Shown here piece after piece: positions 1 to 64,000 of a stretch of DNA of 64,000 nucleotides. This DNA comes from Janthinobacterium psychrotolerans (GTDB taxonomy: Bacteria; Pseudomonadota; Gammaproteobacteria; Burkholderiales; Burkholderiaceae_D): positions 1-64,000 of the forward strand of contig NZ_LOCQ01000039.1 in the NCBI RefSeq assembly GCF_001677885.1. Direction: 5' to 3'. Below the pieces are notes generated by a model. It searched no databases. It worked only from the letters and a program-made list of their open reading frames with translations, and had not been told where the DNA came from. The position numbers were made by a program, and so were the translations under genes. Position 1 is the stretch's first letter, and each line of letters begins with the position of its first letter.

Positions 1-382
1 GCATCGAGCGCTTGAGCTGCCTGGCGAAGCGGCGGTAGTTTTCGCAGAACTGCGTGTAGCCGTAGGTCTGGCGATCGGCATAGTCGGCGCGGTGCTCCTC
101 CCACAGCAGCATCAACGTCATGCCCTTACGGCGCAGTTCCTGGTGCAGGTAGCCATAATCGGGCTGCACATAGTCACTCGCCTTTTGGGCGCCGACCAGC
201 AGGCGCCGCTCCAGTGCCGCCTCGTCCATGCTTTGTACAGTGAGCCAGTCCAGGCCAGCTGCCGCAGCCAGGCCGGCGTACTTCGTGACCACACCTTTAG
301 ACAGGCCAAGTGCATTGGCAATCTGCTGGTGCGACAATTTGGCGTCAAGTTTGAGTCGTAGTACGTCCTTAATTTTACGCAT
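1..382 (-). CDS. istA: IS21-family transposase IstA, N-terminal part (runs off the left edge)
   Basis: The reverse-strand frame opens at an ATG at 382 and stays open to the window edge (127 codons). It begins MRKIKDVLRLKLDAKLSHQQ and continues with a helix-turn-helix (IANALGLSKGVVTKY), the usual N-terminal DNA-binding part of IstA transposases. The text after it (LLWEEHRADYADRQTYGYTQ FCENYRRF) is the familiar IstA stretch before the DDE catalytic core, which lies outside the window. An istB ATPase helper would be expected further left. Because only the first part is visible, I cannot say whether the element is intact. Confidence 0.85.
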   Translation of the reverse strand, partial: MRKIKDVLRLKLDAKLSHQQIANALGLSKGVVTKYAGLAAAAGLDWLTVQSMDEAALERRLLVGAQKASDYVQPDYGYLHQELRRKGMTLMLLWEEHRADYADRQTYGYTQFCENYRRFARQLKRSM

Positions 383-481
383 ATTGATCCTCGGTGCGGG
401 CACGCCATCTCCAGTCAAAAGCTGGGAGCCTACCCGTTCGGTTGCAAAATGCGTAACGTCATCACTGCGCTGTACAACACC

Positions 482-631
482 ATTCCGGCATCGTGACCAG
501 CGATTCCGGTATCGTGACCGCTGATTCCGGACAATGCCCGAAATCGGTCACGTTCGCCCGGAATGGGCGGTCACGTTCAAACGGAATGGCTGGTCACGAT
601 GCCGGAATCACTGGTCACGTTCGTCCGGAAT
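482..631. repeat. Cluster of short direct and inverted repeats at the IS21 end
   Basis: Three copies of ATTCCGG(N)ATCGTGACC-like units lie in direct orientation (482-498, 503-519, and a partial one from 524). Four copies lie in the opposite orientation, GGTCAC-N(5-8)-CCGGAAT (546-564, 569-587, 592-608, 613-631). IS21-family ends carry multiple short transposase-binding repeats, and the direct set sits at the expected place upstream of istA. The inverted set could be part of the same end or a leftover opposite end. I could not identify the exact terminal bases or a target duplication. Confidence 0.6.
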
Positions 632-919
632 ACCCAGCAGCCATTCTTTGAGCGCATCATTCATGCGTGTTTGCCAGCCCTACCCCGTCGCCTTGAAGGC
701 ATCGAGAATCTCGGTATCGAAGCGTATCGTGGTGCTGACCTTGTTGCCGCTGCCCGCAGGCCGGCCACGTCGCACGGCAAGCTCTGCTTGCGCCTGACGG
801 CCCGACACGGCCTTGCCCACCACTTCCCACCTGCCTTGCTCGAAAAACGTTTCCGTCAATTACGGCGCATCGTCCGGATCACTCCAGGATTTGGCCATAT
901 CTTTCAATTTCGCATTCAT
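608..919 (-). pseudogene. brnA: Decayed BrnA-type antitoxin with two in-frame stops
   Basis: Reading from the ATG at 919, the frame gives MNAKLKDMAKSWSDPDDAP, a TAA at 862-860, then LTETFFEQGRWEVVGKAV and RRGRPAGSGNKVSTTIRF, then DAFKATG, a TAG at 682-680, and GWQTRMNDALKEWL. This matches the BrnA antitoxin family (COG3514): a DDAPELT-like N-terminus, an RGRP linker and a ribbon-helix-helix ending in GWQTR-MNDAL. Both stops replace residues that are normally coding, so the gene is dead. A +1 frame reading ISEAARKANECEIERY (about 956-879) resembles the C-terminal tail of a BrnT toxin overlapping the brnA start, as in live brnTA operons. Its 3' end runs into the IS repeats. Confidence 0.75.
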
Positions 920-980
920 TTGCTTTCCTCGCTGCCTCTGATATGCACGTATTTTCAGACTTGCTCATCAACATTGAAAG

Positions 981-1469
981 CTACGACGGTGCCGCCTCTC
1001 CCCGCACCGCCGCTTCAATCAGCGCCACGTCGATCTTGCCCATCTCCATCATCGCCGCAAAGGCGCGGCGGGCGACTTCGCCGCCTTGCGCCATGGCGTC
1101 GGTCAGCACGCGTGGCGTGATCTGCCACGATATGCCCCAGCGGTCCTTGCACCAGCCGCAGGCGCTCTCGGTGCCGCCGTGGCTGACGATGGCGTTCCAG
1201 TAACGGTCGGTTTCTTCCTGGTCCTCGGTCGATATCTGGAACGAGAATGCTTCGTTATGCCTAAAGGTGGGGCCGCCATTGAGGCCCACGCAGGCCACGC
1301 CGCAGACAGTGAATTCCACGACCAGCACGGCGTCGGCCTTGCCGCCCGGGTAATCGGAAGGCGCATGGTGGATCGCGCCGACGCCGCTGTCGGGGAAAGT
1401 CTGGGCGTAAAAGTTGGCGGCCTCTTGCGCCTCGTGGTCGTACCAGAGGCAGATCGTGTTCTTTGCCAT
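981..1469 (-). CDS. VOC-family protein (PhnB / 3-demethylubiquinone methyltransferase-like fold)
   Basis: The 162-residue protein starts MAKNTICLWYDHEAQEAANF and contains NAEAFSFQIST-like and WGISWQITPRVL segments. These are typical of the COG3865/COG2764 PhnB-like vicinal-oxygen-chelate family. Members fold as paired beta-alpha-beta-beta-beta modules; most have no proven substrate despite the old '3-demethylubiquinone methyltransferase' label. A good Shine-Dalgarno (AAGGAG) precedes the ATG at 1469. It stands alone next to the dead brnTA locus and shows no sign of truncation. The family call is firm, but function is unknown. Confidence 0.85.
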   Translation of the reverse strand: MAKNTICLWYDHEAQEAANFYAQTFPDSGVGAIHHAPSDYPGGKADAVLVVEFTVCGVACVGLNGGPTFRHNEAFSFQISTEDQEETDRYWNAIVSHGGTESACGWCKDRWGISWQITPRVLTDAMAQGGEVARRAFAAMMEMGKIDVALIEAAVRGEAAPS

Positions 1470-1561
1470 CGTGATTCTCCTTGAAGGTGCGTGCTCATCG
1501 TAATGTACAAGGAAAAACCCTGGCAGGCCAGCACCTTACGGGCAGGCAATCGCGCCGATAT

Positions 1562-2692
1562 TTACACCGATACTGGCCGCACCAGCGCCTTGCCCACCAG
1601 CGACTGCACCATGCGGCCCAGCGGCACTTCCACCCAGCGGTGGAACGCCGCGCCGGCGCCCAGGCTGGCGGCCCAGGCCGTCAGCATGCCCAGCGCCTGC
1701 CATTCGGGCTCCAGCGGCGCGTAGCGCACAAAAACAGTATTGACAAGCAGGCTGACCGGGAAGTGAATCAGGAACACGGCATAGGAAATACGGCCCAGGG
1801 TATTGACGGCGGCGCCAAGCGGGCCGGACAATACCTTGACCCTGCGTCCGCACAGGAACAGCACGCAGGCCACCGCCAGCGCCAGCTCGATGCGGGTGCG
1901 AAACTCAACCGCCAGCGCCAGCCACGCCGGCACGATCAGCAACAGCATCATGACGGTGGCGGCATGGCCCTGGCGGCGCGGATCGCTGGCCCACCAGGCC
2001 AGCATGCCCAGTCCATAGCTGCCGAAGAAATATGGCGCCCAGTTGTCCCAGCCAGAGTCCAGGTTAAAGTACAGCAGCGAGGCCGTCACGCCCAAGGCGA
2101 CGATGGCCGGCACCAGCCACGGCCGGCGCCGCTCGCCGGCGATGCGGCCCGTGCTCCAGAACAGCAGCGCCGCCAGCGCGTACAGTTGAAAGTCGATCGC
2201 CACATACCAGGCGCCGGCCGACAGCGACTCATAGCCGAGCACGCCATGCAGCAGCAGCGCATGGGCGCCGATCTGGCCGAAGGTGGCCGGCGCCGAAATC
2301 GAATCGTGGCTCATCAGGGTCAAGGCCAGCGCATTGGCCAGCGCCGCGATCAGGGTGGCGGCGACAAAGGGCGGCGCCAGCTTGGCATAGCGGCGCCAGA
2401 TCGCCGACAGCGGCGAAGGCGACGCGGCCAGTCCCGGCAAGCCGGCAGGCGACAGCGACTTGGCGGCCAGGAAGCCGCCGATCACCAGGAACACCTGCAC
2501 GGCGATGCGCGCACTGTCGCCCAGCCAGTCCAGCAGGGCTGGCCACATGGGCTGCACATAGTCCGACATCGGGCCGTAAAACGCCAGGTGGTGCAACACG
2601 ATCAGTTGCGCCGCGCCCGCTTTCAAACCATTGATCCAACCAAACTGCGGACGATTTTTTAGGTCCGCCTGAACTGCTGTTGCTGCCGTCAT
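1562..2692 (-). CDS. Acyltransferase 3 family membrane protein (OafA/YrhL-like)
   Basis: I place the start at the ATG at 2692 (MTAATAVQADLKNRPQF), preceded by AAGGACAG, giving 376 residues. The N-terminal region has NGLKAGAAQLIVLHHLAFYG, matching the LRGIAALLVVLHH motif of family-3 acyltransferases with its conserved histidines. About ten hydrophobic segments follow, and FLVIGGFLAAKSL corresponds to the FFVLSGFL motif. Such inner-membrane enzymes transfer acetyl or other acyl groups to sugars of surface polymers. No glycan cluster is adjacent, so the acceptor cannot be guessed. Confidence 0.85.
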   Translation of the reverse strand: MTAATAVQADLKNRPQFGWINGLKAGAAQLIVLHHLAFYGPMSDYVQPMWPALLDWLGDSARIAVQVFLVIGGFLAAKSLSPAGLPGLAASPSPLSAIWRRYAKLAPPFVAATLIAALANALALTLMSHDSISAPATFGQIGAHALLLHGVLGYESLSAGAWYVAIDFQLYALAALLFWSTGRIAGERRRPWLVPAIVALGVTASLLYFNLDSGWDNWAPYFFGSYGLGMLAWWASDPRRQGHAATVMMLLLIVPAWLALAVEFRTRIELALAVACVLFLCGRRVKVLSGPLGAAVNTLGRISYAVFLIHFPVSLLVNTVFVRYAPLEPEWQALGMLTAWAASLGAGAAFHRWVEVPLGRMVQSLVGKALVRPVSV

Positions 2693-2823
2693 GCCCTGTC
2701 CTTGCCTTGCCAGGTACTTCTCGCCGCCCCCCGCGCGAACTGGCGCGTGGACGATGATTTTCCCGAGAGGCCGACATGATAGCCGAGCTGGGCAATGCGG
2801 TGACGCGCGGTTGCCTGTTGGAA

Positions 2824-4206
2824 TTAATCTTTTCGTGAAAAATCCGCGCGCAGCATGGTTTGAATGATGCTGCCGCCTTCCGGGCGTGGCCGCACCGCCA
2901 CAGCCATGGTCGGCAGCACAAACAGCACACCTGGCTGCTCTTCCATGCTCATGATCAATTGCTCCAGCTCGCGTCCGACCGACTCGGTATGCCCGAGCTT
3001 TTCCGCCAGCAGCGCTTCGCACCGGCCGCGGTAGTCGGTGCGGCGCGGGCACTGGTCCGCGCGCACGAAGGCGATATGGCGGCTCTCCAGGCGTGCCGCC
3101 AACTGCGCGACAACCGCCTCCTGGGCGCCATCGACATAGGCGGAATACGCCGCGCCGGTGCCGCCTCCCCCCTGCGCCGAGAGCAGCAGCAGCGAGACGT
3201 TGGCGCCGAACGCCCGGGCAGCCGCTGGCGGCACATAGGCAAACGGCGGCGCGTAGTCTTTGCCGAATGTCTGCTGCAACTGCGCCGCATTCGCCCTGCG
3301 CCAGGCCGGCAGGCAGCGGGCATTGCTGGCGGCAAAGCATTGCGTGTAGCCGGTGCGGTCATCGAGAAACAATTCCTCGACCGCATTGGCCGGCGCGCCA
3401 GCCGCAGCCACTGGCCGCACCTCCCACTTGCCGGCGCCATTCTTGTACCAGGCCAGGGTGGTGCGCGCCCATTCCCATATGCGCACATACGGATTGACGT
3501 GTTCGTCGAGCGCTTCGGGCAGATACGTCCTGGGCAGGGCGATCGCGTCGCGCCGACCGCCGTCGGCATCGACCACCATCACCATCGATGGCGCCTCATG
3601 GCTGTCGACCAGGGCAAACGCGGCGCCGTCCGGCGAGATCGCGGCCAGGGTGTTGGCATACAGGTTGTACTGATCGGCCAGCGTCTGGGGCACCACGGTG
3701 GTCTTCACCGGTAGCGCGCGCAGCAGGAAGCCTGGCCGCATGTCGCCCGGAAAATACAGCAGGCCAGGCGCCATCGGAAAACCGTGCGGATACGCCTTGG
3801 TGGCACGGTATTGAACAGCCAGCGGCAGATTTTCCACCACCGCCTTGCCATCGCGTTCATAGGCAATCTGCAGCACCCGGTCGTAGTTTTCGAATACTTC
3901 GGCAAAATACACGGGCGGCTCCAGGCCATCCCAGCGCGTCAGGTCTTCGGCCTGCTTGATCAGCACCCTGTCGCGGTACAGCAGCCGCATCGACGCGATC
4001 TGGGTCGACGTCAAAAAGCCGCCGCCCTGGCGGTACATGATGGACAGGGCCGTGAATGGCCCGGCGGGAGTGGCTTCAGTGACGCTTTCGCCGCGCTTGA
4101 GCACGCCGGCGTAAGGGCCTTCGGGCGGCTCCGTGTACGGCGAACAGGCGGCCAGCAGCATGGCGGCCGCAAGCCAGGAAAAAGCAGAGCGCGCAAAAGC
4201 TGGCAT
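2824..4206 (-). CDS. Predicted lipoprotein of unknown function
   Basis: The 460-residue protein has a short basic N-terminus, a hydrophobic stretch and a lipobox (LLAACS, Cys at about residue 21), so it should be lipidated and sit in the cell envelope. The rest is soluble and mixed alpha/beta. A segment ISPDGAAFALVDSHEAPSMV looks like a single WD/TolB-type propeller blade. I do not recognise the family. It is followed by the acyltransferase on the same strand, but more than 100 bases separate them, so co-transcription is only possible. Confidence 0.7.
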   Translation of the reverse strand: MPAFARSAFSWLAAAMLLAACSPYTEPPEGPYAGVLKRGESVTEATPAGPFTALSIMYRQGGGFLTSTQIASMRLLYRDRVLIKQAEDLTRWDGLEPPVYFAEVFENYDRVLQIAYERDGKAVVENLPLAVQYRATKAYPHGFPMAPGLLYFPGDMRPGFLLRALPVKTTVVPQTLADQYNLYANTLAAISPDGAAFALVDSHEAPSMVMVVDADGGRRDAIALPRTYLPEALDEHVNPYVRIWEWARTTLAWYKNGAGKWEVRPVAAAGAPANAVEELFLDDRTGYTQCFAASNARCLPAWRRANAAQLQQTFGKDYAPPFAYVPPAAARAFGANVSLLLLSAQGGGGTGAAYSAYVDGAQEAVVAQLAARLESRHIAFVRADQCPRRTDYRGRCEALLAEKLGHTESVGRELEQLIMSMEEQPGVLFVLPTMAVAVRPRPEGGSIIQTMLRADFSRKD

Positions 4207-4267
4207 GCGTGTGGGTTCCCCGGTGATTGCTGGAAGATCAGCAATATCGAAGATATTCTACGGCAAC

Positions 4268-4594
4268 TCAGCTGTCGCTTGCGCCGGATTGCCGCAGGAT
4301 CGCCGCCAGCAAGCCCGGGAAGCGGCTGTCCATGTCGGCCCGACGCAGCCGGTTCATGTGGGTGGTGCCGGTGTTTTCGGTCCACACCAGCCCGGCTTCG
4401 CGCAGCACCTTGAAATGGTGCGACACGGTGGACTTGGGCCGCCCACCGTCGAGGTCGCCGCAGGCGGCGGCATCGACGCGGGCCAGGTGCTGCACGATGC
4501 CGAGGCGTATGGTATCGCTGAGGGCGTACAGTACGCGCTCAAGGACGAATTCGCTGGCTGGTGGGTGTTTGTGTGGTCGCATGGGCAGAATCAT
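4268..4594 (-). CDS. ArsR-family winged-helix transcriptional regulator
   Basis: The 108-residue protein (start ATG 4594; ATG 4582 is an alternative) carries VLYALSDTIRLGIVQHLAR, a recognition helix in KSTVSHHFKVLREAGLVWTE, and a short wing. This is the ArsR/SmtB core. There is no obvious metal-binding CxC motif on the recognition helix; a lone Cys in AACGDLDGG could in principle sense electrophiles. It is divergent from the XenA-type reductase gene with an 18-bp perfect palindrome between them. I infer that it represses itself and the reductase, with the inducer unknown. Confidence 0.88.
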   Translation of the reverse strand: MILPMRPHKHPPASEFVLERVLYALSDTIRLGIVQHLARVDAAACGDLDGGRPKSTVSHHFKVLREAGLVWTENTGTTHMNRLRRADMDSRFPGLLAAILRQSGASDS

Positions 4595-4620
4595 ACACGA
4601 TACGCTATACTCCTTCCATT

Positions 4621-4638
4621 CTTCGAAAACTTTCGAAG
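4621..4638. promoter_or_regulatory. Perfect palindrome, likely ArsR-family operator
   Basis: CTTCGAAA-AC-TTTCGAAG is an 8-bp perfect inverted repeat with a 2-bp spacer. It lies between the divergent ArsR-type gene (start 4594) and xenA (start 4674). Its size and symmetry fit a winged-helix dimer site. Both genes could be controlled from it. Confidence 0.7.
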
Positions 4639-4673
4639 TACAGAACCAACCACTCATTTTTGCAAAGGCCACC

Positions 4674-5762
4674 ATGTCCGCCCTGTTCCAGCCCTACCAC
4701 CTCAAAGATATTACCCTGCGCAACCGTATCGCCGTGCCGCCGATGTGCCAGTACATGGCCAATGACGGCCTGGTTAATGAATGGCATCTGTCGCACTACG
4801 CCGGCATGGCCCGTGGCGGCGCCGCCCTGGTGATCGTCGAAGCGACAGCTGTTTCGCCGGAAGGGCGCATCACCCCCGGCTGCACCGGCATCTGGAGCGA
4901 TGCGCTGGCGCAAGGCTTCGCGCCCATCGTCAAGGAAATCAAGCAGGCCGGCGCGGTGCCAGGTATCCAGATCGGCCACGCCGGCCGCAAGGCCAGCGCC
5001 AACCGTCCATGGGAAGGCGACGACCATATCGCCGAAGGTGATCCACGCGGCTGGGAAACGATTGCGCCGTCGGCGATCGCCTTTGGCGGCGGCCTGGGCA
5101 AGGTGCCGCGCGCCATGACCCTGGACGATATCGCCCGCGTGCGCCAGGATTTCGTGAACGCCGCCGTGCGCGCGCGCGAGGTGGGCTTCGAATGGCTGGA
5201 GCTGCATTTCGCCCACGGCTACCTGGGCCAGAGCTTTTTCTCGTTTCATTCCAACCAGCGCGACGATATCTATGGCGGCAGCCTGGAAAACCGCAGCCGC
5301 TTCCTGCTTGAAACCTTGAAAGCCGTGCGTGAAGTCTGGCCCGAACACCTGCCGCTGACGATCCGTTTCGGCGTGATCGAATTCGACGGCCGCGATGAAG
5401 AAACCCTGTTGGAGTCGATCGGCCTGGTGCGCCAGTTCAAGGACGCCGGCATGGACATGATCAGCGTCAGCATGGGCTTTACCATTCCCGACGCGACGAT
5501 ACCCTGGGGCCCGGCCTTCATGGGTCCGATCGCCGAACGCGTGCGTAACGAAGCGGGCGTGCCGGTCTCGTCGGCCTGGGGCTTCGGCACGCCGGCCATC
5601 GCCGAGCAAGTGGTGAAGGACGAGCAGCTCGACGTGGTGATGGTCGGCAAGGCCCACCTGGCCAATCCGCACTGGGCGTATTTCGCGGCCAAGGAACTGG
5701 GCCTGCCGCGCGCCTCGTGGACCATGCCGGCGCCGTACGCGCACTGGCTGGAACGCTACTGA
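4674..5762 (+). CDS. xenA: NADH:flavin oxidoreductase of the Old Yellow Enzyme family (XenA/YqjM type)
   Basis: The 362-residue FMN TIM-barrel protein starts MSALFQPYHLKDITLRNRIA and ends APYAHWLERY, very like Pseudomonas XenA from memory. PPMCQY carries the active-site Cys and Tyr of the YqjM/XenA subgroup. ELHFAHGYLGQSFF carries the two substrate-binding histidines, and GGSLENRSRF binds the cofactor. These enzymes reduce activated C=C bonds and nitro groups with NAD(P)H and serve in detoxification. A small deviation is SFHSN where relatives usually have SEHSN or SPLSN. Expression is probably governed by the divergent ArsR-type regulator. Confidence 0.93.
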   Translation: MSALFQPYHLKDITLRNRIAVPPMCQYMANDGLVNEWHLSHYAGMARGGAALVIVEATAVSPEGRITPGCTGIWSDALAQGFAPIVKEIKQAGAVPGIQIGHAGRKASANRPWEGDDHIAEGDPRGWETIAPSAIAFGGGLGKVPRAMTLDDIARVRQDFVNAAVRAREVGFEWLELHFAHGYLGQSFFSFHSNQRDDIYGGSLENRSRFLLETLKAVREVWPEHLPLTIRFGVIEFDGRDEETLLESIGLVRQFKDAGMDMISVSMGFTIPDATIPWGPAFMGPIAERVRNEAGVPVSSAWGFGTPAIAEQVVKDEQLDVVMVGKAHLANPHWAYFAAKELGLPRASWTMPAPYAHWLERY

Positions 5763-5905
5763 TAGCCCCCGTCAGGAACAGCAAAGCGCATATTCGCACC
5801 GGCGCCAGGACCACGCCGGTGCCAGCGACGAGCGACCCGCACGGCCGTCGCATGCTTCGACTACAATTTATCCCTACACTGTTTACTAGACCAACGGGAC
5901 ACACG

Positions 5906-6661
5906 ATGATCGTCTTTATTACCGGCGCCACCGCCGGCTTTGGCGCCGCAATGGCGCGCACCTTTGTTCGCAACGGCCACCGGGCAATCATCAGCGGGCG
6001 CCGCGCCGACCGCCTGCAGGCGCTGGCCGCCGAGCTGGGCGAGGCCGCCCTGCCGCTGCTGCTGGACGTGACCGACAAGGTTTCCATCAGCACCGCGCTC
6101 GACAGCATTCCGGCCGATTGGCAAGCCATCGACGTGCTGATCAACAATGCCGGCCTGGCGCTGAACGTGGCGCCTGCCCATGAGGCGTCGCTGGAAGACT
6201 GGGACACCATGATCGCCACCAATATCAGCGGCCTGGTCGCCATGACGCGCGCACTGCTGCCGGCCATGGTGGCGCGCGGCAGCGGCACCATCATCAACCT
6301 GGGCTCGGTTGCCGGCGACACGCCCTACCCCGGCGGCAATGTCTACGGCGCCACCAAGGCCTTTGTCGAGCAGTTCACGCTGAACCTGCGCGCCGACCTG
6401 GTCGGCACCGGCGTGCGCGCTACCAATTTGGCGCCGGGCCTGTGCGGCGGCACCGAGTTTTCCAATGTGCGCCTGAAAGGCAACGACGAAGCGGCGGCCA
6501 AGGTCTACGAGGGCACGCAGCCTTTGACGGCCGAGGACATCGCCGAGACTGCTTACTGGATCGCCACCCTGCCGCCGCATATCAACGTCAACCGCATCGA
6601 GATGATGCCGACCTGCCAGGGCTATGGCCCGCTGAACATCAAGCGCAAGCTGGCAACGTAA
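5906..6661 (+). CDS. ydfG: YdfG-type short-chain dehydrogenase (3-hydroxy acid / malonic semialdehyde)
   Basis: The 251-residue protein opens MIVFITGATAGFGAAMARTF, with the NADP-binding TGxxxGxG motif at about residues 6-13. It has NNAGLAL, the catalytic Ser in NLGSVAG, and YGATK (Tyr/Lys). VYGATKAFVEQF and PGLCGGTEFSNVRLKG are characteristic of E. coli YdfG, which oxidises L-allo-threonine and 3-hydroxy acids and reduces malonic semialdehyde in pyrimidine breakdown. The enzyme family is sure; the physiological substrate is inferred. No operon partner is visible. Confidence 0.92.
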   Translation: MIVFITGATAGFGAAMARTFVRNGHRAIISGRRADRLQALAAELGEAALPLLLDVTDKVSISTALDSIPADWQAIDVLINNAGLALNVAPAHEASLEDWDTMIATNISGLVAMTRALLPAMVARGSGTIINLGSVAGDTPYPGGNVYGATKAFVEQFTLNLRADLVGTGVRATNLAPGLCGGTEFSNVRLKGNDEAAAKVYEGTQPLTAEDIAETAYWIATLPPHINVNRIEMMPTCQGYGPLNIKRKLAT

Positions 6662-6719
6662 TCGAAAGGTCGCCCGGCCTTCCACGGCGAGTCAGTTGAC
6701 CACCCCACGCCTGGCGCCC

Positions 6720-8231
6720 TTACTCGCTTTCCACGCTGGCGCTGTCGCCAACGCCGGCCGGCATGCGCAGGCCGGCGCCGACCACGCTCAGGCGCAGACC
6801 CGGCACGACGTTGGTATTGACCACCGGCCCCGCTTGCACTTGCAGCACCGGCGCAGCGCGGCTGGCAAAGGCTAACGCTTGCGTGGTGGCGACAGCAGCA
6901 TCGTCCTTGCCGGTCACGGCGTCTTGCGTCGCCGGCAAGGCGGGAGGCGTGTTTGCCTGCACCATATCGCCTTGCGAAGCCGCCACGGCGAGCGTGCCCA
7001 GCGCACTGGACAGGGCCGCTTGCAGCGCTGGCGTGGGGGCCGCAACCGGCGGCGCCTGGTTCGGATTGACGGTCAATACGCCTGGCGTATAGGCCAGCGC
7101 ATAATTGACCGCGGTCTGTCCGCCCGCCGACACCGCGTAGGCGCCCACTACCGAACCGGCGGTGGCGTCGGTGGTGAACGCCAGGTTACCGCCCACCTCG
7201 CCCACTACCGTATCGGCGCCCAGCAAACCGGTGTAGCTGGCGGTGAAGGCCGGGTTCGCACTGCCCTGGTTTTTCGCGGCGCTGTCCACCCGCACGGACA
7301 GCGCGGCCTGGCCTATGGTCGCGGTGGTGCTGGCCGTGGTGTTGACCACGTAGTTGCCCGCGTCCGCACCGCCGAGGGCGATGCCGCTCACCGTCACCGT
7401 CTTGTTCACGCCGGCATTTTTGGTGGCGAAGCTGGCGCCGGTGTTGCTGATGCTCAGCACATCGCCGGCGATGCGGTTGTCACTGAGCGCCACGCTGGCA
7501 TTGCTGGTGGTGTCGTACACACGGTTGGCGCCGGTTGCGGCCACCACCAGGCTGGCCGGCGTGATGTTGGCCGTGGCGCGGGCTTGATTGCTGACCAGCG
7601 TGTAATTGCCGGCGTCAAAGCCAGACAGGGCGATGCCGCTGACATTGACCGTCTTGCCTTTGGCCGCGTTCTTGTCGACAAACGCGCCGCTGGCGCTGGC
7701 GCTCAGGCTGTCGCCAGCGACCATGCCGGCAAACACCGCGCTGCCGGTGCTGACCGTTGCCGCCGTGGTGCCGTCATAGACCTTGCTGCCGGCCTTAATG
7801 CCGGTCACGCCATTGATGGCGGCGCGGCTGATGTCGGCCGTGGTGCTGGCGGTGTTGCTGGCCAGCGTGTAGTTGCCGGCGTCGGCACCACCAAGGGCGA
7901 TGCCGCTGACACTGACCGTCTTGCCGGTGGCCGCGTTCTTGTTTGCAAACGTTCCGCTGGCACTGGCGTTCAGGCTGTCGCCGGTGACCATACCGTTAAA
8001 CGCTGCGGCGGACGTGTTGACCGTTGCTGCCGTGGTGCCGTCATAAGTCTTGCTGCCGGCGGTGATGCCGGTGACGGCATTGATGGCGGCGCGGCTGATG
8101 TCGGCGGTGGTGCTGGCGGCATTGCTGGTCAGCGTGTAATTGCCAGCATCTGTGCCGATCAAGACGATGCCTTCGACCTTGACAGTCTTGCCGTTGCCGT
8201 AGCTACACAATCCAGCACTTCCATTGCTCAT
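6720..8231 (-). pseudogene. C-terminal fragment of a YDG/MBG-repeat filamentous hemagglutinin
   Basis: The frame encodes about 500 residues made almost wholly of adhesin repeats. It starts in the middle of a YDG module (GNGKTVKVEGI, TDAGNYTLTSN). Two nearly identical 89-residue YDG units follow (AGSKTYDGTTAATV to DAGNYTLASN; AGSKVYDGTTAATV to DAGNYTLVSN), then one diverged unit (NRVYDTTSN), an MBG-type module ending NYALAYTPGVLTV, and a Pro/Ala/Gln-rich tail. No signal peptide or TPS secretion domain is present, no ribosome site precedes the first ATG (8231), and the tRNA-Lys gene starts 62 bases away. I read it as the 3' end of a large two-partner-secretion adhesin that has lost its 5' part. 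Confidence 0.8.
7569..8102 (-). repeat. Two tandem 267-bp YDG-module repeats
   Basis: Within the adhesin fragment, two consecutive 89-codon units (8102-7836 and 7835-7569) share DISRAAIN-VTGI-AGSK-YDGTTAATV and GKTV-VSGIAL-DAGNYTL. A third, more diverged unit follows downstream. Such internal repeats favour unequal recombination. Confidence 0.8.
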
Positions 8232-8293
8232 TTTGAAGAGGTAGCAACTTTACCTTGAAAAATTCCTTGCCGCCGGTCATAATAGCCGCCCTT

Positions 8294-8369
8294 GGGTCGT
8301 TAGCTCAGCTGGTAGAGCAGCGGACTTTTAATCCGTTGGTCGCAGGTTCGAATCCCGCACGGCCTACCA
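8294..8369 (+). tRNA. tRNA-Lys (anticodon TTT)
   Basis: A complete cloverleaf is readable. The 7-bp acceptor pairs GGGTCGT with ACGGCCT, the D arm is AGCTCAGCTGGTAGAGC, the anticodon loop CTTTTAA sits in a CGGA/TCCG stem, and the T arm is GCAGGTTCGAATCCCGC. The genome-encoded CCA follows at 8367-8369. The TTT anticodon reads lysine codons. A rho-independent terminator follows shortly after. Confidence 0.97.
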
Positions 8370-8385
8370 AGAATTTGCTTGATGT

Positions 8386-8414
8386 AAAAGCCAACCCTCG
8401 CCGGTTGGCTTTTT
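8386..8414 (+). terminator. Rho-independent terminator after tRNA-Lys
   Basis: The stem AAAAGCCAACC pairs with GGTTGGCTTTT across a 6-base loop and ends in a T run. It lies 16 bases past the tRNA. Confidence 0.85.
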
Positions 8415-8467
8415 GCATTTCAGCGCGCATGTTCTATCATGCTGGCATTCCAGTTGAACTCAAGCCC

Positions 8468-9061
8468 ATGCCCTTTACCATCGCCGCTCCCGTCCACAGC
8501 GAACTGATCATCAAGAAAAGCCGTTTTATCGGCTGCGTGCAGCCGATGACAGACCGCGCCAGCGCGCAGCAGGTCGTCAACGGCTTGAAGGCCCAGCATC
8601 CGGGCGCGGTCCATGTGTGCTGGGCGCTGCTGGCGGGCGGACAGTCGGCGGCCGTCGATGATGGCGAGCCGAGCGGCACGGCGGGGCGGCCCATGCTCGA
8701 CGTGCTGCGCCACCAGGACCTGGAAGGGGTACTGGCGACCGTGGTGCGCTATTGGGGCGGCGTGAAACTGGGCGCGGGCGGGCTGGTGCGGGCCTATACC
8801 GACAGCGTGGCGCAGGCGCTGCTGCAGGCGGAAAAGACCGCCATCGTGCGCCAGCGCCAGCTTCGCTGCACGGTGCCGTATGCGATGGAAGGCATGTTGC
8901 GGCGCGAACTCGATGCCGCTGGCGCGACCTTGCTGGAAGTGGCGCACGACGAGGCGGTGCTGTTCGACTTCAGCCTGGCCGAAGGTGCGGCCAGCGCGCT
9001 GCTGGCGCATCTGCATGAGGCCGGCAACGGGCGCATCGCCTGGCTCGGCGAACCGGACTAG
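8468..9061 (+). CDS. yigZ: YigZ/IMPACT family protein
   Basis: The 197-residue protein has the UPF0029 N-terminal domain: KKSRFIGCVQPM, DDGEPSGTAGRPML, VVRYWGGVKLGAGGLVRAY. The DUF1949 domain forms its C-terminal third. This is the standard layout and length of YigZ, the bacterial relative of eukaryotic IMPACT; its role is not settled, with a nucleic-acid or ribosome-related one suggested. I chose the ATG at 8468 because homology begins there. Its stop overlaps the stop of the convergent downstream gene by the bases CTAG. Confidence 0.92.
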   Translation: MPFTIAAPVHSELIIKKSRFIGCVQPMTDRASAQQVVNGLKAQHPGAVHVCWALLAGGQSAAVDDGEPSGTAGRPMLDVLRHQDLEGVLATVVRYWGGVKLGAGGLVRAYTDSVAQALLQAEKTAIVRQRQLRCTVPYAMEGMLRRELDAAGATLLEVAHDEAVLFDFSLAEGAASALLAHLHEAGNGRIAWLGEPD

Positions 9062-9597
9062 ACCGGCAAGGGAAAACTGCGCAGGCTGGCCAGCCGCTGC
9101 CTGCATTCGGCAAGCTGGTCCGCATCGAGCTTGAGCTCGAACGCCGTGATGGAACCGGAATAGTTGCTGACATGACTCCAGAGGCGCCGCACCGACAGCA
9201 GCTCGCCATGCAAGCTGGCGTCGAGCAGGCTGATCTCGAGCGAGCCGTCATCGCGCACGGCATAGCGCGCGGCCGGATCGCGTGACAACGCATGCGTCCA
9301 GCGCTGGTTTTGTGCGGTCGAGGTTGGCCACAGTTTGATCCTGAAAAACGCATTGATGCTGGCCAGCAAGGGCTGGATGTCGTTCAGGATACGATGGACG
9401 CGCTCGTCGCCAGTGTCGCGCAGCCACCTGGAATTGCTTGCATAGGCCAGCTCGAGCGCAATGTCATGATAGGCATGCGCCGTGCCGGCCTGTGCCAGTT
9501 GCGGCCCGAAATGGCTGGACTCGATCGCTTCGAGCGCCTCGACCAGGCTGGCCAGCGCGGCCAGCGTGGCGGTGATGGGCGTGGCCGGCGGCGTCAT
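9058..9597 (-). CDS. Hypothetical protein, coupled to an upstream membrane protein
   Basis: The 179-residue protein starts MTPPATPITATLAALASLVE. It is soluble, with a helical N-terminal half and a beta-rich C-terminal half (DDGSLEISLLDASLHGELLS, SGSITAFELKL). No family is recognised. Its ATG overlaps the stop of the preceding gene in an ATGA arrangement (9594-9597), so the two are almost surely translated together. This suggests they work as a pair at the membrane. Confidence 0.7.
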   Translation of the reverse strand: MTPPATPITATLAALASLVEALEAIESSHFGPQLAQAGTAHAYHDIALELAYASNSRWLRDTGDERVHRILNDIQPLLASINAFFRIKLWPTSTAQNQRWTHALSRDPAARYAVRDDGSLEISLLDASLHGELLSVRRLWSHVSNYSGSITAFELKLDADQLAECRQRLASLRSFPLPV

Positions 9598-9983
9598 GCG
9601 TCCTTCGGGCGTTTCATTTGCAGCAAGATAAAATGCAGCCAGGCCAGGGCCGGCAACACCACCAGGATCAGCGCCAGTCCGGCCGGCATGGCTGGCAGGA
9701 AATGCACGCCGGCGGCCAGCAAGCCGGCCACCGCCAGCCAGAAACGCCAGTCGAAGGCATAGGCCTTGCGCGCCACGGTGGCCAGCGCGATGCGCCAGAA
9801 TTGCACCAGGGCCCACAGGCTGGCCGCCAGCACCAATGCCGTGACGGTATTGGCTTCGGGCGCCTCCGACCAGGTGCGCACGAGGTTGTAGAGCAGCACG
9901 GGAAAGCCGCCCGCGATGGCCACGGTAGCGGGCCCGGCCGCGATAATGGCTTCGACCAGCCAGCCTTTGGAGCGATGATCCAT
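9594..9983 (-). CDS. Small inner-membrane protein of unknown function
   Basis: The 129-residue protein has about four hydrophobic segments (EAIIAAGPATVAIAGGFPVL, ALVLAASLWALVQF, FWLAVAGLLAAGVHFL, LALILVVLPALAWLHFILL) and a Lys/Arg-rich end. No family is recognised. It is translationally coupled to the following gene. A possible 31-codon ORF ends 9 bases before its start. Confidence 0.7.
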   Translation of the reverse strand: MDHRSKGWLVEAIIAAGPATVAIAGGFPVLLYNLVRTWSEAPEANTVTALVLAASLWALVQFWRIALATVARKAYAFDWRFWLAVAGLLAAGVHFLPAMPAGLALILVVLPALAWLHFILLQMKRPKDA

Positions 9984-9992
9984 GGCCGCCCC

Positions 9993-10088
9993 CTACGCGA
10001 CGACGCCGCAAGGGGCGGCGACCATCTTCATGGCCAGGCGCGGCCGTTCTTGCGCAGTCAGTAACTGTGCTTGCTTGAATTGATTCAT
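9993..10088 (-). CDS. Possible 31-residue leader peptide or small protein
   Basis: An ATG at 10088 opens MNQFKQAQLLTAQERPRLAM and ends AAPCGVVA at a TAG at 9995-9993. It lies 9 bases before the membrane-protein gene, on the same strand. The composition is normal for a helical peptide. The upstream GGGAAAAC is a weak ribosome site. It could be a real small protein, a translational leader, or chance. Confidence 0.35.
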   Translation of the reverse strand: MNQFKQAQLLTAQERPRLAMKMVAAPCGVVA

Positions 10089-10335
10089 GTTTTCCCGGTT
10101 GAAAAGTACGCGCCTTGCTGGCATGAGGCGCACCATTTTACCCTCCACCGCAGGGCTTATAACAGGCTGGTCTATTCTTATAGCGTAATATTCGCAGCCG
10201 GTTCGACAGGAACGCCCCCATAGTACGGTAGAGTAGCTGCCCTCCCGTGGCAAGCACGTGCAATGTTCCTTGGAGCAAAGTTCTATAAAATGCCGTGTGC
10301 AGCAAACACCAATAAAACCAAGATAAGGCCTTCCT

Positions 10336-11736
10336 ATGGCAATCCCCATCATTGTTAACCTGATCGTCGCGCTGGCCGTCTTCGCCTTCATGTTCCGCCA
10401 GCAAAGCCGCCACGCCACGTTTACCGTGCGCGTATTTACCGGCCTGGGCCTGGGCGTGCTGCTGGGTGCGGCCGCGCAAGCCATCTATGGCGCCGACGCG
10501 CCCGCCATCGCCGGCACCAATGAATACCTCGACATCGTCGGCAGCGGCTACGTCAAACTGCTGCAGATGATCATCATGCCCTTGATTATGGTGTCCATCA
10601 TCTCGGCCATTCTGAAGCTCAAGGACGCCAGTTCGCTGGGCAAGATCAGTGTGCTGACCATCGGCATCCTGCTGGTCACCACCACGGTGGCGGCCGCCAT
10701 CGGCATCCTGATGGCCAAGCTGTTTGGCCTGACCGCAGTCGGCCTGACCTCGAGCGCGGCCGAAGTGGCGCGCGGCGTGCAGCTGCAAGGCTCACTGGAA
10801 ACGGCCAAGGCGCTGTCGCTGCCGAAACTGCTGGTCAGCTTTGTGCCGGCCAACCCCTTCCTCGACATGACGGGGGCGCGCAAGACCTCGACCATCGCGG
10901 TGGTGGTGTTCGCCATCTTTATCGGCATTTCGGCCACCGGCATCGCCGCAAAAAAACCCGAGATCTTCGCGTCTTTCGAGCAGTTCATGAAAGTGGCGCA
11001 CGCCATCGTTATGCGCATGGTCACCCTGGTGCTGCGCCTGACGCCGTATGGCGTGTTCGCGCTGATGTTCGAGGTGGTGTCGAGTTCAAGCTACACCGAT
11101 ATATTAAAACTGATCAATTTCGTGGTGGCCTCGTACAGCGCCCTGTTCCTGATGTTCCTGGTGCACCTGGCCATTATCACGGGCACGGGACTGAACCCGC
11201 TGCGCTTCGTGAAAAAAGTGTTCCCCGTGCTGGCCTTTGCGTTCACCTCGCGCACCAGCGCCGGTTCGATTCCCATGAGCGTGCAGACCCAGACCCGCCG
11301 CCTGGGTACGCCGGAAGGCATCGCCAACTTCGCCGCCTCGTTCGGCTCGACCATCGGCCAGAACGGCTGCGCCGGCATCTATCCGGCCATGCTGGCCGTG
11401 ATGATCGCGCCCACCGTCGGCGTCGATCCGTTTACCGCCAGCTTCCTGCTGCCCTTGCTGGCCATCGTCACCATCGGTTCGATCGGCGTGGCCGGCGTCG
11501 GCGGCGGCGCCACCTTTGCCGCCCTGATCGTGCTGTCGGCGATGGACCTGCCGGTGGCGCTGGCCGGCCTGCTCATTTCCGTCGAGCCGCTGATCGACAT
11601 GGGCCGCACGGCGCTCAATGTCAGCGGCTCGATCACGGCCGGCACCGTCACCAGCCGCGTGATGGGGCAGACCGACCTGGCCATCTACAACAGCGAGACG
11701 GCGGCCGACCTGGACGAGGCCGAGCACGCAGTGTAA
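10336..11736 (+). CDS. tcyP: TcyP-type L-cystine/cation symporter
   Basis: The 466-residue protein belongs to the dicarboxylate/amino acid:cation symporter (DAACS) superfamily. IVGSGYVKLLQMIIMPLIMVSII and LGKISVLTIGILL match the YdjN/TcyP branch rather than DctA or GltP. AFTSRTSAGSIPMSVQTQT is the substrate-site serine loop. ASFGSTIGQNGCAGIYPAMLAVMIAP corresponds to the conserved NMxGT-like helix. It should import cystine across the inner membrane. A purine-rich AAGATAAGG precedes the start. No partner genes adjoin it. Confidence 0.88.
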   Translation: MAIPIIVNLIVALAVFAFMFRQQSRHATFTVRVFTGLGLGVLLGAAAQAIYGADAPAIAGTNEYLDIVGSGYVKLLQMIIMPLIMVSIISAILKLKDASSLGKISVLTIGILLVTTTVAAAIGILMAKLFGLTAVGLTSSAAEVARGVQLQGSLETAKALSLPKLLVSFVPANPFLDMTGARKTSTIAVVVFAIFIGISATGIAAKKPEIFASFEQFMKVAHAIVMRMVTLVLRLTPYGVFALMFEVVSSSSYTDILKLINFVVASYSALFLMFLVHLAIITGTGLNPLRFVKKVFPVLAFAFTSRTSAGSIPMSVQTQTRRLGTPEGIANFAASFGSTIGQNGCAGIYPAMLAVMIAPTVGVDPFTASFLLPLLAIVTIGSIGVAGVGGGATFAALIVLSAMDLPVALAGLLISVEPLIDMGRTALNVSGSITAGTVTSRVMGQTDLAIYNSETAADLDEAEHAV

Positions 11737-11766
11737 GCCTCAGCACCTGAGCGCCATGGTTTGCCG

Positions 11767-11805
11767 CTTTCGTCTATATTGATAATCAATTGATATGAAC
11801 GAAAG
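11767..11805. promoter_or_regulatory. Imperfect dyad upstream of the histidine phosphatase gene
   Basis: CTTTCGTCTATAT and ATATGAACGAAAG form an imperfect inverted repeat around an AT-rich core containing ATCAATTGAT. Its right arm runs into the ribosome-binding AAAGAGG. The AT-rich core stands out from the GC-rich background. It may be an operator overlapping the promoter or a 5' hairpin. Confidence 0.4.
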
Positions 11806-11814
11806 AGGCAGGCG

Positions 11815-12579
11815 ATGGAACAGAAATGGCCGCAACAACTGTGGATCGTGCGTCATGGCCAGAGCGCCGGCAACGTGGCGCGCGATACCGCCGAAGCCGA
11901 AAAACAGCTCCTGATCAGCATCGCCGAGCGCGATGTCGATGTGCCCCTGTCCACCTTGGGCGAACAGCAGGCCCAGGCGCTGGGCGACTGGTTTCTCACC
12001 CTGCCCCCCGAACAACAACCGACCGTGGTGCTGTATTCGCCGTATGTGCGCGCGCGCGAAACGGCACAGGCGGTGCTGGGCAAACTCGACAAATCGAGCC
12101 TGGTGTCGGTGGTGGCCGACGAGCGCCTGCGCGAAAAGGAATTCGGCATTCTCGACCGGCTGACCGTGCACGGCATCGCCAGCAAATACCCGGAACTGCA
12201 CGAGCAGCGCCAGCATGTGGGCAAGTTCTATTTTCGGCCGCCCGGCGGCGAAAGCTGGTGCGATGTCATTTTGCGCCTGCGCAGCGTGCTCGACACCGTT
12301 ACCCGCGAATACCGCGGCGAGCGCGTGCTGATCGTCGGCCACCAGGTGATCGTCAACTGCTTGCGTTACCTGCTTGAACGCTGCGACGAGCAGGCCATTC
12401 TGGCCATCGACAAGGCGGCCGACGTGCCCAACTGCGGCGTCACATCGTATGCCTTCAATCCCGCGCTGGGCAAGCATGGCAAGCTGCAGCTGGACCTGTG
12501 CAATTTTGTCGCGCCACTGGAGCAATCGGGCACGCCGGTCACGGCCCAGCCCGACATGCCGGCCGCGCCCAAGGCCTGA
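11815..12579 (+). CDS. Histidine phosphatase (phosphoglycerate mutase-like) family protein
   Basis: The 254-residue protein starts with the phosphohistidine motif IVRHGQSAGN (catalytic His about residue 14) and has YSPYVRARETAQ, REKEFG and the second catalytic His in VLIVGHQVIVNCLRYLL. This is a complete histidine-phosphatase catalytic set. The insert RPPGGESWCDVILRLRS is typical of PGAM-like phosphatases of small metabolites. The nnrD gene starts 12 bases downstream, suggesting an operon and perhaps a link to nucleotide repair. The substrate is unknown. Confidence 0.88.
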   Translation: MEQKWPQQLWIVRHGQSAGNVARDTAEAEKQLLISIAERDVDVPLSTLGEQQAQALGDWFLTLPPEQQPTVVLYSPYVRARETAQAVLGKLDKSSLVSVVADERLREKEFGILDRLTVHGIASKYPELHEQRQHVGKFYFRPPGGESWCDVILRLRSVLDTVTREYRGERVLIVGHQVIVNCLRYLLERCDEQAILAIDKAADVPNCGVTSYAFNPALGKHGKLQLDLCNFVAPLEQSGTPVTAQPDMPAAPKA

Positions 12580-12591
12580 GCGGGAGCTGCC

Positions 12592-13470
12592 ATGGACGCC
12601 ATCGCCATCACCCCCGCCCTGCTGCGCGGCTGGCCACTGCCGATGCCCACGCCCGACGGCGACAAGGAAGTGCGCGGCCATTTGCTCATCATTGGCGGCT
12701 CGCGTGAAATGCCCGGCGCCATCTTGCTGGCCGCCACCGCCGCCCTGCGCGCCGGCGCCGGCAAGCTGACCCTGGCCACCGCCGCCAGCGTGGCGCCGCA
12801 TGTGGCCGTCGCCATGCCGGAAGCGAAGGTGATCGGGCTGGAAGAAACGGCGCACGGAGGCTTCCGGCGCGAAGCGAAAGAACGGCTGGCGCCGCTGGCC
12901 GGCAAGGTCGGCGCCGTGCTGGTCGGGCCTGGCATGAGCGATGACGCGGCCAGCTGCGAACTGATGCACAGTCTTTTGCCCGTGTTTGCCAACAGCCAGC
13001 TGATCATCGACGCCTGCGCCATGAACGTGGTGGCCAATCACGCCCAGTTCCGCTTTGCCCAGCCGGCCCTGCTCACGCCGCATGCGGGCGAAATGGCGCA
13101 CCTGACGCGCCAGAGCAAGGAAGCCATCCTGGCCGATCCGCAAGAAGCGGCCCTGGCGGCGGCGCAGCGCTGGAACGCGGTGGTGGCGCTGAAAGGCGCC
13201 ACCACCCTGATCGCCACGCCCGACGGCCAGTGCTGGTCGCACGCGGGCGGCAATGTGGGCCTGGCCATTTCCGGTTCGGGCGACACCCTGGCCGGCATCA
13301 TCACCGGCCTGGCCGCGCGCGGCGCGCCGCTCGAACAGGCCTGCGCCTGGGGCATTGCCCTGCATGCGCTGGCCGGCGAGCAGCTGGCCTTGCGCTTTGG
13401 CATCCTCGGCTACCTGGCGCGCGAGATTCCGGCCGAGGTGCCGGCCTTGCTGCGCCATCTGGCAGCCTGA
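12592..13470 (+). CDS. nnrD: ADP/ATP-dependent (S)-NAD(P)H-hydrate dehydratase
   Basis: The 292-residue ribokinase-fold protein has GHLLIIGGSREMPGAILLAATAALRAGAGK at its start, LLTPHAGEMA in the middle and LAISGSGDTLAGIITGL near its end. These are signatures of the carbohydrate-kinase-like dehydratase that repairs hydrated NAD(P)H. The Asp of GSGDTLAG is the catalytic base. The N-terminal NnrE epimerase domain found in the fused E. coli protein is absent here, so epimerase must be encoded elsewhere. It is probably co-transcribed with the histidine phosphatase 12 bases upstream. Confidence 0.92.
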   Translation: MDAIAITPALLRGWPLPMPTPDGDKEVRGHLLIIGGSREMPGAILLAATAALRAGAGKLTLATAASVAPHVAVAMPEAKVIGLEETAHGGFRREAKERLAPLAGKVGAVLVGPGMSDDAASCELMHSLLPVFANSQLIIDACAMNVVANHAQFRFAQPALLTPHAGEMAHLTRQSKEAILADPQEAALAAAQRWNAVVALKGATTLIATPDGQCWSHAGGNVGLAISGSGDTLAGIITGLAARGAPLEQACAWGIALHALAGEQLALRFGILGYLAREIPAEVPALLRHLAA

Positions 13471-13537
13471 GACGATGCAAATAAGCAACAGCATAAGCAT
13501 ATCCGGAAAGAATCGTTAGCCCGGCCGCCGCCGTCCC

Positions 13538-13576
13538 TTAAGCTTCGATCAACTGTTTCCACATGATCAAGCTTAA
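13538..13576 (+). promoter_or_regulatory. Long inverted repeat touching the ribosome site of the TonB receptor gene
   Basis: TTAAGCTTCGATCA (13538-13551) and TGATCAAGCTTAA (13564-13576) pair along 13 bases with one bulged C, around a 12-base loop. The right arm ends inside the AAAGGA ribosome-binding site (13575-13580) of the GTG-start gene at 13586. It could be an mRNA hairpin controlling translation or a dyad operator. Confidence 0.6.
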
Positions 13577-13585
13577 AGGACCGCC

Positions 13586-16066
13586 GTGCCACCTCGCCAT
13601 TCTTCCGCTACTGCCCCCGCCACACCCTTGCGCACCATCGTGCTGGCCTGCGCCATGCTGTCATCCCCGGCCTGGGCGCAGCAAGTTAGCGATACAGCTG
13701 AAACCGCCAGCATCGACCAGGTCACGGTAGTCGGCTCGCGCGTGCGCAACCGCACCGTGTTCGACAGCACGGTGCCGATCGACCGCTTTGGCGCGCGCGA
13801 AGTGAGCAATGCCCTGTCTACCGGCGACGTCGGTGCGGCGCTGCAAAACCTGTCGCCGTCGATCAACTTCCCGCGCATCGAATCGAGCGGCGCGTCCGAT
13901 TCGGTGCGCGGCATCCAGTTGCGCGGGCTGGCGCCGGACCAGGTGCTGGTCCTGATCAACGGCAAGCGCCGCCATACCAGCGCCGTGCTCGACACGGAAA
14001 GCAGCTTTTCGGGCACGGTGCCGGTCGACATCAATGCGATTCCACCGGGCGCCATCGACCATATCGAGATCCTGCGCGACGGCGCCGGTGCCCAGTACGG
14101 CAGCGATGCGGTGGCCGGCGTGATCAATATCGTGCTGAAAAAAGCCCGCACGGGCGGCGCGGCCTCGGTCAGCTACGGCGCCAACCATACCAAATTTGAC
14201 CCGACGGACCAGACCCTGACCGACGGCCAGAGCACCATCGTCAACGCCGACTATGGCGTGCCGCTCGGTGACGCCGGCTACTTCCGGTTTGGCGCGGAAA
14301 CGCGGCGCCGCTCGCCGACCGAGCGCGCCGGCCCCAGCGATGCTGGCTGGACCTCGTCCAATTTCACACCGGCCGACCAGGCGCTCGACGGCAAGGTGGT
14401 GTTCAAGTCGGGCGACTCGCGCCAGCACAACAACTATGCCTTCTATAACGCGCTGTTGCCGCTGGAAAATGGCCTGGATGCGTATTCGTTTGCCACCGTC
14501 AACGACCGCAAGTCCGACGGCAGTGCCTACTTCCGCTATCCGGGCGACCCGTCGAACGTGCCGGCCCTGTACCCGAACGGCTACCGGCCCGTCACCCATG
14601 GCGACAAGCGCGACGTGAGCGTGGTGGCCGGCCTGCGCGGCACGTCCGCCAGCTGGAGCTGGGACCTGAGCGCGCGCCACGGCGGCGACCGTTTTGACTA
14701 TGGCGTGAGCCAGTCCGTCAACGCCTCGCTCGGCGCGGCCAGCCCCACCCGTTTTCACCTGGCCAGCTTCGACTTCCGCCAGAACGCGCTGAACCTCGAC
14801 GCCACGCGTGCCATCGAAATCGGCTTGCCGGCGCCGTTGAGCCTGGCGGTGGGCGCCGAATGGATGCGTGAAACCTATCAGAGCTCGGCCGGCGACCCGG
14901 CCTCGTATGCGGCAGGCAGCATGACCGGCGCGCCGCCGGGGGCGCAGGCCGGTCCTGGCCTGCGCCCGTCCGACACGTATGACGGCAGCCGCCAGATCCG
15001 TTCCGTCTACCTCGATGCGGAAACCGATCTGACGCAGCGCCTGCTGGTGGGCGCGGCAGCGCGCTACTCGGACTACAGCGATTTTGGCAGCGCCAGCACC
15101 GGCAAAGTATCGGCGCGCTATAAAGTCAGCGACGATTTCCTGCTGCGCGGCTCGCTGTCGAACAGCTTCCGCGCGCCGGCGCTGGTGCAAACCGGTTTCC
15201 GCTTCGCCACCTTGAATTTCAATGCGGACGGCACGGCGCTGCAAACGTCGGCCCTGCTGCCGGCCAGCGACAGCCTGGCCCGCCGCTTTGGTGCGCAGGA
15301 CCTGAAACCGGAAAAATCGACCAATCTGTCGCTGGGCCTGGCATGGAAACCGGCCAGGGCCACCAGCCTGACGGTGGACGCCTATCTGATCCGCATCCGC
15401 GACCGCATCACCCGGTCGAGCGACCTGCAAAGCGATGCCGTGACGGCCTACCTGGCGCAGCAAGGGCGCAGCGATATCGACTCGGTGGCCTACCTGGCCA
15501 ACCTGCTCGACACGCGCACCAAGGGCCTCGATGTGGTGCTGAACCATGACCTGGGCTTTGCTGGCGGCAAGCTGAACCTGAATGCGGCCCTGAACCTGAA
15601 CAAGACCAGCCTCGACAAGGTGCGCCAGAGCTCCAGTGCGCTCTCCGCCATCGACCCGGAGCTGACCCTGCTGACGCAAACGAGCCTGTTTCGCATCCGG
15701 AACGCCTCGCCCAACAGCAAGCTGATCCTGGGTGCCGACTGGCAGGCGGCAAGCTGGGGCGTGCAGGCGCGCGCCACGCGCTTTGGCGAACTGAAGGATT
15801 TTTCGTATGACAGCGAGGCGCCCCTGATCGACGGCATTGCCGCGCAGCGCTTCGGCGCCGTCTGGTCGCTGGACCTGGAAGGCCAGCTGAAACTCTCCAA
15901 ACAGCTGACCTTGAGCGTGGGCGGCAACAATATCCTGGACCGCTATCCGCAGCGCGTGCGCCAGACCAATAACGCCACCTACGGCGGCGCCCTGCCCTAC
16001 AATTTCATCAACCCGATCGGCGTGAACGGCGCGTATTTCTACGCCAAGCTCGGCTATACCTTTTAA
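13586..16066 (+). CDS. TonB-dependent outer-membrane receptor
   Basis: The gene starts with GTG, supported by AAAGGA five bases upstream. The 826-residue product has a signal peptide ending SSPAWAQQ, a TonB-box-like stretch (IDQVTVVGSRV), a plug domain (IQLRGLAPDQVLVLINGKRR, EILRDGAGAQYGSDAVAGVI) and a large beta-barrel ending GAYFYAKLGYTF with the terminal aromatic needed for barrel insertion. It resembles the iron-complex/carbohydrate-type receptors of COG1629/COG4771. Six bases later comes an exported SAM hydroxide adenosyltransferase, so ligand uptake may be tied to that enzyme. No Fur box is obvious; a hairpin overlaps the ribosome site. Confidence 0.93.
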   Translation: MPPRHSSATAPATPLRTIVLACAMLSSPAWAQQVSDTAETASIDQVTVVGSRVRNRTVFDSTVPIDRFGAREVSNALSTGDVGAALQNLSPSINFPRIESSGASDSVRGIQLRGLAPDQVLVLINGKRRHTSAVLDTESSFSGTVPVDINAIPPGAIDHIEILRDGAGAQYGSDAVAGVINIVLKKARTGGAASVSYGANHTKFDPTDQTLTDGQSTIVNADYGVPLGDAGYFRFGAETRRRSPTERAGPSDAGWTSSNFTPADQALDGKVVFKSGDSRQHNNYAFYNALLPLENGLDAYSFATVNDRKSDGSAYFRYPGDPSNVPALYPNGYRPVTHGDKRDVSVVAGLRGTSASWSWDLSARHGGDRFDYGVSQSVNASLGAASPTRFHLASFDFRQNALNLDATRAIEIGLPAPLSLAVGAEWMRETYQSSAGDPASYAAGSMTGAPPGAQAGPGLRPSDTYDGSRQIRSVYLDAETDLTQRLLVGAAARYSDYSDFGSASTGKVSARYKVSDDFLLRGSLSNSFRAPALVQTGFRFATLNFNADGTALQTSALLPASDSLARRFGAQDLKPEKSTNLSLGLAWKPARATSLTVDAYLIRIRDRITRSSDLQSDAVTAYLAQQGRSDIDSVAYLANLLDTRTKGLDVVLNHDLGFAGGKLNLNAALNLNKTSLDKVRQSSSALSAIDPELTLLTQTSLFRIRNASPNSKLILGADWQAASWGVQARATRFGELKDFSYDSEAPLIDGIAAQRFGAVWSLDLEGQLKLSKQLTLSVGGNNILDRYPQRVRQTNNATYGGALPYNFINPIGVNGAYFYAKLGYTF

Positions 16067-16084
16067 CCCGCAATGAAAGACCCC

Positions 16085-17005
16085 ATGATCATCAAGAAAA
16101 TGTCGAAACTCGTCGCCGGCGCCTGCCTGGGCGCCCTGCTGCTGTCCAACGCCCAGGCCGCAACGCCGCTGGTGCTGATGACCGACTTCGGCACGGCCGA
16201 CGGCGCCGTCTCGGCCATGCATGGCGTGGCCTATGGCGTCGACCCGAAACTGACGATTTCCGACCTGACGCACCAGATCCCCGATTACGATATCTGGCTC
16301 GGCGCCTACCGCCTGTACCAGACCGCCAACTACTGGCCCGAAGGCACGGTGTTTGTCTCGGTGATCGACCCCGGCGTGGGTACCGCGCGCAAGTCGGTGG
16401 TGCTGAAAACAAAAAATGGCCGCTATTTCGTCGGCCCCGACAATGGCTTGTTTACCCTGATCGCCGAACGCGACGGCGTGGCCGAATTGCGCGAGATCGA
16501 CGAAAAAGTCAACCGCCTGGCAGGTTCCGCCGAGTCCTACACCTTCCATGGCCGCGATGTGTACGCCTATGTGGGCGCACGGCTGGCCTCGGGCGCCATC
16601 AGCTTTGAACAGGTGGGGCCGGTCTTGCCGAGCGAGTCGGTGGTGAAGATCGCCTACCAGCACGCTGTGCGCGACGGCAATACCATCCGCGGCATCGTGC
16701 CCGTGCTCGACGTCAAGTATGGCAATGTGTGGACGAATATCCCGAAAGCGCTGCTCGATGAGTTGCAGGTGAAGCTGCACGATCCGCTGCAAGTGCGCAT
16801 CCTGCACAAAGGCAAGCAGGTGGCAAAAGTCACGGCGCCGTTCGAACACACGTTTGGCGGCGTGGCCAAGGGCAAGCCGCTGGTCTACCTGAACAGCCTG
16901 CTGGACGTGGCAGTGGCCATCAGCCAGGGCGACTTTGCCGCCAAACACCATATCGAGTCCGGCGTGGACTGGGAAGTGGAAGTAAGCAAGGTCAACAACA
17001 AATAA
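16085..17005 (+). CDS. Exported SAM hydroxide adenosyltransferase (DUF62/COG1912)
   Basis: The protein starts MIIKKMSKLVAGACLGALLL and has a signal peptide ending SNAQAA, so it should be periplasmic. An in-frame ATG at 16073 is possible but has no ribosome site. The mature part has LVLMTDFGTADG, IDPGVGTARKSVV, GPDNGLFTLIAE and FHGRDVYAYVGARLASG. These are the signatures of the family that hydrolyses S-adenosylmethionine to adenosine and methionine and that includes the halogenases FlA and SalL. A leader peptide is unusual for a SAM-consuming enzyme. The gap from the TonB receptor gene is under 20 bases, so the two form an operon. A hairpin follows. Confidence 0.88.
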   Translation: MIIKKMSKLVAGACLGALLLSNAQAATPLVLMTDFGTADGAVSAMHGVAYGVDPKLTISDLTHQIPDYDIWLGAYRLYQTANYWPEGTVFVSVIDPGVGTARKSVVLKTKNGRYFVGPDNGLFTLIAERDGVAELREIDEKVNRLAGSAESYTFHGRDVYAYVGARLASGAISFEQVGPVLPSESVVKIAYQHAVRDGNTIRGIVPVLDVKYGNVWTNIPKALLDELQVKLHDPLQVRILHKGKQVAKVTAPFEHTFGGVAKGKPLVYLNSLLDVAVAISQGDFAAKHHIESGVDWEVEVSKVNNK

Positions 17006-17022
17006 GTAGCAAACGCTGCCGC

Positions 17023-17044
17023 GGCCAGGACGTTCGTCCTGGCC
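17023..17044 (+). terminator. Hairpin terminator candidate after the receptor operon
   Basis: GGCCAGGAC-GTTC-GTCCTGGCC is a perfect 9-bp stem 17 bases after the stop. The following tract (ATTCCTCATATTTTC) is only moderately T-rich. Confidence 0.65.
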
Positions 17045-17234
17045 ATTCCTCATATTTTCACTATTGTTTGCGCCAGCGCAAACACAATCACGTGTTCCTC
17101 TGCGCCATCGCTGTCGTTTCCGAAAAGTCGTGAACCTGTCGCTCGCCATTCACTCTAATTTTGGCAAGCGATGCCAGCCTTGTTACAGCTCCGCAACGGC
17201 TTCCACTGACAGGCTCCAACCGAAAGGGAAAATC

Positions 17235-17591
17235 ATGACGGCAACACTGACCACCACCAGCAAACTTGTCTTCGGCAGCGCGATCGTGTGTGCGCTGCTG
17301 GCCGGCTGCAACAAGCGCGATGATACCGGCACGGCCAACTCGCCAGCCGCCACCAATCCCGCGCCAGCCATTCCTCCGGCCGACACCACCACCACGCCCG
17401 CCACGCCACCGGCTGACACCACCACGCCCACCACTCCGGGCGGCACCACGCCAGGCACGACCACGCCTGATGGCACCACCACACCACCGGGCGACACGAC
17501 CACGCCTGGAACCGGTGGCACGGGCGGCTCGGGTACGGGAACCGGTGGTACAGGAACCGGCACCACGCCGCCACCGCCGAGCGGCAGCTGA
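17235..17591 (+). CDS. Small Pro/Thr/Gly-rich lipoprotein
   Basis: The 118-residue product has a basic N-terminus, a hydrophobic segment and the lipobox LLAGCNK (Cys about residue 25). After it comes an almost pure low-complexity tail: PPADTTTTPATPPADTTTP, then TTPGGTTPGTTTPDGTT, then Gly/Thr/Ser repeats and a PPPPSGS end. The start ATG (17235) is preceded by AAAGGGAAAA. Such tails act as flexible linkers or spacers in the envelope. No folded domain is visible. Repeat length may vary between strains. Confidence 0.75.
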   Translation: MTATLTTTSKLVFGSAIVCALLAGCNKRDDTGTANSPAATNPAPAIPPADTTTTPATPPADTTTPTTPGGTTPGTTTPDGTTTPPGDTTTPGTGGTGGSGTGTGGTGTGTTPPPPSGS

Positions 17592-17692
17592 AACCTGGGA
17601 TCAGCCCCCTCGCCCGTTAGCAATGAACTCTGAGCTTGCGGCATTGAGGGTCTGACCCCGGCTATGCTTGTCCTGCCTGCAGCAAGCCTTGT

Positions 17693-20600
17693 TTATTTAT
17701 GCAAGCTGACAGGCGCGCTGGCCGCTGGCGTACGCCGTCCCATCAGGAACAGCACGGCCTGTTTCAGCATGCGGTAAATAAAGCGGATCATCAGCAAGGT
17801 CAGCACGCATTCGATCAGGGTCAGCAGCAGCGCGAAGGCCACGTTCATGCGTCCTGCGCGCCAGTGGAACTTGGCCACGGCGCCATCGCGGGCGATCTCG
17901 ATGCTGTCGTAGAAGGTTGGCACCACCAGCAGGGTCAATATCGTCGAGGTAATCGTGCCGCCGATAATCGCGATGGCCAGCGGACGATAGAACTCGCCGC
18001 CTTCGCCCAGACCCAGCGCAACCGGGAACATGCCGGCAATCAGGGCGAAGGTCGTCATCAGGATGGGGCGCAAGCGCATGCGGCCCGCGTGCATCAGTGC
18101 GTCTTCGCGGCCGTAGCCTTCCTCTTCGCGCTTGCGCGCCGCGTCGAGCAGCAGGATGGCGTTCTTGGCGACCAGTCCCATCAGCATGATGATGCCGATA
18201 AAGCTCATCAGGTTGAGGGTGTTATTGGTGATTACCAGCGCCACCACCACGCCGATCAAACTGAGCGGCAGCGACATCATCACCGCGATCGGCGCCGTGA
18301 AGGAATTGAACTGCATCACCAAAATCAGATACATCAGGCCGATACCCATCACCAGCGCGATCAGCATTTCAGTAAACAGTTCCTGCTGGTCCTGGCCGGC
18401 GCCGCCCAGCGCCAGACCGTAGCCGGGCGGGAAGTCGATCGACCTGGCCAGGTTCATGGCGTCGGTGGTCACTTCGCCGTTCGAGCGGCCCTGCGCATTG
18501 GCCGACACGGTAATGGTGCGCTTGCCGTCCTTGTGTTCGATGCCGGAGGGACCCTTGCCCATGGTGATGCTGGCGATCTGGTCCAGCGGCACCATCTGGC
18601 TGGTGCCTGTCACGCTGATCGGCAGGCGTTCGATATTCTCGGACGCCACGCGGTCGTCGGGATGCAGGCGCACGGCCACATCGCGCGTCTCGCCGGTCGG
18701 ATCGACCCAGTCGCCCACTTCCACGCCGGCAAACGCCACCCGCAGCGACTGCGCCGCATCATTGACGGAAATGCCCATGGAATTGGCCAAGCCACGGTTC
18801 AGTTCGATCTTGAGTTCGTTCTTCGGGTCCTGTTCCGACAGGCCCACGTCGACGGCGCCCGGCACCAGGCGCAGCTTGTCCATATAGGCGTTGGTGATTT
18901 CCATCAACTTGCGCGAATCCGGACCCGTGAACTCCACCTGGATCGGCTTTTGCGAGCCGTTGCTCAAATCATCCTGCACCACGTATTCGGCGCCCACCAG
19001 CCGCGACATTTTCTCGCGCAGCTCGACCGCCACTTCCTTGGCCGAGCGCTTGCGTGTGTTGCGCTTGCCAATATCGACATAGATGCGCCCGCCAGCGGCC
19101 GTGACCGAACTGTTGGTATCCTTGGTTTCCGGCAAAGTGCGCGCCAGCACGGCCGCCGCTTCCAGTTTCAGGCGCGAGTACTCGATGCTGCTCGACGACG
19201 GCGTGCGCACATTGATCATCAGATTGCCCGAGTCCGACGCCGGCAAAAAGCTGGTGCCGCCATGCGTGGCATGCAGGACGATGGCGCCGGCCAGGCTCAG
19301 TACGGCAATAAGCGCCATCGAGCGGCGGTGATGCAGGGCCCAGGCGATCACATTGCCATAGCGGTCGGCCTGGTGGTCGAACCAGTGATTGAAACGGTCG
19401 AGTACGGCACTGATGCCCCTTTTCGGCGCCGTGTGGTGGTCGGCCGGGTCGCCCCAGTAGGCCGACAGCATCGGGTCGAGCGTAAACGAAATACCGAGAC
19501 TGACCAGCACCGAGCAGGTCACGGTCAAGGCGAACGGACGGAACCATTCGCCCGAGATGCCGGGCATAAAGGCCACGGGAATGAACACGGCGATAATCGA
19601 GAAGGTCGTGGCGGCCACCGCCAGGCCGATCTCGGCCGTGCCTTCCAGCGCCGCCGTACGGCGGTCCTTGCCCATCTGCATGTGGCGCACGATGTTTTCG
19701 CGCACCACGATGGCGTCATCGATCAGCACGCCGATTGCCAGCGACAAACCCAGCAAGGTCATGAAGTTCAGGGTAAAGCCGCACAGCCAGACGGCGATAA
19801 AGGCCGCAATCACCGAAGTCGGCAGGCTCAGCGCTGTGATCAGGGTCGAGCGCCAGGAGTTCAGGAAGGCGTAGACGACGAAGATGGTCAGCACGGCGCC
19901 CAGCACCAGCGACTCGATCACATTGTTCAGGCTGCGCTGGGCGTTTTCACCGCCATCGCGCGTCACTTCCAGTTTGGTGCCTTCGGGCAGGGTCTTGTTA
20001 ATTTCCACCATCATCGAGCGGATCTTGTTGGCCACGCTGACGGTGGACGCGTCGCGCACGCGGGTGATCGAGATACCCACGTTCGGTTTGCCGCTGCGCA
20101 CGCTCATGCTGTTGACTTCGGCAAATCCATCCTGGATGGTGGCCACTTGCGCCAGGCGCACGATCTCGTCGCCCCGGCGCTTGATCACCACTTGTTCAAA
20201 GTCGGACGGCGACTCGATGCGCCCCACCAGGCGGATGCTTTTCTCGTCCAGGCTGCCGCGCACCTTGCCCACCGGCGCATTGGTATTCTGGTTGCGCAAG
20301 GCCGTCACCACGTCGCTGACGGACACATTGTATTCACGCAGCTTTTCGGCGCGCAGCAGCACCGACAGTTCACGTTTCAGCGAGCCGCCCACATTGACCA
20401 GTGCCACGCCGTCGACGGCGCGGAAGCGGTCCGACAGCACGTCTTCGGCCAGGCGCGAGATTTCGGCGTGGCTTTGCGAGCTCGACGACAGCGCCAGCTG
20501 CATGATCGGTTCGGCGCCCGGATCGATGCGCTGCAGGATCGGTTCGCGCATTTCCAGTGGCAGCTTGTAGCGCACGGCGGCAATCGCGTTGCGGATATCG

Positions 20601-20917
20601 TCGGACGCTTCGATCAGATTGGTCTTGAAGGAAAACTTGAGGAAGATGCTGGCCGAGCCTTCGTTGGACGAGCTGTTAATTTCCGTTACGCCGGAAATGC
20701 TCTGCAAGGATTTTTCCAGCCGGTTGACCACTTCGCGCTCGACCGTGTCGGGCGAGGCGCCAGGATAGGGAATGCTGACGACGATGAACGGCACTTCGAC
20801 GTCGGGATTCTGGTTGACGCGCAGTTTCGACAGCGCCAGCAGGCCGACGCACATCATCGCCAGGATCAATACGATGGTGGCGGTGGGCCGCTTGATACTG
20901 AAATCGGACAGGAACAT
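17693..20917 (-). CDS. RND efflux pump, inner-membrane permease (AcrB/MexB-like)
   Basis: The 1074-residue protein begins MFLSDFSIKRPTATIVLILA and has the duplicated RND layout: one TM helix, a large periplasmic loop, then six TMs, twice. GVLIDDAIVVRENI carries the proton-relay aspartates. SFSIIAVFIPVAFMPGISGE and LMYLILVMQFNSF are family hallmarks, and NPDVEVPFIVVSIPYPGAS is the usual N-terminal loop. It works with the adaptor gene 3 bases upstream in transcription order; an outer-membrane channel gene is missing, so a shared TolC-like protein is likely. The exported compound cannot be told. Confidence 0.93.
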   Translation of the reverse strand: MFLSDFSIKRPTATIVLILAMMCVGLLALSKLRVNQNPDVEVPFIVVSIPYPGASPDTVEREVVNRLEKSLQSISGVTEINSSSNEGSASIFLKFSFKTNLIEASDDIRNAIAAVRYKLPLEMREPILQRIDPGAEPIMQLALSSSSQSHAEISRLAEDVLSDRFRAVDGVALVNVGGSLKRELSVLLRAEKLREYNVSVSDVVTALRNQNTNAPVGKVRGSLDEKSIRLVGRIESPSDFEQVVIKRRGDEIVRLAQVATIQDGFAEVNSMSVRSGKPNVGISITRVRDASTVSVANKIRSMMVEINKTLPEGTKLEVTRDGGENAQRSLNNVIESLVLGAVLTIFVVYAFLNSWRSTLITALSLPTSVIAAFIAVWLCGFTLNFMTLLGLSLAIGVLIDDAIVVRENIVRHMQMGKDRRTAALEGTAEIGLAVAATTFSIIAVFIPVAFMPGISGEWFRPFALTVTCSVLVSLGISFTLDPMLSAYWGDPADHHTAPKRGISAVLDRFNHWFDHQADRYGNVIAWALHHRRSMALIAVLSLAGAIVLHATHGGTSFLPASDSGNLMINVRTPSSSSIEYSRLKLEAAAVLARTLPETKDTNSSVTAAGGRIYVDIGKRNTRKRSAKEVAVELREKMSRLVGAEYVVQDDLSNGSQKPIQVEFTGPDSRKLMEITNAYMDKLRLVPGAVDVGLSEQDPKNELKIELNRGLANSMGISVNDAAQSLRVAFAGVEVGDWVDPTGETRDVAVRLHPDDRVASENIERLPISVTGTSQMVPLDQIASITMGKGPSGIEHKDGKRTITVSANAQGRSNGEVTTDAMNLARSIDFPPGYGLALGGAGQDQQELFTEMLIALVMGIGLMYLILVMQFNSFTAPIAVMMSLPLSLIGVVVALVITNNTLNLMSFIGIIMLMGLVAKNAILLLDAARKREEEGYGREDALMHAGRMRLRPILMTTFALIAGMFPVALGLGEGGEFYRPLAIAIIGGTITSTILTLLVVPTFYDSIEIARDGAVAKFHWRAGRMNVAFALLLTLIECVLTLLMIRFIYRMLKQAVLFLMGRRTPAASAPVSLHK

Positions 20918-20920
20918 GGC

Positions 20921-22108
20921 TTAGTTTCCTTTGGCAACGGCTGGCGCGCTGGCGCTGCTGGCGACGGCGGCGGCCGGCAGCTTTTTCGGCACCGCCAGTT
21001 CCACCTGCTGGCCGTCCTTGAAGGTCGAGCCGGGCGTGCGCAGCACGGTGTCGCCGCTGGCCAGGCCGCTTTGCACTTCCCAGTGGCCGGTGCGGATATC
21101 GCGCGCGCCGATGCGCAGCACGGTCTTGTGCAGCGCCTTGTCTTTCACGGTCCAGGCATAGGTCTGGTCGCCGGCCTTGACCAGCGCGGAATCGGGAATC
21201 ATGACGGCGCTGACGCTGTCGGCTTCGATGCGCCCTTCCGCGTACAGGCCGGCCACGCGCGGCTGGGTCTTGTCATTGAAATCGACCAGCACCGCCACCT
21301 GGCGCGTGACGGCGTTGGCGGCCGGATCGACGCGGCGCACCTTGCCCAGGAAGTCCTGGCCCGGATAGCCGTTGATGCGGAAACGCACGGCCTGGCCCAC
21401 CTTGACCACGCCGATCTTGTCGGCCGACACCAGGCCTTCGAGGCGCATGCTGGTCGGGTCGATCACGCGGATGAGTTCCTTGCCGATCTGCGCCGTGTCG
21501 CCGTTGGACACCTTGCGCTCGCTGACGATGCCGTCGAACGGCGCACGCACGAGGGTGCGCTGCAGCTGCTGGCGCGCCTGGGCGGCGCGGCTCCTGGCGG
21601 CCGACAGGTCGCTTTGTGCATTGTTGCGGCGAATTTCCGTGTCTTCCAGCGCCTGGGTCGAGGTCATGCCGGAGGCGCGCAGGGTCTTCATGCGCTGGAA
21701 CATGCGTTCGGCCTGCTCCAGCACCTGGCTGGCGGCGCGGCTGGCTTCTTCGGCCGAATTGAGGCTGTCGCGGATCGAGGTTTCGTCCAGCTTGACGAGA
21801 ATATCGCCACGTTTCACGGCTTCGCCGTTTTCTTTCAGCACCTGGATCACCACCGCCGACACTTCGGCGCGCAGGTCCGCATTGCGCTCGGGCTGCACCG
21901 AGCCGGTAATCACCGGGCCCGACGCGAGCGCATTGCTTTCGATGGTCAGCATGTCTTCCGGAGAGATGATCAGTCTGGCTGCCGCGCCGGCTGCGGTTTT
22001 GCCATCCTTGCCATCCTTGCCGCCTCCCTTGCCTGGGTCTTTGGACTCTTTTCCGCAAGCGGCCAGTGCAGAAGCGATGGCCAGGACGAACAGGGTTTTG
22101 CGCAACAT
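20921..22108 (-). CDS. RND efflux periplasmic adaptor (membrane fusion protein)
   Basis: Starting at the ATG at 22108 (CGGAGAG upstream), the 395-residue protein has a lipobox (LASALAACGK), a Gly/Lys-rich linker, a biotinyl-lipoyl-like half (LRAEVSAVVIQVLKENGEAV), a coiled-coil hairpin (EEASRAASQVLEQAERMFQR), the returning lipoyl half (TLVRAPFDGIVSERKVSNGD) and beta-barrel domains. This is the MFP/HlyD-like adaptor of an RND pump, anchored by lipid to the inner membrane. It is co-transcribed with the permease gene that follows after a 3-base gap. Confidence 0.93.
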   Translation of the reverse strand: MLRKTLFVLAIASALAACGKESKDPGKGGGKDGKDGKTAAGAAARLIISPEDMLTIESNALASGPVITGSVQPERNADLRAEVSAVVIQVLKENGEAVKRGDILVKLDETSIRDSLNSAEEASRAASQVLEQAERMFQRMKTLRASGMTSTQALEDTEIRRNNAQSDLSAARSRAAQARQQLQRTLVRAPFDGIVSERKVSNGDTAQIGKELIRVIDPTSMRLEGLVSADKIGVVKVGQAVRFRINGYPGQDFLGKVRRVDPAANAVTRQVAVLVDFNDKTQPRVAGLYAEGRIEADSVSAVMIPDSALVKAGDQTYAWTVKDKALHKTVLRIGARDIRTGHWEVQSGLASGDTVLRTPGSTFKDGQQVELAVPKKLPAAAVASSASAPAVAKGN

Positions 22109-22303
22109 GGGTAACTCTCCGGATAGAAGGCAGTGCATATCAAACTGGCAACCGGGTAAGGCGCTGGCGACACGCACGATTATTTTTTTATTAAAACCGC
22201 AAGCGCCAGAGTATCCATGAGCGTCTCCGGCGATGTCAATCGGCCGATTCCTGTAATGCCGGAATCGGGGGGTGAAACGTAGTTTTTACGCCCTGAAACG
22301 CAA

Positions 22304-22325
22304 AACCCCGCCGGGTGGCGGGGTT
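22304..22325 (-). terminator. Rho-independent terminator of the DUF212 gene
   Basis: AACCCCGCC pairs with GGCGGGGTT over a 4-base loop. On the reverse strand it is followed by TTTTGCG. It lies 28 bases past the stop of the gene at 22353. Confidence 0.75.
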
Positions 22326-22352
22326 GGGGATTGACAGATGGAATAAAACGGA

Positions 22353-22775
22353 TCAGCTGAAGACGGCGTTGACCAGGAAACCGATCGCCACGCCCGTGCA
22401 CAGGCCGCCGGCAATTTCCACCAGCGTATGGCCCATGCGCTCGCGCAAATGGGTGTGCGCCACGCTGCCCGCTTCCTTCGCCAGGCGGTTGATGGCGGCG
22501 GCCTGCTTGCCGACGTGCTGGCGCAGGCTGTTGGCGTCGATGATGACGATAAAGGCCAGGGTCACGGCCACGCCGAAAGCCGGGTGGCCGATGCCTTCGC
22601 GCAGCGCGATCAGGGTCGCCATGCTGGACACGACGGCGCTGTGGTTGCTGGGAAAGCCGCCATTGCCGACCAGGCCGAAGGCCCATTGGCGCGTGCGGGC
22701 GCTGTTGATCAGGAACTTGATCGGGCCGACCAGTATCCAGGTTATCAGGGGCGTGACAAGGTAAGCGATATCCAC
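22353..22775 (-). CDS. Divergent PAP2 family (DUF212/YuiD-like) membrane protein
   Basis: The 140-residue protein has several hydrophobic segments and the motifs QWAFGLVGNGGFPSNHSAVV, DANSLRQHVGKQA and RERMGHTLVEIAGG. These are the signature of the divergent PAP2 family (acid phosphatase/vanadium-haloperoxidase related). The conserved SNH and GHT histidines are kept, so a lipid-phosphate phosphatase role is plausible but unproven. It is divergent from the DUF475 gene, with 216 bases between the starts. Confidence 0.87.
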   Translation of the reverse strand: MDIAYLVTPLITWILVGPIKFLINSARTRQWAFGLVGNGGFPSNHSAVVSSMATLIALREGIGHPAFGVAVTLAFIVIIDANSLRQHVGKQAAAINRLAKEAGSVAHTHLRERMGHTLVEIAGGLCTGVAIGFLVNAVFS

Positions 22776-22991
22776 GGGTGTTCCTTCTATATCTATGTAG
22801 ATGTTGGTCAGATGCCATTCCAGGCGCGCCGCAATTATCGCAGATCGCCCGCCGTGGCAGCACCGCCATTTTTCATGCGTATTTTTCAGACGTATTAAAC
22901 GCGGCGCGCTGCGGCAACTAATATAAAATCATGGCATATACAACAATTGACGTAAAACAACACGTCTCGAATAACACGTAACGGGGTCCTC

Positions 22992-24074
22992 ATGAAGCAT
23001 TTCAGAATTTCCTTTTTAGTGACCTTCATTTTGATGGCGGTCTCGGGCTGGTGGGGCTACACCCACGGTGGCACCAGCGGCATGCTGCAGGCGCTGTGGA
23101 TCACGGGCGTGCTGGGCATCATGGAAGTGTCGCTGTCGTTCGACAATGCGGTGGTCAACGCCTCGGTGCTGCGCCACTGGAATGAGTTCTGGCAAAAGCT
23201 GTTTCTGACGGTCGGCATCCTGGTGGCCGTGTTCGGCATGCGGCTGCTGTTCCCGCTGGTGATTGTTTCCGTCGCCACCGGTCTCGGCCTGATGGACGTG
23301 TGGACCATGGCCACCACCACGCCCGACATCTACGCCAGGCACCTGACGGACAACCATGCGCAAGTGGCGGCTTTTGGCGGCGCCTTTTTACTGCTGGTGT
23401 TCCTGAACTTTTTGTTTGACGACGAGAAGGAACTGCACTGGCTGGGCTGGGCCGAGGAAAAGGTCAATGCGCTGGGCACCGAAAGCCTGGCCGTGCTGAT
23501 CACCATGGGCGCCGTGGCCGCCTGCGTGGCGATGGGCCCGGCCGATGAAAAATACAGCGTGCTGGCAGCCGGCATCGTCGGCATCGCCGTCTACCTGGGC
23601 GTAAACTGGATCAGCGGCTTGCTGGAAGAAGGCGAACCGGACCTGCAGGACGATGAGGACGGCGCCGTGGCACCGGTGAAGAATGGCAATGGCGAACTGG
23701 TGAAAAACGTCGCGCGCGGCAGCATCGGCGGCTTCCTGTACCTGGAAGTGCTGGACGCCTCATTCAGCTTTGACGGCGTGATCGGCGCCTTTGCGATCAC
23801 CAACGACGTCGTCATCATCATGCTGGGCCTGGCGATCGGCGCCATGTTCGTGCGCTCGATGACGGTGTTCCTGGTGCACAAGGGCACCCTGGACGAGTTC
23901 GTCTACCTGGAACACGGTGCGCATTACGCCATCGGCATCCTGGCATTGATCATGCTGGGCTCGGTCAAGTACCATATCCCGGAATGGTTCACCGGCCTGT
24001 CCGGCGTGGCCTTTATCCTGGTGTCGCTGTGGTCGTCCCTGCGCTACCGCAAACGGCATGCGGCGCACGCTTGA
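22992..24074 (+). CDS. DUF475/TerC-like integral membrane protein
   Basis: The 360-residue protein has about nine membrane segments and two related halves with acidic in-membrane motifs: GVLGIMEVSLSFDNAVVNASVL and LEVLDASFSFDGVIGAFAIT. This places it in DUF475, a TerC/YkoY relative often found in tellurium-resistance-type clusters. TerC-family proteins are now linked to metal (Mn) efflux. It lies 101 bases upstream of terD and probably supplies the membrane component of this Ter cluster. There is no separate terC in view. Confidence 0.9.
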   Translation: MKHFRISFLVTFILMAVSGWWGYTHGGTSGMLQALWITGVLGIMEVSLSFDNAVVNASVLRHWNEFWQKLFLTVGILVAVFGMRLLFPLVIVSVATGLGLMDVWTMATTTPDIYARHLTDNHAQVAAFGGAFLLLVFLNFLFDDEKELHWLGWAEEKVNALGTESLAVLITMGAVAACVAMGPADEKYSVLAAGIVGIAVYLGVNWISGLLEEGEPDLQDDEDGAVAPVKNGNGELVKNVARGSIGGFLYLEVLDASFSFDGVIGAFAITNDVVIIMLGLAIGAMFVRSMTVFLVHKGTLDEFVYLEHGAHYAIGILALIMLGSVKYHIPEWFTGLSGVAFILVSLWSSLRYRKRHAAHA

Positions 24075-24175
24075 TATCGGCGATTTTGTCACCATATGCT
24101 TTCCGATGGAACAAGTGCGCGCACCTGATCCATACGGGCATGAAAAGTAATCCACCTCTATAAAAGGAGCACCAG

Positions 24176-24751
24176 ATGGCAATCAGTTTGCAAAAAGGCG
24201 GCAACGTCAACCTGAGCAAGGAAGCACCGAACCTGAAGAAGATCATCATCGGCCTCGGCTGGGATCCGCGTTCAACCGACGGCGCCACCTTCGACCTGGA
24301 TGGCAGCGCCTTTCTCCTGAAAAACGACGGCAAAGTACGTGGCGATTCCGACTTTATCTTCTACAACAACCTGAAATCGACCGATGGCTCCGTGGTGCAC
24401 ACCGGCGACAACACCACCGGCGAAGGCGAAGGCGACGATGAGCGCATCGAAATCGACCTGTCGCGCGTGCCGGCCGATATCGAACGCGTCAGCATCACCG
24501 TCACCATTCACGACGCCGACGCGCGCCGCCAGAACTTCGGCATGGTGTCGAAAGCCTTTATCCGCTGCCTGAACGCGGAAGGCGAACGCGAAATCGCCCG
24601 CTACGACCTGTCCGAAGACAGCTCGACGGAAACGGCGATGATCTTTGGCGAAATCTACCGCTACAACGGCGAATGGAAATTCAAGGCCATCGGCCAGGGT
24701 TTCAACGGCGGCCTCGGTCCCCTGGCCCGTTCGTTCGGCGTCAACGCCTGA
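24176..24751 (+). CDS. terD: TerD-family stress protein
   Basis: The 191-residue protein starts [52 protein letters not shown] and [20 protein letters not shown] are the acidic Ca2+-binding repeats of TerD/TerE. It ends [21 protein letters not shown]. Length and sequence are canonical. The ribosome site AAAGGAG is strong. TerD proteins are cytosolic or membrane-peripheral and belong to poorly understood stress systems. It is the first of two TerD-type genes in the cluster. Confidence 0.95.
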
Positions 24752-24776
24752 TCAGTCAGCACAGCACTTGGTCACG

Positions 24777-24808
24777 GCCGCCTGGTACATCACAGGCGGC
24801 TTTTTTTT
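24777..24808 (+). terminator. Strong rho-independent terminator after terD
   Basis: GCCGCCTG pairs with CAGGCGGC across an 8-base loop and is followed by eight Ts. It lies between terD and the AIM24-like gene, so it may uncouple or attenuate the downstream genes. Confidence 0.88.
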
Positions 24809-24819
24809 GGAGATTTATC

Positions 24820-25536
24820 ATGCCAGTATTTAGTGTCACCGGTGACGTCGATCCCTTCCTGCATGTCAGCATGAAACAGGGCGAAACCATCTATTGCGAG
24901 TCCGATGCAATGGTGATGATGGAAACGGCGCTCGACCTCAAAGGCAAGATGACGGGCGGCCTGGGCAGCGCCATCATGCGCCGCTTCGCCAACGGCGAGT
25001 CGTTCTTCCAGCAGCATATCGAAGCGGTGCGCGGCGGCGGCGACTGCCTGCTCTCGCCCACCCTGCCCGGCGCCATCGAAGTGGTCGATGTCGGCGCGCG
25101 CCAGTATCTGCTCAACGACGGCGCCTTTGTCGCCGCCACCTCGGGCACCGAAATGAAGGTGCGCACGCAAAGCATCGGCAACGCGCTGTTCGCGCAGTCG
25201 GGCGGCTTTTTCGTGATGGAGACGGCCGGCAGCGGCCAGGTGGTGGTGTCGGGCTTCGGCTCCATGTTCCAGCTCGACGTCGAGCCGGGCAAGGACGTGG
25301 TGATCGACAATTCGCACGTGGTCTGCTGGGACAACAGCCTGAAATATGAAATCTCGGTGACCACCGGCGGTGGCGCCAGCGGCGGCGGCATCGGTGGCTT
25401 CCTGGGCAATATTGTCAACAGCGTGACCAGTGGCGAAGGCATCGTGTTACGCTTTTCCGGTTCGGGCAAGGTCTTTATCTGCTCGCGCAACCGCGACGCT
25501 TTCCTGAAATGGACCGCATCGGGCAAAGCGGGTTAA
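24820..25536 (+). CDS. AIM24/TIGR00266 family protein
   Basis: The 238-residue protein has MKQGETIYCESDAMVMMETAL, LPGAIEVVDVGARQYLLNDGAFVA, SGGFFVMETAGSGQVVVSGFG and the Gly-rich GGGASGGGIGGFLGNIV. These are typical of the AIM24-like beta-roll (COG2013/TIGR00266). Relatives occur beside TerD genes and were proposed to bind ligands or membranes; the molecular role is unknown. The ribosome site GGAG sits directly after the terD terminator. A 125-base gap separates it from the ATP-grasp gene. Confidence 0.88.
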   Translation: MPVFSVTGDVDPFLHVSMKQGETIYCESDAMVMMETALDLKGKMTGGLGSAIMRRFANGESFFQQHIEAVRGGGDCLLSPTLPGAIEVVDVGARQYLLNDGAFVAATSGTEMKVRTQSIGNALFAQSGGFFVMETAGSGQVVVSGFGSMFQLDVEPGKDVVIDNSHVVCWDNSLKYEISVTTGGGASGGGIGGFLGNIVNSVTSGEGIVLRFSGSGKVFICSRNRDAFLKWTASGKAG

Positions 25537-25661
25537 TATTTTGTCGTTTTGCCATAGTTTTCAAGGCCAGGTCACGTGTGACTGGCCAGCATCTCCGCGC
25601 GCATGTATTCCTGTATTGCGCGCGGTTTTTCTTTCGCTTCCTTCTTCACCGGTCCCCGTAC

Positions 25662-26696
25662 ATGCATAGAGTCTGGTTCAACAAAACATTTTCCTCGGTC
25701 GCCACCGCCATGCGTTTGATACGCGAGGCCGACATCGCCGGCACCGGCGGCCAGCGCCGCTATCACCTGATCTATACCCATCCGAACGAACACGCCGCGG
25801 CCTTTCTGGCGGCCGATGAATACGCGGTCGAGCCAAGCGACCTGAAGGGCGAAGACTACCTGGAATGGTGTCTGGCGTTCTGCCGCGAACGCAATATCAC
25901 GATCTTCTGGCCGGGCCGGGCCGCCGGCAGGATTGCCAGCGCCCGCGCGCGCTTCGAAGCCATCGGCACGCGCGTGCTGAGCGTGGCCACCGAAGAAGTC
26001 CTGACACTGATGCATGACAAGGCGCGCTTTTGCGCCGGGCTGGACCTGCCGATGGCGCCGGTGGCCGACACGCGCGCCGTCAACGATATCGCCGAATACG
26101 ACGCCGCCTACGCCGAGCTGCGCCCGCGCCATGAACGCCTGTGCATCAAGCCGTCCGAATCCGTGTATGGCCTGGGCTTTGCCGTGCTCGATGAACGTTC
26201 GAGCGCCGAACTGCTGCTGGCCGGCGCAGCCTATAAAATCAACACGCAGGAATTGCGCGACGGCCTGGCGCGCATGGAAACCTTCAAGACCTTGCTGCTG
26301 ATGGAATACCTCGATGGCCATGAATACAGCGCCGACTGCGTGGCCGACCACGGCAGCCTGAAGTGCGCGATTCCGCGCAAAAAGCTGCATGCGCCGGGCA
26401 GCGGCCAGCTGATCGAACTGCGCGAGGAACTGCTGGCCGCCTGCGAGAAGCTGACGCGCGACTACCAGTTGAATGGCGTGTTCAATATCCAGTTCCGCGA
26501 AGGCGCGAACGGCCTGGCGCTGCTGGAGATCAATCCGCGCATGTCGGGCGGCATCGGCATGGCCTGCGCGGCCGGTCCCAATCTGCCGTATATCGCGCTG
26601 GCCGGTTTCGACCAGGGCTATGACCAGCTCACGATTCCTCCGATCCGCGAGGGCCTGCGCGTGGCCGAAGCGGGTTATCCGGTGGAACTGCCATGA
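25662..26696 (+). CDS. Ter-associated ATP-grasp enzyme
   Basis: Starting at ATG 25662 (MHRVWFNKTFSSVATAMRLI), the 344-residue protein has an N-terminal Rossmann-like pre-ATP-grasp domain (HPNEHAAAFLAADEYAVEP), an ATP-binding Lys segment (RLCIKPSESVYGLGF), LLMEYLDGHEYSADCVAD and the Mg-binding LLEINPRMSGGIGMACA. It matches the ATP-grasp family described with TerD genes (ATPgrasp_Ter). Such enzymes ligate a carboxylate to an amine or thiol. Its stop overlaps the next start (ATGA, 26693-26696), and it is the first gene of a six-gene coupled operon. Confidence 0.9.
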   Translation: MHRVWFNKTFSSVATAMRLIREADIAGTGGQRRYHLIYTHPNEHAAAFLAADEYAVEPSDLKGEDYLEWCLAFCRERNITIFWPGRAAGRIASARARFEAIGTRVLSVATEEVLTLMHDKARFCAGLDLPMAPVADTRAVNDIAEYDAAYAELRPRHERLCIKPSESVYGLGFAVLDERSSAELLLAGAAYKINTQELRDGLARMETFKTLLLMEYLDGHEYSADCVADHGSLKCAIPRKKLHAPGSGQLIELREELLAACEKLTRDYQLNGVFNIQFREGANGLALLEINPRMSGGIGMACAAGPNLPYIALAGFDQGYDQLTIPPIREGLRVAEAGYPVELP

Positions 26697-27850
26697 CGCT
26701 CGTGCGCCAGACCATGCCGACCGGCGAACTGACCTTGCAGGTCGACGAGGCGCGCTTTGCGCTGGGCGACCTGATCGGCTACGCGGCGCGCGCCAACGCC
26801 AAGCGCGGCTTTCTGTTCCTGTCCAAGGTGCTGGGCAAGCACTGGCCCGTCACGCCTGGCGCCATGGAAGCGATCCACGCCGACCTGGCCGCGCAGATCC
26901 CTGCCAGCCTGCCAGGCCCGGTGGTGTTTATCGCCATGGCGGAAACCGCCGTCGGTCTCGGCCAGGGCGTGTTCGAAGCCTGGCTGAAAGCCCATCCCGG
27001 CAGCGAAGGATTGTTCATCCACAGTTCGCGCTACCGCGTCGGCGAGATCCCCTTCTTTGAATTCGAAGAGTCGCACAGCCACGCGCCGCGCCAGTTCCTG
27101 CATCTGTCCGGCACCGCCAGCGGCGTGTTCGCGCGCGCGCGCAGCCTGGTGCTGATCGACGATGAAGCGTCGACCGGCAATACCTTCGCCAACCTGATTG
27201 AAGTGTGCCGCGCGCGCTATCGGCAACTGGAACGGCTGCACCTGGGCGTGATCACCAACTTCATGGGCCAGGAGGCCAACGCCGGCTTGAGCGCGCGCTT
27301 CGGCCTGCCCACCACCGTCGGCGCAGCGCTGTCCGGCCAATACGCGTTCCGCATGGGTGACACGCCGGCGCCCGTCGCCACCAGCGCCCAGCGTTTCGAG
27401 GAACACGCCGAGCGCGGTGCCAGCGACGCCTTTGGCCGCATCGGCATCGACCGCGCCTTGGCGCCGCCGCAAGCGCTGGCCGCGCGGCTGGCGCGTAACA
27501 TCGGCGACGGTGAATCCGTGCTGGTGCTGGGCACCGGCGAATTCATGCATCCGTCCTTCCTGCTGGGGCGCGAACTGGAAGCGCTGGGCAAGCAAGTGGT
27601 GGTGCAGTCGACCACCCGCTCGCCGATCCTGTCATGGGGCGCGGTCGGCCATATCGTGTCATGCGACGATAACTACGGCGAAGGCATCGCCAACTATCTG
27701 TACAACGTGGCACCCGGCCAGTACCGCCACGTTTTCATCTGCCATGAAACCCCGGCCAGCCCGGCGCTCATGCAACTCGCCGGCCAGCTCCATGGCCGCC
27801 TGTTCCACTTTCAGTCAGAGACCACAATTGAAGAAATTCCTGTTTGTTGA
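26693..27850 (+). CDS. Phosphoribosyltransferase with C-terminal TRSP domain
   Basis: The 385-residue protein has an N-terminal PRTase domain with the PRPP-binding loop SLVLIDDEASTGNTFANLIE (about residues 151-170). A second domain contains GDGESVLVLGTGEFMHPSFL and the namesake motif STTRSPI (TRSP at about 308-311). This is the PRTase_2-TRSP architecture described in Ter-linked biosynthetic operons. It would transfer or remove a ribose-5-phosphate group. The substrate is unknown. It overlaps the gene before by 4 bases and the gene after by 23. Confidence 0.9.
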   Translation: MTLVRQTMPTGELTLQVDEARFALGDLIGYAARANAKRGFLFLSKVLGKHWPVTPGAMEAIHADLAAQIPASLPGPVVFIAMAETAVGLGQGVFEAWLKAHPGSEGLFIHSSRYRVGEIPFFEFEESHSHAPRQFLHLSGTASGVFARARSLVLIDDEASTGNTFANLIEVCRARYRQLERLHLGVITNFMGQEANAGLSARFGLPTTVGAALSGQYAFRMGDTPAPVATSAQRFEEHAERGASDAFGRIGIDRALAPPQALAARLARNIGDGESVLVLGTGEFMHPSFLLGRELEALGKQVVVQSTTRSPILSWGAVGHIVSCDDNYGEGIANYLYNVAPGQYRHVFICHETPASPALMQLAGQLHGRLFHFQSETTIEEIPVC

Positions 27851-28580
27851 CCTGGACGACACACTGTTCCAGACCCCGAAAAAAGTACCTGGCGAGACCG
27901 ATCTGCAGCCAGCGGCCTACCTGAAAAACGGCGAGGCCTGCTCGTTTACCACGGCGCGCCAGCGCGCGTTTTTCGAATTCGCGCAAAGCGGCATGACCCT
28001 GATTCCGGCCACGGCCCGGAATGGCGACGCGTTTCGCCGCGTCGACCTGCCGTTTGCCAGCTACAGCGTGCTCGATTACGGCGGCATCGTGCTGCAGCCG
28101 GGCGGCGCAGTCGATACGGGCTGGCTGGCGCTGATGCAGGACGATATGCAGACGGCATTGCCGGGTTTGCGGGACGCCATGCGCATCATCGACGACTTCC
28201 AGGTCAAGGCGGGCATGCCGTCGCGCGCGCGCCTGATCGAAGACTACGGCACGCCGTTCTACATCGTCGTCAAAGACCATGAGGCGCGCGGCGAACGCCT
28301 GGCCGATATCGAACAGCAGGTGCTGCTGGACTGGATCGCCGGCGAAGGCGCGGACTACTTCATCCACCGCAACGGCAACAACCTGGCCGTGCTGCCCAAG
28401 ACCCTGAACAAGGCGCGCGCCGTGGCCTATCTGCGCGCGGAACTGGAAGCCGAACATGGCCCGATTTTGAGCTTCGGCATGGGCGACAGCCGCTCGGACG
28501 CGCGCTTCATGGCCGCCTGCGACTACGCCATCATCCCCAACGGCACCCAGCTGGCGGCGCTGACGGTGGGCTCCCTATGA
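27828..28580 (+). CDS. HAD-superfamily phosphatase of the Ter operon (TTG start)
   Basis: Homology begins with KKFLFVDLDDTLFQTPKKVP, and the best start is a TTG at 27828 inside the previous gene, giving 250 residues. No ATG or GTG in the frame lies nearby. DLDDT is HAD motif I (Asp8, Asp10). The later FGMGDSRSDARFMAACDYAI is motif IV, and the cap is of the Cof-like type. It likely dephosphorylates the pathway intermediate. The TTG start and deep overlap suggest translational coupling and low expression relative to neighbours. Confidence 0.85.
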   Translation: MKKFLFVDLDDTLFQTPKKVPGETDLQPAAYLKNGEACSFTTARQRAFFEFAQSGMTLIPATARNGDAFRRVDLPFASYSVLDYGGIVLQPGGAVDTGWLALMQDDMQTALPGLRDAMRIIDDFQVKAGMPSRARLIEDYGTPFYIVVKDHEARGERLADIEQQVLLDWIAGEGADYFIHRNGNNLAVLPKTLNKARAVAYLRAELEAEHGPILSFGMGDSRSDARFMAACDYAIIPNGTQLAALTVGSL

Positions 28581-29683
28581 ACGCCACCGCGCAGCATTTC
28601 AGCGGCAGCTACCGCCAGCAAGACGTCGAGTTTCTGCTCACGCCGATGGCCCTGGAGCCGATCCGCGACCTGGCCGAGAAAGAGCGCCTGATCCAGTCCG
28701 GCCAGCGCCATTACAGCGAAATGCTGTCGCCCGAGTCCCTGCCCTCGCCGGCCTACCTGGCGCTGTTCCAGAGCGCGTTTGCGGCCAACCGCCTGCAGAT
28801 GGCGCGCGACTGCCTGCGCCTGGCCGCACTGATCGCGGCGCGCCGCGACGGCGCCATTACGCTGGTGTCGCTGGCGCGCGCCGGCACGCCGGTGGGCGTC
28901 ATCCTCAAGCACTTGCTGACGCAGGTGTTCCAGCGCGCGTGCACGCATTATTCGGTCTCCATCATCCGCGACCGCGGCATCGACACCAACGCCATACAGC
29001 ACATCCTCACGCACGGCCATGCGGCGGACTCGATCGTGTTTGTCGACGGCTGGACGGGGAAAGGCGTGATCTCGCGCGAACTGCGCCAGAGCGTCAACGA
29101 CTACAACGCGCAGCACGGCACCAGCATCGACGGCGGCCTGTTCGTGCTGTCGGACCTGGCCGGCACGGCCGCCTGCGCGGCATCATCCGACGACTATCTG
29201 ATCCCGTCGAGCATCCTGAACGCCACGGTGTCCGGCCTGGTCAGCCGCTCGGTATTGAATGAAATGGTCGCTCCCGGCGAGTTCCATGGCTGCGTGTATT
29301 ACGCGCAGTTCGAAGCGCACGACCAGTCGCGCCAGTTCGCCGACGGCCTGGTGGCCGACGCCATCGCAATCGCCGGCAGCAGCGGCATTCCGCTGGCGGT
29401 GGCGACCGATGCGCCGGTCATGGCGGCGCGCTCGCAAGCCTATATGGCGCAGGCGCAAAGCGACTACGGCATCACCGACATCAACCTGATCAAGCCCGGC
29501 ATCGGCGAGGCGACGCGCGTGCTGCTGCGCCGCGTGCCGGAGCGCCTGATTGTGCGCGACACGAATGCGCCGGACGTGGCACATTTGCTGCTTCTGGCAC
29601 AAGAAAAAGCCATCCCCGTTACCGTACAACCGGCGCTGCCTTACCAGGCGGTCGCCCTTATCAGGAGCGCAGTCGATGGATAA
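28577..29683 (+). CDS. StiP-domain phosphoribosyltransferase-like protein
   Basis: The 368-residue protein opens HFSGSYRQQDVEFLLTPMAL, the family start of PF11202, which is annotated 'cysteine protease StiP' and was reinterpreted as a PRTase fold. VSLARAGTPVGVILKHLL and ADSIVFVDGWTGKGVISREL are the PRTase-like core, the latter resembling a PRPP loop. The protease name has little support that I can see. It overlaps the HAD gene by ATGA (28577-28580) and the next gene by 8 bases. It is thus the second PRTase in the operon. Confidence 0.88.
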   Translation: MNATAQHFSGSYRQQDVEFLLTPMALEPIRDLAEKERLIQSGQRHYSEMLSPESLPSPAYLALFQSAFAANRLQMARDCLRLAALIAARRDGAITLVSLARAGTPVGVILKHLLTQVFQRACTHYSVSIIRDRGIDTNAIQHILTHGHAADSIVFVDGWTGKGVISRELRQSVNDYNAQHGTSIDGGLFVLSDLAGTAACAASSDDYLIPSSILNATVSGLVSRSVLNEMVAPGEFHGCVYYAQFEAHDQSRQFADGLVADAIAIAGSSGIPLAVATDAPVMAARSQAYMAQAQSDYGITDINLIKPGIGEATRVLLRRVPERLIVRDTNAPDVAHLLLLAQEKAIPVTVQPALPYQAVALIRSAVDG

Positions 29684-30647
29684 CTCCATACACCCACAAA
29701 GTGAACACAAGGCGGCACTCGGCGCATCGATGTATGTGCCCACCACGCACAAGGATTTGCTGGCCATCGCCAATGGCGACAAATTCAGCCATTTACGCTC
29801 GGTGATCTTTTGCACTGAAGACGCGATCGCCGAGCGCGATCTCAGTTACGCGCTGTTCAACCTGTCGCTGGCGCTGCAGAACATGAGCGAAGCGTCCGAC
29901 ACCCTGCGCTTTGTCCGCGTGCGCAATGTCGACGTCTTGTCGCGCGTGCTGGCCATGCCCGGCGTGGACAAACTGGCCGGCTTCGTGCTGCCCAAATCGA
30001 CGCGCCACAATTTTGCGTCCTACTTCGAGCAGGTGCGCCACACGCATCACCTGCTGATGCCGACGCTGGAAACGGCCGAAGTATTCGACGACGAAGAGAT
30101 GAAACTGTTCCGACGCACGCTGGCCGCGCCCGAGGTACGCGCGCGCATCCTGGCACTGCGCATCGGCGGCAACGACCTGCTGGCGCTATTGGGCCTGCGC
30201 CGCCCGACCACCGGCACCATCTATCAAACGCCGCTGGGCCAGGTGATCGGCCGCCTGGTCACCATCTTCAAGCCGCACGGCTTCGAGCTCTCGGCGCCCG
30301 TGTTCGAGCACCTGACGCAGGACGACTGGCTGGCCGCCGAAGTGGCGCAGGACATGGCGCACGGCATGATCGCCAAGACCGCCATCCACCCGGACCAGGT
30401 GCCGCAGATCGAGCGCCACTACCAGGTGGCGCAGTCGGACATCGAACTGGCGCTGCGCATCATCGATCCGGACAGCCCTGCCGTGTTCCGCATGCAGGAA
30501 TCGATGTGCGAAGTGGCCACCCACAGCAGCTGGGCCCAGCGCGTGATCGAGCAGGCGCGCCTGTTCGGCATCCGCCATGCCGATGGCGCCATCCTGCCTC
30601 TCCATCTGAATCCACTCACCAGTGACGAAGGGACTGCACGACCATGA
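29676..30647 (+). CDS. CitE/HpcH-like C-C bond lyase of the Ter operon
   Basis: The 323-residue protein (MDNSIHPQSEHKAALGASMY) has SVIFCTEDAIAERDLSYAL, GFVLPKSTRHNFASYF, ALRIGGNDLLALLGLRR and GMIAKTAIHPDQVPQIERHY. These follow the CitE-type TIM-barrel layout: a metal-binding Glu/Asp pair and the G-K-x-x-I-H-P-x-Q-v loop. It fits the Ter-linked 'C-C_Bond_Lyase' family. It would cleave or form a carbon-carbon bond, perhaps on a CoA ester or oxo-acid. Its start overlaps the previous gene by 8 bases and its stop overlaps the next by 4. Confidence 0.88.
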   Translation: MDNSIHPQSEHKAALGASMYVPTTHKDLLAIANGDKFSHLRSVIFCTEDAIAERDLSYALFNLSLALQNMSEASDTLRFVRVRNVDVLSRVLAMPGVDKLAGFVLPKSTRHNFASYFEQVRHTHHLLMPTLETAEVFDDEEMKLFRRTLAAPEVRARILALRIGGNDLLALLGLRRPTTGTIYQTPLGQVIGRLVTIFKPHGFELSAPVFEHLTQDDWLAAEVAQDMAHGMIAKTAIHPDQVPQIERHYQVAQSDIELALRIIDPDSPAVFRMQESMCEVATHSSWAQRVIEQARLFGIRHADGAILPLHLNPLTSDEGTARP

Positions 30648-31891
30648 CCAATTTCACACGCGGCCAAAAAGGCAAGCTGGCCGACCTGGGCCTGAACGGC
30701 CCGTTTGCCGTCACCCTCGACATCGCCTCCGGTTCGATGGAAGTCGATGTCAGCTGCTTTGGCGTCGACGCCAATGGCAAGCTGTCGGACGACCGCTACA
30801 TGGTCTTCTACAACCAGAAAAGCGCGCCCGACAACGCCGTTTCGGTGGAACTGAACGGCCCGCGCTCGGTGTTCCAGATCGACCTGGCGCGCCTGCCCGC
30901 CGCCATCGACAAGCTGGTCTTCACGGCGGCCACCGAGCAAGGCAGCATGCGCGCGCTGGGTTCTTCCAGCCTGGCGCTGGGCCCCGCCGCCACCTTCGCC
31001 TTTGCCGGCGTTGATTTCCAGGATGAAAAAGCCGTCATTATCGGCGAGCTGTATCGCCGCGACGGCAGCTGGCGCTTCGGCGCCGTCGGCCAGGGTTTCG
31101 CGGGCGGCCTGGGCGCGCTGCTGAAACACTTTGGCGGCAGCGAGGCGGGATCGCCGGCGCCAGCGCCGGCCGCTGTGCCTGCATCGGCCCCAGCGCCAGC
31201 CGCGCCGCCGGCCAATAAAATCTCGCTGTCGAAAATCCGCCTGGAAAAGCGCGGCGACAAGATCTCGCTCGACAAGCGCGACAGCGGCGGCTATGGCCGC
31301 ATCAAGGTCAACCTGAACTGGAACCAGAACGCCGCGCAAGGCCAGGCGCCGGCCTCGAAACTCGACACCGGTTTCCTCGGCAAGCTGTTCGCCAGGCCGG
31401 CCGGCCGCGCGGGAGGCATCGACCTCGATATCGGCTGCCTGTTCGAATTGAGCAATGGCAGCAAGAGCGCGGTGCAGGCACTGGGCAACAGCTGGGGCGC
31501 GTTCGAGCGTCCGCCCTACATCCACCTGGAAGGCGACGACCGCACGGGCAGCATCAGCAGCGGCGAGAACATCTTTATCAACGGCACCCACTTCGACCAG
31601 ATCAAGCGCGTGCTGGTGTACGCCTTTATCTACGAGGGCGTGCCCAACTGGGCCGCCACCGATGGCATGGTGACCATCGAAATCCCCGGCCAGCCGACCG
31701 TCGAAGTGCGCCTCGACAGCGACAGCCAGCACGCCATGTGCGCGATCGCCATGCTGGAAAACCAGGGCGGCAACCTGCAGGTAACAAAATTGGTGGAATA
31801 CTTCGGCGGCCAAGGTAAAATCACGGCGCACCAGGCGATGGACGAGCGCTACAATTTCGGCTTGAACTGGAAAGCAGGCCGCAAGGATTAA
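30644..31891 (+). CDS. Two-domain TerD/TerA-like protein
   Basis: The 415-residue protein has an N-terminal TerD-like domain (FTRGQKGKLADLGLNGPF to AVGQGFAGGLGALLKHFGG), a Pro/Ala linker (about residues 165-190), a basic segment ISLSKIRLEKRGDKISLDK, and a C-terminal TerA-type domain (IKVNLNWN, GIDLDIGCLFELSNGSKSAV, DDRTGSISSGENIFING, RYNFGLNWKAGRKD). This two-domain form is typical of TerA. The first domain lacks part of the acidic D-x-D-x-D set seen in terD at 24176, so calcium binding there may be weaker. It closes the coupled operon. Confidence 0.9.
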   Translation: MTNFTRGQKGKLADLGLNGPFAVTLDIASGSMEVDVSCFGVDANGKLSDDRYMVFYNQKSAPDNAVSVELNGPRSVFQIDLARLPAAIDKLVFTAATEQGSMRALGSSSLALGPAATFAFAGVDFQDEKAVIIGELYRRDGSWRFGAVGQGFAGGLGALLKHFGGSEAGSPAPAPAAVPASAPAPAAPPANKISLSKIRLEKRGDKISLDKRDSGGYGRIKVNLNWNQNAAQGQAPASKLDTGFLGKLFARPAGRAGGIDLDIGCLFELSNGSKSAVQALGNSWGAFERPPYIHLEGDDRTGSISSGENIFINGTHFDQIKRVLVYAFIYEGVPNWAATDGMVTIEIPGQPTVEVRLDSDSQHAMCAIAMLENQGGNLQVTKLVEYFGGQGKITAHQAMDERYNFGLNWKAGRKD

Positions 31892-31915
31892 CGCTACCTC
31901 TTATAGATAATCACC

Positions 31916-32290
31916 ATGACCCCCACCACCAAAAAAGTCAGCATCGCCTTTGTCATCTTCCTGTTGGCGGGCAGCCTGCTGCTGGCCGCCTATACCTGGC
32001 TGGCACTGAGCTTTTCGTATTCGGAAGGCGAACGGGCCGGCCATTTATTGAAATTTTCCAAGCGGGGCTGGGTCTGCAAGACCTGGGAGGGCGAGCTGAT
32101 GCTGACGGCGCTGCCGGGCACGATACCGGAAAAATTCCAGTTCAGCGTGCGCGACGAAGCGGTGGCAAAGCAGCTGACGGCCGCCGCCGGCAAGCATATC
32201 CTGATCAGCTATAACCAGCACAAGGGCGTGCCGACGCAGTGCTTCGGCGAGACCGAATACTATGCCGACAAGGTGGTGCCGAGTCCCTGA
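31916..32290 (+). CDS. Single-pass membrane protein of unknown function
   Basis: The 124-residue protein has one N-terminal membrane segment (VSIAFVIFLLAGSLLLAAYT) and a soluble domain with FSKRGWVCKTWEGELMLTALPG and HILISYNQHKGVPTQCFGET. I have a memory of similar conserved hypothetical proteins in Burkholderiales but no function. It starts 24 bases after the TerA-like gene, so it may belong to the Ter operon, and it ends 7 bases before the convergent coiled-coil gene. Confidence 0.72.
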   Translation: MTPTTKKVSIAFVIFLLAGSLLLAAYTWLALSFSYSEGERAGHLLKFSKRGWVCKTWEGELMLTALPGTIPEKFQFSVRDEAVAKQLTAAAGKHILISYNQHKGVPTQCFGETEYYADKVVPSP

Positions 32291-32297
32291 GCCGATG

Positions 32298-34736
32298 TCA
32301 GTCTTCCTGACGTGGGCTCCAGACGGTGCCGGTGACGGCATTGGTATGCGTCAGGCGGTCCAGCACTTCGCGCGTCATGTTGGCCGACGTCATCTGCTCG
32401 GCCTTGGCGCGGGCGGCCGTCAGCGCGGCTGAAAATTCTCCCTGTTTTTCACGCAGGCTGGCGCGCAGGTCGGCCAGTTCGCGTTCCTGCTGCTGCGCGC
32501 GGCGCATTTCCAGTTCCAGCAGCTGCTGCTTGGCCACCGCCATCGCGCGCGTGGTCTCGGCCGCCTTGCGCTGCAGGGCCGCATGGGCCTGTGCGCTGTC
32601 GAGCAAGGCTTGCTGGGCTTCGCGCTTTTCCTGGGCCGCCTGGCGCGCGGCGATTTCAGCCTGTTCGCGCAGGCGCATCGCGTCCTGCGCCTGCTGTTCC
32701 ATCAGCGCACGCGCTTCGGCCGCCGCCGCCGCCTGCTTTTCCGCGTCGAGGCGGCCGGCGATCGCTTTCGAGGCGCGTTCTTCGGCACTCGTCGCCTGGC
32801 GCTGCTGCGCCAGCTTTTCATCGATCAGCGCCAGCGACTCGCGTTCGCAGGCGACAAACACGCGTTCCGATTCCAGCAGCGCTTCGGCGGCCTGCGCCTT
32901 GTCGCTTTCCACGCGGGCGCGCTCGCCATGCACCAGGCCCAGCTCCACCGCCAGACGCGCCTGCGCCTGCACCGCCTGCGCGGCGGCGGCCTTCTGCTCG
33001 CCGTCGACCAGCGCCTGCTCGAGCAAAATGCGGGTGGCGGCAGCTTCCCTGTCGGCCGCGTCCTTCAGAGCCAGTTCCGCGGTCTGCTGCGCGCGCAGCG
33101 CCTCCGCCTGCGCCAGCTCGGCGCAGGTGCGCTCTTCGGTGGCCTGCAAGGCCAGCGTTTCCGCGTCCAGCCTGGCCTTCAGCGCGGCGATGGCGGCTTG
33201 TTCCGCCCTGACGGTTGCCTGCTCCTGCGCCGCCAGGCGTTCTGCCTGCCGCGCTTTTTCTTCAGCCAGTTCGGCTGCCTGGCGCTGCGCCGCCAGTTGT
33301 TCCTGCGCGCTTGCCAGCGCCGCTTGCCCGGCGGCGTTCTCGCGTTCGGCCAGCTCGCTGGCCGCCTGCGCCGCCAGTGCGCGTTCCCGGGCCAGGCGTG
33401 ACGCTTCTTGCTGCGCTTCGAGTTCGCGCGCCGCCGCCAGGCTGGCGTCGTGTTCGGCCGCTTCGCGTGCACGGGTTTCCTGCAGCGCCGCCGCTTCCGC
33501 CTCCATGCGCGCGTGGCCGGCGATTTCAGCGTCCTGCTCGGCGGCGATGCGGGCCAGCGCCACGGCGCGCAGCTGGCGGTCCACTTCGATGCGCGCCTCG
33601 GTGGCGGCCAGGATGCGCACGTCGGCGTCGCGGCGCGCCTGGGCGCTGGCGGCGGCCACCATTTCCAGCCGTTCGCGGTGGATCGCCGCGTCGCGCAGTT
33701 CTTTTTCCGTCTGCAGGCGCAAATGCAGCGATTGCGCCGCATGGCGTTCCGATTCGGCCTGGGCCAGCGCGATCGCTTCGCGTTCCTGTTCCAGGTGGGC
33801 CAGCGCGCGCGCCTCTTCCAGCGCCCGCACTTCGGCGGCGGCGCGGTTGAAGGCCGATTCGAGCGCGATCTGGTCGGCGCGCTCGCGCTGCACCGTCAGT
33901 TCCAGCGCCTCGCTTTCCGCTTCGGCCAGCATTTGCGCCGTCTTGCGCGCCCCATGGGCATGGCGCTCGCGCTCGCGCGCCATCACGGCGACCCTGGCGT
34001 CGGCCGAGGCGATGCCGACCATTTCCTCCTTGGCCGCCTGCACGGCGGCGACACGTTCGACCGCCTGCAAGCGCGCCTGTTCGGTTTGTACCTGCAACTC
34101 TTCGGCGGCGCGCGCAGCCTGTTCGGCCAGTTCCGACTGCACCGCCACCTGTTCGCTGGCGCGCAGGCGGTTTTCCTGCTCGGCGCGCGTGCGCTGTTCG
34201 GCGGCCAGGCGGATTTCATTGTCCGCTTCCACGCGGGCGCGCAGTTCAGCCGTTTCCAGCTTGACCGCTTCCAGACGGGCCACGCTCGCTTGCGCTGCGG
34301 CGCGCATGGTTTCCAGCCGGTCGCGGTTGGCGGCGATGGCCTCTTCGGCCGCTTGCGCGCTTTGCTGGGCGGCGGCGGTGGCGGCGGCGTCGATGGCGGC
34401 GCGGTCTTCGGCCAGCGAGCGCACGCGCGCCTCGGCCAGGGCCCGGCTTTCGGCGGCGCAGGTGGCCTTGGCTTCCGCTTCAACCCTGGCGATGGCTTCG
34501 TGGATGGCTTTCAGTTCCATCTGCTGGCGCCCGCCAGCCGCTTCCGGGATGTCGCCCTCGCCATCGCTTTCTGGCGCAGGCGACACCGGCACGGCCTTGG
34601 CCTGGGCCACGGGCGTGCCGGCCGCCGGGTCGAGGTCCTGGAAATCATGCAGCGAGACGATGCTGTCCTGGTCGAACTCGTCGTCGTTGAGGGCGGCGGC
34701 TTGCTGATTGTGCTGTGCTGGCATGCGGGTATGCAT
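32298..34736 (-). CDS. Very long Ala/Glu-rich coiled-coil protein
   Basis: From the ATG at 34736 (MHTRMPAQHNQQAAALNDDE, with GAGAAATT upstream) the product has 812 residues. The first 90 are acidic and likely disordered. About 700 residues of uninterrupted heptad-type sequence follow, rich in Ala, Glu, Gln and Arg (for example EEAIAANRDRLETMRAAAQA). A short C-terminal tail contains DRLTHTNAVTGTVWSPRQED. There is no signal peptide, membrane segment or enzymatic motif. It should form a long cytoplasmic rod, perhaps a structural or scaffold protein. I do not recognise a family. It lies convergent to the Ter cluster. Confidence 0.8.
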   Translation of the reverse strand: MHTRMPAQHNQQAAALNDDEFDQDSIVSLHDFQDLDPAAGTPVAQAKAVPVSPAPESDGEGDIPEAAGGRQQMELKAIHEAIARVEAEAKATCAAESRALAEARVRSLAEDRAAIDAAATAAAQQSAQAAEEAIAANRDRLETMRAAAQASVARLEAVKLETAELRARVEADNEIRLAAEQRTRAEQENRLRASEQVAVQSELAEQAARAAEELQVQTEQARLQAVERVAAVQAAKEEMVGIASADARVAVMARERERHAHGARKTAQMLAEAESEALELTVQRERADQIALESAFNRAAAEVRALEEARALAHLEQEREAIALAQAESERHAAQSLHLRLQTEKELRDAAIHRERLEMVAAASAQARRDADVRILAATEARIEVDRQLRAVALARIAAEQDAEIAGHARMEAEAAALQETRAREAAEHDASLAAARELEAQQEASRLARERALAAQAASELAERENAAGQAALASAQEQLAAQRQAAELAEEKARQAERLAAQEQATVRAEQAAIAALKARLDAETLALQATEERTCAELAQAEALRAQQTAELALKDAADREAAATRILLEQALVDGEQKAAAAQAVQAQARLAVELGLVHGERARVESDKAQAAEALLESERVFVACERESLALIDEKLAQQRQATSAEERASKAIAGRLDAEKQAAAAAEARALMEQQAQDAMRLREQAEIAARQAAQEKREAQQALLDSAQAHAALQRKAAETTRAMAVAKQQLLELEMRRAQQQERELADLRASLREKQGEFSAALTAARAKAEQMTSANMTREVLDRLTHTNAVTGTVWSPRQED

Positions 34737-34859
34737 AATTTCTCGCGTATCGGGTGAAGTGCAAATTCCTGTTGGAATTATTACCACCATTATCGGGTCT
34801 GCGGCCAGGCATCAGCGCGCCAAGCAGAGGCCTGTTTACCGTGCTTTTCGTGCCTTAGC

Positions 34860-35882
34860 TCAGATAGGCCACAGCGGCGCTTCGTCCATGAGAGCGACCT
34901 GTTCGCGCAATTCGAGTATGCGGTCCTGCCAGTAACGTTGCGTGTTAAACCACGGGAAGGCCACCGGAAAGGCCGGATCGTCCCAGCGGCGCGCCAGCCA
35001 GGCCGAATAATGGATCAGCCGCAGGGTGCGCAGCGCCTCGACCAGGTACAGCTGGCGCGGCTCGAAATCGCAAAAGTCCTCATAGCCGGCCAGGATGTCG
35101 CTCATCTGGCGCACCTGGTCGGCGCGCTCGCCCGACAGCATCATCCACAGGTCCTGGATGGCCGGGCCCATGCGGCTGTCGTCGAAGTCGACGAAATGCG
35201 GGCCGGCGTCGGTCCACAGCACATTGCCGCCATGGCAATCGCCATGCGTGCGCAGCAGGCTCACGTCGCCGGCGCGGTCGTAGCAGCGCCTGACGCCGTC
35301 GAGCGCCTGCTGCGCCACGCTGGAGTACGCGGCCACCAGTTCGGGCGGCAGGAAGCCGCCCGCCAACAAGAATTCGCGCGGCTCGACGCCAAAGGTGTGC
35401 GGATCGAGCACCGGACGCTCCAGGTAGGCCGACAAGGCGCCGACGGCGTGGATGCGGCCAATAAAGCGCCCGGTCCACTCCAGGGTGGCCGGGTCGTCGA
35501 GCTCGGGCGCGCGCCCGCCATGGCGGGGAAACACGGCAAAGCGGAAGCCCTGGTGCTGGTGCAGCGTGCCGCCGTTGATCTCCAGCGCCGGCACCACCTG
35601 GATTTCACGCTCGACCAGTTCCGACACGAACGCGTGCTCTTCGAGGATGGCGGCGTCGCTCCAGCGCCCGGGGCGGTAGAACTTGACCACCAGCGGCGCG
35701 CTGTCCTCGATGCCGACCTGGTAGACCCGGTTTTCATAGCTGTTCAGGGCCAGCAGGCGGCCATCGCCGTACAGGCCAACGCTGTCCAGAGCGTCAAGCA
35801 CGCAATCGGGGCTCAGTGCGGAATAAGGGTGGACGGGCCTGTCGTCCTGCTGCGGCGGGTTTTCGTTGTGCATAAGCGCCAT
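34860..35882 (-). CDS. srkA: Stress response kinase A (YihE/RdoA)
   Basis: The 340-residue protein (start ATG 35882; ATG 35873 also possible) belongs to the APH-like kinase fold. [29 protein letters not shown] holds the nucleotide-binding Lys, [17 protein letters not shown] is the catalytic loop, and [20 protein letters not shown] is the Mg-binding segment. This is the full SrkA signature. SrkA is a Ser/Thr kinase that protects E. coli from stress-induced death. It is divergent from the UPF0149 gene, with under 100 bases between the starts. The usual dsbA neighbour is not here. Confidence 0.92.
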
Positions 35883-35975
35883 TGTACGGCGCACCAGGGC
35901 GCGCCGCATAAACACTTCGGCGGCGCGGCCCGGCAAGGCGTATACTGTCCGCTTACATTCAATAAAGAGCAAGCC

Positions 35976-36686
<711 letters not shown>

Positions 36687-36690
36687 TCCT

Positions 36691-36885
36691 TCACCCCGCC
36701 TGGAAGCCGCCAGCGCCAAAGCGCACGCTGGCGTCCAGGCCGGCAATATCCTCGCTGGCCGCGCGTTTGCGGTTGCGCAGCGACAGTTGTGCGCCAATCG
36801 CGTCGGCGATTTCGGCACAGATCGTCAGTCCCAAGCCACCGCCCTGGGAGCTGTGACAGCCGGAAAACGGCTTGAAGACGCGCAT
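36691..36885 (-). pseudogene. Remnant of a sensor histidine kinase C-terminus
   Basis: The reverse frame gives RVFKPFSGCHSSQGGGLGLT followed by ICAEIADAIGAQLSLRNR. This is the F-box and G2-box of a histidine-kinase ATPase domain, then a short tail ending FQAG. Nothing upstream in the frame resembles the H, N or G1 boxes, and the sequence before it is not kinase-like. It is therefore about 60 codons of a lost kinase gene, not a functional protein. Confidence 0.7.
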
Positions 36886-37019
36886 TTCCTGCTGCTCGGC
36901 GTGGTCTGCCCGCATGTCGACCGCCAGCGCCAGCCGCAACAGGCGGTCAGCCTGGGCATGCACGGACGCGGCGTGTCGATCGTCCTGAACTGAGGCCCGG
37001 CCGCCTGCGCGGCCTGCCG

Positions 37020-37172
37020 TCAACGGGTCGAGGGCGGCGGTTTTACCGCCTGGGACAGGGATGCCTGGCATGCCGGCCCGGGTTCGGTACGGCGCGCCTT
37101 GACGACGGCCTCGCCGGCGCTGGCCGCCATCTTTTTCAGCGCGATGCGGCGCGCCACGCTGGCGGCGATCAT
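37020..37172 (-). CDS. Small basic protein coupled to hmuS
   Basis: The ATG at 37172 overlaps the hmuS stop codon as ATGA. The 50-residue product (MIAASVARRIALKKMAASAG, ending QAVKPPPSTR) is basic, with an amphipathic N-terminal helix and no membrane segment. Tight coupling to a heme-utilisation gene suggests a related role, but no family is recognised. An upstream in-frame ATG (37181) would add three residues. Confidence 0.5.
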   Translation of the reverse strand: MIAASVARRIALKKMAASAGEAVVKARRTEPGPACQASLSQAVKPPPSTR

Positions 37173-38260
37173 GCGGCGCATAATTGGCCCTCCCGCAGCG
37201 TGTTGTCGACAATCTGGCGCCATGCGCACAGTTCCTGCTTGCCCGGCTTGCGCTCGCCAAAGAACATGACGATGGTGTCGCCCTTGGCGTCGAACAGCTC
37301 GACGGACGTGACCAGGCCATCGATGGTGGGCTGTTTCACCACCCAGGCGCTGGCCACATGGTCCTCGCGCAAATGCAGGCTGAAGCGCGGATCGAGGATA
37401 TTGATCCACGGCCCCGCAACCAGAATCTTGTGCACCGGACCCGAGTGGATCTGGATCATGCCGGCATTGCCCACAAAGGCCATGATGGCGACTTGTTCGC
37501 GCGCCGCCTCATTGAGCAGGTCGAGCACGCACGACACGTCGAGTTGCTGCACGAAGCGCGGCTCGGCCAGGCGCAGAGCCTGCAGGCGCGAGACCGCATA
37601 TTGTTTCAGCAACGCGAAAAAATCATGGCTGTCGCGCAGGTCCGCCCAGCCGGCGCGCAAGCCGGCCACGTCGATCCGCGCGTCGGGCAGTTCGGCCGCC
37701 GGGGCGGGTAGCGCCGTCACGTTCATGCACGGCTCCTGGTCATCGTCGGCAAAGCGCGTCACCAGCGCCTCCCAGGCGGCCAGATCGCTGTGCGCCTGCA
37801 AAAAGATCTTGTGCACGACATGGCCGGCGGCGTCGAAAAACTGCAGGCTGCGCCGCACCGTGTTTTCCTTCAGCTCGCGCACGGCAAAACCATGCGCCCA
37901 CTGGCGGTAGAACACGCGCAGGTCGATCTCGCCACCGAGCACCAGGCCCACCTGGTGATTGTGGCTGGCCCGGCGGTAGACACCGGTTTTTTCATGCACG
38001 CAGCAGGCGTTGCGCGTCAGCGCCAGCAGCTCGCCCACCGGTTCGAGCGCGGCGATGATGGCCGGCCATTGGTGCTGCAGGCGCTCGGCGCCCAGCCACG
38101 CGCCGTCGTCGAGCGACAGGCCGGCATGCGCGGCGATCAGCTCGCCTTCGCTGATCTGCAGCTGCTGCGCGATATCACGGTGGCGCGCATTTTTCTCGCG
38201 GCGCAGGCGCGCGAATTGTTCGGCGATCTCGATGCTGCGGGATGGGGACGTGGTCGGCAC
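37169..38260 (-). CDS. hmuS: Hemin-degrading / heme-trafficking factor HmuS (HemS/ChuS family)
   Basis: The 363-residue protein starts at a GTG (38260) with AAAGGAG upstream. It shows the duplicated HemS fold: RNACCVHEKTGVYRRASHNHQVGLVLGGEIDLRVF in the first half, and FVGNAGMIQIHSGPVHKILV then ILDPRFSLHLREDHVASAWVVKQPTIDG in the second. The first-half His region and the second-half LREDH loop are the family heme sites. It binds heme in the cytoplasm and breaks it down or passes it on. The usual hmuRTUV genes are absent here, and a Fur box lies upstream. Confidence 0.92.
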   Translation of the reverse strand: MPTTSPSRSIEIAEQFARLRREKNARHRDIAQQLQISEGELIAAHAGLSLDDGAWLGAERLQHQWPAIIAALEPVGELLALTRNACCVHEKTGVYRRASHNHQVGLVLGGEIDLRVFYRQWAHGFAVRELKENTVRRSLQFFDAAGHVVHKIFLQAHSDLAAWEALVTRFADDDQEPCMNVTALPAPAAELPDARIDVAGLRAGWADLRDSHDFFALLKQYAVSRLQALRLAEPRFVQQLDVSCVLDLLNEAAREQVAIMAFVGNAGMIQIHSGPVHKILVAGPWINILDPRFSLHLREDHVASAWVVKQPTIDGLVTSVELFDAKGDTIVMFFGERKPGKQELCAWRQIVDNTLREGQLCAA

Positions 38261-38330
38261 GGTGGTCTCCTTTCAAGGCGAACACTGGCTGGCGGCAAGC
38301 TGGCTGGTGGGGAATGGTGAATCAATTATA

Positions 38331-38350
38331 AATGCGAATCATTCTCGATT
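38331..38350 (-). promoter_or_regulatory. Fur box upstream of hmuS
   Basis: AATGCGAATCATTCTCGATT closely follows the Fur consensus, with the core TGCGAATCATTCTCG resembling TGAGAATCATTCTC. It lies about 70 bases before the hmuS GTG start in an AT-rich pocket. Iron repression of hmuS is the natural inference. Confidence 0.75.
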
Positions 38351-38498
38351 GAAGATTTATTTATACCGTGCCCGCACAAAAAATAGCCGCGTCAGAATAG
38401 TGACGTCGAGTTATCGCCCCACGCCACCGGAACACCAGAACACCGGCAAAACGATTAAAGCCTGAATCACCCGCACAGGCATTCCGCCATTTTCAAAG

Positions 38499-39398
38499 TC
38501 AGGCGCTGGCCTGCGCGCCCGGCATAAGGGCGGGCTTGGCCGCCGGCTTGTACGCCAGCAATACTACCGCCGCCAGCACCATGGCGCCGCCCAGCAGTTG
38601 CGTGCCGCTGATCTTTTCGCCGAGCATGCCCACGCCAAACGCCATGGTGATCACCGGCTCGAAGGTGGAAATGATGGACGCGCGCGCCGCGCCGATCTGC
38701 GCCACGCCGGCAAAAAAGGCCGCGATCGCAATTGCCGTGGAAAACAGGGCAATCGCCGCCACCGCCAGCCAGCCGGTGGCCGTACCCGGCAAGGATACGC
38801 CCTGCCACACGGCAATGGCGCTGTTGGCCAGGCCGGCCGTGCCCAGGATGACCACGCAGGCGGCCAGCGGGTGGATGATGACCGCGTTTTTCGACAGGCT
38901 GTTGCCAAACAGGATATACACCGCATACACGCCGGCGGCCATCAGCGCCAGCGCGATGCCGATCGGCTGGCCCTGCAGCTTGCCGCCGAGAGTGACGGCC
39001 ATGCCGGCAATGGCCAGCAGCATCAGCACCAGCATGCGGCGGTCCAGCTTTTCCCAGCCCAGCGCCAGCGCCAGGATCGTCACCAGCACCGGATAGGCAT
39101 ACAGCAGCATGGCGCAGAGGCCGCTGCTGGCATACAGCAAGGCATTGAAATAGCCTTGCGACTGGGCCGTGTACATCAGCCCCATCAGCATATAGCCGGC
39201 CAGCAGGCGGCCGCGCGGCAGGCGCCAGCCACCCAGCCACACCAGCGGCAACAACAGCATGGCGGCGATCACGAAGCGCAGCGCGAGCATGGTCGACGGG
39301 TTGACGCCGGACGCATAAGCGGCCTTGGCAAAGACTGCGGAACTGCCGAAACCGGCGGCCGACAACAACACCAGCGCAACCGCGCGGCGATCAGACAT
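38499..39398 (-). CDS. EamA-family (DMT superfamily) transporter
   Basis: The 299-residue protein has ten hydrophobic segments arranged as two EamA repeats: ALVLLSAAGFGSSAVFAKAAY starts the first, GIALALMAAGVYAVYILFGN the second. ASIISTFEPVITMAFGVGMLGEKI is the conserved end of the second repeat. Such transporters export amino acids or other small metabolites. It is divergent from a LysR-type gene, which probably controls it. The start MSDRRAVALVLL fits topology. Confidence 0.9.
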   Translation of the reverse strand: MSDRRAVALVLLSAAGFGSSAVFAKAAYASGVNPSTMLALRFVIAAMLLLPLVWLGGWRLPRGRLLAGYMLMGLMYTAQSQGYFNALLYASSGLCAMLLYAYPVLVTILALALGWEKLDRRMLVLMLLAIAGMAVTLGGKLQGQPIGIALALMAAGVYAVYILFGNSLSKNAVIIHPLAACVVILGTAGLANSAIAVWQGVSLPGTATGWLAVAAIALFSTAIAIAAFFAGVAQIGAARASIISTFEPVITMAFGVGMLGEKISGTQLLGGAMVLAAVVLLAYKPAAKPALMPGAQASA

Positions 39399-39456
39399 GA
39401 CTTACCTCTTCAGATATTGAAAACCGGGCCTCGGGCTGGCCTGGCAAAGCGTCGCA

Positions 39457-39493
39457 CATGCATCAATGAATTTGCGGGCGCAATGGATGCATG
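39457..39493. promoter_or_regulatory. Dyad in the divergent EamA/LysR intergenic region
   Basis: CATGCATC (39457-39464) and GATGCATG (39486-39493) form a perfect 8-bp inverted repeat separated by 21 bases. It lies between the divergent transporter and regulator starts, where a LysR-type tetramer would bind. Confidence 0.5.
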
Positions 39494-39571
39494 CTCGCTA
39501 TCATAGGGGCTTGCGCGAAATGAAACAAAGCAATAGTATTTACCGATAGACTCAATTTAATTCAGGCTCAT

Positions 39572-40504
39572 ATGTCCCGCTCCCTGCCCCCGCTGGCCGC
39601 CCTGCATGCATTTGAAGCGGCCGCCCGCCATGAAGGCTTCCAGCGCGCCGGCGAAGAACTGCATGTCTCGGCCGGCGCCATCGGCCACCACGTCAAGCAA
39701 CTGGAAAGCTGGCTGGGCCTGATACTGTTCCAGCGCCTGCCGCGCGGCGTGGTATTGACCAGCGCCGGCCAGCGCTATGCGGCGGCGCTCACCCCCATCC
39801 TGCACCAGCTGGCCGAGGTATCGGACGCGGCGCGGCGCCAGGGCGACGACAAGGTGGTGACGGTGACGGCCACCAGTTCGCTGGTGTCGCGCTGGCTGAT
39901 GCCGCGCCTGGGCCGGCTGCGCGACCGCCACCCGCAGATCGAACTGCGCGTGCTGGCCTCGATGCACCCGGTGGACCTGGCGCGCGACGGCGTCGACGTG
40001 GCGATACGGCTGGGCCCGGGCCGCTATCCGGGCCTGAAAGTGGACTTGCTGATGGAAGAACGCTTTTCGGCCGTCTGCAGCCCCGGCTTTCGCGCCAGCG
40101 CCGCCAAGCTGCGCCTGCCTGCCGACCTGCTGCGCTACCCGCTGCTGCACGACGAACCGGAGGTGCACCTGCCCGGCGAAATCGACTGGGGCCGCTGGCT
40201 GCACAGCTGCGGCGTAGCGTACAGCGGCAACAGCGGCGCGCGCTTTTCGCACACGTATCTATGCCTGGACGCGGCCGCCAGCGGCCAGGGCGTGGCGATC
40301 GCCGCCAGCCCGCTGATCGGCGACGACCTGCGTTCGGGCCGGCTGGTGCGCCTGTTCGACCACCAGGTGCTGGGACCTCATTGCTACTACCTGCTGCGCT
40401 CGCCCCAGGCCGAAACGCGCCCGCTGGTGCATGCGTTTTGCGAATGGCTGATCGCCGAGGCGCGGGCCGACCAGGAAACCGTCTGGCCCGAGGTCGCGCC
40501 ATGA
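39572..40504 (+). CDS. LysR-family transcriptional regulator (GcvA-like)
   Basis: The 310-residue protein opens MSRSLPPLAALHAFEAAARH. The winged helix follows in FQRAGEELHVSAGAIGHHVKQLESWLGLILFQR, and then a periplasmic-binding-like effector domain (VTVTATSSLVSRWLMPRLGR, DVAIRLGPGRYPGL). DVAIR-GPG is characteristic of the GcvA-like group. It is divergent from the EamA transporter. Its stop overlaps the next start (ATGA). The effector is unknown; an exported amino acid is plausible by analogy with ArgP/LysE pairs. Confidence 0.92.
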   Translation: MSRSLPPLAALHAFEAAARHEGFQRAGEELHVSAGAIGHHVKQLESWLGLILFQRLPRGVVLTSAGQRYAAALTPILHQLAEVSDAARRQGDDKVVTVTATSSLVSRWLMPRLGRLRDRHPQIELRVLASMHPVDLARDGVDVAIRLGPGRYPGLKVDLLMEERFSAVCSPGFRASAAKLRLPADLLRYPLLHDEPEVHLPGEIDWGRWLHSCGVAYSGNSGARFSHTYLCLDAAASGQGVAIAASPLIGDDLRSGRLVRLFDHQVLGPHCYYLLRSPQAETRPLVHAFCEWLIAEARADQETVWPEVAP

Positions 40505-40863
40505 GCACGCAGATACTGGCGCAGAGCGGCCGTTACCGCATCGAGCATGAATATGAATCGGCCTCGGTGGTGGTGCCCGGTGGCGCGAGGATGGTCATCG
40601 GCGCATTCTATGGCGATCCGGCGGCCGCGCTGATCGATGCCGATGAACGCTGGTGCGCGGTGGCCGGCGAAGGGCTGATCGTGCGCAGCCTGGCGCCTGG
40701 TGGCGCTTGCGTCGAATACTTCCGGCAGGCCGATGCTACCGTGTGGATCACCGGCTTGCGGCAAACGGGGCCGTTTGCGCTGGAACTGCAGTGCGAGGAT
40801 GGCACGGTGCACGTACTCGACTTCGGCGCGGCCTGCATGTCGGCTTACGCGCTGGCGCGCTAA
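40501..40863 (+). CDS. Hypothetical protein coupled to the LysR regulator
   Basis: The 120-residue protein (MSTQILAQSGRYRIEHEYES) overlaps the regulator stop by 4 bases. It is predicted as beta-rich and soluble, with GGARMVIGAFYGDPAAALID and VHVLDFGAACMSAYALAR. The family is not recognised. Coupling suggests it may modulate the regulator or the transporter pathway. Confidence 0.68.
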   Translation: MSTQILAQSGRYRIEHEYESASVVVPGGARMVIGAFYGDPAAALIDADERWCAVAGEGLIVRSLAPGGACVEYFRQADATVWITGLRQTGPFALELQCEDGTVHVLDFGAACMSAYALAR

Positions 40864-40882
40864 GCCGACCTACGTAATACTG

Positions 40883-40992
40883 CCGCACAGCTTGGTAGGT
40901 CGGATTAGCGGCGAAGCCGCGTAATCCGACAACACCTACCGCACAGCTTGGTAGGTCGGATTAGCGGCAAAGCCGCGTAATCCGACAACACC
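40883..40992. repeat. REP-like palindromic doublet
   Basis: Two tandem units of about 56 bases (40883-40938 and 40939-40992) differ by one base in their core. Each contains TAGGTCGGATTAGCGGC, a GAA or AAA loop, and GCCGCGTAATCCGAC, which fold back on each other with one bulge. A truncated inverted half (CCGACCTACGTAAT) precedes them at 40866. These resemble REP elements mobilised by RAYT (TnpA-REP) transposases. They lie between two convergent genes. Confidence 0.85.
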
Positions 40993-40994
40993 GC

Positions 40995-41591
40995 TTACAA
41001 TTTGATGAAGTGCTCGCGGTAATACTTCAACTCTTCGATCGATTCGAGGATATCGGCCAGCGCCGTGTGTTTCTGGTGCTTCTTGAAACCGGTGGCGATC
41101 TCGGGCTTCCAGCGCTTGCACAGTTCTTTCAGGGTCGACACGTCGACGTTGCGATAATGGAAAAACGCTTCCAGCTTCGGCATGCCGCGCACCATGAAGC
41201 GGCGGTCCTGGCCGATGGTGTTGCCGCACATCGGCGACTTGCCGGCCGGTACGTATTTTTTCAGGAACGCGATCAGTTCGGCTTCGGCCTGGGCTTCCGT
41301 CACGGTCGAGGCCTTGACCTTGTCGATCAGGCCCGAGCGGCCGTGGGTGCCCTTGTTCCAGGCGTCCATCTTGTTCAGCGTTTCGTCGGACTGGTGGATC
41401 ACGAACACGGGGCCTTCGGCCAGCAGGTTCAGGTGCATGTCGGTGACGACCACGGCCACTTCGATGATGCGGTCGGTGTCGGGCTCCAGGCCGGTCATTT
41501 CCATGTCGACCCAGACCAGGTTCATCTCGTTGGGACGGGCCGGCACGGCCGCTGCGGGGGAGGATGTGGGTAAGTCGGTCGCTTGTGACAT
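40995..41591 (-). CDS. orn: Oligoribonuclease
   Basis: The 198-residue DEDDh exonuclease has [20 protein letters not shown] (first Asp and Glu), [20 protein letters not shown] (second Asp) and [20 protein letters not shown] (His and last Asp). The N-terminus carries an extra 20 residues rich in Ala and Pro. Orn degrades 2-5-nucleotide RNA and pGpG, the linear product of c-di-GMP hydrolysis, so it is essential in many species. It is divergent from the M48 protease gene 55 bases away. Confidence 0.96.
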
Positions 41592-41646
41592 AATTCTCTC
41601 TTGGCCTAATCAACTGAATAATCAGCCATTTTCTCACAGGCACAGA

Positions 41647-42921
41647 ATGTATTCACTCGCGTTTTCGATTTTGTTTGTTTCCATCCTTATTTTGACCCTG
41701 CTCGTGCGCTTCTGGCTCGCGTCGCGGCAGATCCGCCATGTGCTGGCCAATCGCGCCCGGGTCCCCGCTGAATTTGCCGAGAAAATTTCGCTGGCGTCGC
41801 ACCAGAAAGCGGCCGACTACACGGTCGCGAAAACCAAGTTCGGCCTGCTGACCCTGCTGGTCAATTCCGCCGTGCTGGTCGGTTTCACCCTGCTTGGCGG
41901 CCTGCAATGGCTGGCGCTGCACCTGCAGGAACTGACCGGGGCGGGCATGGCCTACCAGATCGGCCTGATCGTCGCCTTCGTGGCGATCTCGGGCCTGATC
42001 GACCTGCCCTTCGATTACTATCGCCAGTTCGTGCTGGAACAGCGCTACGGCTTCAATACCATGCGCCGCGGCCTGTTTTTCATGGACATGCTCAAAGGGG
42101 TGGTTCTGGGCGCGGTGATCGGCCTGCCGCTGTTGTGGGTGGTGCTGGCGCTGATGGCCAGCTCGGGCGAGCTGTGGTGGTTCTACGCCTGGTGCGTATG
42201 GAGCGGCTTTCAGCTGCTGATGATGGTGCTGTATCCAACCGTGATCGCGCCGCTGTTCAACAAATTCACGCCGCTGGCCGACGAATCGCTGAAAAACCGC
42301 ATCGAAGGCCTGATGAGCCGCGTCGGTTTTGCCTCGAAGGGCCTGTTCGTGATGGACGGTTCCAAGCGCAGCGCCCATGGCAACGCGTATTTTTCGGGCT
42401 TCGGCGCGAATAAACGCATCGTGTTTTTCGATACCCTGCTGTCGCGCCTGGCGCCGCATGAAATCGAAGCGGTGCTGGCGCACGAGCTGGGCCACTTCAA
42501 GCTCAAGCATATCGTCAAGCGCATCGGCATGATGTTCGCCATTTCGCTGGGCTTTCTGGCGCTGCTGGGCTTTTTGAAAACCCAGCCCTGGTTCTACGCG
42601 GGCCTGGGCATCGACCCGATGGCGCTGGCGCTGACGGGCCAGCCAACCGACGCCATCGCCCTGCTGCTGTTCATGCTGGCGCTGCCGGTATTTACTTTCC
42701 TGCTGGGGCCTTTGAGCTCGCTCAGCTCGCGCAAACATGAATTCGAGGCCGACGCCTTTGCCGCCAAGCATACACAGGCCGACGACCTGGTCTCGGCGCT
42801 GGTGAAAATGTACGAAGACAATGCCTCGACCCTGACACCCGACCCGCTGCACTCGGCCTTTTACGATTCGCATCCGCCGGCCAGCGTCCGCATCCGCCAC
42901 CTGAAAGGGGCCATCACATGA
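41647..42921 (+). CDS. M48-family membrane metalloprotease (Ste24/CAAX protease 1-like)
   Basis: The 424-residue protein has multiple membrane helices, PFDYYRQFVLEQRYGFNTM (the N-terminal peptidase_M48_N landmark), the zinc motif VLAHELGHFKLKHIVKR, and the third ligand region SSRKHEFEADAFAAKHTQAD, which closes the zinc site. It corresponds to the Ste24-like group rather than HtpX. It probably cleaves membrane proteins. It overlaps the next gene by 4 bases, so it is coupled with phhB and rsgA. Confidence 0.93.
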   Translation: MYSLAFSILFVSILILTLLVRFWLASRQIRHVLANRARVPAEFAEKISLASHQKAADYTVAKTKFGLLTLLVNSAVLVGFTLLGGLQWLALHLQELTGAGMAYQIGLIVAFVAISGLIDLPFDYYRQFVLEQRYGFNTMRRGLFFMDMLKGVVLGAVIGLPLLWVVLALMASSGELWWFYAWCVWSGFQLLMMVLYPTVIAPLFNKFTPLADESLKNRIEGLMSRVGFASKGLFVMDGSKRSAHGNAYFSGFGANKRIVFFDTLLSRLAPHEIEAVLAHELGHFKLKHIVKRIGMMFAISLGFLALLGFLKTQPWFYAGLGIDPMALALTGQPTDAIALLLFMLALPVFTFLLGPLSSLSSRKHEFEADAFAAKHTQADDLVSALVKMYEDNASTLTPDPLHSAFYDSHPPASVRIRHLKGAIT

Positions 42922-43283
42922 ACCTGCCAAACACCTTCGACGCACTGACACAGCACACCTGCGCACCGCTGCAGCACGCCCTGAGCGAAGCCGGCATTGC
43001 CGCCCTGCTGCCGCTGCTGCCGGCATGGCACATCGAAAACGGCAAGCTGTGCCGCAGTTATGACTTCAAGAATTACTACCAGACCCTGGCGTTCGTCAAC
43101 GCCCTCGCTTACATGACCCACACGCAAGACCATCATCCGGAGCTCACCATTACTTACAAAACCTGCGCCGTGCGCTACGACACGCATTCGGTCAACCAGG
43201 GCGCCGGCGGCCTGTCGGAAAACGACTTCGTCTGCGCCGCCAAGGCCGATCTCCTGTACGCCGGCCGGCAGGTGGAAAAATGA
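42918..43283 (+). CDS. phhB: Pterin-4a-carbinolamine dehydratase
   Basis: The 121-residue protein has [29 protein letters not shown] and the active-site region [31 protein letters not shown]. This contains the conserved HHPE and T-H pairs. [12 protein letters not shown] is its end. It dehydrates the pterin intermediate of phenylalanine hydroxylase and may stabilise it. It lies between coupled genes, overlapping by 4 bases on each side. No phhA is in the window. Confidence 0.9.
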
Positions 43284-44197
43284 GCGAGGCCAAGGCAGTC
43301 GCCAAATTGACCGGCGTGATCATCGCCGCCCACGGCCGCCACTACCTGGCCGAGGCCGATGGCGCCAAGCTGCAGTGCGTGACGCGCGGCAAGAAAACCA
43401 ATGTGGCCGTCGGCGATATCGTGCACCTGACGCGCACCTCGAACGACCAGGCCGTGATCGACCGCATCGAAGAGCGCGAAACCTTGCTGTACCGCTCGGA
43501 CCAGTACAAATCGAAACTGCTGGCCGCCAACCTGACCCAGCTGTTCATCGTGGTGGCAACCGAGCCCGGCTTTGCCGACGACCTGATCTCGCGCTCGCTG
43601 GTGGCGGCCGACGCGGCCGGCATCGAGGCGCGCATCATCCTCAATAAAACCGACGTGACGGCCTCGCTGGAGCGCGCGCGCGAACGCCTGCTGCCGTATT
43701 CGTCGATGGGCTATCCGGTCGACGAGGTGTCGGCCCGCGCGGCGCCCGAACACGCCGTGGCGACCCTGGCGCCGCTGCTGGCCGGCCAGTCGTCGATTTT
43801 GATCGGCCAGTCGGGCATGGGCAAGTCCTCGCTGATCAACCTCTTGGTGCCGGACGCCGATATCGCCGTGCGCGAAATCTCGGCCGCGCTCGACACCGGC
43901 AAGCACACCACCACCTTTACCCGCCTGTACTCGCTGCCGGCACTGGGCGAACGCAGTTCCATCATCGACTCGCCCGGTTTCCAGGAGTTCGGCCTGTATC
44001 ATTTGAGCGAAGGCATGCTGGAACGGGCCTTCCGCGAATTCCAGCCCTATCTGGGCGGCTGCAAGTTCTACAACTGCCGCCACCTGATCGAGCCGCAATG
44101 CGCCATCCTGCAAGCGGTGGCCGACGGCAAGATCGCCAAAATGCGCCATACCCTGTATGGCCAGCTGTTACATGAATCGGCGCAGACGCTGTATTGA
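43280..44197 (+). CDS. rsgA: Ribosome small-subunit-dependent GTPase A
   Basis: The 305-residue protein has an OB fold at its start, and circularly permuted GTPase motifs: G4 NKTDVT comes before G1 [14 protein letters not shown], then G3 [12 protein letters not shown]-terminal zinc region [14 protein letters not shown] follows. This permuted order is diagnostic of RsgA (YjeQ), which helps late 30S maturation. It is the last gene of the M48-phhB-rsgA overlap operon. Confidence 0.96.
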
Positions 44198-44469
44198 TGC
44201 TGCGTGCAAGCCACCTTCGATAGTCAAATTTAATCAAAAATGCGACCTCTTCGGCAAAATTTAATTTCGCCGTAGAGTCTGGCGCCCACATTTACTTCCA
44301 AAACCGCTCACCCCCTGTTTTTCACACTTCATCGCGGCTATCCGGCATTTCGTCGCCCGGAACTGGCTTTCACGTATCGCGCTTGCTACCTTGTCACTGT
44401 CCCTGCCAGCAACCTGCCGGCGACACTCTGGTCCAACTCCAACCCGCATTCTCGATACAAGGTGAAATC

Positions 44470-44889
44470 ATGCCCACAATTTTCTCGCGCACCCTCGCCC
44501 TCGGTGCCGTTGCCGCAGCCCTCGCATTGCCGTCCTTCGGCGCCAGCGCGCTGGAACTGGGAGAGCAGGACACCGTCAAGGTCTCGTCCGGCAAATTCTA
44601 CAAGCTGGCGCCGCAGGAATTCCAGCAATACGGCAAAAGCTATTTGCTCGACACGGGCGAAACCCTGGCGCTGCGCCAGCAGGTCAACCGCTATTTCACG
44701 CAAATCAAGGGCCAGCCCGAAGTGGAACTGTACGGCCGCGCGCCGGGCGTGTTCGAAACCGCCAGCGGCACGCGCCTGGAATTTCGCGACAATGCCGACG
44801 TGATCGCCATCACCGGCCTGCAGCAGTTGCCGGGCGCCGTCGCCAGCCGTGGCGAGCAGCGCGACACCGTGCACTACGCCGCGCGCTGA
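44470..44889 (+). CDS. Small secreted protein of unknown function
   Basis: The 139-residue protein (start ATG 44470, after AAGGTGAAATC) has a clean signal peptide ending SFGASA. The mature part contains KVSSGKFYKLAPQEFQQYGK, RYFTQIKGQPEVELYGRAPG and TRLEFRDNADVIAITG. It has no cysteines and looks like a small alpha/beta fold. No family is recognised. The 272 bases before it contain no feature I can name. Confidence 0.7.
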   Translation: MPTIFSRTLALGAVAAALALPSFGASALELGEQDTVKVSSGKFYKLAPQEFQQYGKSYLLDTGETLALRQQVNRYFTQIKGQPEVELYGRAPGVFETASGTRLEFRDNADVIAITGLQQLPGAVASRGEQRDTVHYAAR

Positions 44890-45012
44890 TGCCGCATTGA
44901 AGCAACCGGCGGCATGGCGGCGTCTGCCGCCCGGATTTTCTGTCGCCGCCACCAAACAGCGCCTCCGAATGCAGCTTACAATGCCACCGTAACCCATGGT
45001 GGAGGTTTTTGG

Positions 45013-47862
45013 ATGGACATGTTCGCGCTCGATACGGACCTGGCGCAGTGGGAAAGCGCCCTGCCTGCCCTGCATGGCGCGGCGCGCCTGCCGGTCTTGC
45101 TGCCGCTATGCTGGCATTTGCGCCAGCGCGACGGCGAGCGCGCCCTGCGCCTGGCCGAAGAAGCGCGCCAGTTGCTGCCCCAAGCGCCATTGTCGCCGGC
45201 GCAGCAGCTGCTGCACCTGGCCCGCTTGCAGCTGGTCAAAGCCGAAGTGCAATGGCTGCATGGCGCGCTCGATGAAGCAGAAACCCTGGCCCAGGCCGCG
45301 CAGGCCGTGCTGTGCGCGCATGGCGATGGCGGCGCCTGCTTTGATGCGCACTGGCTGCAAGCGTCGATCGCGGTCGACCGCGGCGACCATGCGCACTGCA
45401 CTGCGCAGTTGCAGGCGGCAAAGCGGCAAGCCGGCAGTGCCGGCGATACGACCCGCGCCAGCCTGGCCGATGCGGCGATGGCGCGCTGGGCCGTGCTGCG
45501 CGACGCGCCGGCCGCGCAAGCGCTGTGGGGAGCGTGCTTCAGCGATGACGGCGCCAACTTGCCGCTGCCGGCGCCGCTGGCGGCCTGGGTTCACGATTTT
45601 CGCGGCGGACTGGCCTACGCCTCGCACGACCTCGGTGCGGCCGTGGGCCACTACATGCAGGCGTATGAAGCGGCGCTGGCCAGCGGCCAGCTGCGCCCGG
45701 CGATCACGGCCGCCATCAATATCGGCGACTGCTTCGGCAGCCTGAACGACCATCAGTCGGCGCTCGAATGGATGCAGTGCGCGCTGGAGCTGGCGCGCCC
45801 GACCAGGTGGCCGCGCAGCATCGGCGCCTGCCAGACGCATACTGCCGAAACCATGCGCAAGCTGGGCCGCCTGGACGCTGCTGGCGAACTGCTGCGCGAA
45901 GCGCTGCAGGTGCTCGCGCCCGTGTCGGGCGCGCGCAGCTATGCCAACGCGCTGTTTTACCTGGGCGAACTGAGCCTGGACATCGGCGACTACGACATGG
46001 CGCTCGACGCCTTCAGCCGCCTGGCGCAGCGCGCCGAAGCGCTGGACCAGGCCGACTTCCGCTGCAAGGCCCGGCGCGGCAGCGCCCATGCGCTGTCCTA
46101 CCTGGATCGTCCCGAGGAAGCGCTGCTGGCGGCCGAACGCGCGCTGCAGCTGGCCAGCGCCATCGGCGACGCCGTCAACCAGATGGCGGCGCTGCGCGTG
46201 CTGGCCATGCTGCATGCGCGCCACGAACTGCCGGCGCCGTCCGCCATGCAGGAGGCCAATCCGGCGCTGCACTACCTGCACCGCGCGCTGCAAGTGGCGG
46301 CCAGCATCGACGGCTATGCGCCACCCGGCGAACTGCTCGACGCGCTGGCGCGCGAATATGCACATGCGGGCGACCACGCGCGCGCCTACGATATCGCCCT
46401 GGAGGCGGGCGCCGCGCGCGAGCGCAGCCATACACAGCAGGCCACCAACCGCGCCATTGCCATGCAGGTGCGCCACCAGAGCGAACATGCGCGCTCTCAG
46501 GGCGACCATCACCGCGAACTGGCCGCGTCCGAAGCGCGCCGCGCCGAAGTGCTGCAGCAGACCAGCGATACGCTCGAGCGCCTGTCGGCCATCGGCCAGG
46601 AAATCACCACCCATCTCGATGCCAGCGCCGTACTCCAGGTGCTCGACCGTCACGTGCATGCTCTGCTGCCGGTCAACACCTTCGCCGTCTACATGCTCGA
46701 CGCAGCCGGCACGGCGCTGCGCCGCGCGCACGGCATGGAAGCAGGCCTGCCACTACCCGACAACGCGATTCCCCTGTCAAACCCGCGTGCCTATTCGGTG
46801 CGCTGCCTGATGAGCCGCAGCGAAGTCCATATCGACGAGATACCGTCCGGGCGCCGCGCCTACATCGTGCCCGGCACCGTGCACAACCAGAGCGCGCTGT
46901 ATCTGCCTTTGCTGGTGGGCGAGCGCATCCTGGGCGTCATGACGGTGCAAGCCTGTCACGCCCGCGCCTATGGCGAGCGCGAACGGCTGATCTTTCGCAC
47001 CCTGTGCGCGTATGGGGCCATCGCGCTCGACAACGCCAATGCCTACCGACAACTGCAGGATGCGCAGGCGCAGCTGGTGTCGCAGGAAAAACTGGCGGCG
47101 CTGGGCGCGCTGATGGCTGGCGTGGCGCATGAACTGAACACGCCGATCGGCAACAGCCTGCTGATTGCCAGCACCATGCAGCAAAAGACCGACGACGTGG
47201 CGCGCCTGATGAACGGCCCCGGCCTGCGCCGCTCGGACCTGGCCGCGTATATCGACGACGCCGGCAAGGCCGCCGAACTGGTGATGCGCGGCCTGCACAG
47301 CGCGGCCGACCTGGTCAACAGCTTCAAGCAGGTGGCGGTCGACCGCACCACCGAACAGCGCCGCCCGTTCGACCTGCTGCAGGTGAGCCATGAGATCATC
47401 GCCACCGTGATGAACCGCATCCGTAGCTCGGGCCACCGGATCGAAACCGAGATCGCCTTCGGCATCGGCATGGACAGCTATCCCGGGCCGCTGGGCCAGG
47501 TGATCACCAACCTGATCAACAACGCCCTGGTGCACGCATTTGGCGAAGCGGGCAGCCAGCCTGACGGCGGCCTGATGCGGCTGCAGGCCTGCGCCGGCGA
47601 GACGCGGGTACGCATCGTGTTCGAGGACAATGGCGGCGGCATCGCCGAGCAGCATCTGTCGCGCATCTTCGACCCCTTCTTTACCACCAAACTGGGCCAG
47701 GGCGGCAGCGGGCTGGGCTTGTCGATCAGCTACAACATCGTCACGGCCTTGCTGGGTGGCACGATCCAGGTGGCCAGCAGCGGCGCCGGCAGCCGCTTTA
47801 CGCTCGATCTGCCACTGGTGGCGCCGCAATTCGATGGCGCCACCCCGCCGGCCATCTATTGA
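45013..47862 (+). CDS. TPR-GAF sensor histidine kinase (no membrane segment)
   Basis: The 949-residue protein starts at ATG 45013 after a GGAGG-rich stretch. The first 480 residues are tetratricopeptide-like helices (for example AITAAINIGDCFGSLNDHQSALEWM). A GAF-like domain follows (SAIGQEITTHLDASAVLQVL to ICGAIALDNANAY-like end). Then comes a HisKA helix with GVAHELNTPIGN (His706) and an ATPase domain with NLINNALVHAFGE, VFEDNGGGIAEQHLSRIFDPFF and GGSGLGLSISYNIV. There is no signal or membrane segment, so it senses something in the cytoplasm. No response regulator adjoins; it is an orphan kinase. Confidence 0.9.
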   Translation: MDMFALDTDLAQWESALPALHGAARLPVLLPLCWHLRQRDGERALRLAEEARQLLPQAPLSPAQQLLHLARLQLVKAEVQWLHGALDEAETLAQAAQAVLCAHGDGGACFDAHWLQASIAVDRGDHAHCTAQLQAAKRQAGSAGDTTRASLADAAMARWAVLRDAPAAQALWGACFSDDGANLPLPAPLAAWVHDFRGGLAYASHDLGAAVGHYMQAYEAALASGQLRPAITAAINIGDCFGSLNDHQSALEWMQCALELARPTRWPRSIGACQTHTAETMRKLGRLDAAGELLREALQVLAPVSGARSYANALFYLGELSLDIGDYDMALDAFSRLAQRAEALDQADFRCKARRGSAHALSYLDRPEEALLAAERALQLASAIGDAVNQMAALRVLAMLHARHELPAPSAMQEANPALHYLHRALQVAASIDGYAPPGELLDALAREYAHAGDHARAYDIALEAGAARERSHTQQATNRAIAMQVRHQSEHARSQGDHHRELAASEARRAEVLQQTSDTLERLSAIGQEITTHLDASAVLQVLDRHVHALLPVNTFAVYMLDAAGTALRRAHGMEAGLPLPDNAIPLSNPRAYSVRCLMSRSEVHIDEIPSGRRAYIVPGTVHNQSALYLPLLVGERILGVMTVQACHARAYGERERLIFRTLCAYGAIALDNANAYRQLQDAQAQLVSQEKLAALGALMAGVAHELNTPIGNSLLIASTMQQKTDDVARLMNGPGLRRSDLAAYIDDAGKAAELVMRGLHSAADLVNSFKQVAVDRTTEQRRPFDLLQVSHEIIATVMNRIRSSGHRIETEIAFGIGMDSYPGPLGQVITNLINNALVHAFGEAGSQPDGGLMRLQACAGETRVRIVFEDNGGGIAEQHLSRIFDPFFTTKLGQGGSGLGLSISYNIVTALLGGTIQVASSGAGSRFTLDLPLVAPQFDGATPPAIY

Positions 47863-47870
47863 AGGCCGGC

Positions 47871-47912
47871 GGCGCGCGGCGCGCGGCGCGCGGCAAGCGG
47901 CGCGCGGCGAGC
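47871..47912. repeat. Tandem heptanucleotide repeat (six units)
   Basis: Six consecutive 7-base units: GGCGCGC three times, GGCAAGC, GGCGCGC, GGCGAGC. It begins 8 bases after the kinase stop codon. Such short repeats are prone to slippage. Confidence 0.85.
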
Positions 47913-47951
47913 GTGGCGCGGCCGGTCTTTCCAATCTAAAAGCAAAACCCT

Positions 47952-48091
47952 TATAATTGAACGGCTGACGTAGCTGCCATTGCATTATTTACAACATGGC
48001 AAACCGCACACAGCAGCGCGCCGGGCAAGGCCGCCATCCGTACAGCAGCATCGACACGGAGGCATGCCGGCGGGAAAGGCACGCCGCCGGC
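47952..48091 (+). promoter_or_regulatory. Candidate argF promoter and GC-rich leader hairpin
   Basis: A perfect -10 TATAAT lies at 47952-47957 in an AT-rich island; a good -35 is not evident (TTCCAA at 47929 has 17-base spacing). In the leader, GCCGGCGG (48066-48073) pairs with CCGCCGGC (48084-48091), 27 bases before the argF start. No ARG-box could be confidently read. Confidence 0.45.
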
Positions 48092-48118
48092 GGCCTGCGC
48101 ATCTTCTAGTGGTCATTT

Positions 48119-49039
48119 ATGTCGACAAAAAAACCGATCAAGCACTACCTCCAGTTCTCCGATTTCACATTGGAAGAGTACGACTATGTGATCGAACGCG
48201 CCCACCTGATCAAACGCAAGTTCAAGAACTACGAGATCTACCATCCGCTGATCGACCGCACGCTGGTGATGGTGTTCGAAAAGAACTCCACCCGTACCCG
48301 CCTGTCGTTCGAGGCCGGCATGCACCAGCTCGGCGGCGCCGCCATCTATCTCAACACGCGCGATTCGCAACTGGGCCGCGGCGAACCGGTCGAAGACGCC
48401 GGCCAGGTGATGAGCCGCATGTGCGACATCATCATGGTGCGCACCTTCGGCCAGGACATCATCGAGCGTTTCGCCGCCAACTCGCGCGTGCCGGTGATCA
48501 ATGGCCTGACCAATGAACACCATCCCTGCCAGGTGTTTGCCGACATCTTCACCTATATCGAACACCGCGGTTCGATTACCGGCAAGGTCGTCGCCTGGAT
48601 CGGCGACGCCAACAACATGCTGTACTCCTGGCTGCAGGCGGCCGAAGTGTTCGGCTTCCACGTCAATGTGTCGACCCCAAAAGGCTATGACATCGACCTG
48701 GCGCAAGTCAAAACGGAACGCTACACGTTCTTTGACAACCCGTCCGACGCCTGCGAAGGCGCGCACCTGGTCAACACCGACGTGTGGACCAGCATGGGCT
48801 ACGAAGCGGAAAACGCGGCCCGTATCGCGGCCTTCGACGGCTGGATCGTCGACGGCGCCAAGATGGCGCGCGCCGCGCCCGACGCGCTGTTCATGCACTG
48901 CCTGCCCGCCCACCGTGGCGAGGAAGTGGCCGCCGAAGTGATCGACGGCCCGCAATCGGTAGTGTGGGACGAGGCGGAAAACCGCCTGCACGTGCAAAAA
49001 GCGCTGATCGAATATCTGTTGCTGGGCAAAATCGCATAA
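48119..49039 (+). CDS. argF: Ornithine carbamoyltransferase
   Basis: The 306-residue enzyme makes citrulline from ornithine and carbamoyl phosphate. [21 protein letters not shown] carries the STRTR carbamoyl-phosphate site. [25 protein letters not shown] (GDANNM site) and [16 protein letters not shown] (HCLP ornithine loop) complete the active site. Length is normal. argG follows 44 bases later, so the two form an arginine biosynthesis operon. Confidence 0.97.
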
Positions 49040-49083
49040 CTCGCAGTACCGACACCAACACCTCAACGACAACTGGAAGCATA

Positions 49084-50319
49084 ATGAGCGACATCAAAAA
49101 AGTGGTCCTGGCCTATTCCGGCGGACTCGACACCTCCGTCATCCTGAAATGGCTGCAAGACAACTACCAGTGCGAGATCGTCACCTTCACGGCCGACCTG
49201 GGCCAGGGCGAAGAGCTGGAACCGGCGCGCGCCAAGGCCATCAAGTTCGGCATCAAGCCGGAAAACATCCATATCGAAGACGTGCGTGAAGAATTCGTGC
49301 GCGATTTCGTCTTCCCGATGTTCCGCGCCAATACCGTCTACGAAGGCGAATACCTGCTGGGCACCTCGATTGCCCGTCCATTGATCGCCAAGCGCCTGAT
49401 CGAAATCGCCAACGCCACCGGCGCCGACGCCATCTCGCACGGCGCCACCGGCAAGGGCAATGACCAGGTCCGTTTCGAGCTGGGCGCCTACGCGCTGAAG
49501 CCTGGCGTGAAGATCATCGCTCCATGGCGCGAATGGGACCTGCTGTCGCGCGAGAAACTGCTGAAATACGCGGAAGACGCCGGCATCGAGATCGACATGA
49601 AGCACAAGAACGGCGGTGCGCCGTACTCGATGGACGCCAACCTGCTGCACATCAGCTTTGAAGGCCGCCACCTGGAAAACCCGAGCGCCGAAGCCGAGGA
49701 AACCATGTGGCGCTGGACCGTCAGCCCGGAAAACGCGCCGGACGAAGCCGAATACCTGGACATCGAATACGAGCACGGCGACATCGTCGCCATCAACGGC
49801 GTGCGCATGTCGCCGGCCACCGTGCTGGCCGAACTGAACAAGGTTGGCGGCAAGCATGGCGTCGGACGCCTGGACCTGGTGGAAAACCGCTATGTCGGCA
49901 TGAAATCGCGCGGCTGCTATGAAACCCCCGGCGGCACCATCATGTTGAAAGCCCACCGCGCCATCGAATCGATCACCCTGGACCGCGAAGTGGCCCACTT
50001 GAAAGACGACCTGATGCCGCGCTATGCATCGATGATTTACAACGGCTACTGGTGGGCGCCCGAACGCGTCGCGCTGCAGACCCTGATCGATCATACGCAG
50101 CAGACCGTCAACGGCTGGGTACGCATCAAGCTGTACAAGGGCAATGTGATCGTCGTCTCGCGTGATTCGAAAACCGATTCGCTGTTCGACATGAACATCG
50201 CCACCTTCGACGAAGACGGCGGCGCCTACAACCAGGCCGACGCCGGCGGCTTCATCAAGCTGAACGCCTTGCGCATGCGCATCGCGGCCATCGCGCGTGA
50301 AAAACGCGGCCAAAAATAA
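49084..50319 (+). CDS. argG: Argininosuccinate synthase
   Basis: The 411-residue enzyme joins citrulline and aspartate with [23 protein letters not shown] is the PP-loop, [16 protein letters not shown] and [20 protein letters not shown] are family blocks, and [20 protein letters not shown] is the substrate-binding end. It matches the type with about 400 residues. A strong terminator follows, ending the argFG operon. Confidence 0.97.
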
Positions 50320-50338
50320 GCGCCAGCTTATGCCGCAC

Positions 50339-50362
50339 AAACCGCCTTCGGGCGGTTTTTTT
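50339..50362 (+). terminator. Rho-independent terminator after argG
   Basis: AAACCGCC-TTCG-GGCGGTTTTTTT forms a stable 8-bp stem with a TTCG tetraloop and a seven-T tail, 19 bases after the argG stop. Confidence 0.92.
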
Positions 50363-50500
50363 GTATCTGGATTGCACACAGCAGTCCATTCCTGGCCCTT
50401 GCCAGCCCGTGGCGGGAGCAGAATGCCCCATTGTGCGCGCCCGCATGGCAAAATGCTGGAATGCAATGAAGTGCTGAACCCTTATCGATCTGGAGCCCCC

Positions 50501-52174
50501 ATGTTCAACGACCTGAGCATCAAGAATAAACTGTACCTGGGCTTCGGCTCCATCGTGGCGATCATTTTGATCCTGCTGGCCGTGGCCTACAACAGTTTTT
50601 CACGCCTGTCCGAAGCGAACCAGTGGGACCGCCACACGATGGAAGTGCTCAGCGAAATTGGCAAGATCCACAATTCCATCCTGCAGATCCAGGTCGAGGC
50701 GCGTGGCTACATTTTGACCGGCAACGAAGCGTCGCTGAACCCGGAAACCGACGAAATGGCCGTGCTGACCCAGCACACGCAAAAAGCCATCGCCATGACG
50801 GTCGACAACAAGCAACAATCGGAACGTTTTCGCAAGATTGATCAACTGACCACCACCTGGGTCAAGGACTGGATCAATCCGCAAATCGACAAACGCCGCG
50901 CGCTGGGCAATGCGCCGGGCGCCACCGAAACCGTGGCGCGCAGCTTGCCGCAGAATGGCTATCCGGCCATCGTGCAGGCCAACAAACTGCTCGACGAGGC
51001 GGCCGCCGAGGAAACCCGCCTGCTGGCCGAACGCACGGCCACCTCGCTCCAGCTGCAGGACACCATGATGCTGACCCTGGCGCTGGGTGGCCTGCTGTGC
51101 ATCGTGCTGGCGCTGGGCATCTCCTATGTGCTGGGCAAGTCCATCCTGGGTCCGCTGAACAACCTGACCGACGCGGTCGGGCGCATCGCCGGCGGCGAGC
51201 AGAGCGCGCGCGCCGTGATCCTGTCGCGCGACGAACTGGGCAAGGTGACGGAAGAATTCAACCGCATGGCGCAGACCATCCAGGACAACCAGGCCAATGA
51301 ACTGGCGGCCACCAACAGCTTGCGCGCCAAGGTCGACTCCTTGCTGGAAGTGGTGTCGAAAGCGGCCTCGGGCGACCTGACGGGCAAGGTCAGCATCACC
51401 GGTAGCGACGCCATCGGCCAGTTGGGCAATGGCCTGGCAAAGATGTTCGAAAACCTGCGCAGTCTGCTCAACAATGTGCAAAAGGCCGGCATCCAGGTGA
51501 CCACTTCGGCCACCGAGATCGCCGCCTCGGCGCGCCAGCAGGAAGCGACCGGCATCGAGCAGGCGCAGACCAGCGTGGAAATTCTCAGCACCACCAAGGA
51601 AATCTCGGCCAATACCAGCCAGCTCCTGAAAACCATGGAAGACGCGACCGCCGTGGCCGACTACACGACCAATGCCACGGCCGATGCCCAGAACAACCTC
51701 AAGCGCATGGACTCGACCATGCAGCACATGGTCTCGGCCACCGACTCGATCAATGCCAAGCTGGCGGCCCTGTCCGAAAAAGCCAGCAATATCAATAGCG
51801 TACTGATCACCATCACCAAGGTGGCCGACCAGACCAATATCCTGTCGCTGAACGCCGCCATCGAGGCCGAAAAAGCCGGCGAAGCGGGCCGCGGTTTCTC
51901 GGTGGTGGCCACCGAGATTCGCCGCCTGGCCGACCAGACCTCGGTGTCGACCTGGGATATCGAGCAGATGCTCAAGGAAATGCAGTCGGCCGTGTCGGCC
52001 AGCGTGATGGGCATGGACAAGTTCTCGGAAGAGATCCGCCGCAGCGTGGGCGAAGTGCGCCAGGTCACCGACCAGCTCTCTGGCGTGATGGACCAGGTGC
52101 AGAAGCTGGCGCCGCAATTTGACGCCGTGCAGCAGGGCATGCAGTCGCAGGCGATCGGCGCCTCGCAGATTTGA
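50501..52174 (+). CDS. wspA: Wsp surface-sensing methyl-accepting protein WspA (C-terminus short)
   Basis: The 557-residue receptor has a first membrane segment ([17 protein letters not shown]), a periplasmic four-helix-type domain, a second segment ([17 protein letters not shown], about residue 190), a HAMP linker and an MCP signalling domain with the conserved hairpin [25 protein letters not shown]. It stops at AIGASQI, about 40-50 residues before the end normally seen in WspA. The next gene lacks its own N-terminus, so a deletion across the junction is likely. It heads the wspABCDEFR operon. Confidence 0.93.
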
Positions 52175-52602
52175 TTGACCGCTACGGCCTGCGCCTGGCG
52201 GCCATCGTGCGCGTGCTGCCGCTGCTGGAACTGAAGCACCTGCCGCTCGTGCCCGACTACGTGGCCGGGCTGATGGACCTGCATGGCGCGTCCGTCCCCG
52301 TGATCGACCTGGCGCGCCTGGCCGGCCTGGCGCCGGCGGCGGCGCAATTCGACACGCGCATCGTCGTCGTCGACTACCGCGCGCCCGATGGCAGCGAGCA
52401 TGCGCTGGGGCTGATGGCCTCGCGCGTGCGCGGCATTGCCGACATCAAGCCAGAACAGCTGGGCCACGCCGGCGTGGCCAGCGCGCCCTTCCTGGGCCAG
52501 GTGGCCAGCGACACGGAGGGCATGCTGCAGCTGGTCGAACTCGAGCACTTGCTCACGGCCGAGGTGCGTGCGCTGCTGTTCCAGCACGGGAGCCGGACAT
52601 GA
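52171..52602 (+). CDS. wspB: WspB, CheW-like adaptor (N-terminus short, TTG start)
   Basis: The 143-residue frame begins at TTG 52171, overlapping the wspA stop, and reads [20 protein letters not shown]. It continues with [28 protein letters not shown], a CheW core. CheW proteins normally begin 10-15 residues earlier with a beta strand (xxFxIGDxRYGL), which is missing here. Together with the short wspA this points to a deletion. Translation may still occur by coupling. It would link WspA to the kinase WspE. Its stop overlaps wspC by 4 bases. Confidence 0.85.
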
Positions 52603-53849
52603 CGGCGCAGGCGCTGCTGCGCCGCGCCACCGGACTGACGGTGTCCAAATCGATGGCCGAGCGGGCCGTGCGCCAGCGCATGGAGCACACGGGCCAGGAC
52701 AACAGCGACGCTTACCTGGCCGGCATCACCGCCGAGGAAATGACGCAGCTGGTGGAACTGGTGGTGGTGCCCGAATCGTGGCTGTTCCGCGATCCGCAGG
52801 CGTTTTACGCCACCGTCGAACTGGTGCAGGAACGCTGGTCGCGCGGCAGGACCACGCGCATCGCCTCGATCCCGTGCGCCGGCGGCGAAGAACCGTATTC
52901 GATGGCGATGGCGCTGCGCGACGCCGGCGTGCCGCGCGCCGCCTTCAGCATCGACGCCTACGACCTGAGCCCGGCCTGCATCGCGCGCGCGCAAGCCGGC
53001 GTGTATGGCCGCAACGCCTTTCGCGCCCAGGACGTGGCTTTTCGCGAGCGCTATTTCACGCACGTGGCCGATGACTCCTACCGCATCCTTGACGCGCTGC
53101 GCGCGCAAGTGACGTTCAAACAAGGCAACCTGCTGCAGTTCGATACCGATGCGCTGGGCAAGCATTACGACGTGATCTTCTGCCGCAACCTGCTGATCTA
53201 TTTCGACAAGCCCACCACGCGCGCGGCGATCGCCAGGCTGTCGGCGCTGCTGGCCGACGACGGCATGCTGCTGGCCGGCTACGCCGAAGTGCCGTCTTTC
53301 TGCCAGAACGGTTTTGCGCCGCTGCAGTACCGCCAGGCGTTTGCGCTGAAAAAGGACGACGGCAAGCCAGCCGCCCTCAGCCAGGCGCCGCTGCCGCCGG
53401 CGGCGAAAAAGCCGGCGCTGCGCAGCGTGCCCGCCTTGCCGCCGACGACGCCGCCGGCGCCGGCCCGTGCCATGCCTGCGCGCCCGCGCCCGGCGTCCGC
53501 CCCGGCGCCTGCCGCCGTACCGGTCACCGATCTGCTGGCCGAAGCGCGCACGCTGGCCGACCGCGGCCTGCTGCGCGAAGCCGGCGACAAATGCCATGCC
53601 CATCTGGCGCGCGTGCCCGAGGCGGCCGAGGCGTATTACCTGCTGGGCCTGATCAACGAACTGGCCGGCAAGATGGACCTGGCCGACGATTACTGGCGCC
53701 GCTGCATCTATCTGCAGCCCGACCATTACGAGGCGCTGTGCCACCTGGCGCTGCTGGCCGAGCGCAATGGCAACCAGACGGCCGCGTCCACGCTCAAGTC
53801 GCGTGCGGCGCGCATCTACCAGCGCCGCCAGGCCAGCGCGGGCCACTAA
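52599..53849 (+). CDS. wspC: WspC, CheR-type methyltransferase with TPR tail
   Basis: The 416-residue protein has the CheR helical N-terminus (VVVPESWLFRDPQAFYATVE) and the SAM-binding core (IASIPCAGGEEPYSMAMALR, IDAYDLSPACIARAQAGVYG, YDVIFCRNLLIYFDKP). A Pro/Ala linker (about 265-310) and TPR-like helices at the end follow (AEAYYLLGLINELAGKMDLADDYW). It methylates glutamates on WspA. This CheR-TPR form is the usual WspC. Confidence 0.94.
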   Translation: MTAQALLRRATGLTVSKSMAERAVRQRMEHTGQDNSDAYLAGITAEEMTQLVELVVVPESWLFRDPQAFYATVELVQERWSRGRTTRIASIPCAGGEEPYSMAMALRDAGVPRAAFSIDAYDLSPACIARAQAGVYGRNAFRAQDVAFRERYFTHVADDSYRILDALRAQVTFKQGNLLQFDTDALGKHYDVIFCRNLLIYFDKPTTRAAIARLSALLADDGMLLAGYAEVPSFCQNGFAPLQYRQAFALKKDDGKPAALSQAPLPPAAKKPALRSVPALPPTTPPAPARAMPARPRPASAPAPAAVPVTDLLAEARTLADRGLLREAGDKCHAHLARVPEAAEAYYLLGLINELAGKMDLADDYWRRCIYLQPDHYEALCHLALLAERNGNQTAASTLKSRAARIYQRRQASAGH

Positions 53850-53867
53850 CATGCGGAAAACACGACC

Positions 53868-54554
53868 ATGACCAGCCCTTCCGTGATTGACTTACACGAC
53901 GCCATCAGCGACTGCTGGAACCAGATCGGCGTGGTCGGCGACCAGAGCTGCGACAAGCTGCCGGCCAATATCCACTGCCGCAACTGCGACGTATATGCCA
54001 ACGCCGCCCAGCGCAACCTGCAGCGTCCGGTCGACGCGCAGTACCGCCAGGACTGGGCCAGCCATTTCCGCGCGCGCCAGGATGGCGGCGACGCGAAGGA
54101 CCATTCGGTGCTGGTGTTTCGCATCGGCCGCGAATGGCTGGCGCTGCCGACCAAAGTCTTCGATTCCGTCGCGCCGCAAGCCACGCCGCACGTGCTGCCG
54201 CACCGCAGCGGGCGCGGCTTGCTCGGCATCGTCAATATCGGCGGCAAGCTCTATCCCTGCATGTCGCTGGCCAGCCTCTTGGGCATCGACGAACACGACG
54301 CGCCGCCGGCCAAAGGCCGCCACACGTTTGCGCGATTGCTGCTGATGCGCTGGGAAGAGCAATCGTTTGCCCTGCCGGTGGCCGACCTGCACGGCATCGT
54401 GCGCTACGCGGGCAGCGCCCTGCAAACCCCGGCGGCCACCATCAACAAGGGGCTGTCGCGCTTTTTGTCCGGTGTGATCACCGAAAACGACCTGCGCATC
54501 GGCTGCCTGGATACGGCGCTGATCGGCTTTCAACTTGCGAGACTATTACGATGA
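53868..54554 (+). CDS. wspD: WspD, CheW-like adaptor
   Basis: The 228-residue protein has an N-terminal segment with paired cysteines (IHCRNCDVYANAAQRNLQ) and a CheW domain (VLVFRIGREWLALPTKVFDSV, GLLGIVNIGGKLYPCMSLAS, WEEQSFALPVADLHGIVRY). It is the second coupling adaptor of the Wsp system, unlike WspB complete at both ends. It overlaps wspE by 4 bases (ATGA at 54551). The N-terminal extension with Cys residues is typical of WspD. Confidence 0.93.
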   Translation: MTSPSVIDLHDAISDCWNQIGVVGDQSCDKLPANIHCRNCDVYANAAQRNLQRPVDAQYRQDWASHFRARQDGGDAKDHSVLVFRIGREWLALPTKVFDSVAPQATPHVLPHRSGRGLLGIVNIGGKLYPCMSLASLLGIDEHDAPPAKGRHTFARLLLMRWEEQSFALPVADLHGIVRYAGSALQTPAATINKGLSRFLSGVITENDLRIGCLDTALIGFQLARLLR

Positions 54555-56908
54555 GCCAGGACCAGCACGGCGACCTGAGCGCCTTTTCCATGCTGGACCT
54601 GTTCCGCATGGAGGCGGACAGCCAGACCCACATCCTCACCGATGGCCTGTTGACCATGGAACGCCACGCGGGCGACGCCGCCGCCGTGGAATCGATGATG
54701 CGCGCGGCCCATTCGATCAAGGGCGCCGCCGCCATCGTCGGCCTGCAGGTCGTGGTGCAACTGGCGCACGGCATGGAGGACAGCTTTGTCGCCGCCCAGC
54801 ATGGCCGATTGAAGCTCACGCCGGAGCGCGTCGACGTGCTGCTGTCGGGGGTGGACCTGATCGTGCAGCTGTCGCGGCTCGACGATGCGGGCGCCGAGGC
54901 CTGGCAGGCCGCCAACGCCACGCAGATCGACCAGACTCTCAAGGCGATTGCCGGCATCGCCGAGCTGCCGGCCCTGCCGCCACTGCCTTCGCCGCCCTCC
55001 AGGATGCCGGCACCGGCGGCGCCGGCGCCGGCACTGTCCGGCCTGCCCGACGATATCCAGGCCGCGCTGGCCGGCGAGATGGCGGCGCTGCTCGGCGCAC
55101 CGCCTTCGCTGCCCTCGTCGCCTGACGCTGCGGTGGCAGCACCGCCGCTCGCGCCGCGTAGCGGCAGCCCGGCGCCGGCCAAGGCGGCGGCGCAGAACTT
55201 CGACCGCCTGCTGTCGCTGGCCAGCGAATCGCGCATCAATGCGCACCAGATGCATCCGTTTGTCGGCGCGCTGCAGCGCTTCAAGCGCAACCAGAGCAGC
55301 CTGTTTTCGGCCATCGAGCAGCTGCACGAGGCGATCGCGCGTTCGAGCGACGCCGGGCTGATCGAAAAATCCTTGCTGGCGCTGCAAAAGACCCAGCCGC
55401 TCAAGCAGTTCGTGCTCGAGCACATCGCCGATATCGAAACCTATGAGCGGCGCCTGCTGGCCAATTCGCAAGGCATGGTCGACGAGGTGCTGGCGCTGCG
55501 CATGCGTCCGTTCCGCGACGGCATCCACGCGTTTCCGCGCATGGTGCGCGACCTGGCGCGCGGCCTGGGCAAGGAAGTGCAACTCGAGATTGACGGCGAA
55601 GAGACCCTGGTCGACCGCGATATCCTGGCCAGGATCGAAAGCCCGCTCAACCACATGCTGCGCAACGCCATCGACCATGGCATGGAAGGGCCGTACGAAC
55701 GCATCGATGCGGGCAAACCGGCGCTGGGCACCATCCGCATGGAAGCGCGCCACCGCGCCGGCATGCTCAGCATCGAGATCAGCGACGACGGGCGCGGCGT
55801 CGACCTGGAAAAAATCCGCCAGTCCGTGATCACCCGCAAGATGGCCAGCCCGGCGATGGCGGCGGCGCTGTCGACCGGCGAACTGCTGGAATTCCTGTTC
55901 CTGCCGGCCTTCAGTCTGAAAGAGAAGGCCAATGAATTGTCGGGCCGCGGCGTGGGCCTGGACATCGTGCATGAAACCATCCGCCAGCAAAACGGCACGG
56001 TGCGCCTGGAGTCGGAACCGGGGCGCGGCTTTCGCGCCCTGATCACCCTGCCGCTGACGCAATCGATCGTGCGCGCGCTGGTGATCGACATCCAGGGTGA
56101 AGCGTATGCGATTCCCATCGTCAAGGTGGAAAGCGTGGTGCGGGTGCCGCAGGAAGCCATCCACACGCTGGAAAACAAGCAGTTTTTCGAGCTCAAGGGC
56201 GAGCACCTGGGGCTGGTGTCGGCCGCGCAGGTGCTTGAACTGGGCGAAGCCGACACCAGCGGCGAGGACCTGCCGGTGGTGGTGATCGGGCGCGGCAAGC
56301 AAAGCTATGCGCTGGTGGTCGGTGCGATCCGCGGCGAACAAAGCCTGGCGGTGCAGGCGATCGACCCGATCTTCGGCAAGATGCGCGACATTTCCGCCGC
56401 CGCCCTGCTCGATGATGGCGAGCCGGTGCTGATCCTCGACGTGCCCGACCTGCTGCTGTCGATCGACAAGCTGCTGCACGAAGGCGGCCTGCACCAGCTG
56501 GCCCAGGGCGGCCCGGCGCAGCAGCGGCGCGCCAAGCGCATCCTGGTGGTCGACGATTCGCTGACGGTGCGCGAAATGGAGCGCAAGCTGCTGCTCGGGC
56601 GCGGCTTCGCGGTCGATGTGGCAATCGACGGCATCGACGGCTGGAACATGGTGCGCAGCGGAGAGTACGACCTGGTGATCACCGATGTCGACATGCCGCG
56701 CATGGACGGCATCGAACTGGTCTCGCTGGTCAAGAAGGATCTGCACCTGCACAAGCTGCCGGTGATGATCGTGTCGTACAAGGACCGCCCGGAAGACCGC
56801 GCACGCGGCCTGTCCGCCGGCGCCGATTATTACCTGACCAAGGGCAGCTTCCACGACGAGACCCTGCTCGACGCCGTGGCCGACCTGATCGGAGACGCCC
56901 GCTTATGA
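54551..56908 (+). CDS. wspE: WspE, CheA-type hybrid histidine kinase with receiver domain
   Basis: The 785-residue protein has an HPt domain with AAHSIKGAAAIV (His54), a Pro/Ala linker, a dimerisation/ATPase core (HMLRNAIDHGMEGPYER, ISDDGRGVDLEKI, SGRGVGLDIVHETI), a CheW-like domain and a C-terminal receiver from about residue 663 (KRILVVDDSLTVREMERKLL, acceptor Asp712 in VITDVDMP). It passes phosphate to WspR and WspF. All catalytic boxes are intact. Confidence 0.95.
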   Translation: MSQDQHGDLSAFSMLDLFRMEADSQTHILTDGLLTMERHAGDAAAVESMMRAAHSIKGAAAIVGLQVVVQLAHGMEDSFVAAQHGRLKLTPERVDVLLSGVDLIVQLSRLDDAGAEAWQAANATQIDQTLKAIAGIAELPALPPLPSPPSRMPAPAAPAPALSGLPDDIQAALAGEMAALLGAPPSLPSSPDAAVAAPPLAPRSGSPAPAKAAAQNFDRLLSLASESRINAHQMHPFVGALQRFKRNQSSLFSAIEQLHEAIARSSDAGLIEKSLLALQKTQPLKQFVLEHIADIETYERRLLANSQGMVDEVLALRMRPFRDGIHAFPRMVRDLARGLGKEVQLEIDGEETLVDRDILARIESPLNHMLRNAIDHGMEGPYERIDAGKPALGTIRMEARHRAGMLSIEISDDGRGVDLEKIRQSVITRKMASPAMAAALSTGELLEFLFLPAFSLKEKANELSGRGVGLDIVHETIRQQNGTVRLESEPGRGFRALITLPLTQSIVRALVIDIQGEAYAIPIVKVESVVRVPQEAIHTLENKQFFELKGEHLGLVSAAQVLELGEADTSGEDLPVVVIGRGKQSYALVVGAIRGEQSLAVQAIDPIFGKMRDISAAALLDDGEPVLILDVPDLLLSIDKLLHEGGLHQLAQGGPAQQRRAKRILVVDDSLTVREMERKLLLGRGFAVDVAIDGIDGWNMVRSGEYDLVITDVDMPRMDGIELVSLVKKDLHLHKLPVMIVSYKDRPEDRARGLSAGADYYLTKGSFHDETLLDAVADLIGDARL

Positions 56909-56918
56909 AATCGACCAT

Positions 56919-57941
56919 ATGAAAATAGCCATCGTCAACGATGTGGCGATGGCGGCCGAGGCGCTGCGGCGCGTGGTCGCCAGCACGCAGGAACACCAGG
57001 TCCTGTGGATCGCCCGCACCGGTCTGGAAGCGGTGCGCATGTGCCTGGACAACCGGCCCGACCTGATCCTGATGGACCTGAACATGCCGGAAATGGACGG
57101 CGTGGAAGCGACGCGCCAGATCATGGAGCAAAGCCCGTGCGCCATCCTGGTGGTCACCGGCCGTCCGCAGGATAATGTCAACCATGTGTTTCGCGCGCTG
57201 GGCGCCGGCGCGCTCGACGTCACCGCCACCCCTGTGCTGCAGGGCAAGGTGGGCGGCGACAGCGAGTTGCTGGCCAAGATCAAGACCATCGGCAAGCTGA
57301 TACGCCACAGCGGCGAGACGGCACCGCCGCCACGCCAGAACCCGGTTGGCGAACGCGGTGATGGCCCGGTGCACACCCTGGTGGCAATCGGCGCCTCGAC
57401 CGGCGGGCCGTCGGCGGTGGCCAGGGTACTGTCGGACTGGACCGCGCCAGCGGGCTGCGCCATCGTGGTGGTGCAGCATATCGATGAAACGTTCGCCTCG
57501 CACTTTGCCAAATGGCTCGACGACCAGCTGACCATGCCGGTGCGCGTGATCGGCGAAGGCGACGAGCTGGTGGCCGGCACGGTGCTGATTGCCAAGACCA
57601 ACGATCACCTGTTGCTGGATCAAAATTATCGTTTGCGTTACGATGCAGCACCGCGCGACTATGTCTACCGTCCTTCGGTCGATGTGTTTTTTCACTGCGT
57701 GGCCCAGCATTGGCGTGGCGATGCGGTCGGCGTATTGCTGACCGGCATGGGCCGCGACGGCGGCGACGGCCTGCTGGCCATGCGCCGCGCCGGCAAGACC
57801 ACCATCGCGCAGGACCAGGCCAGCAGTGCCGTGTACGGCATGCCGCGAGCGGCGGCAGAACTCGATGCGGCGCAGCAGATCCTGCCGCTCGACAAGATAG
57901 GCGCGAGCTTGCGCAATCGACTGGGTAGCCGGCTTGGCTGA
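56919..57941 (+). CDS. wspF: WspF, CheB-type methylesterase
   Basis: The 340-residue protein has a receiver domain (MKIAIVNDVAMAAEALRRVV, Asp53 in LILMDLNMPEMDGVEATR) and a CheB catalytic domain with Ser160 (GASTGGPS), His187 (QHIDETFASHF) and Asp280 (TGMGRDGGDGLLAMRRAG). It demethylates WspA and resets the signal. Loss of WspF in Pseudomonas gives wrinkly colonies through high c-di-GMP; here it looks intact. Confidence 0.95.
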   Translation: MKIAIVNDVAMAAEALRRVVASTQEHQVLWIARTGLEAVRMCLDNRPDLILMDLNMPEMDGVEATRQIMEQSPCAILVVTGRPQDNVNHVFRALGAGALDVTATPVLQGKVGGDSELLAKIKTIGKLIRHSGETAPPPRQNPVGERGDGPVHTLVAIGASTGGPSAVARVLSDWTAPAGCAIVVVQHIDETFASHFAKWLDDQLTMPVRVIGEGDELVAGTVLIAKTNDHLLLDQNYRLRYDAAPRDYVYRPSVDVFFHCVAQHWRGDAVGVLLTGMGRDGGDGLLAMRRAGKTTIAQDQASSAVYGMPRAAAELDAAQQILPLDKIGASLRNRLGSRLG

Positions 57942-57972
57942 GCTCCCTTCACCAACCTCTGAAAAGACCGCA

Positions 57973-58998
57973 ATGCCCGAATTTTCCACCCGCTTCCTGC
58001 CTCCCGATACCGCCCTGACCGAATTCAAAGTCAGCGTCCTGCTGGTGGACGATCAATTGATCATCGCGGAAGCGATCCGGCGCATGACGAGCGACCAGCT
58101 CGATATCGAGTTTCACTACGTTACCGACGCCGAACTGGCGCTGGAGACCGCCGTGCGCATGCAGCCGACCGTGATTTTGCAGGACCTGGTGCTGCCTGGC
58201 ACCGATGGCTTCGCACTGATCAAGCAATACCGTGAACACGAAGCGCTGGCGCATGTGCCGGTGATCGTGCTGTCGGCCAAGGATGACCCGAAACTGAAGG
58301 CCTACAGCTTTGCCGTGGGCGCCAACGATTATGTGGTCAAGCTGCCGGACCGGCTCGAATTGCTGGCGCGCATACGCTACCATTCGAACGCCCATATCAG
58401 CCGGCTGCAGCGCGACCAGGCTTTCCGTTTCCTGCGCGAAAGCCAGAAAAACCTGGCCGAAGCCAATATTGAGCTGCAGAAACTGGCGGCCCTCGATGGC
58501 CTGACGGGCATCGCCAACCGCCGCCGCTTCGATGAAACCCTGCAAATCGAATGGCAGCGCGGCCAGCGCGACAAAGCGCCGCTGAGCCTGCTATTTTGCG
58601 ATATCGACCTGTTCAAGTCCTATAACGACCAGTACGGCCACCTGGCGGGCGATTTGTGCCTGAAGAAAGTGGCGGCCGTGCTGACGGAACACCTGAAGCG
58701 TCCGGCCGACCTGGCCGCCCGCTACGGCGGCGAGGAATTCGCGCTGGTACTGCCGGAAACCTGTGTCGAAGGCGCGATGAAAATCGCCGAAGCATGCCGG
58801 CGCCACCTGGAAAGCCTGCAGATCGAGCATCCGGTGGCAGCACTGGGCATCGTCACGATGTCGATCGGCGTGGCCACCGTCGTCCCGTCGCCGCAATCAA
58901 CCGTCGAGCAACTGATCAACCATGCCGACCAGGCCCTGTACGCCGTCAAGCGCAGCGGACGCAACGGCGTGCTGAAGGCCGAAGACATCACCACCTGA
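57973..58998 (+). CDS. wspR: WspR, response-regulator diguanylate cyclase
   Basis: I chose ATG 57973 (MPEFSTRFLPPDTALTEFKV); a TTG 39 bases earlier is less likely. The 341-residue protein has a receiver (VLLVDDQLIIAEAIRR, Asp71 in ILQDLVLPGTDG), a helical stalk, and a GGDEF domain with RYGGEEFALVL (residues 252-256). The allosteric RxxD site (RPAD, 243-246) lies exactly five residues before the GGEEF, so product inhibition should work. It makes c-di-GMP when phosphorylated by WspE, closing the Wsp pathway from surface contact to biofilm output. Confidence 0.96.
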   Translation: MPEFSTRFLPPDTALTEFKVSVLLVDDQLIIAEAIRRMTSDQLDIEFHYVTDAELALETAVRMQPTVILQDLVLPGTDGFALIKQYREHEALAHVPVIVLSAKDDPKLKAYSFAVGANDYVVKLPDRLELLARIRYHSNAHISRLQRDQAFRFLRESQKNLAEANIELQKLAALDGLTGIANRRRFDETLQIEWQRGQRDKAPLSLLFCDIDLFKSYNDQYGHLAGDLCLKKVAAVLTEHLKRPADLAARYGGEEFALVLPETCVEGAMKIAEACRRHLESLQIEHPVAALGIVTMSIGVATVVPSPQSTVEQLINHADQALYAVKRSGRNGVLKAEDITT

Positions 58999-59041
58999 TT
59001 TTCAACGCGATTTTTCAACCACCAAGAAGGCAAGCACAAGC

Positions 59042-59362
59042 ATGAGCAACAGCGCACAACTGGACAATGTCAGCGTCGTCAAGAAATCGAACATCTATTT
59101 TGATGGCAAGTGCATCTCGCACAATGTCATCTTTCCTGATGGCACCAAGAAAAGCGTGGGCGTGATTTTCGCCTCCTCGCTGCGCTTCAATACGGGCGCG
59201 CCGGAAATCATGGAAGTTGTCAGCGGCCTGTGCAAGGTACGCCTGGCCGACGCCAGCGACTGGACCAGCTATGGCGCCGGCCAGCAGTTCAGCATTCAAG
59301 GCAACAGCCATTTCGACATCGAAACCATCGAGACCCTGGATTACGTCTGCCATTTCGGCTAA
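59042..59362 (+). CDS. ppnP: Pyrimidine/purine nucleoside phosphorylase
   Basis: The 106-residue cupin protein reads VVKKSNIYFDGKCISHNVIF, GVIFASSLRFNTGAPEIMEV, AGQQFSIQGNSHFDIETIET, ending DYVCHFG. This is PpnP (YaiE, DUF1255), which cleaves several nucleosides with phosphate. Its small size is normal for the family. It starts 43 bases after wspR, with no evident relation. Confidence 0.93.
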   Translation: MSNSAQLDNVSVVKKSNIYFDGKCISHNVIFPDGTKKSVGVIFASSLRFNTGAPEIMEVVSGLCKVRLADASDWTSYGAGQQFSIQGNSHFDIETIETLDYVCHFG

Positions 59363-60391
59363 TCAAACAAACACCGGCTCCGGCGACAGCAGCACCCCAT
59401 ACCTGGCCTCGACATCCTTCCGGATCGCCTCGGCCAACCCGGTAATATCCGCGCCACGAGCGCCGCCGTTATTGACCAGGACCAGCGCCTGTCTGGGATA
59501 CACCCCTGCAGGCCCCAGGTTCCTCCCCTTCCAGCCGCACTGATCGATGAGCCAGCCCGCCGCCAGCTTTTCGCTGCCATCGGGCTGCGCATGGTGCACC
59601 AGCGCCGGATAGCGTTCCAGCAATTGCGCGCAATATTCTTTTGACACCACGGGATTCTTGAAAAAACTGCCGGCATTGCCGATCACGGCCGGGTCCGGCA
59701 ACTTGCGGCGGCGGATCGCGATCACCGTATCGGCCACCTGTTGCGCGCTCGGATTTGCCAGTTGCTGCTCGGCTACCGCCTGCGCCAGTTCCGCATAGCG
59801 CAAGTTCGGCTGCCACTGCGCCGGCAAGGCGAACGTCACTTCCAGCACGATGAGCTCGGCGCCGTCGGCCTGCTTGAAGATGCTGTCGCGGTAGCCGAAG
59901 CGGCAGGCGTCGCGGTCCATGTCGAACACGATGCCGCTGGCGGCGTGCAGTACGCTGACACTGTGTAGCACGTCCTTGATTTCCACGCCATAGGCGCCGA
60001 TATTCTGGATCGGCGCCGCGCCCACCGTGCCGGGGATCAGCGACAGGTTTTCCAGCCCGCCCACGCCTTGCGCCAGGGTCCACTGCACGAAGGCGTGCCA
60101 GTTCTCGCCGGCCGCGGCCGTCACCAAAATGGTGTCGAACGACGCTTGCGCCAGGCGCATGCCGCGCGTCGCCATATGCAGCACGGCGCCGGCAAAGTCG
60201 CCGGTCAAAACAATATTGCTGCCGCCGCCGAGGATCAGGCGCGGCATGCCGGCCAAGGCCGGTTCCTGCAGCGCCGCTTGCAACTGGCTGGTGGAGCTGA
60301 TGCGCACATAGGCGGCGGCCTGGGCCGTAATACCGAAGGTATTGAGTGCTTGCAGCGGATAATTGGGTTCGATGGTGAGCTCTGGAGACAT
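59363..60391 (-). CDS. murB: UDP-N-acetylenolpyruvoylglucosamine reductase
   Basis: The 342-residue FAD enzyme reduces enolpyruvyl-UDP-GlcNAc to UDP-MurNAc in peptidoglycan synthesis. LILGGGSNIVLTGDF is the FAD site. GTVGAAPIQNIGAYGVEIKD, RFGYRDSIFK and IGNAGSFFKNPVVSKEY (catalytic Ser) follow, and LLSPEPVFV holds the last acid. It is the E. coli (type I) form with the tyrosine loop. The ATG at 60391 fits the MurB N-terminus, although its ribosome site is weak. It is convergent with ppnP, with no bases between the stops. Confidence 0.96.
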   Translation of the reverse strand: MSPELTIEPNYPLQALNTFGITAQAAAYVRISSTSQLQAALQEPALAGMPRLILGGGSNIVLTGDFAGAVLHMATRGMRLAQASFDTILVTAAAGENWHAFVQWTLAQGVGGLENLSLIPGTVGAAPIQNIGAYGVEIKDVLHSVSVLHAASGIVFDMDRDACRFGYRDSIFKQADGAELIVLEVTFALPAQWQPNLRYAELAQAVAEQQLANPSAQQVADTVIAIRRRKLPDPAVIGNAGSFFKNPVVSKEYCAQLLERYPALVHHAQPDGSEKLAAGWLIDQCGWKGRNLGPAGVYPRQALVLVNNGGARGADITGLAEAIRKDVEARYGVLLSPEPVFV

Positions 60392-60567
60392 GGGATACCG
60401 TTTATTTTGCTCGATTATAGAGTGAAAGCGACAAAAAACCAGCGCAAGACAAGGGCAGGCAGGCCGTTGTCCGTTAAAATGTCGCATCTTTAACAGGGCC
60501 GCACCACTTGCAACAGTAGCCGCCCGGCGCGCTCCGCGCGCACCGCTCCAACACGAAAGGACTGACC

Positions 60568-61053
60568 ATGCCGTCATTTGATGTAGTTTCCGAAGCCGAT
60601 ATGATCGAAGTGAAAAATGCGGTCGAACAAGCCAACAAGGAAATCTCGACCCGTTTCGATTTCAAGGGCAGCGACGCGCGCGTCGAACACAAGGAAAATG
60701 AACTGACCGCGTTTGCGGATTCCGATTTCCAGCTCAGCCAGGTACGCGACGTGCTGACCAACAAACTGACCAAGCGCAAGGTCGATGTCCGCTTCCTCGA
60801 CGAAGGCGACATCAAGAAGATCGGCGGCGACAAGGTCAAGCAGATCATCAAGATCAAGAATGGCATCGAGACCGATGATGCCAAGAAAATCGTGCGCGTC
60901 ATCAAGGATAGCAAGATGAAAGTGCAAGCGAGCATCCAGGGCGAAGCGGTGCGCGTCACGGGCGCCAAGCGCGACGACCTGCAGGCGGCGATGGCCATGC
61001 TGCGCAAGGATGTGCCGGACATGCCACTGGAGTTTAACAATTTCCGTGACTAA
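60568..61053 (+). CDS. yajQ: YajQ-family nucleotide-binding protein
   Basis: The 161-residue protein begins [20 protein letters not shown] and has [40 protein letters not shown], and [20 protein letters not shown]. This is canonical YajQ: two ferredoxin-like RNA-binding-type domains. In Xanthomonas and Pseudomonas a YajQ-type protein binds c-di-GMP and affects transcription. It is divergent from murB. Confidence 0.95.
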
Positions 61054-61156
61054 TCTTGGTCTTGCGTAACAGTGGGGTGCCGCACCAAGCCCCTTGCCCG
61101 CTTGCGGTAAAATGGGGCTTGCGCACAGTAAAAACGACGGTAGTCTAAGGATAGCA

Positions 61157-62416
61157 ATGAAACGTGTTGATGATTTCCGCCTGCGATTTGGCAAAAAAGA
61201 GTATGTGCCCATCATGATCGGCGGAATGGGCGTGGATATTTCCACGTCGGAGCTGGCGCTGGAAGCAGCCCGGCTGAACGGTATCGGCCATATCTCCGAT
61301 GCCATGGTGGAAGACGTGTCGGACCGCCGTTTCGACACCACCTTCGTCAAGGACAAGACGAAACTGTACAAATTCAACATCAATAACAGCGACAAGGCCG
61401 TGGTGCAGTTCGACCTGGGCCGCCTGGCCGAAGCGCAGCGCCGCCACATCGGCGCCACCATGGAAGCGAAAAAAGGCGATGGCCTGATTTTCGTCAACTG
61501 CATGGAAAAGCTGACCATGAACGGTCCGCGCGAAACCTTGCGCGTGCGGCTGAACGCGGCGCTCGACGCCGGCATCGACGGCATTACCCTGTCGGCCGGC
61601 CTGCACTTCGGCTCGTTCGCGCTGATGGCCGACCACCCGCGCTTCCGTGACGCCAAGCTGGGCATCATCGTCTCGTCGGTGCGCGCGCTGCAGATTTTCC
61701 TGCGCAAGAACGCCAAGCTGAACCGCCTGCCCGACTTCGTCATCGTCGAAGGTCCGCTGGCTGGCGGCCACCTCGGTTTCGGCATGGACTGGGCCAATTA
61801 CGACCTGCACACCATCACCGCCGAATTGCTGGCCTACCTGAAAGCCGAACAGCTCGATATTCCGCTGATCGCCGCCGGCGGCATTTTCACGGGCAGCGAC
61901 GCCGTGTCCTTCCTGGAAGCGGGCGCGGCCGGTGTGCAAGTGGCCACGCGCTTTACCGTCACCAAGGAATGCGGCCTGCCCGACAAGGTCAAGCAGGAGT
62001 ATTACAAGGCATCGGAAGAAGACATCATCGTCAATGGCGTCTCGCCGACCGGCTACCCGATGCGCATGCTGAAAAACACGCCGGCGATCGGCGCCGGCAT
62101 CCGTCCAGGCTGCGAATCGTACGGCTACCTGCTCGACGCCACCGGCAACTGCGCCTACATCAATTCGTACAACCGCGAAGTGGCGGCCCACCCCGAGCTG
62201 AAAGTCGTGTCGGTGATGGACAAGACCTGCTTGTGCACGCATATGCGCAACTTCAACTGCTGGACCTGCGGTCATTACACCTACCGTCTGAAGGACACCA
62301 CGCACAAGCTCGACAATGGCGAATACCAGATTTTATCGGCTGAACATGTGTTCAAGGACTACCAGTTCAGTATCGACAACCAGATCGCCCTGCCGGAAAA
62401 AATCGTGCAAGCCTGA
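61157..62416 (+). CDS. Nitronate monooxygenase-like flavoprotein with Cys-rich tail
   Basis: The 419-residue protein starts at ATG 61157 (AAGGA upstream). It has a 2-nitropropane-dioxygenase-type TIM barrel: YVPIMIGGMGVDISTSELAL, FVIVEGPLAGGHLGFG, IPLIAAGGIFTGSDAVSFLE, AAGVQVATRFTVTKECGLPD. The FMN-binding Gly-rich loops are present. The last 70 residues carry DKTCLCTHMRNFNCWTCGHY, with Cys358, Cys360, Cys368 and Cys371, which is not part of the standard family. It could bind zinc or an iron-sulfur cluster. The physiological substrate is unknown. Confidence 0.88.
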   Translation: MKRVDDFRLRFGKKEYVPIMIGGMGVDISTSELALEAARLNGIGHISDAMVEDVSDRRFDTTFVKDKTKLYKFNINNSDKAVVQFDLGRLAEAQRRHIGATMEAKKGDGLIFVNCMEKLTMNGPRETLRVRLNAALDAGIDGITLSAGLHFGSFALMADHPRFRDAKLGIIVSSVRALQIFLRKNAKLNRLPDFVIVEGPLAGGHLGFGMDWANYDLHTITAELLAYLKAEQLDIPLIAAGGIFTGSDAVSFLEAGAAGVQVATRFTVTKECGLPDKVKQEYYKASEEDIIVNGVSPTGYPMRMLKNTPAIGAGIRPGCESYGYLLDATGNCAYINSYNREVAAHPELKVVSVMDKTCLCTHMRNFNCWTCGHYTYRLKDTTHKLDNGEYQILSAEHVFKDYQFSIDNQIALPEKIVQA

Positions 62417-62437
62417 ATCACCGGGGTTTGAAGCAAC

Positions 62438-62470
62438 AATGGCGCAGCCTGCGAAGGCCGCGCCATTTTT
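62438..62470 (+). terminator. Bidirectional terminator candidate after the nitronate monooxygenase gene
   Basis: AATGGCG pairs with CGCCATT across an inner GCC/GGC pairing and is followed by a T run. It also covers the end of the convergent kinase gene, so it may serve both. Confidence 0.7.
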
Positions 62471-63756
62471 TATGCCGCGATCAAGGCGGCAATCTGTGCG
62501 AAACGCGGACGCTGCAATGGCTGTTCCAGCAAGCAAGCACTAACCAACTCGCCAAGCGCTGGCGCAGCGGTATCGCAGCGCGCCAGCAATTCCGCCAGCA
62601 GCACGCCAAAGGCGCGCACCTCGATACCCTGCATTACGCCAGCGACAGCCGCATCCGGCGCATATAGCGAAGCACCGCCGAAGTCGCCGAGCAGGCAGCG
62701 CCCGTCCGGATGGTGCAGGATATTGTGCGCGTACAGGTCGCCGTGCAAAATGCCGCAGGCATGCAGCTGGCAGGCGGCCGACGCGATGGCATGGGCAATG
62801 GCCTGCACTTGGGGCAAAGTGAAGCGCGCGTCCTCTTGATAGACATCGCGCGTGCACGAGGCAAAGCTCGGCGGCCCGGCCAGGTTGATATACGCCGGAT
62901 CGATCAGCGGCATCACCAGACAAGACGATCCCTGCGGGTGAGCACTTACAGTACCGAGGATGGGTATCATGCTGGCATGCGCACCGGCACTGACGCAGGC
63001 CGCCATTTCGCTGCGTGGCAAGCCGTCGCTGGTCATCGCGCCCTTGAATACCTTGACGGCGACCGGACGGCCCTCAAGCGTGGCTTGGGAAATTACGCCC
63101 GAGGCGCCCTCGCCCAGTTGCCGACCCAGTTGCAAACGGTTCCAGTCGATCTGCTCGATGCCGGCGGCATCGAACGCGGCCGCCTCGCGTGCTTCATTGA
63201 ACGGGTTACCGGCGCAGGCGAGCCAGCTCAGGCGTGACAAATCCTGCAGCCACACAGGCAAGGACGGCAAGCGGTTGGCGGAAATACGCAGCAGTTCCAG
63301 CCGGCTGCAACGGGCCAGCGAGGCTGGCAGCGATTGCAGGCGGTTGCCTGCGAGCATCAGTTTTTGTAACAGTGCGCAATCGCCGATTTCATCAGGCAAG
63401 TTCTCGATGGCATTGTCGGTCAGGGTCAGCCAGCGCAGCTTCGGCGGTAATGCGGCAGCCGGCACTTCGTGGATCTGGTTGGCCTTGAAGCCGATCATGC
63501 TCAGCTCAGGACAACTGCCCAGCACGGCCGGCAAAACCGTAAACAGGTTGCTGGAACAGAAGACGATGCGCAGCTTGCGCAGGCGCGGCAAATCATCGGG
63601 CAGCGACGACAGGGCGTTGCCCGTCAGGTCGAGGATTTCCAGGCTGTCGGCCAGGTCAAAAATCTCGGGTGGAAAGGAAGTCAGGCCGCAGGACAAGCTC
63701 AAACGCTGCGCGCCAGCCAACTGGCCGGCGCGCAACTGTTCCAAAGTGGTGGACAA
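62470..63756 (-). CDS. Leucine-rich-repeat protein kinase
   Basis: The 428-residue protein has about seven leucine-rich repeats (residues 15-195; for example LEILDLTGNALSSLPDDLPR, LQKLMLAGNRLQSLPASLAR). A eukaryote-like kinase domain follows: LGRQLGEGASGVISQATLEG (Gly loop), PVAVKVFKG (Lys), HGDLYAHNIL (residues 338-347, catalytic Asp340) and LGDFGGASLY (DFG). The catalytic loop HGD-x4-N replaces the usual HRD-x4-N, as in lipopolysaccharide-kinase-like and some LRR kinases. No signal peptide or membrane segment is present. It starts 23 bases after an MFS transporter gene on the same strand. Confidence 0.93.
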   Translation of the reverse strand: MSTTLEQLRAGQLAGAQRLSLSCGLTSFPPEIFDLADSLEILDLTGNALSSLPDDLPRLRKLRIVFCSSNLFTVLPAVLGSCPELSMIGFKANQIHEVPAAALPPKLRWLTLTDNAIENLPDEIGDCALLQKLMLAGNRLQSLPASLARCSRLELLRISANRLPSLPVWLQDLSRLSWLACAGNPFNEAREAAAFDAAGIEQIDWNRLQLGRQLGEGASGVISQATLEGRPVAVKVFKGAMTSDGLPRSEMAACVSAGAHASMIPILGTVSAHPQGSSCLVMPLIDPAYINLAGPPSFASCTRDVYQEDARFTLPQVQAIAHAIASAACQLHACGILHGDLYAHNILHHPDGRCLLGDFGGASLYAPDAAVAGVMQGIEVRAFGVLLAELLARCDTAAPALGELVSACLLEQPLQRPRFAQIAALIAA

Positions 63757-63779
63757 GGCATGCTTTCAAATCGATAAAA

Positions 63780-64000
63780 TCAAAGTGTAGCAGGCGAGCG
63801 TTTTCTGCTCAGCAGTTTTTGCACCCCATCGGCCAGCAAGGCCAGCAACAGCGCACTGATGGCCGTCAGCAGCAAGGCGTGATAATTGCCGCCGCTATGC
63901 GAAAACAGCCAGGAATAGCCGTAACCTGCCAGTGCCTGGAACAGGGCAAACACGGTGGTGGCACGGCTCCACGCCGCATTCTGCGCGCCGACGTCATGTC
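63780..64000 (-). CDS. C-terminal end of a YbfB/YjiJ-family MFS transporter (runs off the right edge)
   Basis: The reverse strand encodes VGAQNAAWSRATTVFALFQA followed by GYGYSWLFSHSGGNYHALLL and the final hydrophobic helix AISALLLALLADGV, then a basic tail. It ends in TGA at 63782-63780. The text matches the last two helices of the YbfB/YjiJ group of major facilitator transporters. Only about 73 codons are inside the window. Confidence 0.75.
   Translation of the reverse strand, partial: HDVGAQNAAWSRATTVFALFQALAGYGYSWLFSHSGGNYHALLLTAISALLLALLADGVQKLLSRKRSPATL

Follow-up and report, generated by a model that had tools for sequence, protein, structure and literature searches.

What does the run of six overlapping genes beside the Ter genes of Janthinobacterium psychrotolerans make, and is the system new? 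We analysed these genes computationally in the window, a stretch of 64,000 nucleotides (contig NZ_LOCQ01000039.1, assembly GCF_001677885.1) in which every feature described here lies on the forward strand. The genes encode an ATP-grasp ligase of the ATPgrasp_Ter family (25662..26696; PF15632, E 3e-43), a PRTase_2-TRSP phosphoribosyltransferase (26693..27850; PF15609, E 1e-56; TRSP, PF12500, E 2e-19), a HAD-IIB-like phosphatase with a TTG start (27828..28580; phmmer E 3e-30 to PDB 6cj0), StiP, read as a PRTase-like domain plus an L7Ae-like PELOTA_1 domain (28577..29683; PF11202, E 6e-100; PF15608, E 8e-33), a CitE-like C-C_Bond_Lyase with an ATG start (29676..30647; PF15617, E 9e-92) and TerA, a TerD domain with a second TerD-like domain (30644..31891; 41% identity over 393 columns, E 2e-88, to TerA of an IncHI2 plasmid). 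Open reading frames and Pfam confirmed the six genes and enzyme classes of the original prediction, as well as its range of 4-23 bases for the overlaps (4, 23, 4, 8 and 4 in gene order), from which translation of the genes is probably coupled. No NCBIfam model matched any of the five enzymes above its cut-off, and PADLOC models of anti-phage defence matched none of nine proteins at E 0.001.

The operon stands behind a TerC-like membrane protein of the DUF475 type (22992..24074; DUF475, E 1e-106; TerC, E 1.5e-17), a single-domain TerD (24176..24751; Pfam TerD, E 9e-87) and an AIM24/TIGR00266 family protein (24820..25536; Pfam AIM24, E 2e-55; TIGR00266 above cut-off). Linked in this way to TerD-domain and TerC proteins, and with all five signature enzymes present, it is a complete Janthinobacterium copy of a widespread, already predicted enzyme set. 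The 2012 module of Anantharaman, Iyer and Aravind is said to comprise ATPgrasp_Ter, PRTase_2-TRSP, HAD, StiP-PELOTA and C-C_Bond_Lyase, and the Pfam family names reflect the contents of the Ter module. According to the passages of PMC8115787 and PMC12054061 that cite their work, these authors predicted a nucleoside-like metabolite for Ter systems, and a passage of PMC7824862 repeats the prediction. The ribosyl or nucleotide-like product suggested for this operon is partly supported as a reading, but it is the published prediction and not a new idea. Likewise, "undescribed biochemical system" was too strong a term, given the named families, the 2012 work and the same gene order on IncHI2 plasmid L058. 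What is new here is the pairing of PRTase_2 with StiP while ligase and lyase are dispensable, the identity of the HAD family with that of a solved "trehalose phosphatase", and the PRTase-like model of StiP. A passage of PMC8115787 also reports that Klebsiella terZ-F alone made E. coli MG1655 resistant to tellurite, so this resistance does not require the module product.

The distribution of the genes identifies the core of the module. For 80 named loci, taken as the best among at least 580 found with the StiP profile, all five enzyme genes lay within the fetched stretch in 60 (some stretches are cut off by the end of their contig), and PRTase_2, HAD, StiP and lyase were present in 13 more; this recurrence indicates that the arrangement in the window is not due to chance. 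A TerC, TerD or TerA match of at least 60 bits was found in 70 of these best 80. The fetched stretches of the other ten contained no Ter gene, seven of them being 12.6 kb or shorter and three (L131, L138 and L140) 21 kb, and none was seen in L185, L187 or L142 either. For L115, L138 and L140, Ter genes lie beside PRTase_2 on another contig. The module occurs in 38 of 40 Janthinobacterium genomes, and where relatives have finished genomes it lies on the main chromosome. StiP matches were found in 2568 of 72,556 plasmid records, and 139 pattern matches in viral contigs included two relatives; phage records gave three with StiP and three with PRTase_2, phage ME3 accounting for two in each set.

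The two phosphoribosyltransferases travel together. Of 398 sampled genomes of the phylum, 12 had PRTase_2 above cut-off and exactly these 12 also had StiP above it, the window's own included. Six named loci lacked PRTase_2 beside StiP, and it was found elsewhere in the genome or record in all five cases searched (the genomes of L115, L130, L138 and L140, and the Vibrio record of L056). Over 28-57 loci, the five enzymes also show correlated pairwise distances (Pearson 0.91-0.95). Contig L185 carries PRTase_2, StiP and lyase without HAD, and given this case the phosphatase may be replaceable. The minimal module is therefore two phosphoribosyltransferases, usually with the phosphatase. The ligase and C-C lyase, both included in the original prediction, fall outside it, as loci and genomes without them exist. 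Among 20 proteins from L185, L187, L188 and L193 there was no consistent substitute for the missing ligase or lyase; matched neighbours comprised hydrogenase maturation proteins, a transposase, a tyrosinase, an ATPase, a cation exchanger, TerD, TerB and housekeeping proteins.

Alignments of 40-66 sequences show intact active sites in all the enzymes. The outcome set beforehand as counting against the operon's proposed role, that relatives would have lost their PRPP or HAD catalytic residues, did not occur. In the HAD protein, D8, D10, T62, K195, D220 and D224 are present in 42/42 sequences. Its family is that of the solved "trehalose phosphatase" (PDB 6cj0, 6d3v and 6d3w), and the 6cj0 protein is 99.6% identical to the HAD of a P. 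aeruginosa Ter operon. An extrachromosomal P. aeruginosa enzyme has been reported to have trehalose-6-phosphate phosphatase activity (PMC6838324); the plasmid Ter HADs have just two cysteines, located where this enzyme has Cys85 and Cys231, and from these positions 6cj0 is probably this enzyme. It could be argued on these grounds that the HAD genuinely serves as a trehalose-6-phosphate phosphatase and that the module belongs to the trehalose metabolism of stressed cells, especially as the window genome encodes both OtsA and OtsB and OtsA is present in 34 of 40 Janthinobacterium genomes. We regard this as highly improbable. A search with E up to 1 listed no Trehalose_PPase (PF02358) match to the window HAD, to 6cj0 or to L060, and the L058 HAD scored 16 bits where the cut-off is 27; compared with OtsB of its own genome, the window HAD gave no real match (E 0.54). 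Outside the genus, OtsA (trehalose-6-phosphate synthase) had no match in 31 of 35 genomes, one weak match below cut-off and three real ones, a count that covers module-carrying genomes only. Moreover, trehalose synthesis has no place for two phosphoribosyltransferases. The window HAD is not an OtsB and, since those 31 of 35 genomes also show no OtsA match, the trehalose-6-phosphate activity of its family is probably a surrogate. This suggests that the label "trehalose phosphatase", carried by 3 of 30 rows among the matches listed, is misleading for the family.

PRTase_2-TRSP shows both marks of a type I PRTase, namely the PRTase fold and a PRPP loop that carries two acidic residues: the loop residues D156, D157, E158, T161, G162 and T164 are invariant (54/54), and the AlphaFold model (pLDDT 93.4) matches adenine phosphoribosyltransferases (APRT; best E 9e-7). 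PDB sequence matches were weak for both PRTases. Matches to viral envelope proteins in that search, in the PRTase_2 region before and at the start of TRSP, were set aside as chance, and we make no claim for the TRSP fold.

StiP is less canonical. R101, G103, D157, G158, W159, G161, K162 and G163 are present in 66/66 sequences and T160 in 64/66, and the PRPP loop, DGWTGKG, is unusual in having a single Asp. The protein models as a PRTase-like fold joined to an L7Ae-like domain (pLDDT 92.3): matches with an rmsd under 6 A were to HPRT and PyrR, the best HPRT match being modest (E 0.0018, TM 0.45) and ranked after three unrelated rows of poor rmsd, and the C-terminal domain is similar to L7Ae (E 0.002) and has K306, G308, E311, R314, R318 and R319 in 66/66. 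PF11202 is by name a cysteine protease family, and C239 (64/66) lies near H237 (66/66), so that the module might be thought to process a peptide. We find this barely credible, because C239 is Ser in L131, Val in L142 and, in addition, Ala in L051, no protease is among the 50 fold matches listed for the model, and the residues resembling PRPP and pyrophosphate loops are invariant. The label "cysteine protease StiP", on 38 of 40 plasmid rows among the matches listed, is on this evidence suggested to be misleading.

The resemblance to PyrR and L7Ae raises two RNA-related readings. StiP could be a PyrR-like PRTase turned RNA-binding regulator, with the enzymes mainly sensing PRPP or bases and adjusting Ter expression. 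A hairpin between AIM24 and the operon (25595..25625; an 8-bp G+C stem followed by TTTTTC) would suit such a regulator, and a similar one was seen by eye at the same place in 16 of 21 aligned Janthinobacterium upstream stretches. However, it resembles a terminator and could not be made out in the other five, Rfam searched at E 1 over 20000-36000 gave one meaningless match far under its own threshold, and the HAD, lyase and ligase are left unexplained; this reading is therefore unlikely. Alternatively, StiP would use PRPP to attach phosphoribose to RNA held by the L7Ae-like domain, either at a hydroxyl or on a base, and the HAD would then remove the phosphate. The fusion of the two domains invites this idea, and a phosphatase family able to act on a disaccharide phosphate, trehalose-6-phosphate, would fit a ribosyl-ribose phosphate. 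Against it, no RNA substrate was found, nothing places RNA in the StiP active site, and StiP carries Gly or Ala where the Asn of L7Ae, which we take to be an RNA contact, aligns. We consider it quite improbable; if true, the "nucleoside-like metabolite" would be ribosylated RNA or a ribosyl-ribose nucleoside serving as a bacterial stress mark, to which we know of no bacterial counterpart.

In the two dispensable enzymes the conserved residues are likewise retained, namely E289 and N291 of the ligase (40/40) and E48, D49, R81, E132, D167, K234, H238, P239 and Q241 of the lyase (60/60).

Taken together, we favour, with a probability of about 0.6, a Ter-linked biosynthetic module for a ribosylated, nucleoside-like small molecule used by Ter proteins. 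PRTase_2-TRSP and StiP would use PRPP to place phosphoribose on an acceptor, and the HAD phosphatase would take off the 5-phosphate to leave the ribosylated molecule. In the Janthinobacterium lineage the lyase may make or break a C-C bond in this molecule or a precursor, and the ligase may elaborate either by ligation. The likely receivers are TerA and TerD of the same locus, coupled to the TerC membrane protein; that TerD proteins bind the product, as originally proposed, is a guess. The computational ground is gene content, intact active sites, the PRTase pairing and the optional ligase and lyase, and from it we infer the order of reactions, the product and the receiver. Ter matches in 70 of the 80 loci, invariant catalytic residues, the fold matches of the two PRTase models, their shared distribution, correlated enzyme distances and a HAD in the same operon position whose family is reported to be a sugar-phosphate phosphatase argue for this biosynthetic reading; the odd one-Asp loop of StiP, its modest fold matches, the weak PDB sequence matches of both PRTases, the Ter-less loci, the HAD-less L185 and the tellurite resistance given by terZ-F alone argue against it.

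A product has been predicted for this module since 2012, and the module is common on plasmids. Narrowing the problem to two PRTases and usually a phosphatase leaves a minimal set, and as the phosphatase family has already been purified and crystallised, with a working assay, it offers a direct handle on the substrate. A Janthinobacterium strain that carries the module once, on its chromosome, is well suited to such work.

Compared with known systems, the window closely follows the Ter-linked module found elsewhere, which also adjoins TerD, TerA and TerC. The IncHI2 plasmid (L058) and a Polaromonas plasmid (L059) have all five enzymes in the window's order, as do P. aeruginosa plasmids (L057 and L155) except for an additional gene after the ligase. 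The window differs in its probable location on the main chromosome, where finished relatives have the module, in its DUF475-type TerC, in the AIM24 gene between TerD and the enzymes, and in having TerA as the last gene of the operon, whereas in L058 it lies in the opposite operon. On the P. aeruginosa plasmid CP109686 the HAD gene likewise lies between those for PRTase_2 and StiP; the P. aeruginosa "trehalose phosphatase" shares Cys231 (window numbering) with 42/42 sequences, but the window HAD is 29.6% identical to it (6cj0). The window lyase keeps the Glu and Asp and the IHPxQ stretch of CitE, RipC and malyl-CoA lyases, presumably metal ligands and a CoA-binding element, respectively, yet belongs to a separate family (PF15617) and scores far under the RipC and CitE cut-offs. 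Finally, the models of the module PRTases resemble the fold of the type I enzymes PyrR, HPRT and APRT, modestly so for StiP, and PRTase_2 also has their PRPP loop; they differ from these in the extra TRSP or PELOTA domain and in the DGWTGKG loop of StiP.

The Ter locus in the window reads forward (+ strand), opening with a TerC of the DUF475 type (22992-24074) followed by TerD (24176-24751) and AIM24 (24820-25536), 3' of which begins the six-gene block (25662-31891). The original prediction that these six genes overlap end to end was confirmed: neighbouring genes share 4, 23, 4, 8 and 4 bases at the five junctions, with the HAD phosphatase starting at a TTG codon (27828) and the CitE-like lyase at an ATG (29676). 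The last gene of the block encodes TerA, which is 41% identical to TerA of an IncHI2 plasmid, and the genome holds a single copy of the module. Two elements lie between AIM24 and the ATP-grasp ligase gene, a near-palindrome of 23 bases (25565-25587) and a hairpin with an 8-bp G+C stem and TTTTTC after it (25595-25625). Visual inspection of 21 aligned upstream stretches showed a comparable hairpin in 16, and in one relative's locus (L071) bases of the stem are altered yet pairing is retained; the hairpin may serve the enzyme operon as a terminator or attenuator. Directly 3' of the operon and convergent with it is an 830-residue, Ala/Glu-rich, coiled-coil-like reading frame (32298-34790, - strand).

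The module is widely distributed. A StiP match was detected in 2568 of 72,556 plasmid records, and in a search of 149 relatives the lyase scored about 298-309 bits in 38 of 40 genus members, the window's own genome among them. The other two were G021, with nothing beyond a weak match, and G026, a draft of 88% completeness. Using the StiP profile we assembled 80 named loci, the top-scoring 80 out of at least 580 relatives. All five enzymes lie inside the fetched stretch in 60 of these, 13 lack the ligase alone and 7 have fewer enzymes; enzyme by enzyme, the ligase is absent from 20 stretches, PRTase_2 from 6, HAD from 3 and the lyase from 2, although several stretches stop at a contig end, making the presence counts lower bounds. 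TerC, TerD or TerA matched at 60 bits or more in 70 of the same best 80. The loci without such a match were L088, L096, L115, L122, L129, L130, L131, L137, L138 and L140, with L131, L138 and L140 being full 21-kb stretches. Two IMG/VR contigs also bear the module: L141, which is arranged like the Pseudomonas aeruginosa plasmids and may be a plasmid rather than a virus, and L142, where the genes are shuffled, HAD matches weakly and no Ter gene was matched. A Vibrio parahaemolyticus record (CP099927; L056, L194) contains two StiP genes, one with HAD and the other with the lyase, PRTase_2 and TerD proteins.

Comparison across the phylum separates a core from accessory enzymes. In a sample of 398 genomes of the phylum, StiP and PRTase_2 each exceeded the cut-off in 12 (with 4 and 20 further weak matches, respectively), and these were the identical 12 genomes, the window's included. 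The lyase scored above 200 bits in 8 of the 12 and nowhere else among the 398, and the matches below 200 bits look like ordinary CitE relatives. PRTase_2 was found elsewhere in all five cases searched, namely the genomes of four of the six named loci without it and the Vibrio record; in phage ME3, which has PRTase_2, HAD and StiP only, PRTase_2 is adjacent. For the ligase, the genomes of 12 of the 20 ligase-less loci were searched for ATPgrasp_Ter. Only G752 gave a strong match (145 bits); the remaining 17 matches reached at most 32.1 bits, and 10 of them fell in reading frames 1071-1120 codons long, which is the length of carbamoyl-phosphate synthase. The bare cut-off would score 6 of the 12 as positive, yet 13 of 14 control genomes also match. 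Leaving the window aside, 10 of 11 phylum loci have a HAD next to StiP; the eleventh (L045, in full L185) has PRTase_2, StiP and the lyase on a contig without HAD. A minimal module (L188; G227 C14 28000-46000) reads TerD, TerD, PRTase_2, HAD, StiP, Na/Ca exchanger, TerB, and neither lyase, ligase nor DUF475 TerC was matched there. Taken together, the co-occurrence of PRTase_2 and StiP, the loci lacking ligase or lyase, and the HAD-less L185 lead us to conclude that the minimal chemistry consists of the two PRTases, usually with HAD, while ligase and lyase tailor. The pairwise distance sets of the five enzymes are correlated with one another (Pearson 0.91-0.95, each pair over 28-57 loci). Enzymes moving as a set would show this, but shared host phylogeny could give the same result.

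Residue alignments were made from part of the fetched loci, excluding redundant Janthinobacterium rows and cut genes. Invariant positions were D156, D157, E158, T161, G162 and T164 of PRTase_2 and R309, S310 and P311 of TRSP (54/54); R101, G103, D157, G158, W159, G161, K162 and G163 of StiP (66/66, with A102 in 63 and T160 in 64); E48, D49, R81, E132, D167, K234, H238, P239 and Q241 of the lyase (60/60); K120, K163, E289 and N291 of the ligase (40/40); and D8, D10, T62, K195, D220 and D224 of HAD (42/42). We take the PRTase_2, StiP, lyase, ligase and HAD residues to have the active-site roles known from their families. Thus the loss of PRPP or HAD catalytic residues in relatives, named as evidence against the proposed chemistry, was not seen (PRTase_2 54/54, HAD 42/42). 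The PRTase_2-TRSP model (pLDDT 93.4) has adenine phosphoribosyltransferase as its top PDB match (E 9e-7). For the StiP model (pLDDT 92.3), the matches with an rmsd of at most 5.6 Å among the 50 listed were HPRT and PyrR, though with a best E of only 0.0018; the three with E below 0.001 were unrelated proteins of poor fit (10.8-23.3 Å), and no protease appeared among the 50. The C-terminal tail of StiP matches L7Ae (E 0.002).

The Ter HAD belongs to a structurally solved family. Its profile retrieved PDB entries 6cj0 and 6d3v/6d3w, labelled 'Trehalose phosphatase' (E 2e-82), and the window HAD as sole query retrieved the same family (6cj0, E 3e-30). On P. aeruginosa plasmid CP109686, a Ter operon encodes, between its PRTase_2 and StiP genes, a HAD with 99.6% identity to the solved sequence, which shares 93.9% identity with the HAD of plasmid locus L057 and 29.6% with the window HAD. 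Passages of PMC6838324 describe an extrachromosomal P. aeruginosa trehalose phosphatase that acts on trehalose-6-phosphate, is inhibited by a phthalimide (IC50 2.1 uM) and has Cys85 and Cys231 named. The Ter HADs of plasmid loci L057 and L155 contain cysteine at positions 85 and 231 and nowhere else, and the second of these is kept in 42 of 42 Ter HADs. Because plasmid origin and cysteine positions agree, we infer that the enzyme in those passages is a Ter HAD. Our literature search, which would miss papers with just those two terms, returned no paper joining trehalose phosphatase with ter.

Whether trehalose-6-phosphate is the natural substrate is a separate matter. Within the genus, 34 of 40 genomes encode OtsA, that of the window among them, and therefore trehalose-6-phosphate exists there. 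No Trehalose_PPase match was obtained for the window HAD, which also shows no similarity (E 0.54) to the OtsB of its own genome (G000, the window's genome, C4 196119-196727), a neighbour of OtsA. From the 80 named loci we selected 35 module-bearing genomes of other genera, several of them drafts: OtsA exceeded the cut-off in 3, was weak in 1 and was unmatched in 31. These results make trehalose-6-phosphate unlikely as the natural substrate in general. The reported activity still suggests that the family handles a glycoside phosphorylated on its primary carbon, a description that a ribosyl 5-phosphate also fits.

Three further Ter loci of the same genome (L162-L164) encode TerD with two TerA-like proteins (C5 100646-103918), TerC, TerD, AIM24 and TerD (C8 183724-186905), and one TerA-like protein (C2 57169-58635); none of the five module enzymes was found in the 16-20 kb stretches around them. 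Klebsiella terZ-F in trans is reported to suffice for tellurite resistance of E. coli MG1655 (PMC8115787), and so the module enzymes are not required for that resistance. The module's neighbours are TerD/TerA and a cation membrane protein (TerC of two types, or, in L188, a Na/Ca exchanger), consistent with a signal that influences how metals or membranes are handled. The idea that the product binds to TerD or TerA, likewise proposed in print, is a guess.

In summary, the suggestion of an undescribed biochemical system did not hold. Pfam families (ATPgrasp_Ter, PRTase_2, TRSP, StiP, PELOTA_1, C-C_Bond_Lyase) already cover the module, and a nucleoside-like product for Ter systems was predicted in 2012, as cited in passages of PMC8115787 and PMC12054061; PMC7824862 likewise portrays the Ter system as a source of nucleoside or nucleotide derivatives for possible sensing by TerB and TerD. 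The open-access papers that we searched yielded no metabolite assigned to the module. New here are the connection to a phosphatase family with solved structures and assay data, the identification of the two PRTases as the module core, and evidence against StiP as a protease. The search for the same gene order elsewhere succeeded: ATP-grasp, PRTase, HAD, StiP and lyase follow one another on a Salmonella IncHI2 plasmid and a Polaromonas plasmid, and P. aeruginosa plasmids have the same enzyme order with one extra gene 3' of the ligase, a transposase gene on CP109686. On P. aeruginosa plasmid pN-O82J1 (L057 8888-10027), a gene between those for the ligase and PRTase_2 is annotated 'trypsin-like peptidase' and matches TerA weakly, and the viral-database contig L141 has a weak TerA-like match in the same place. 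The operon in the window is a further example of this known, widespread module.
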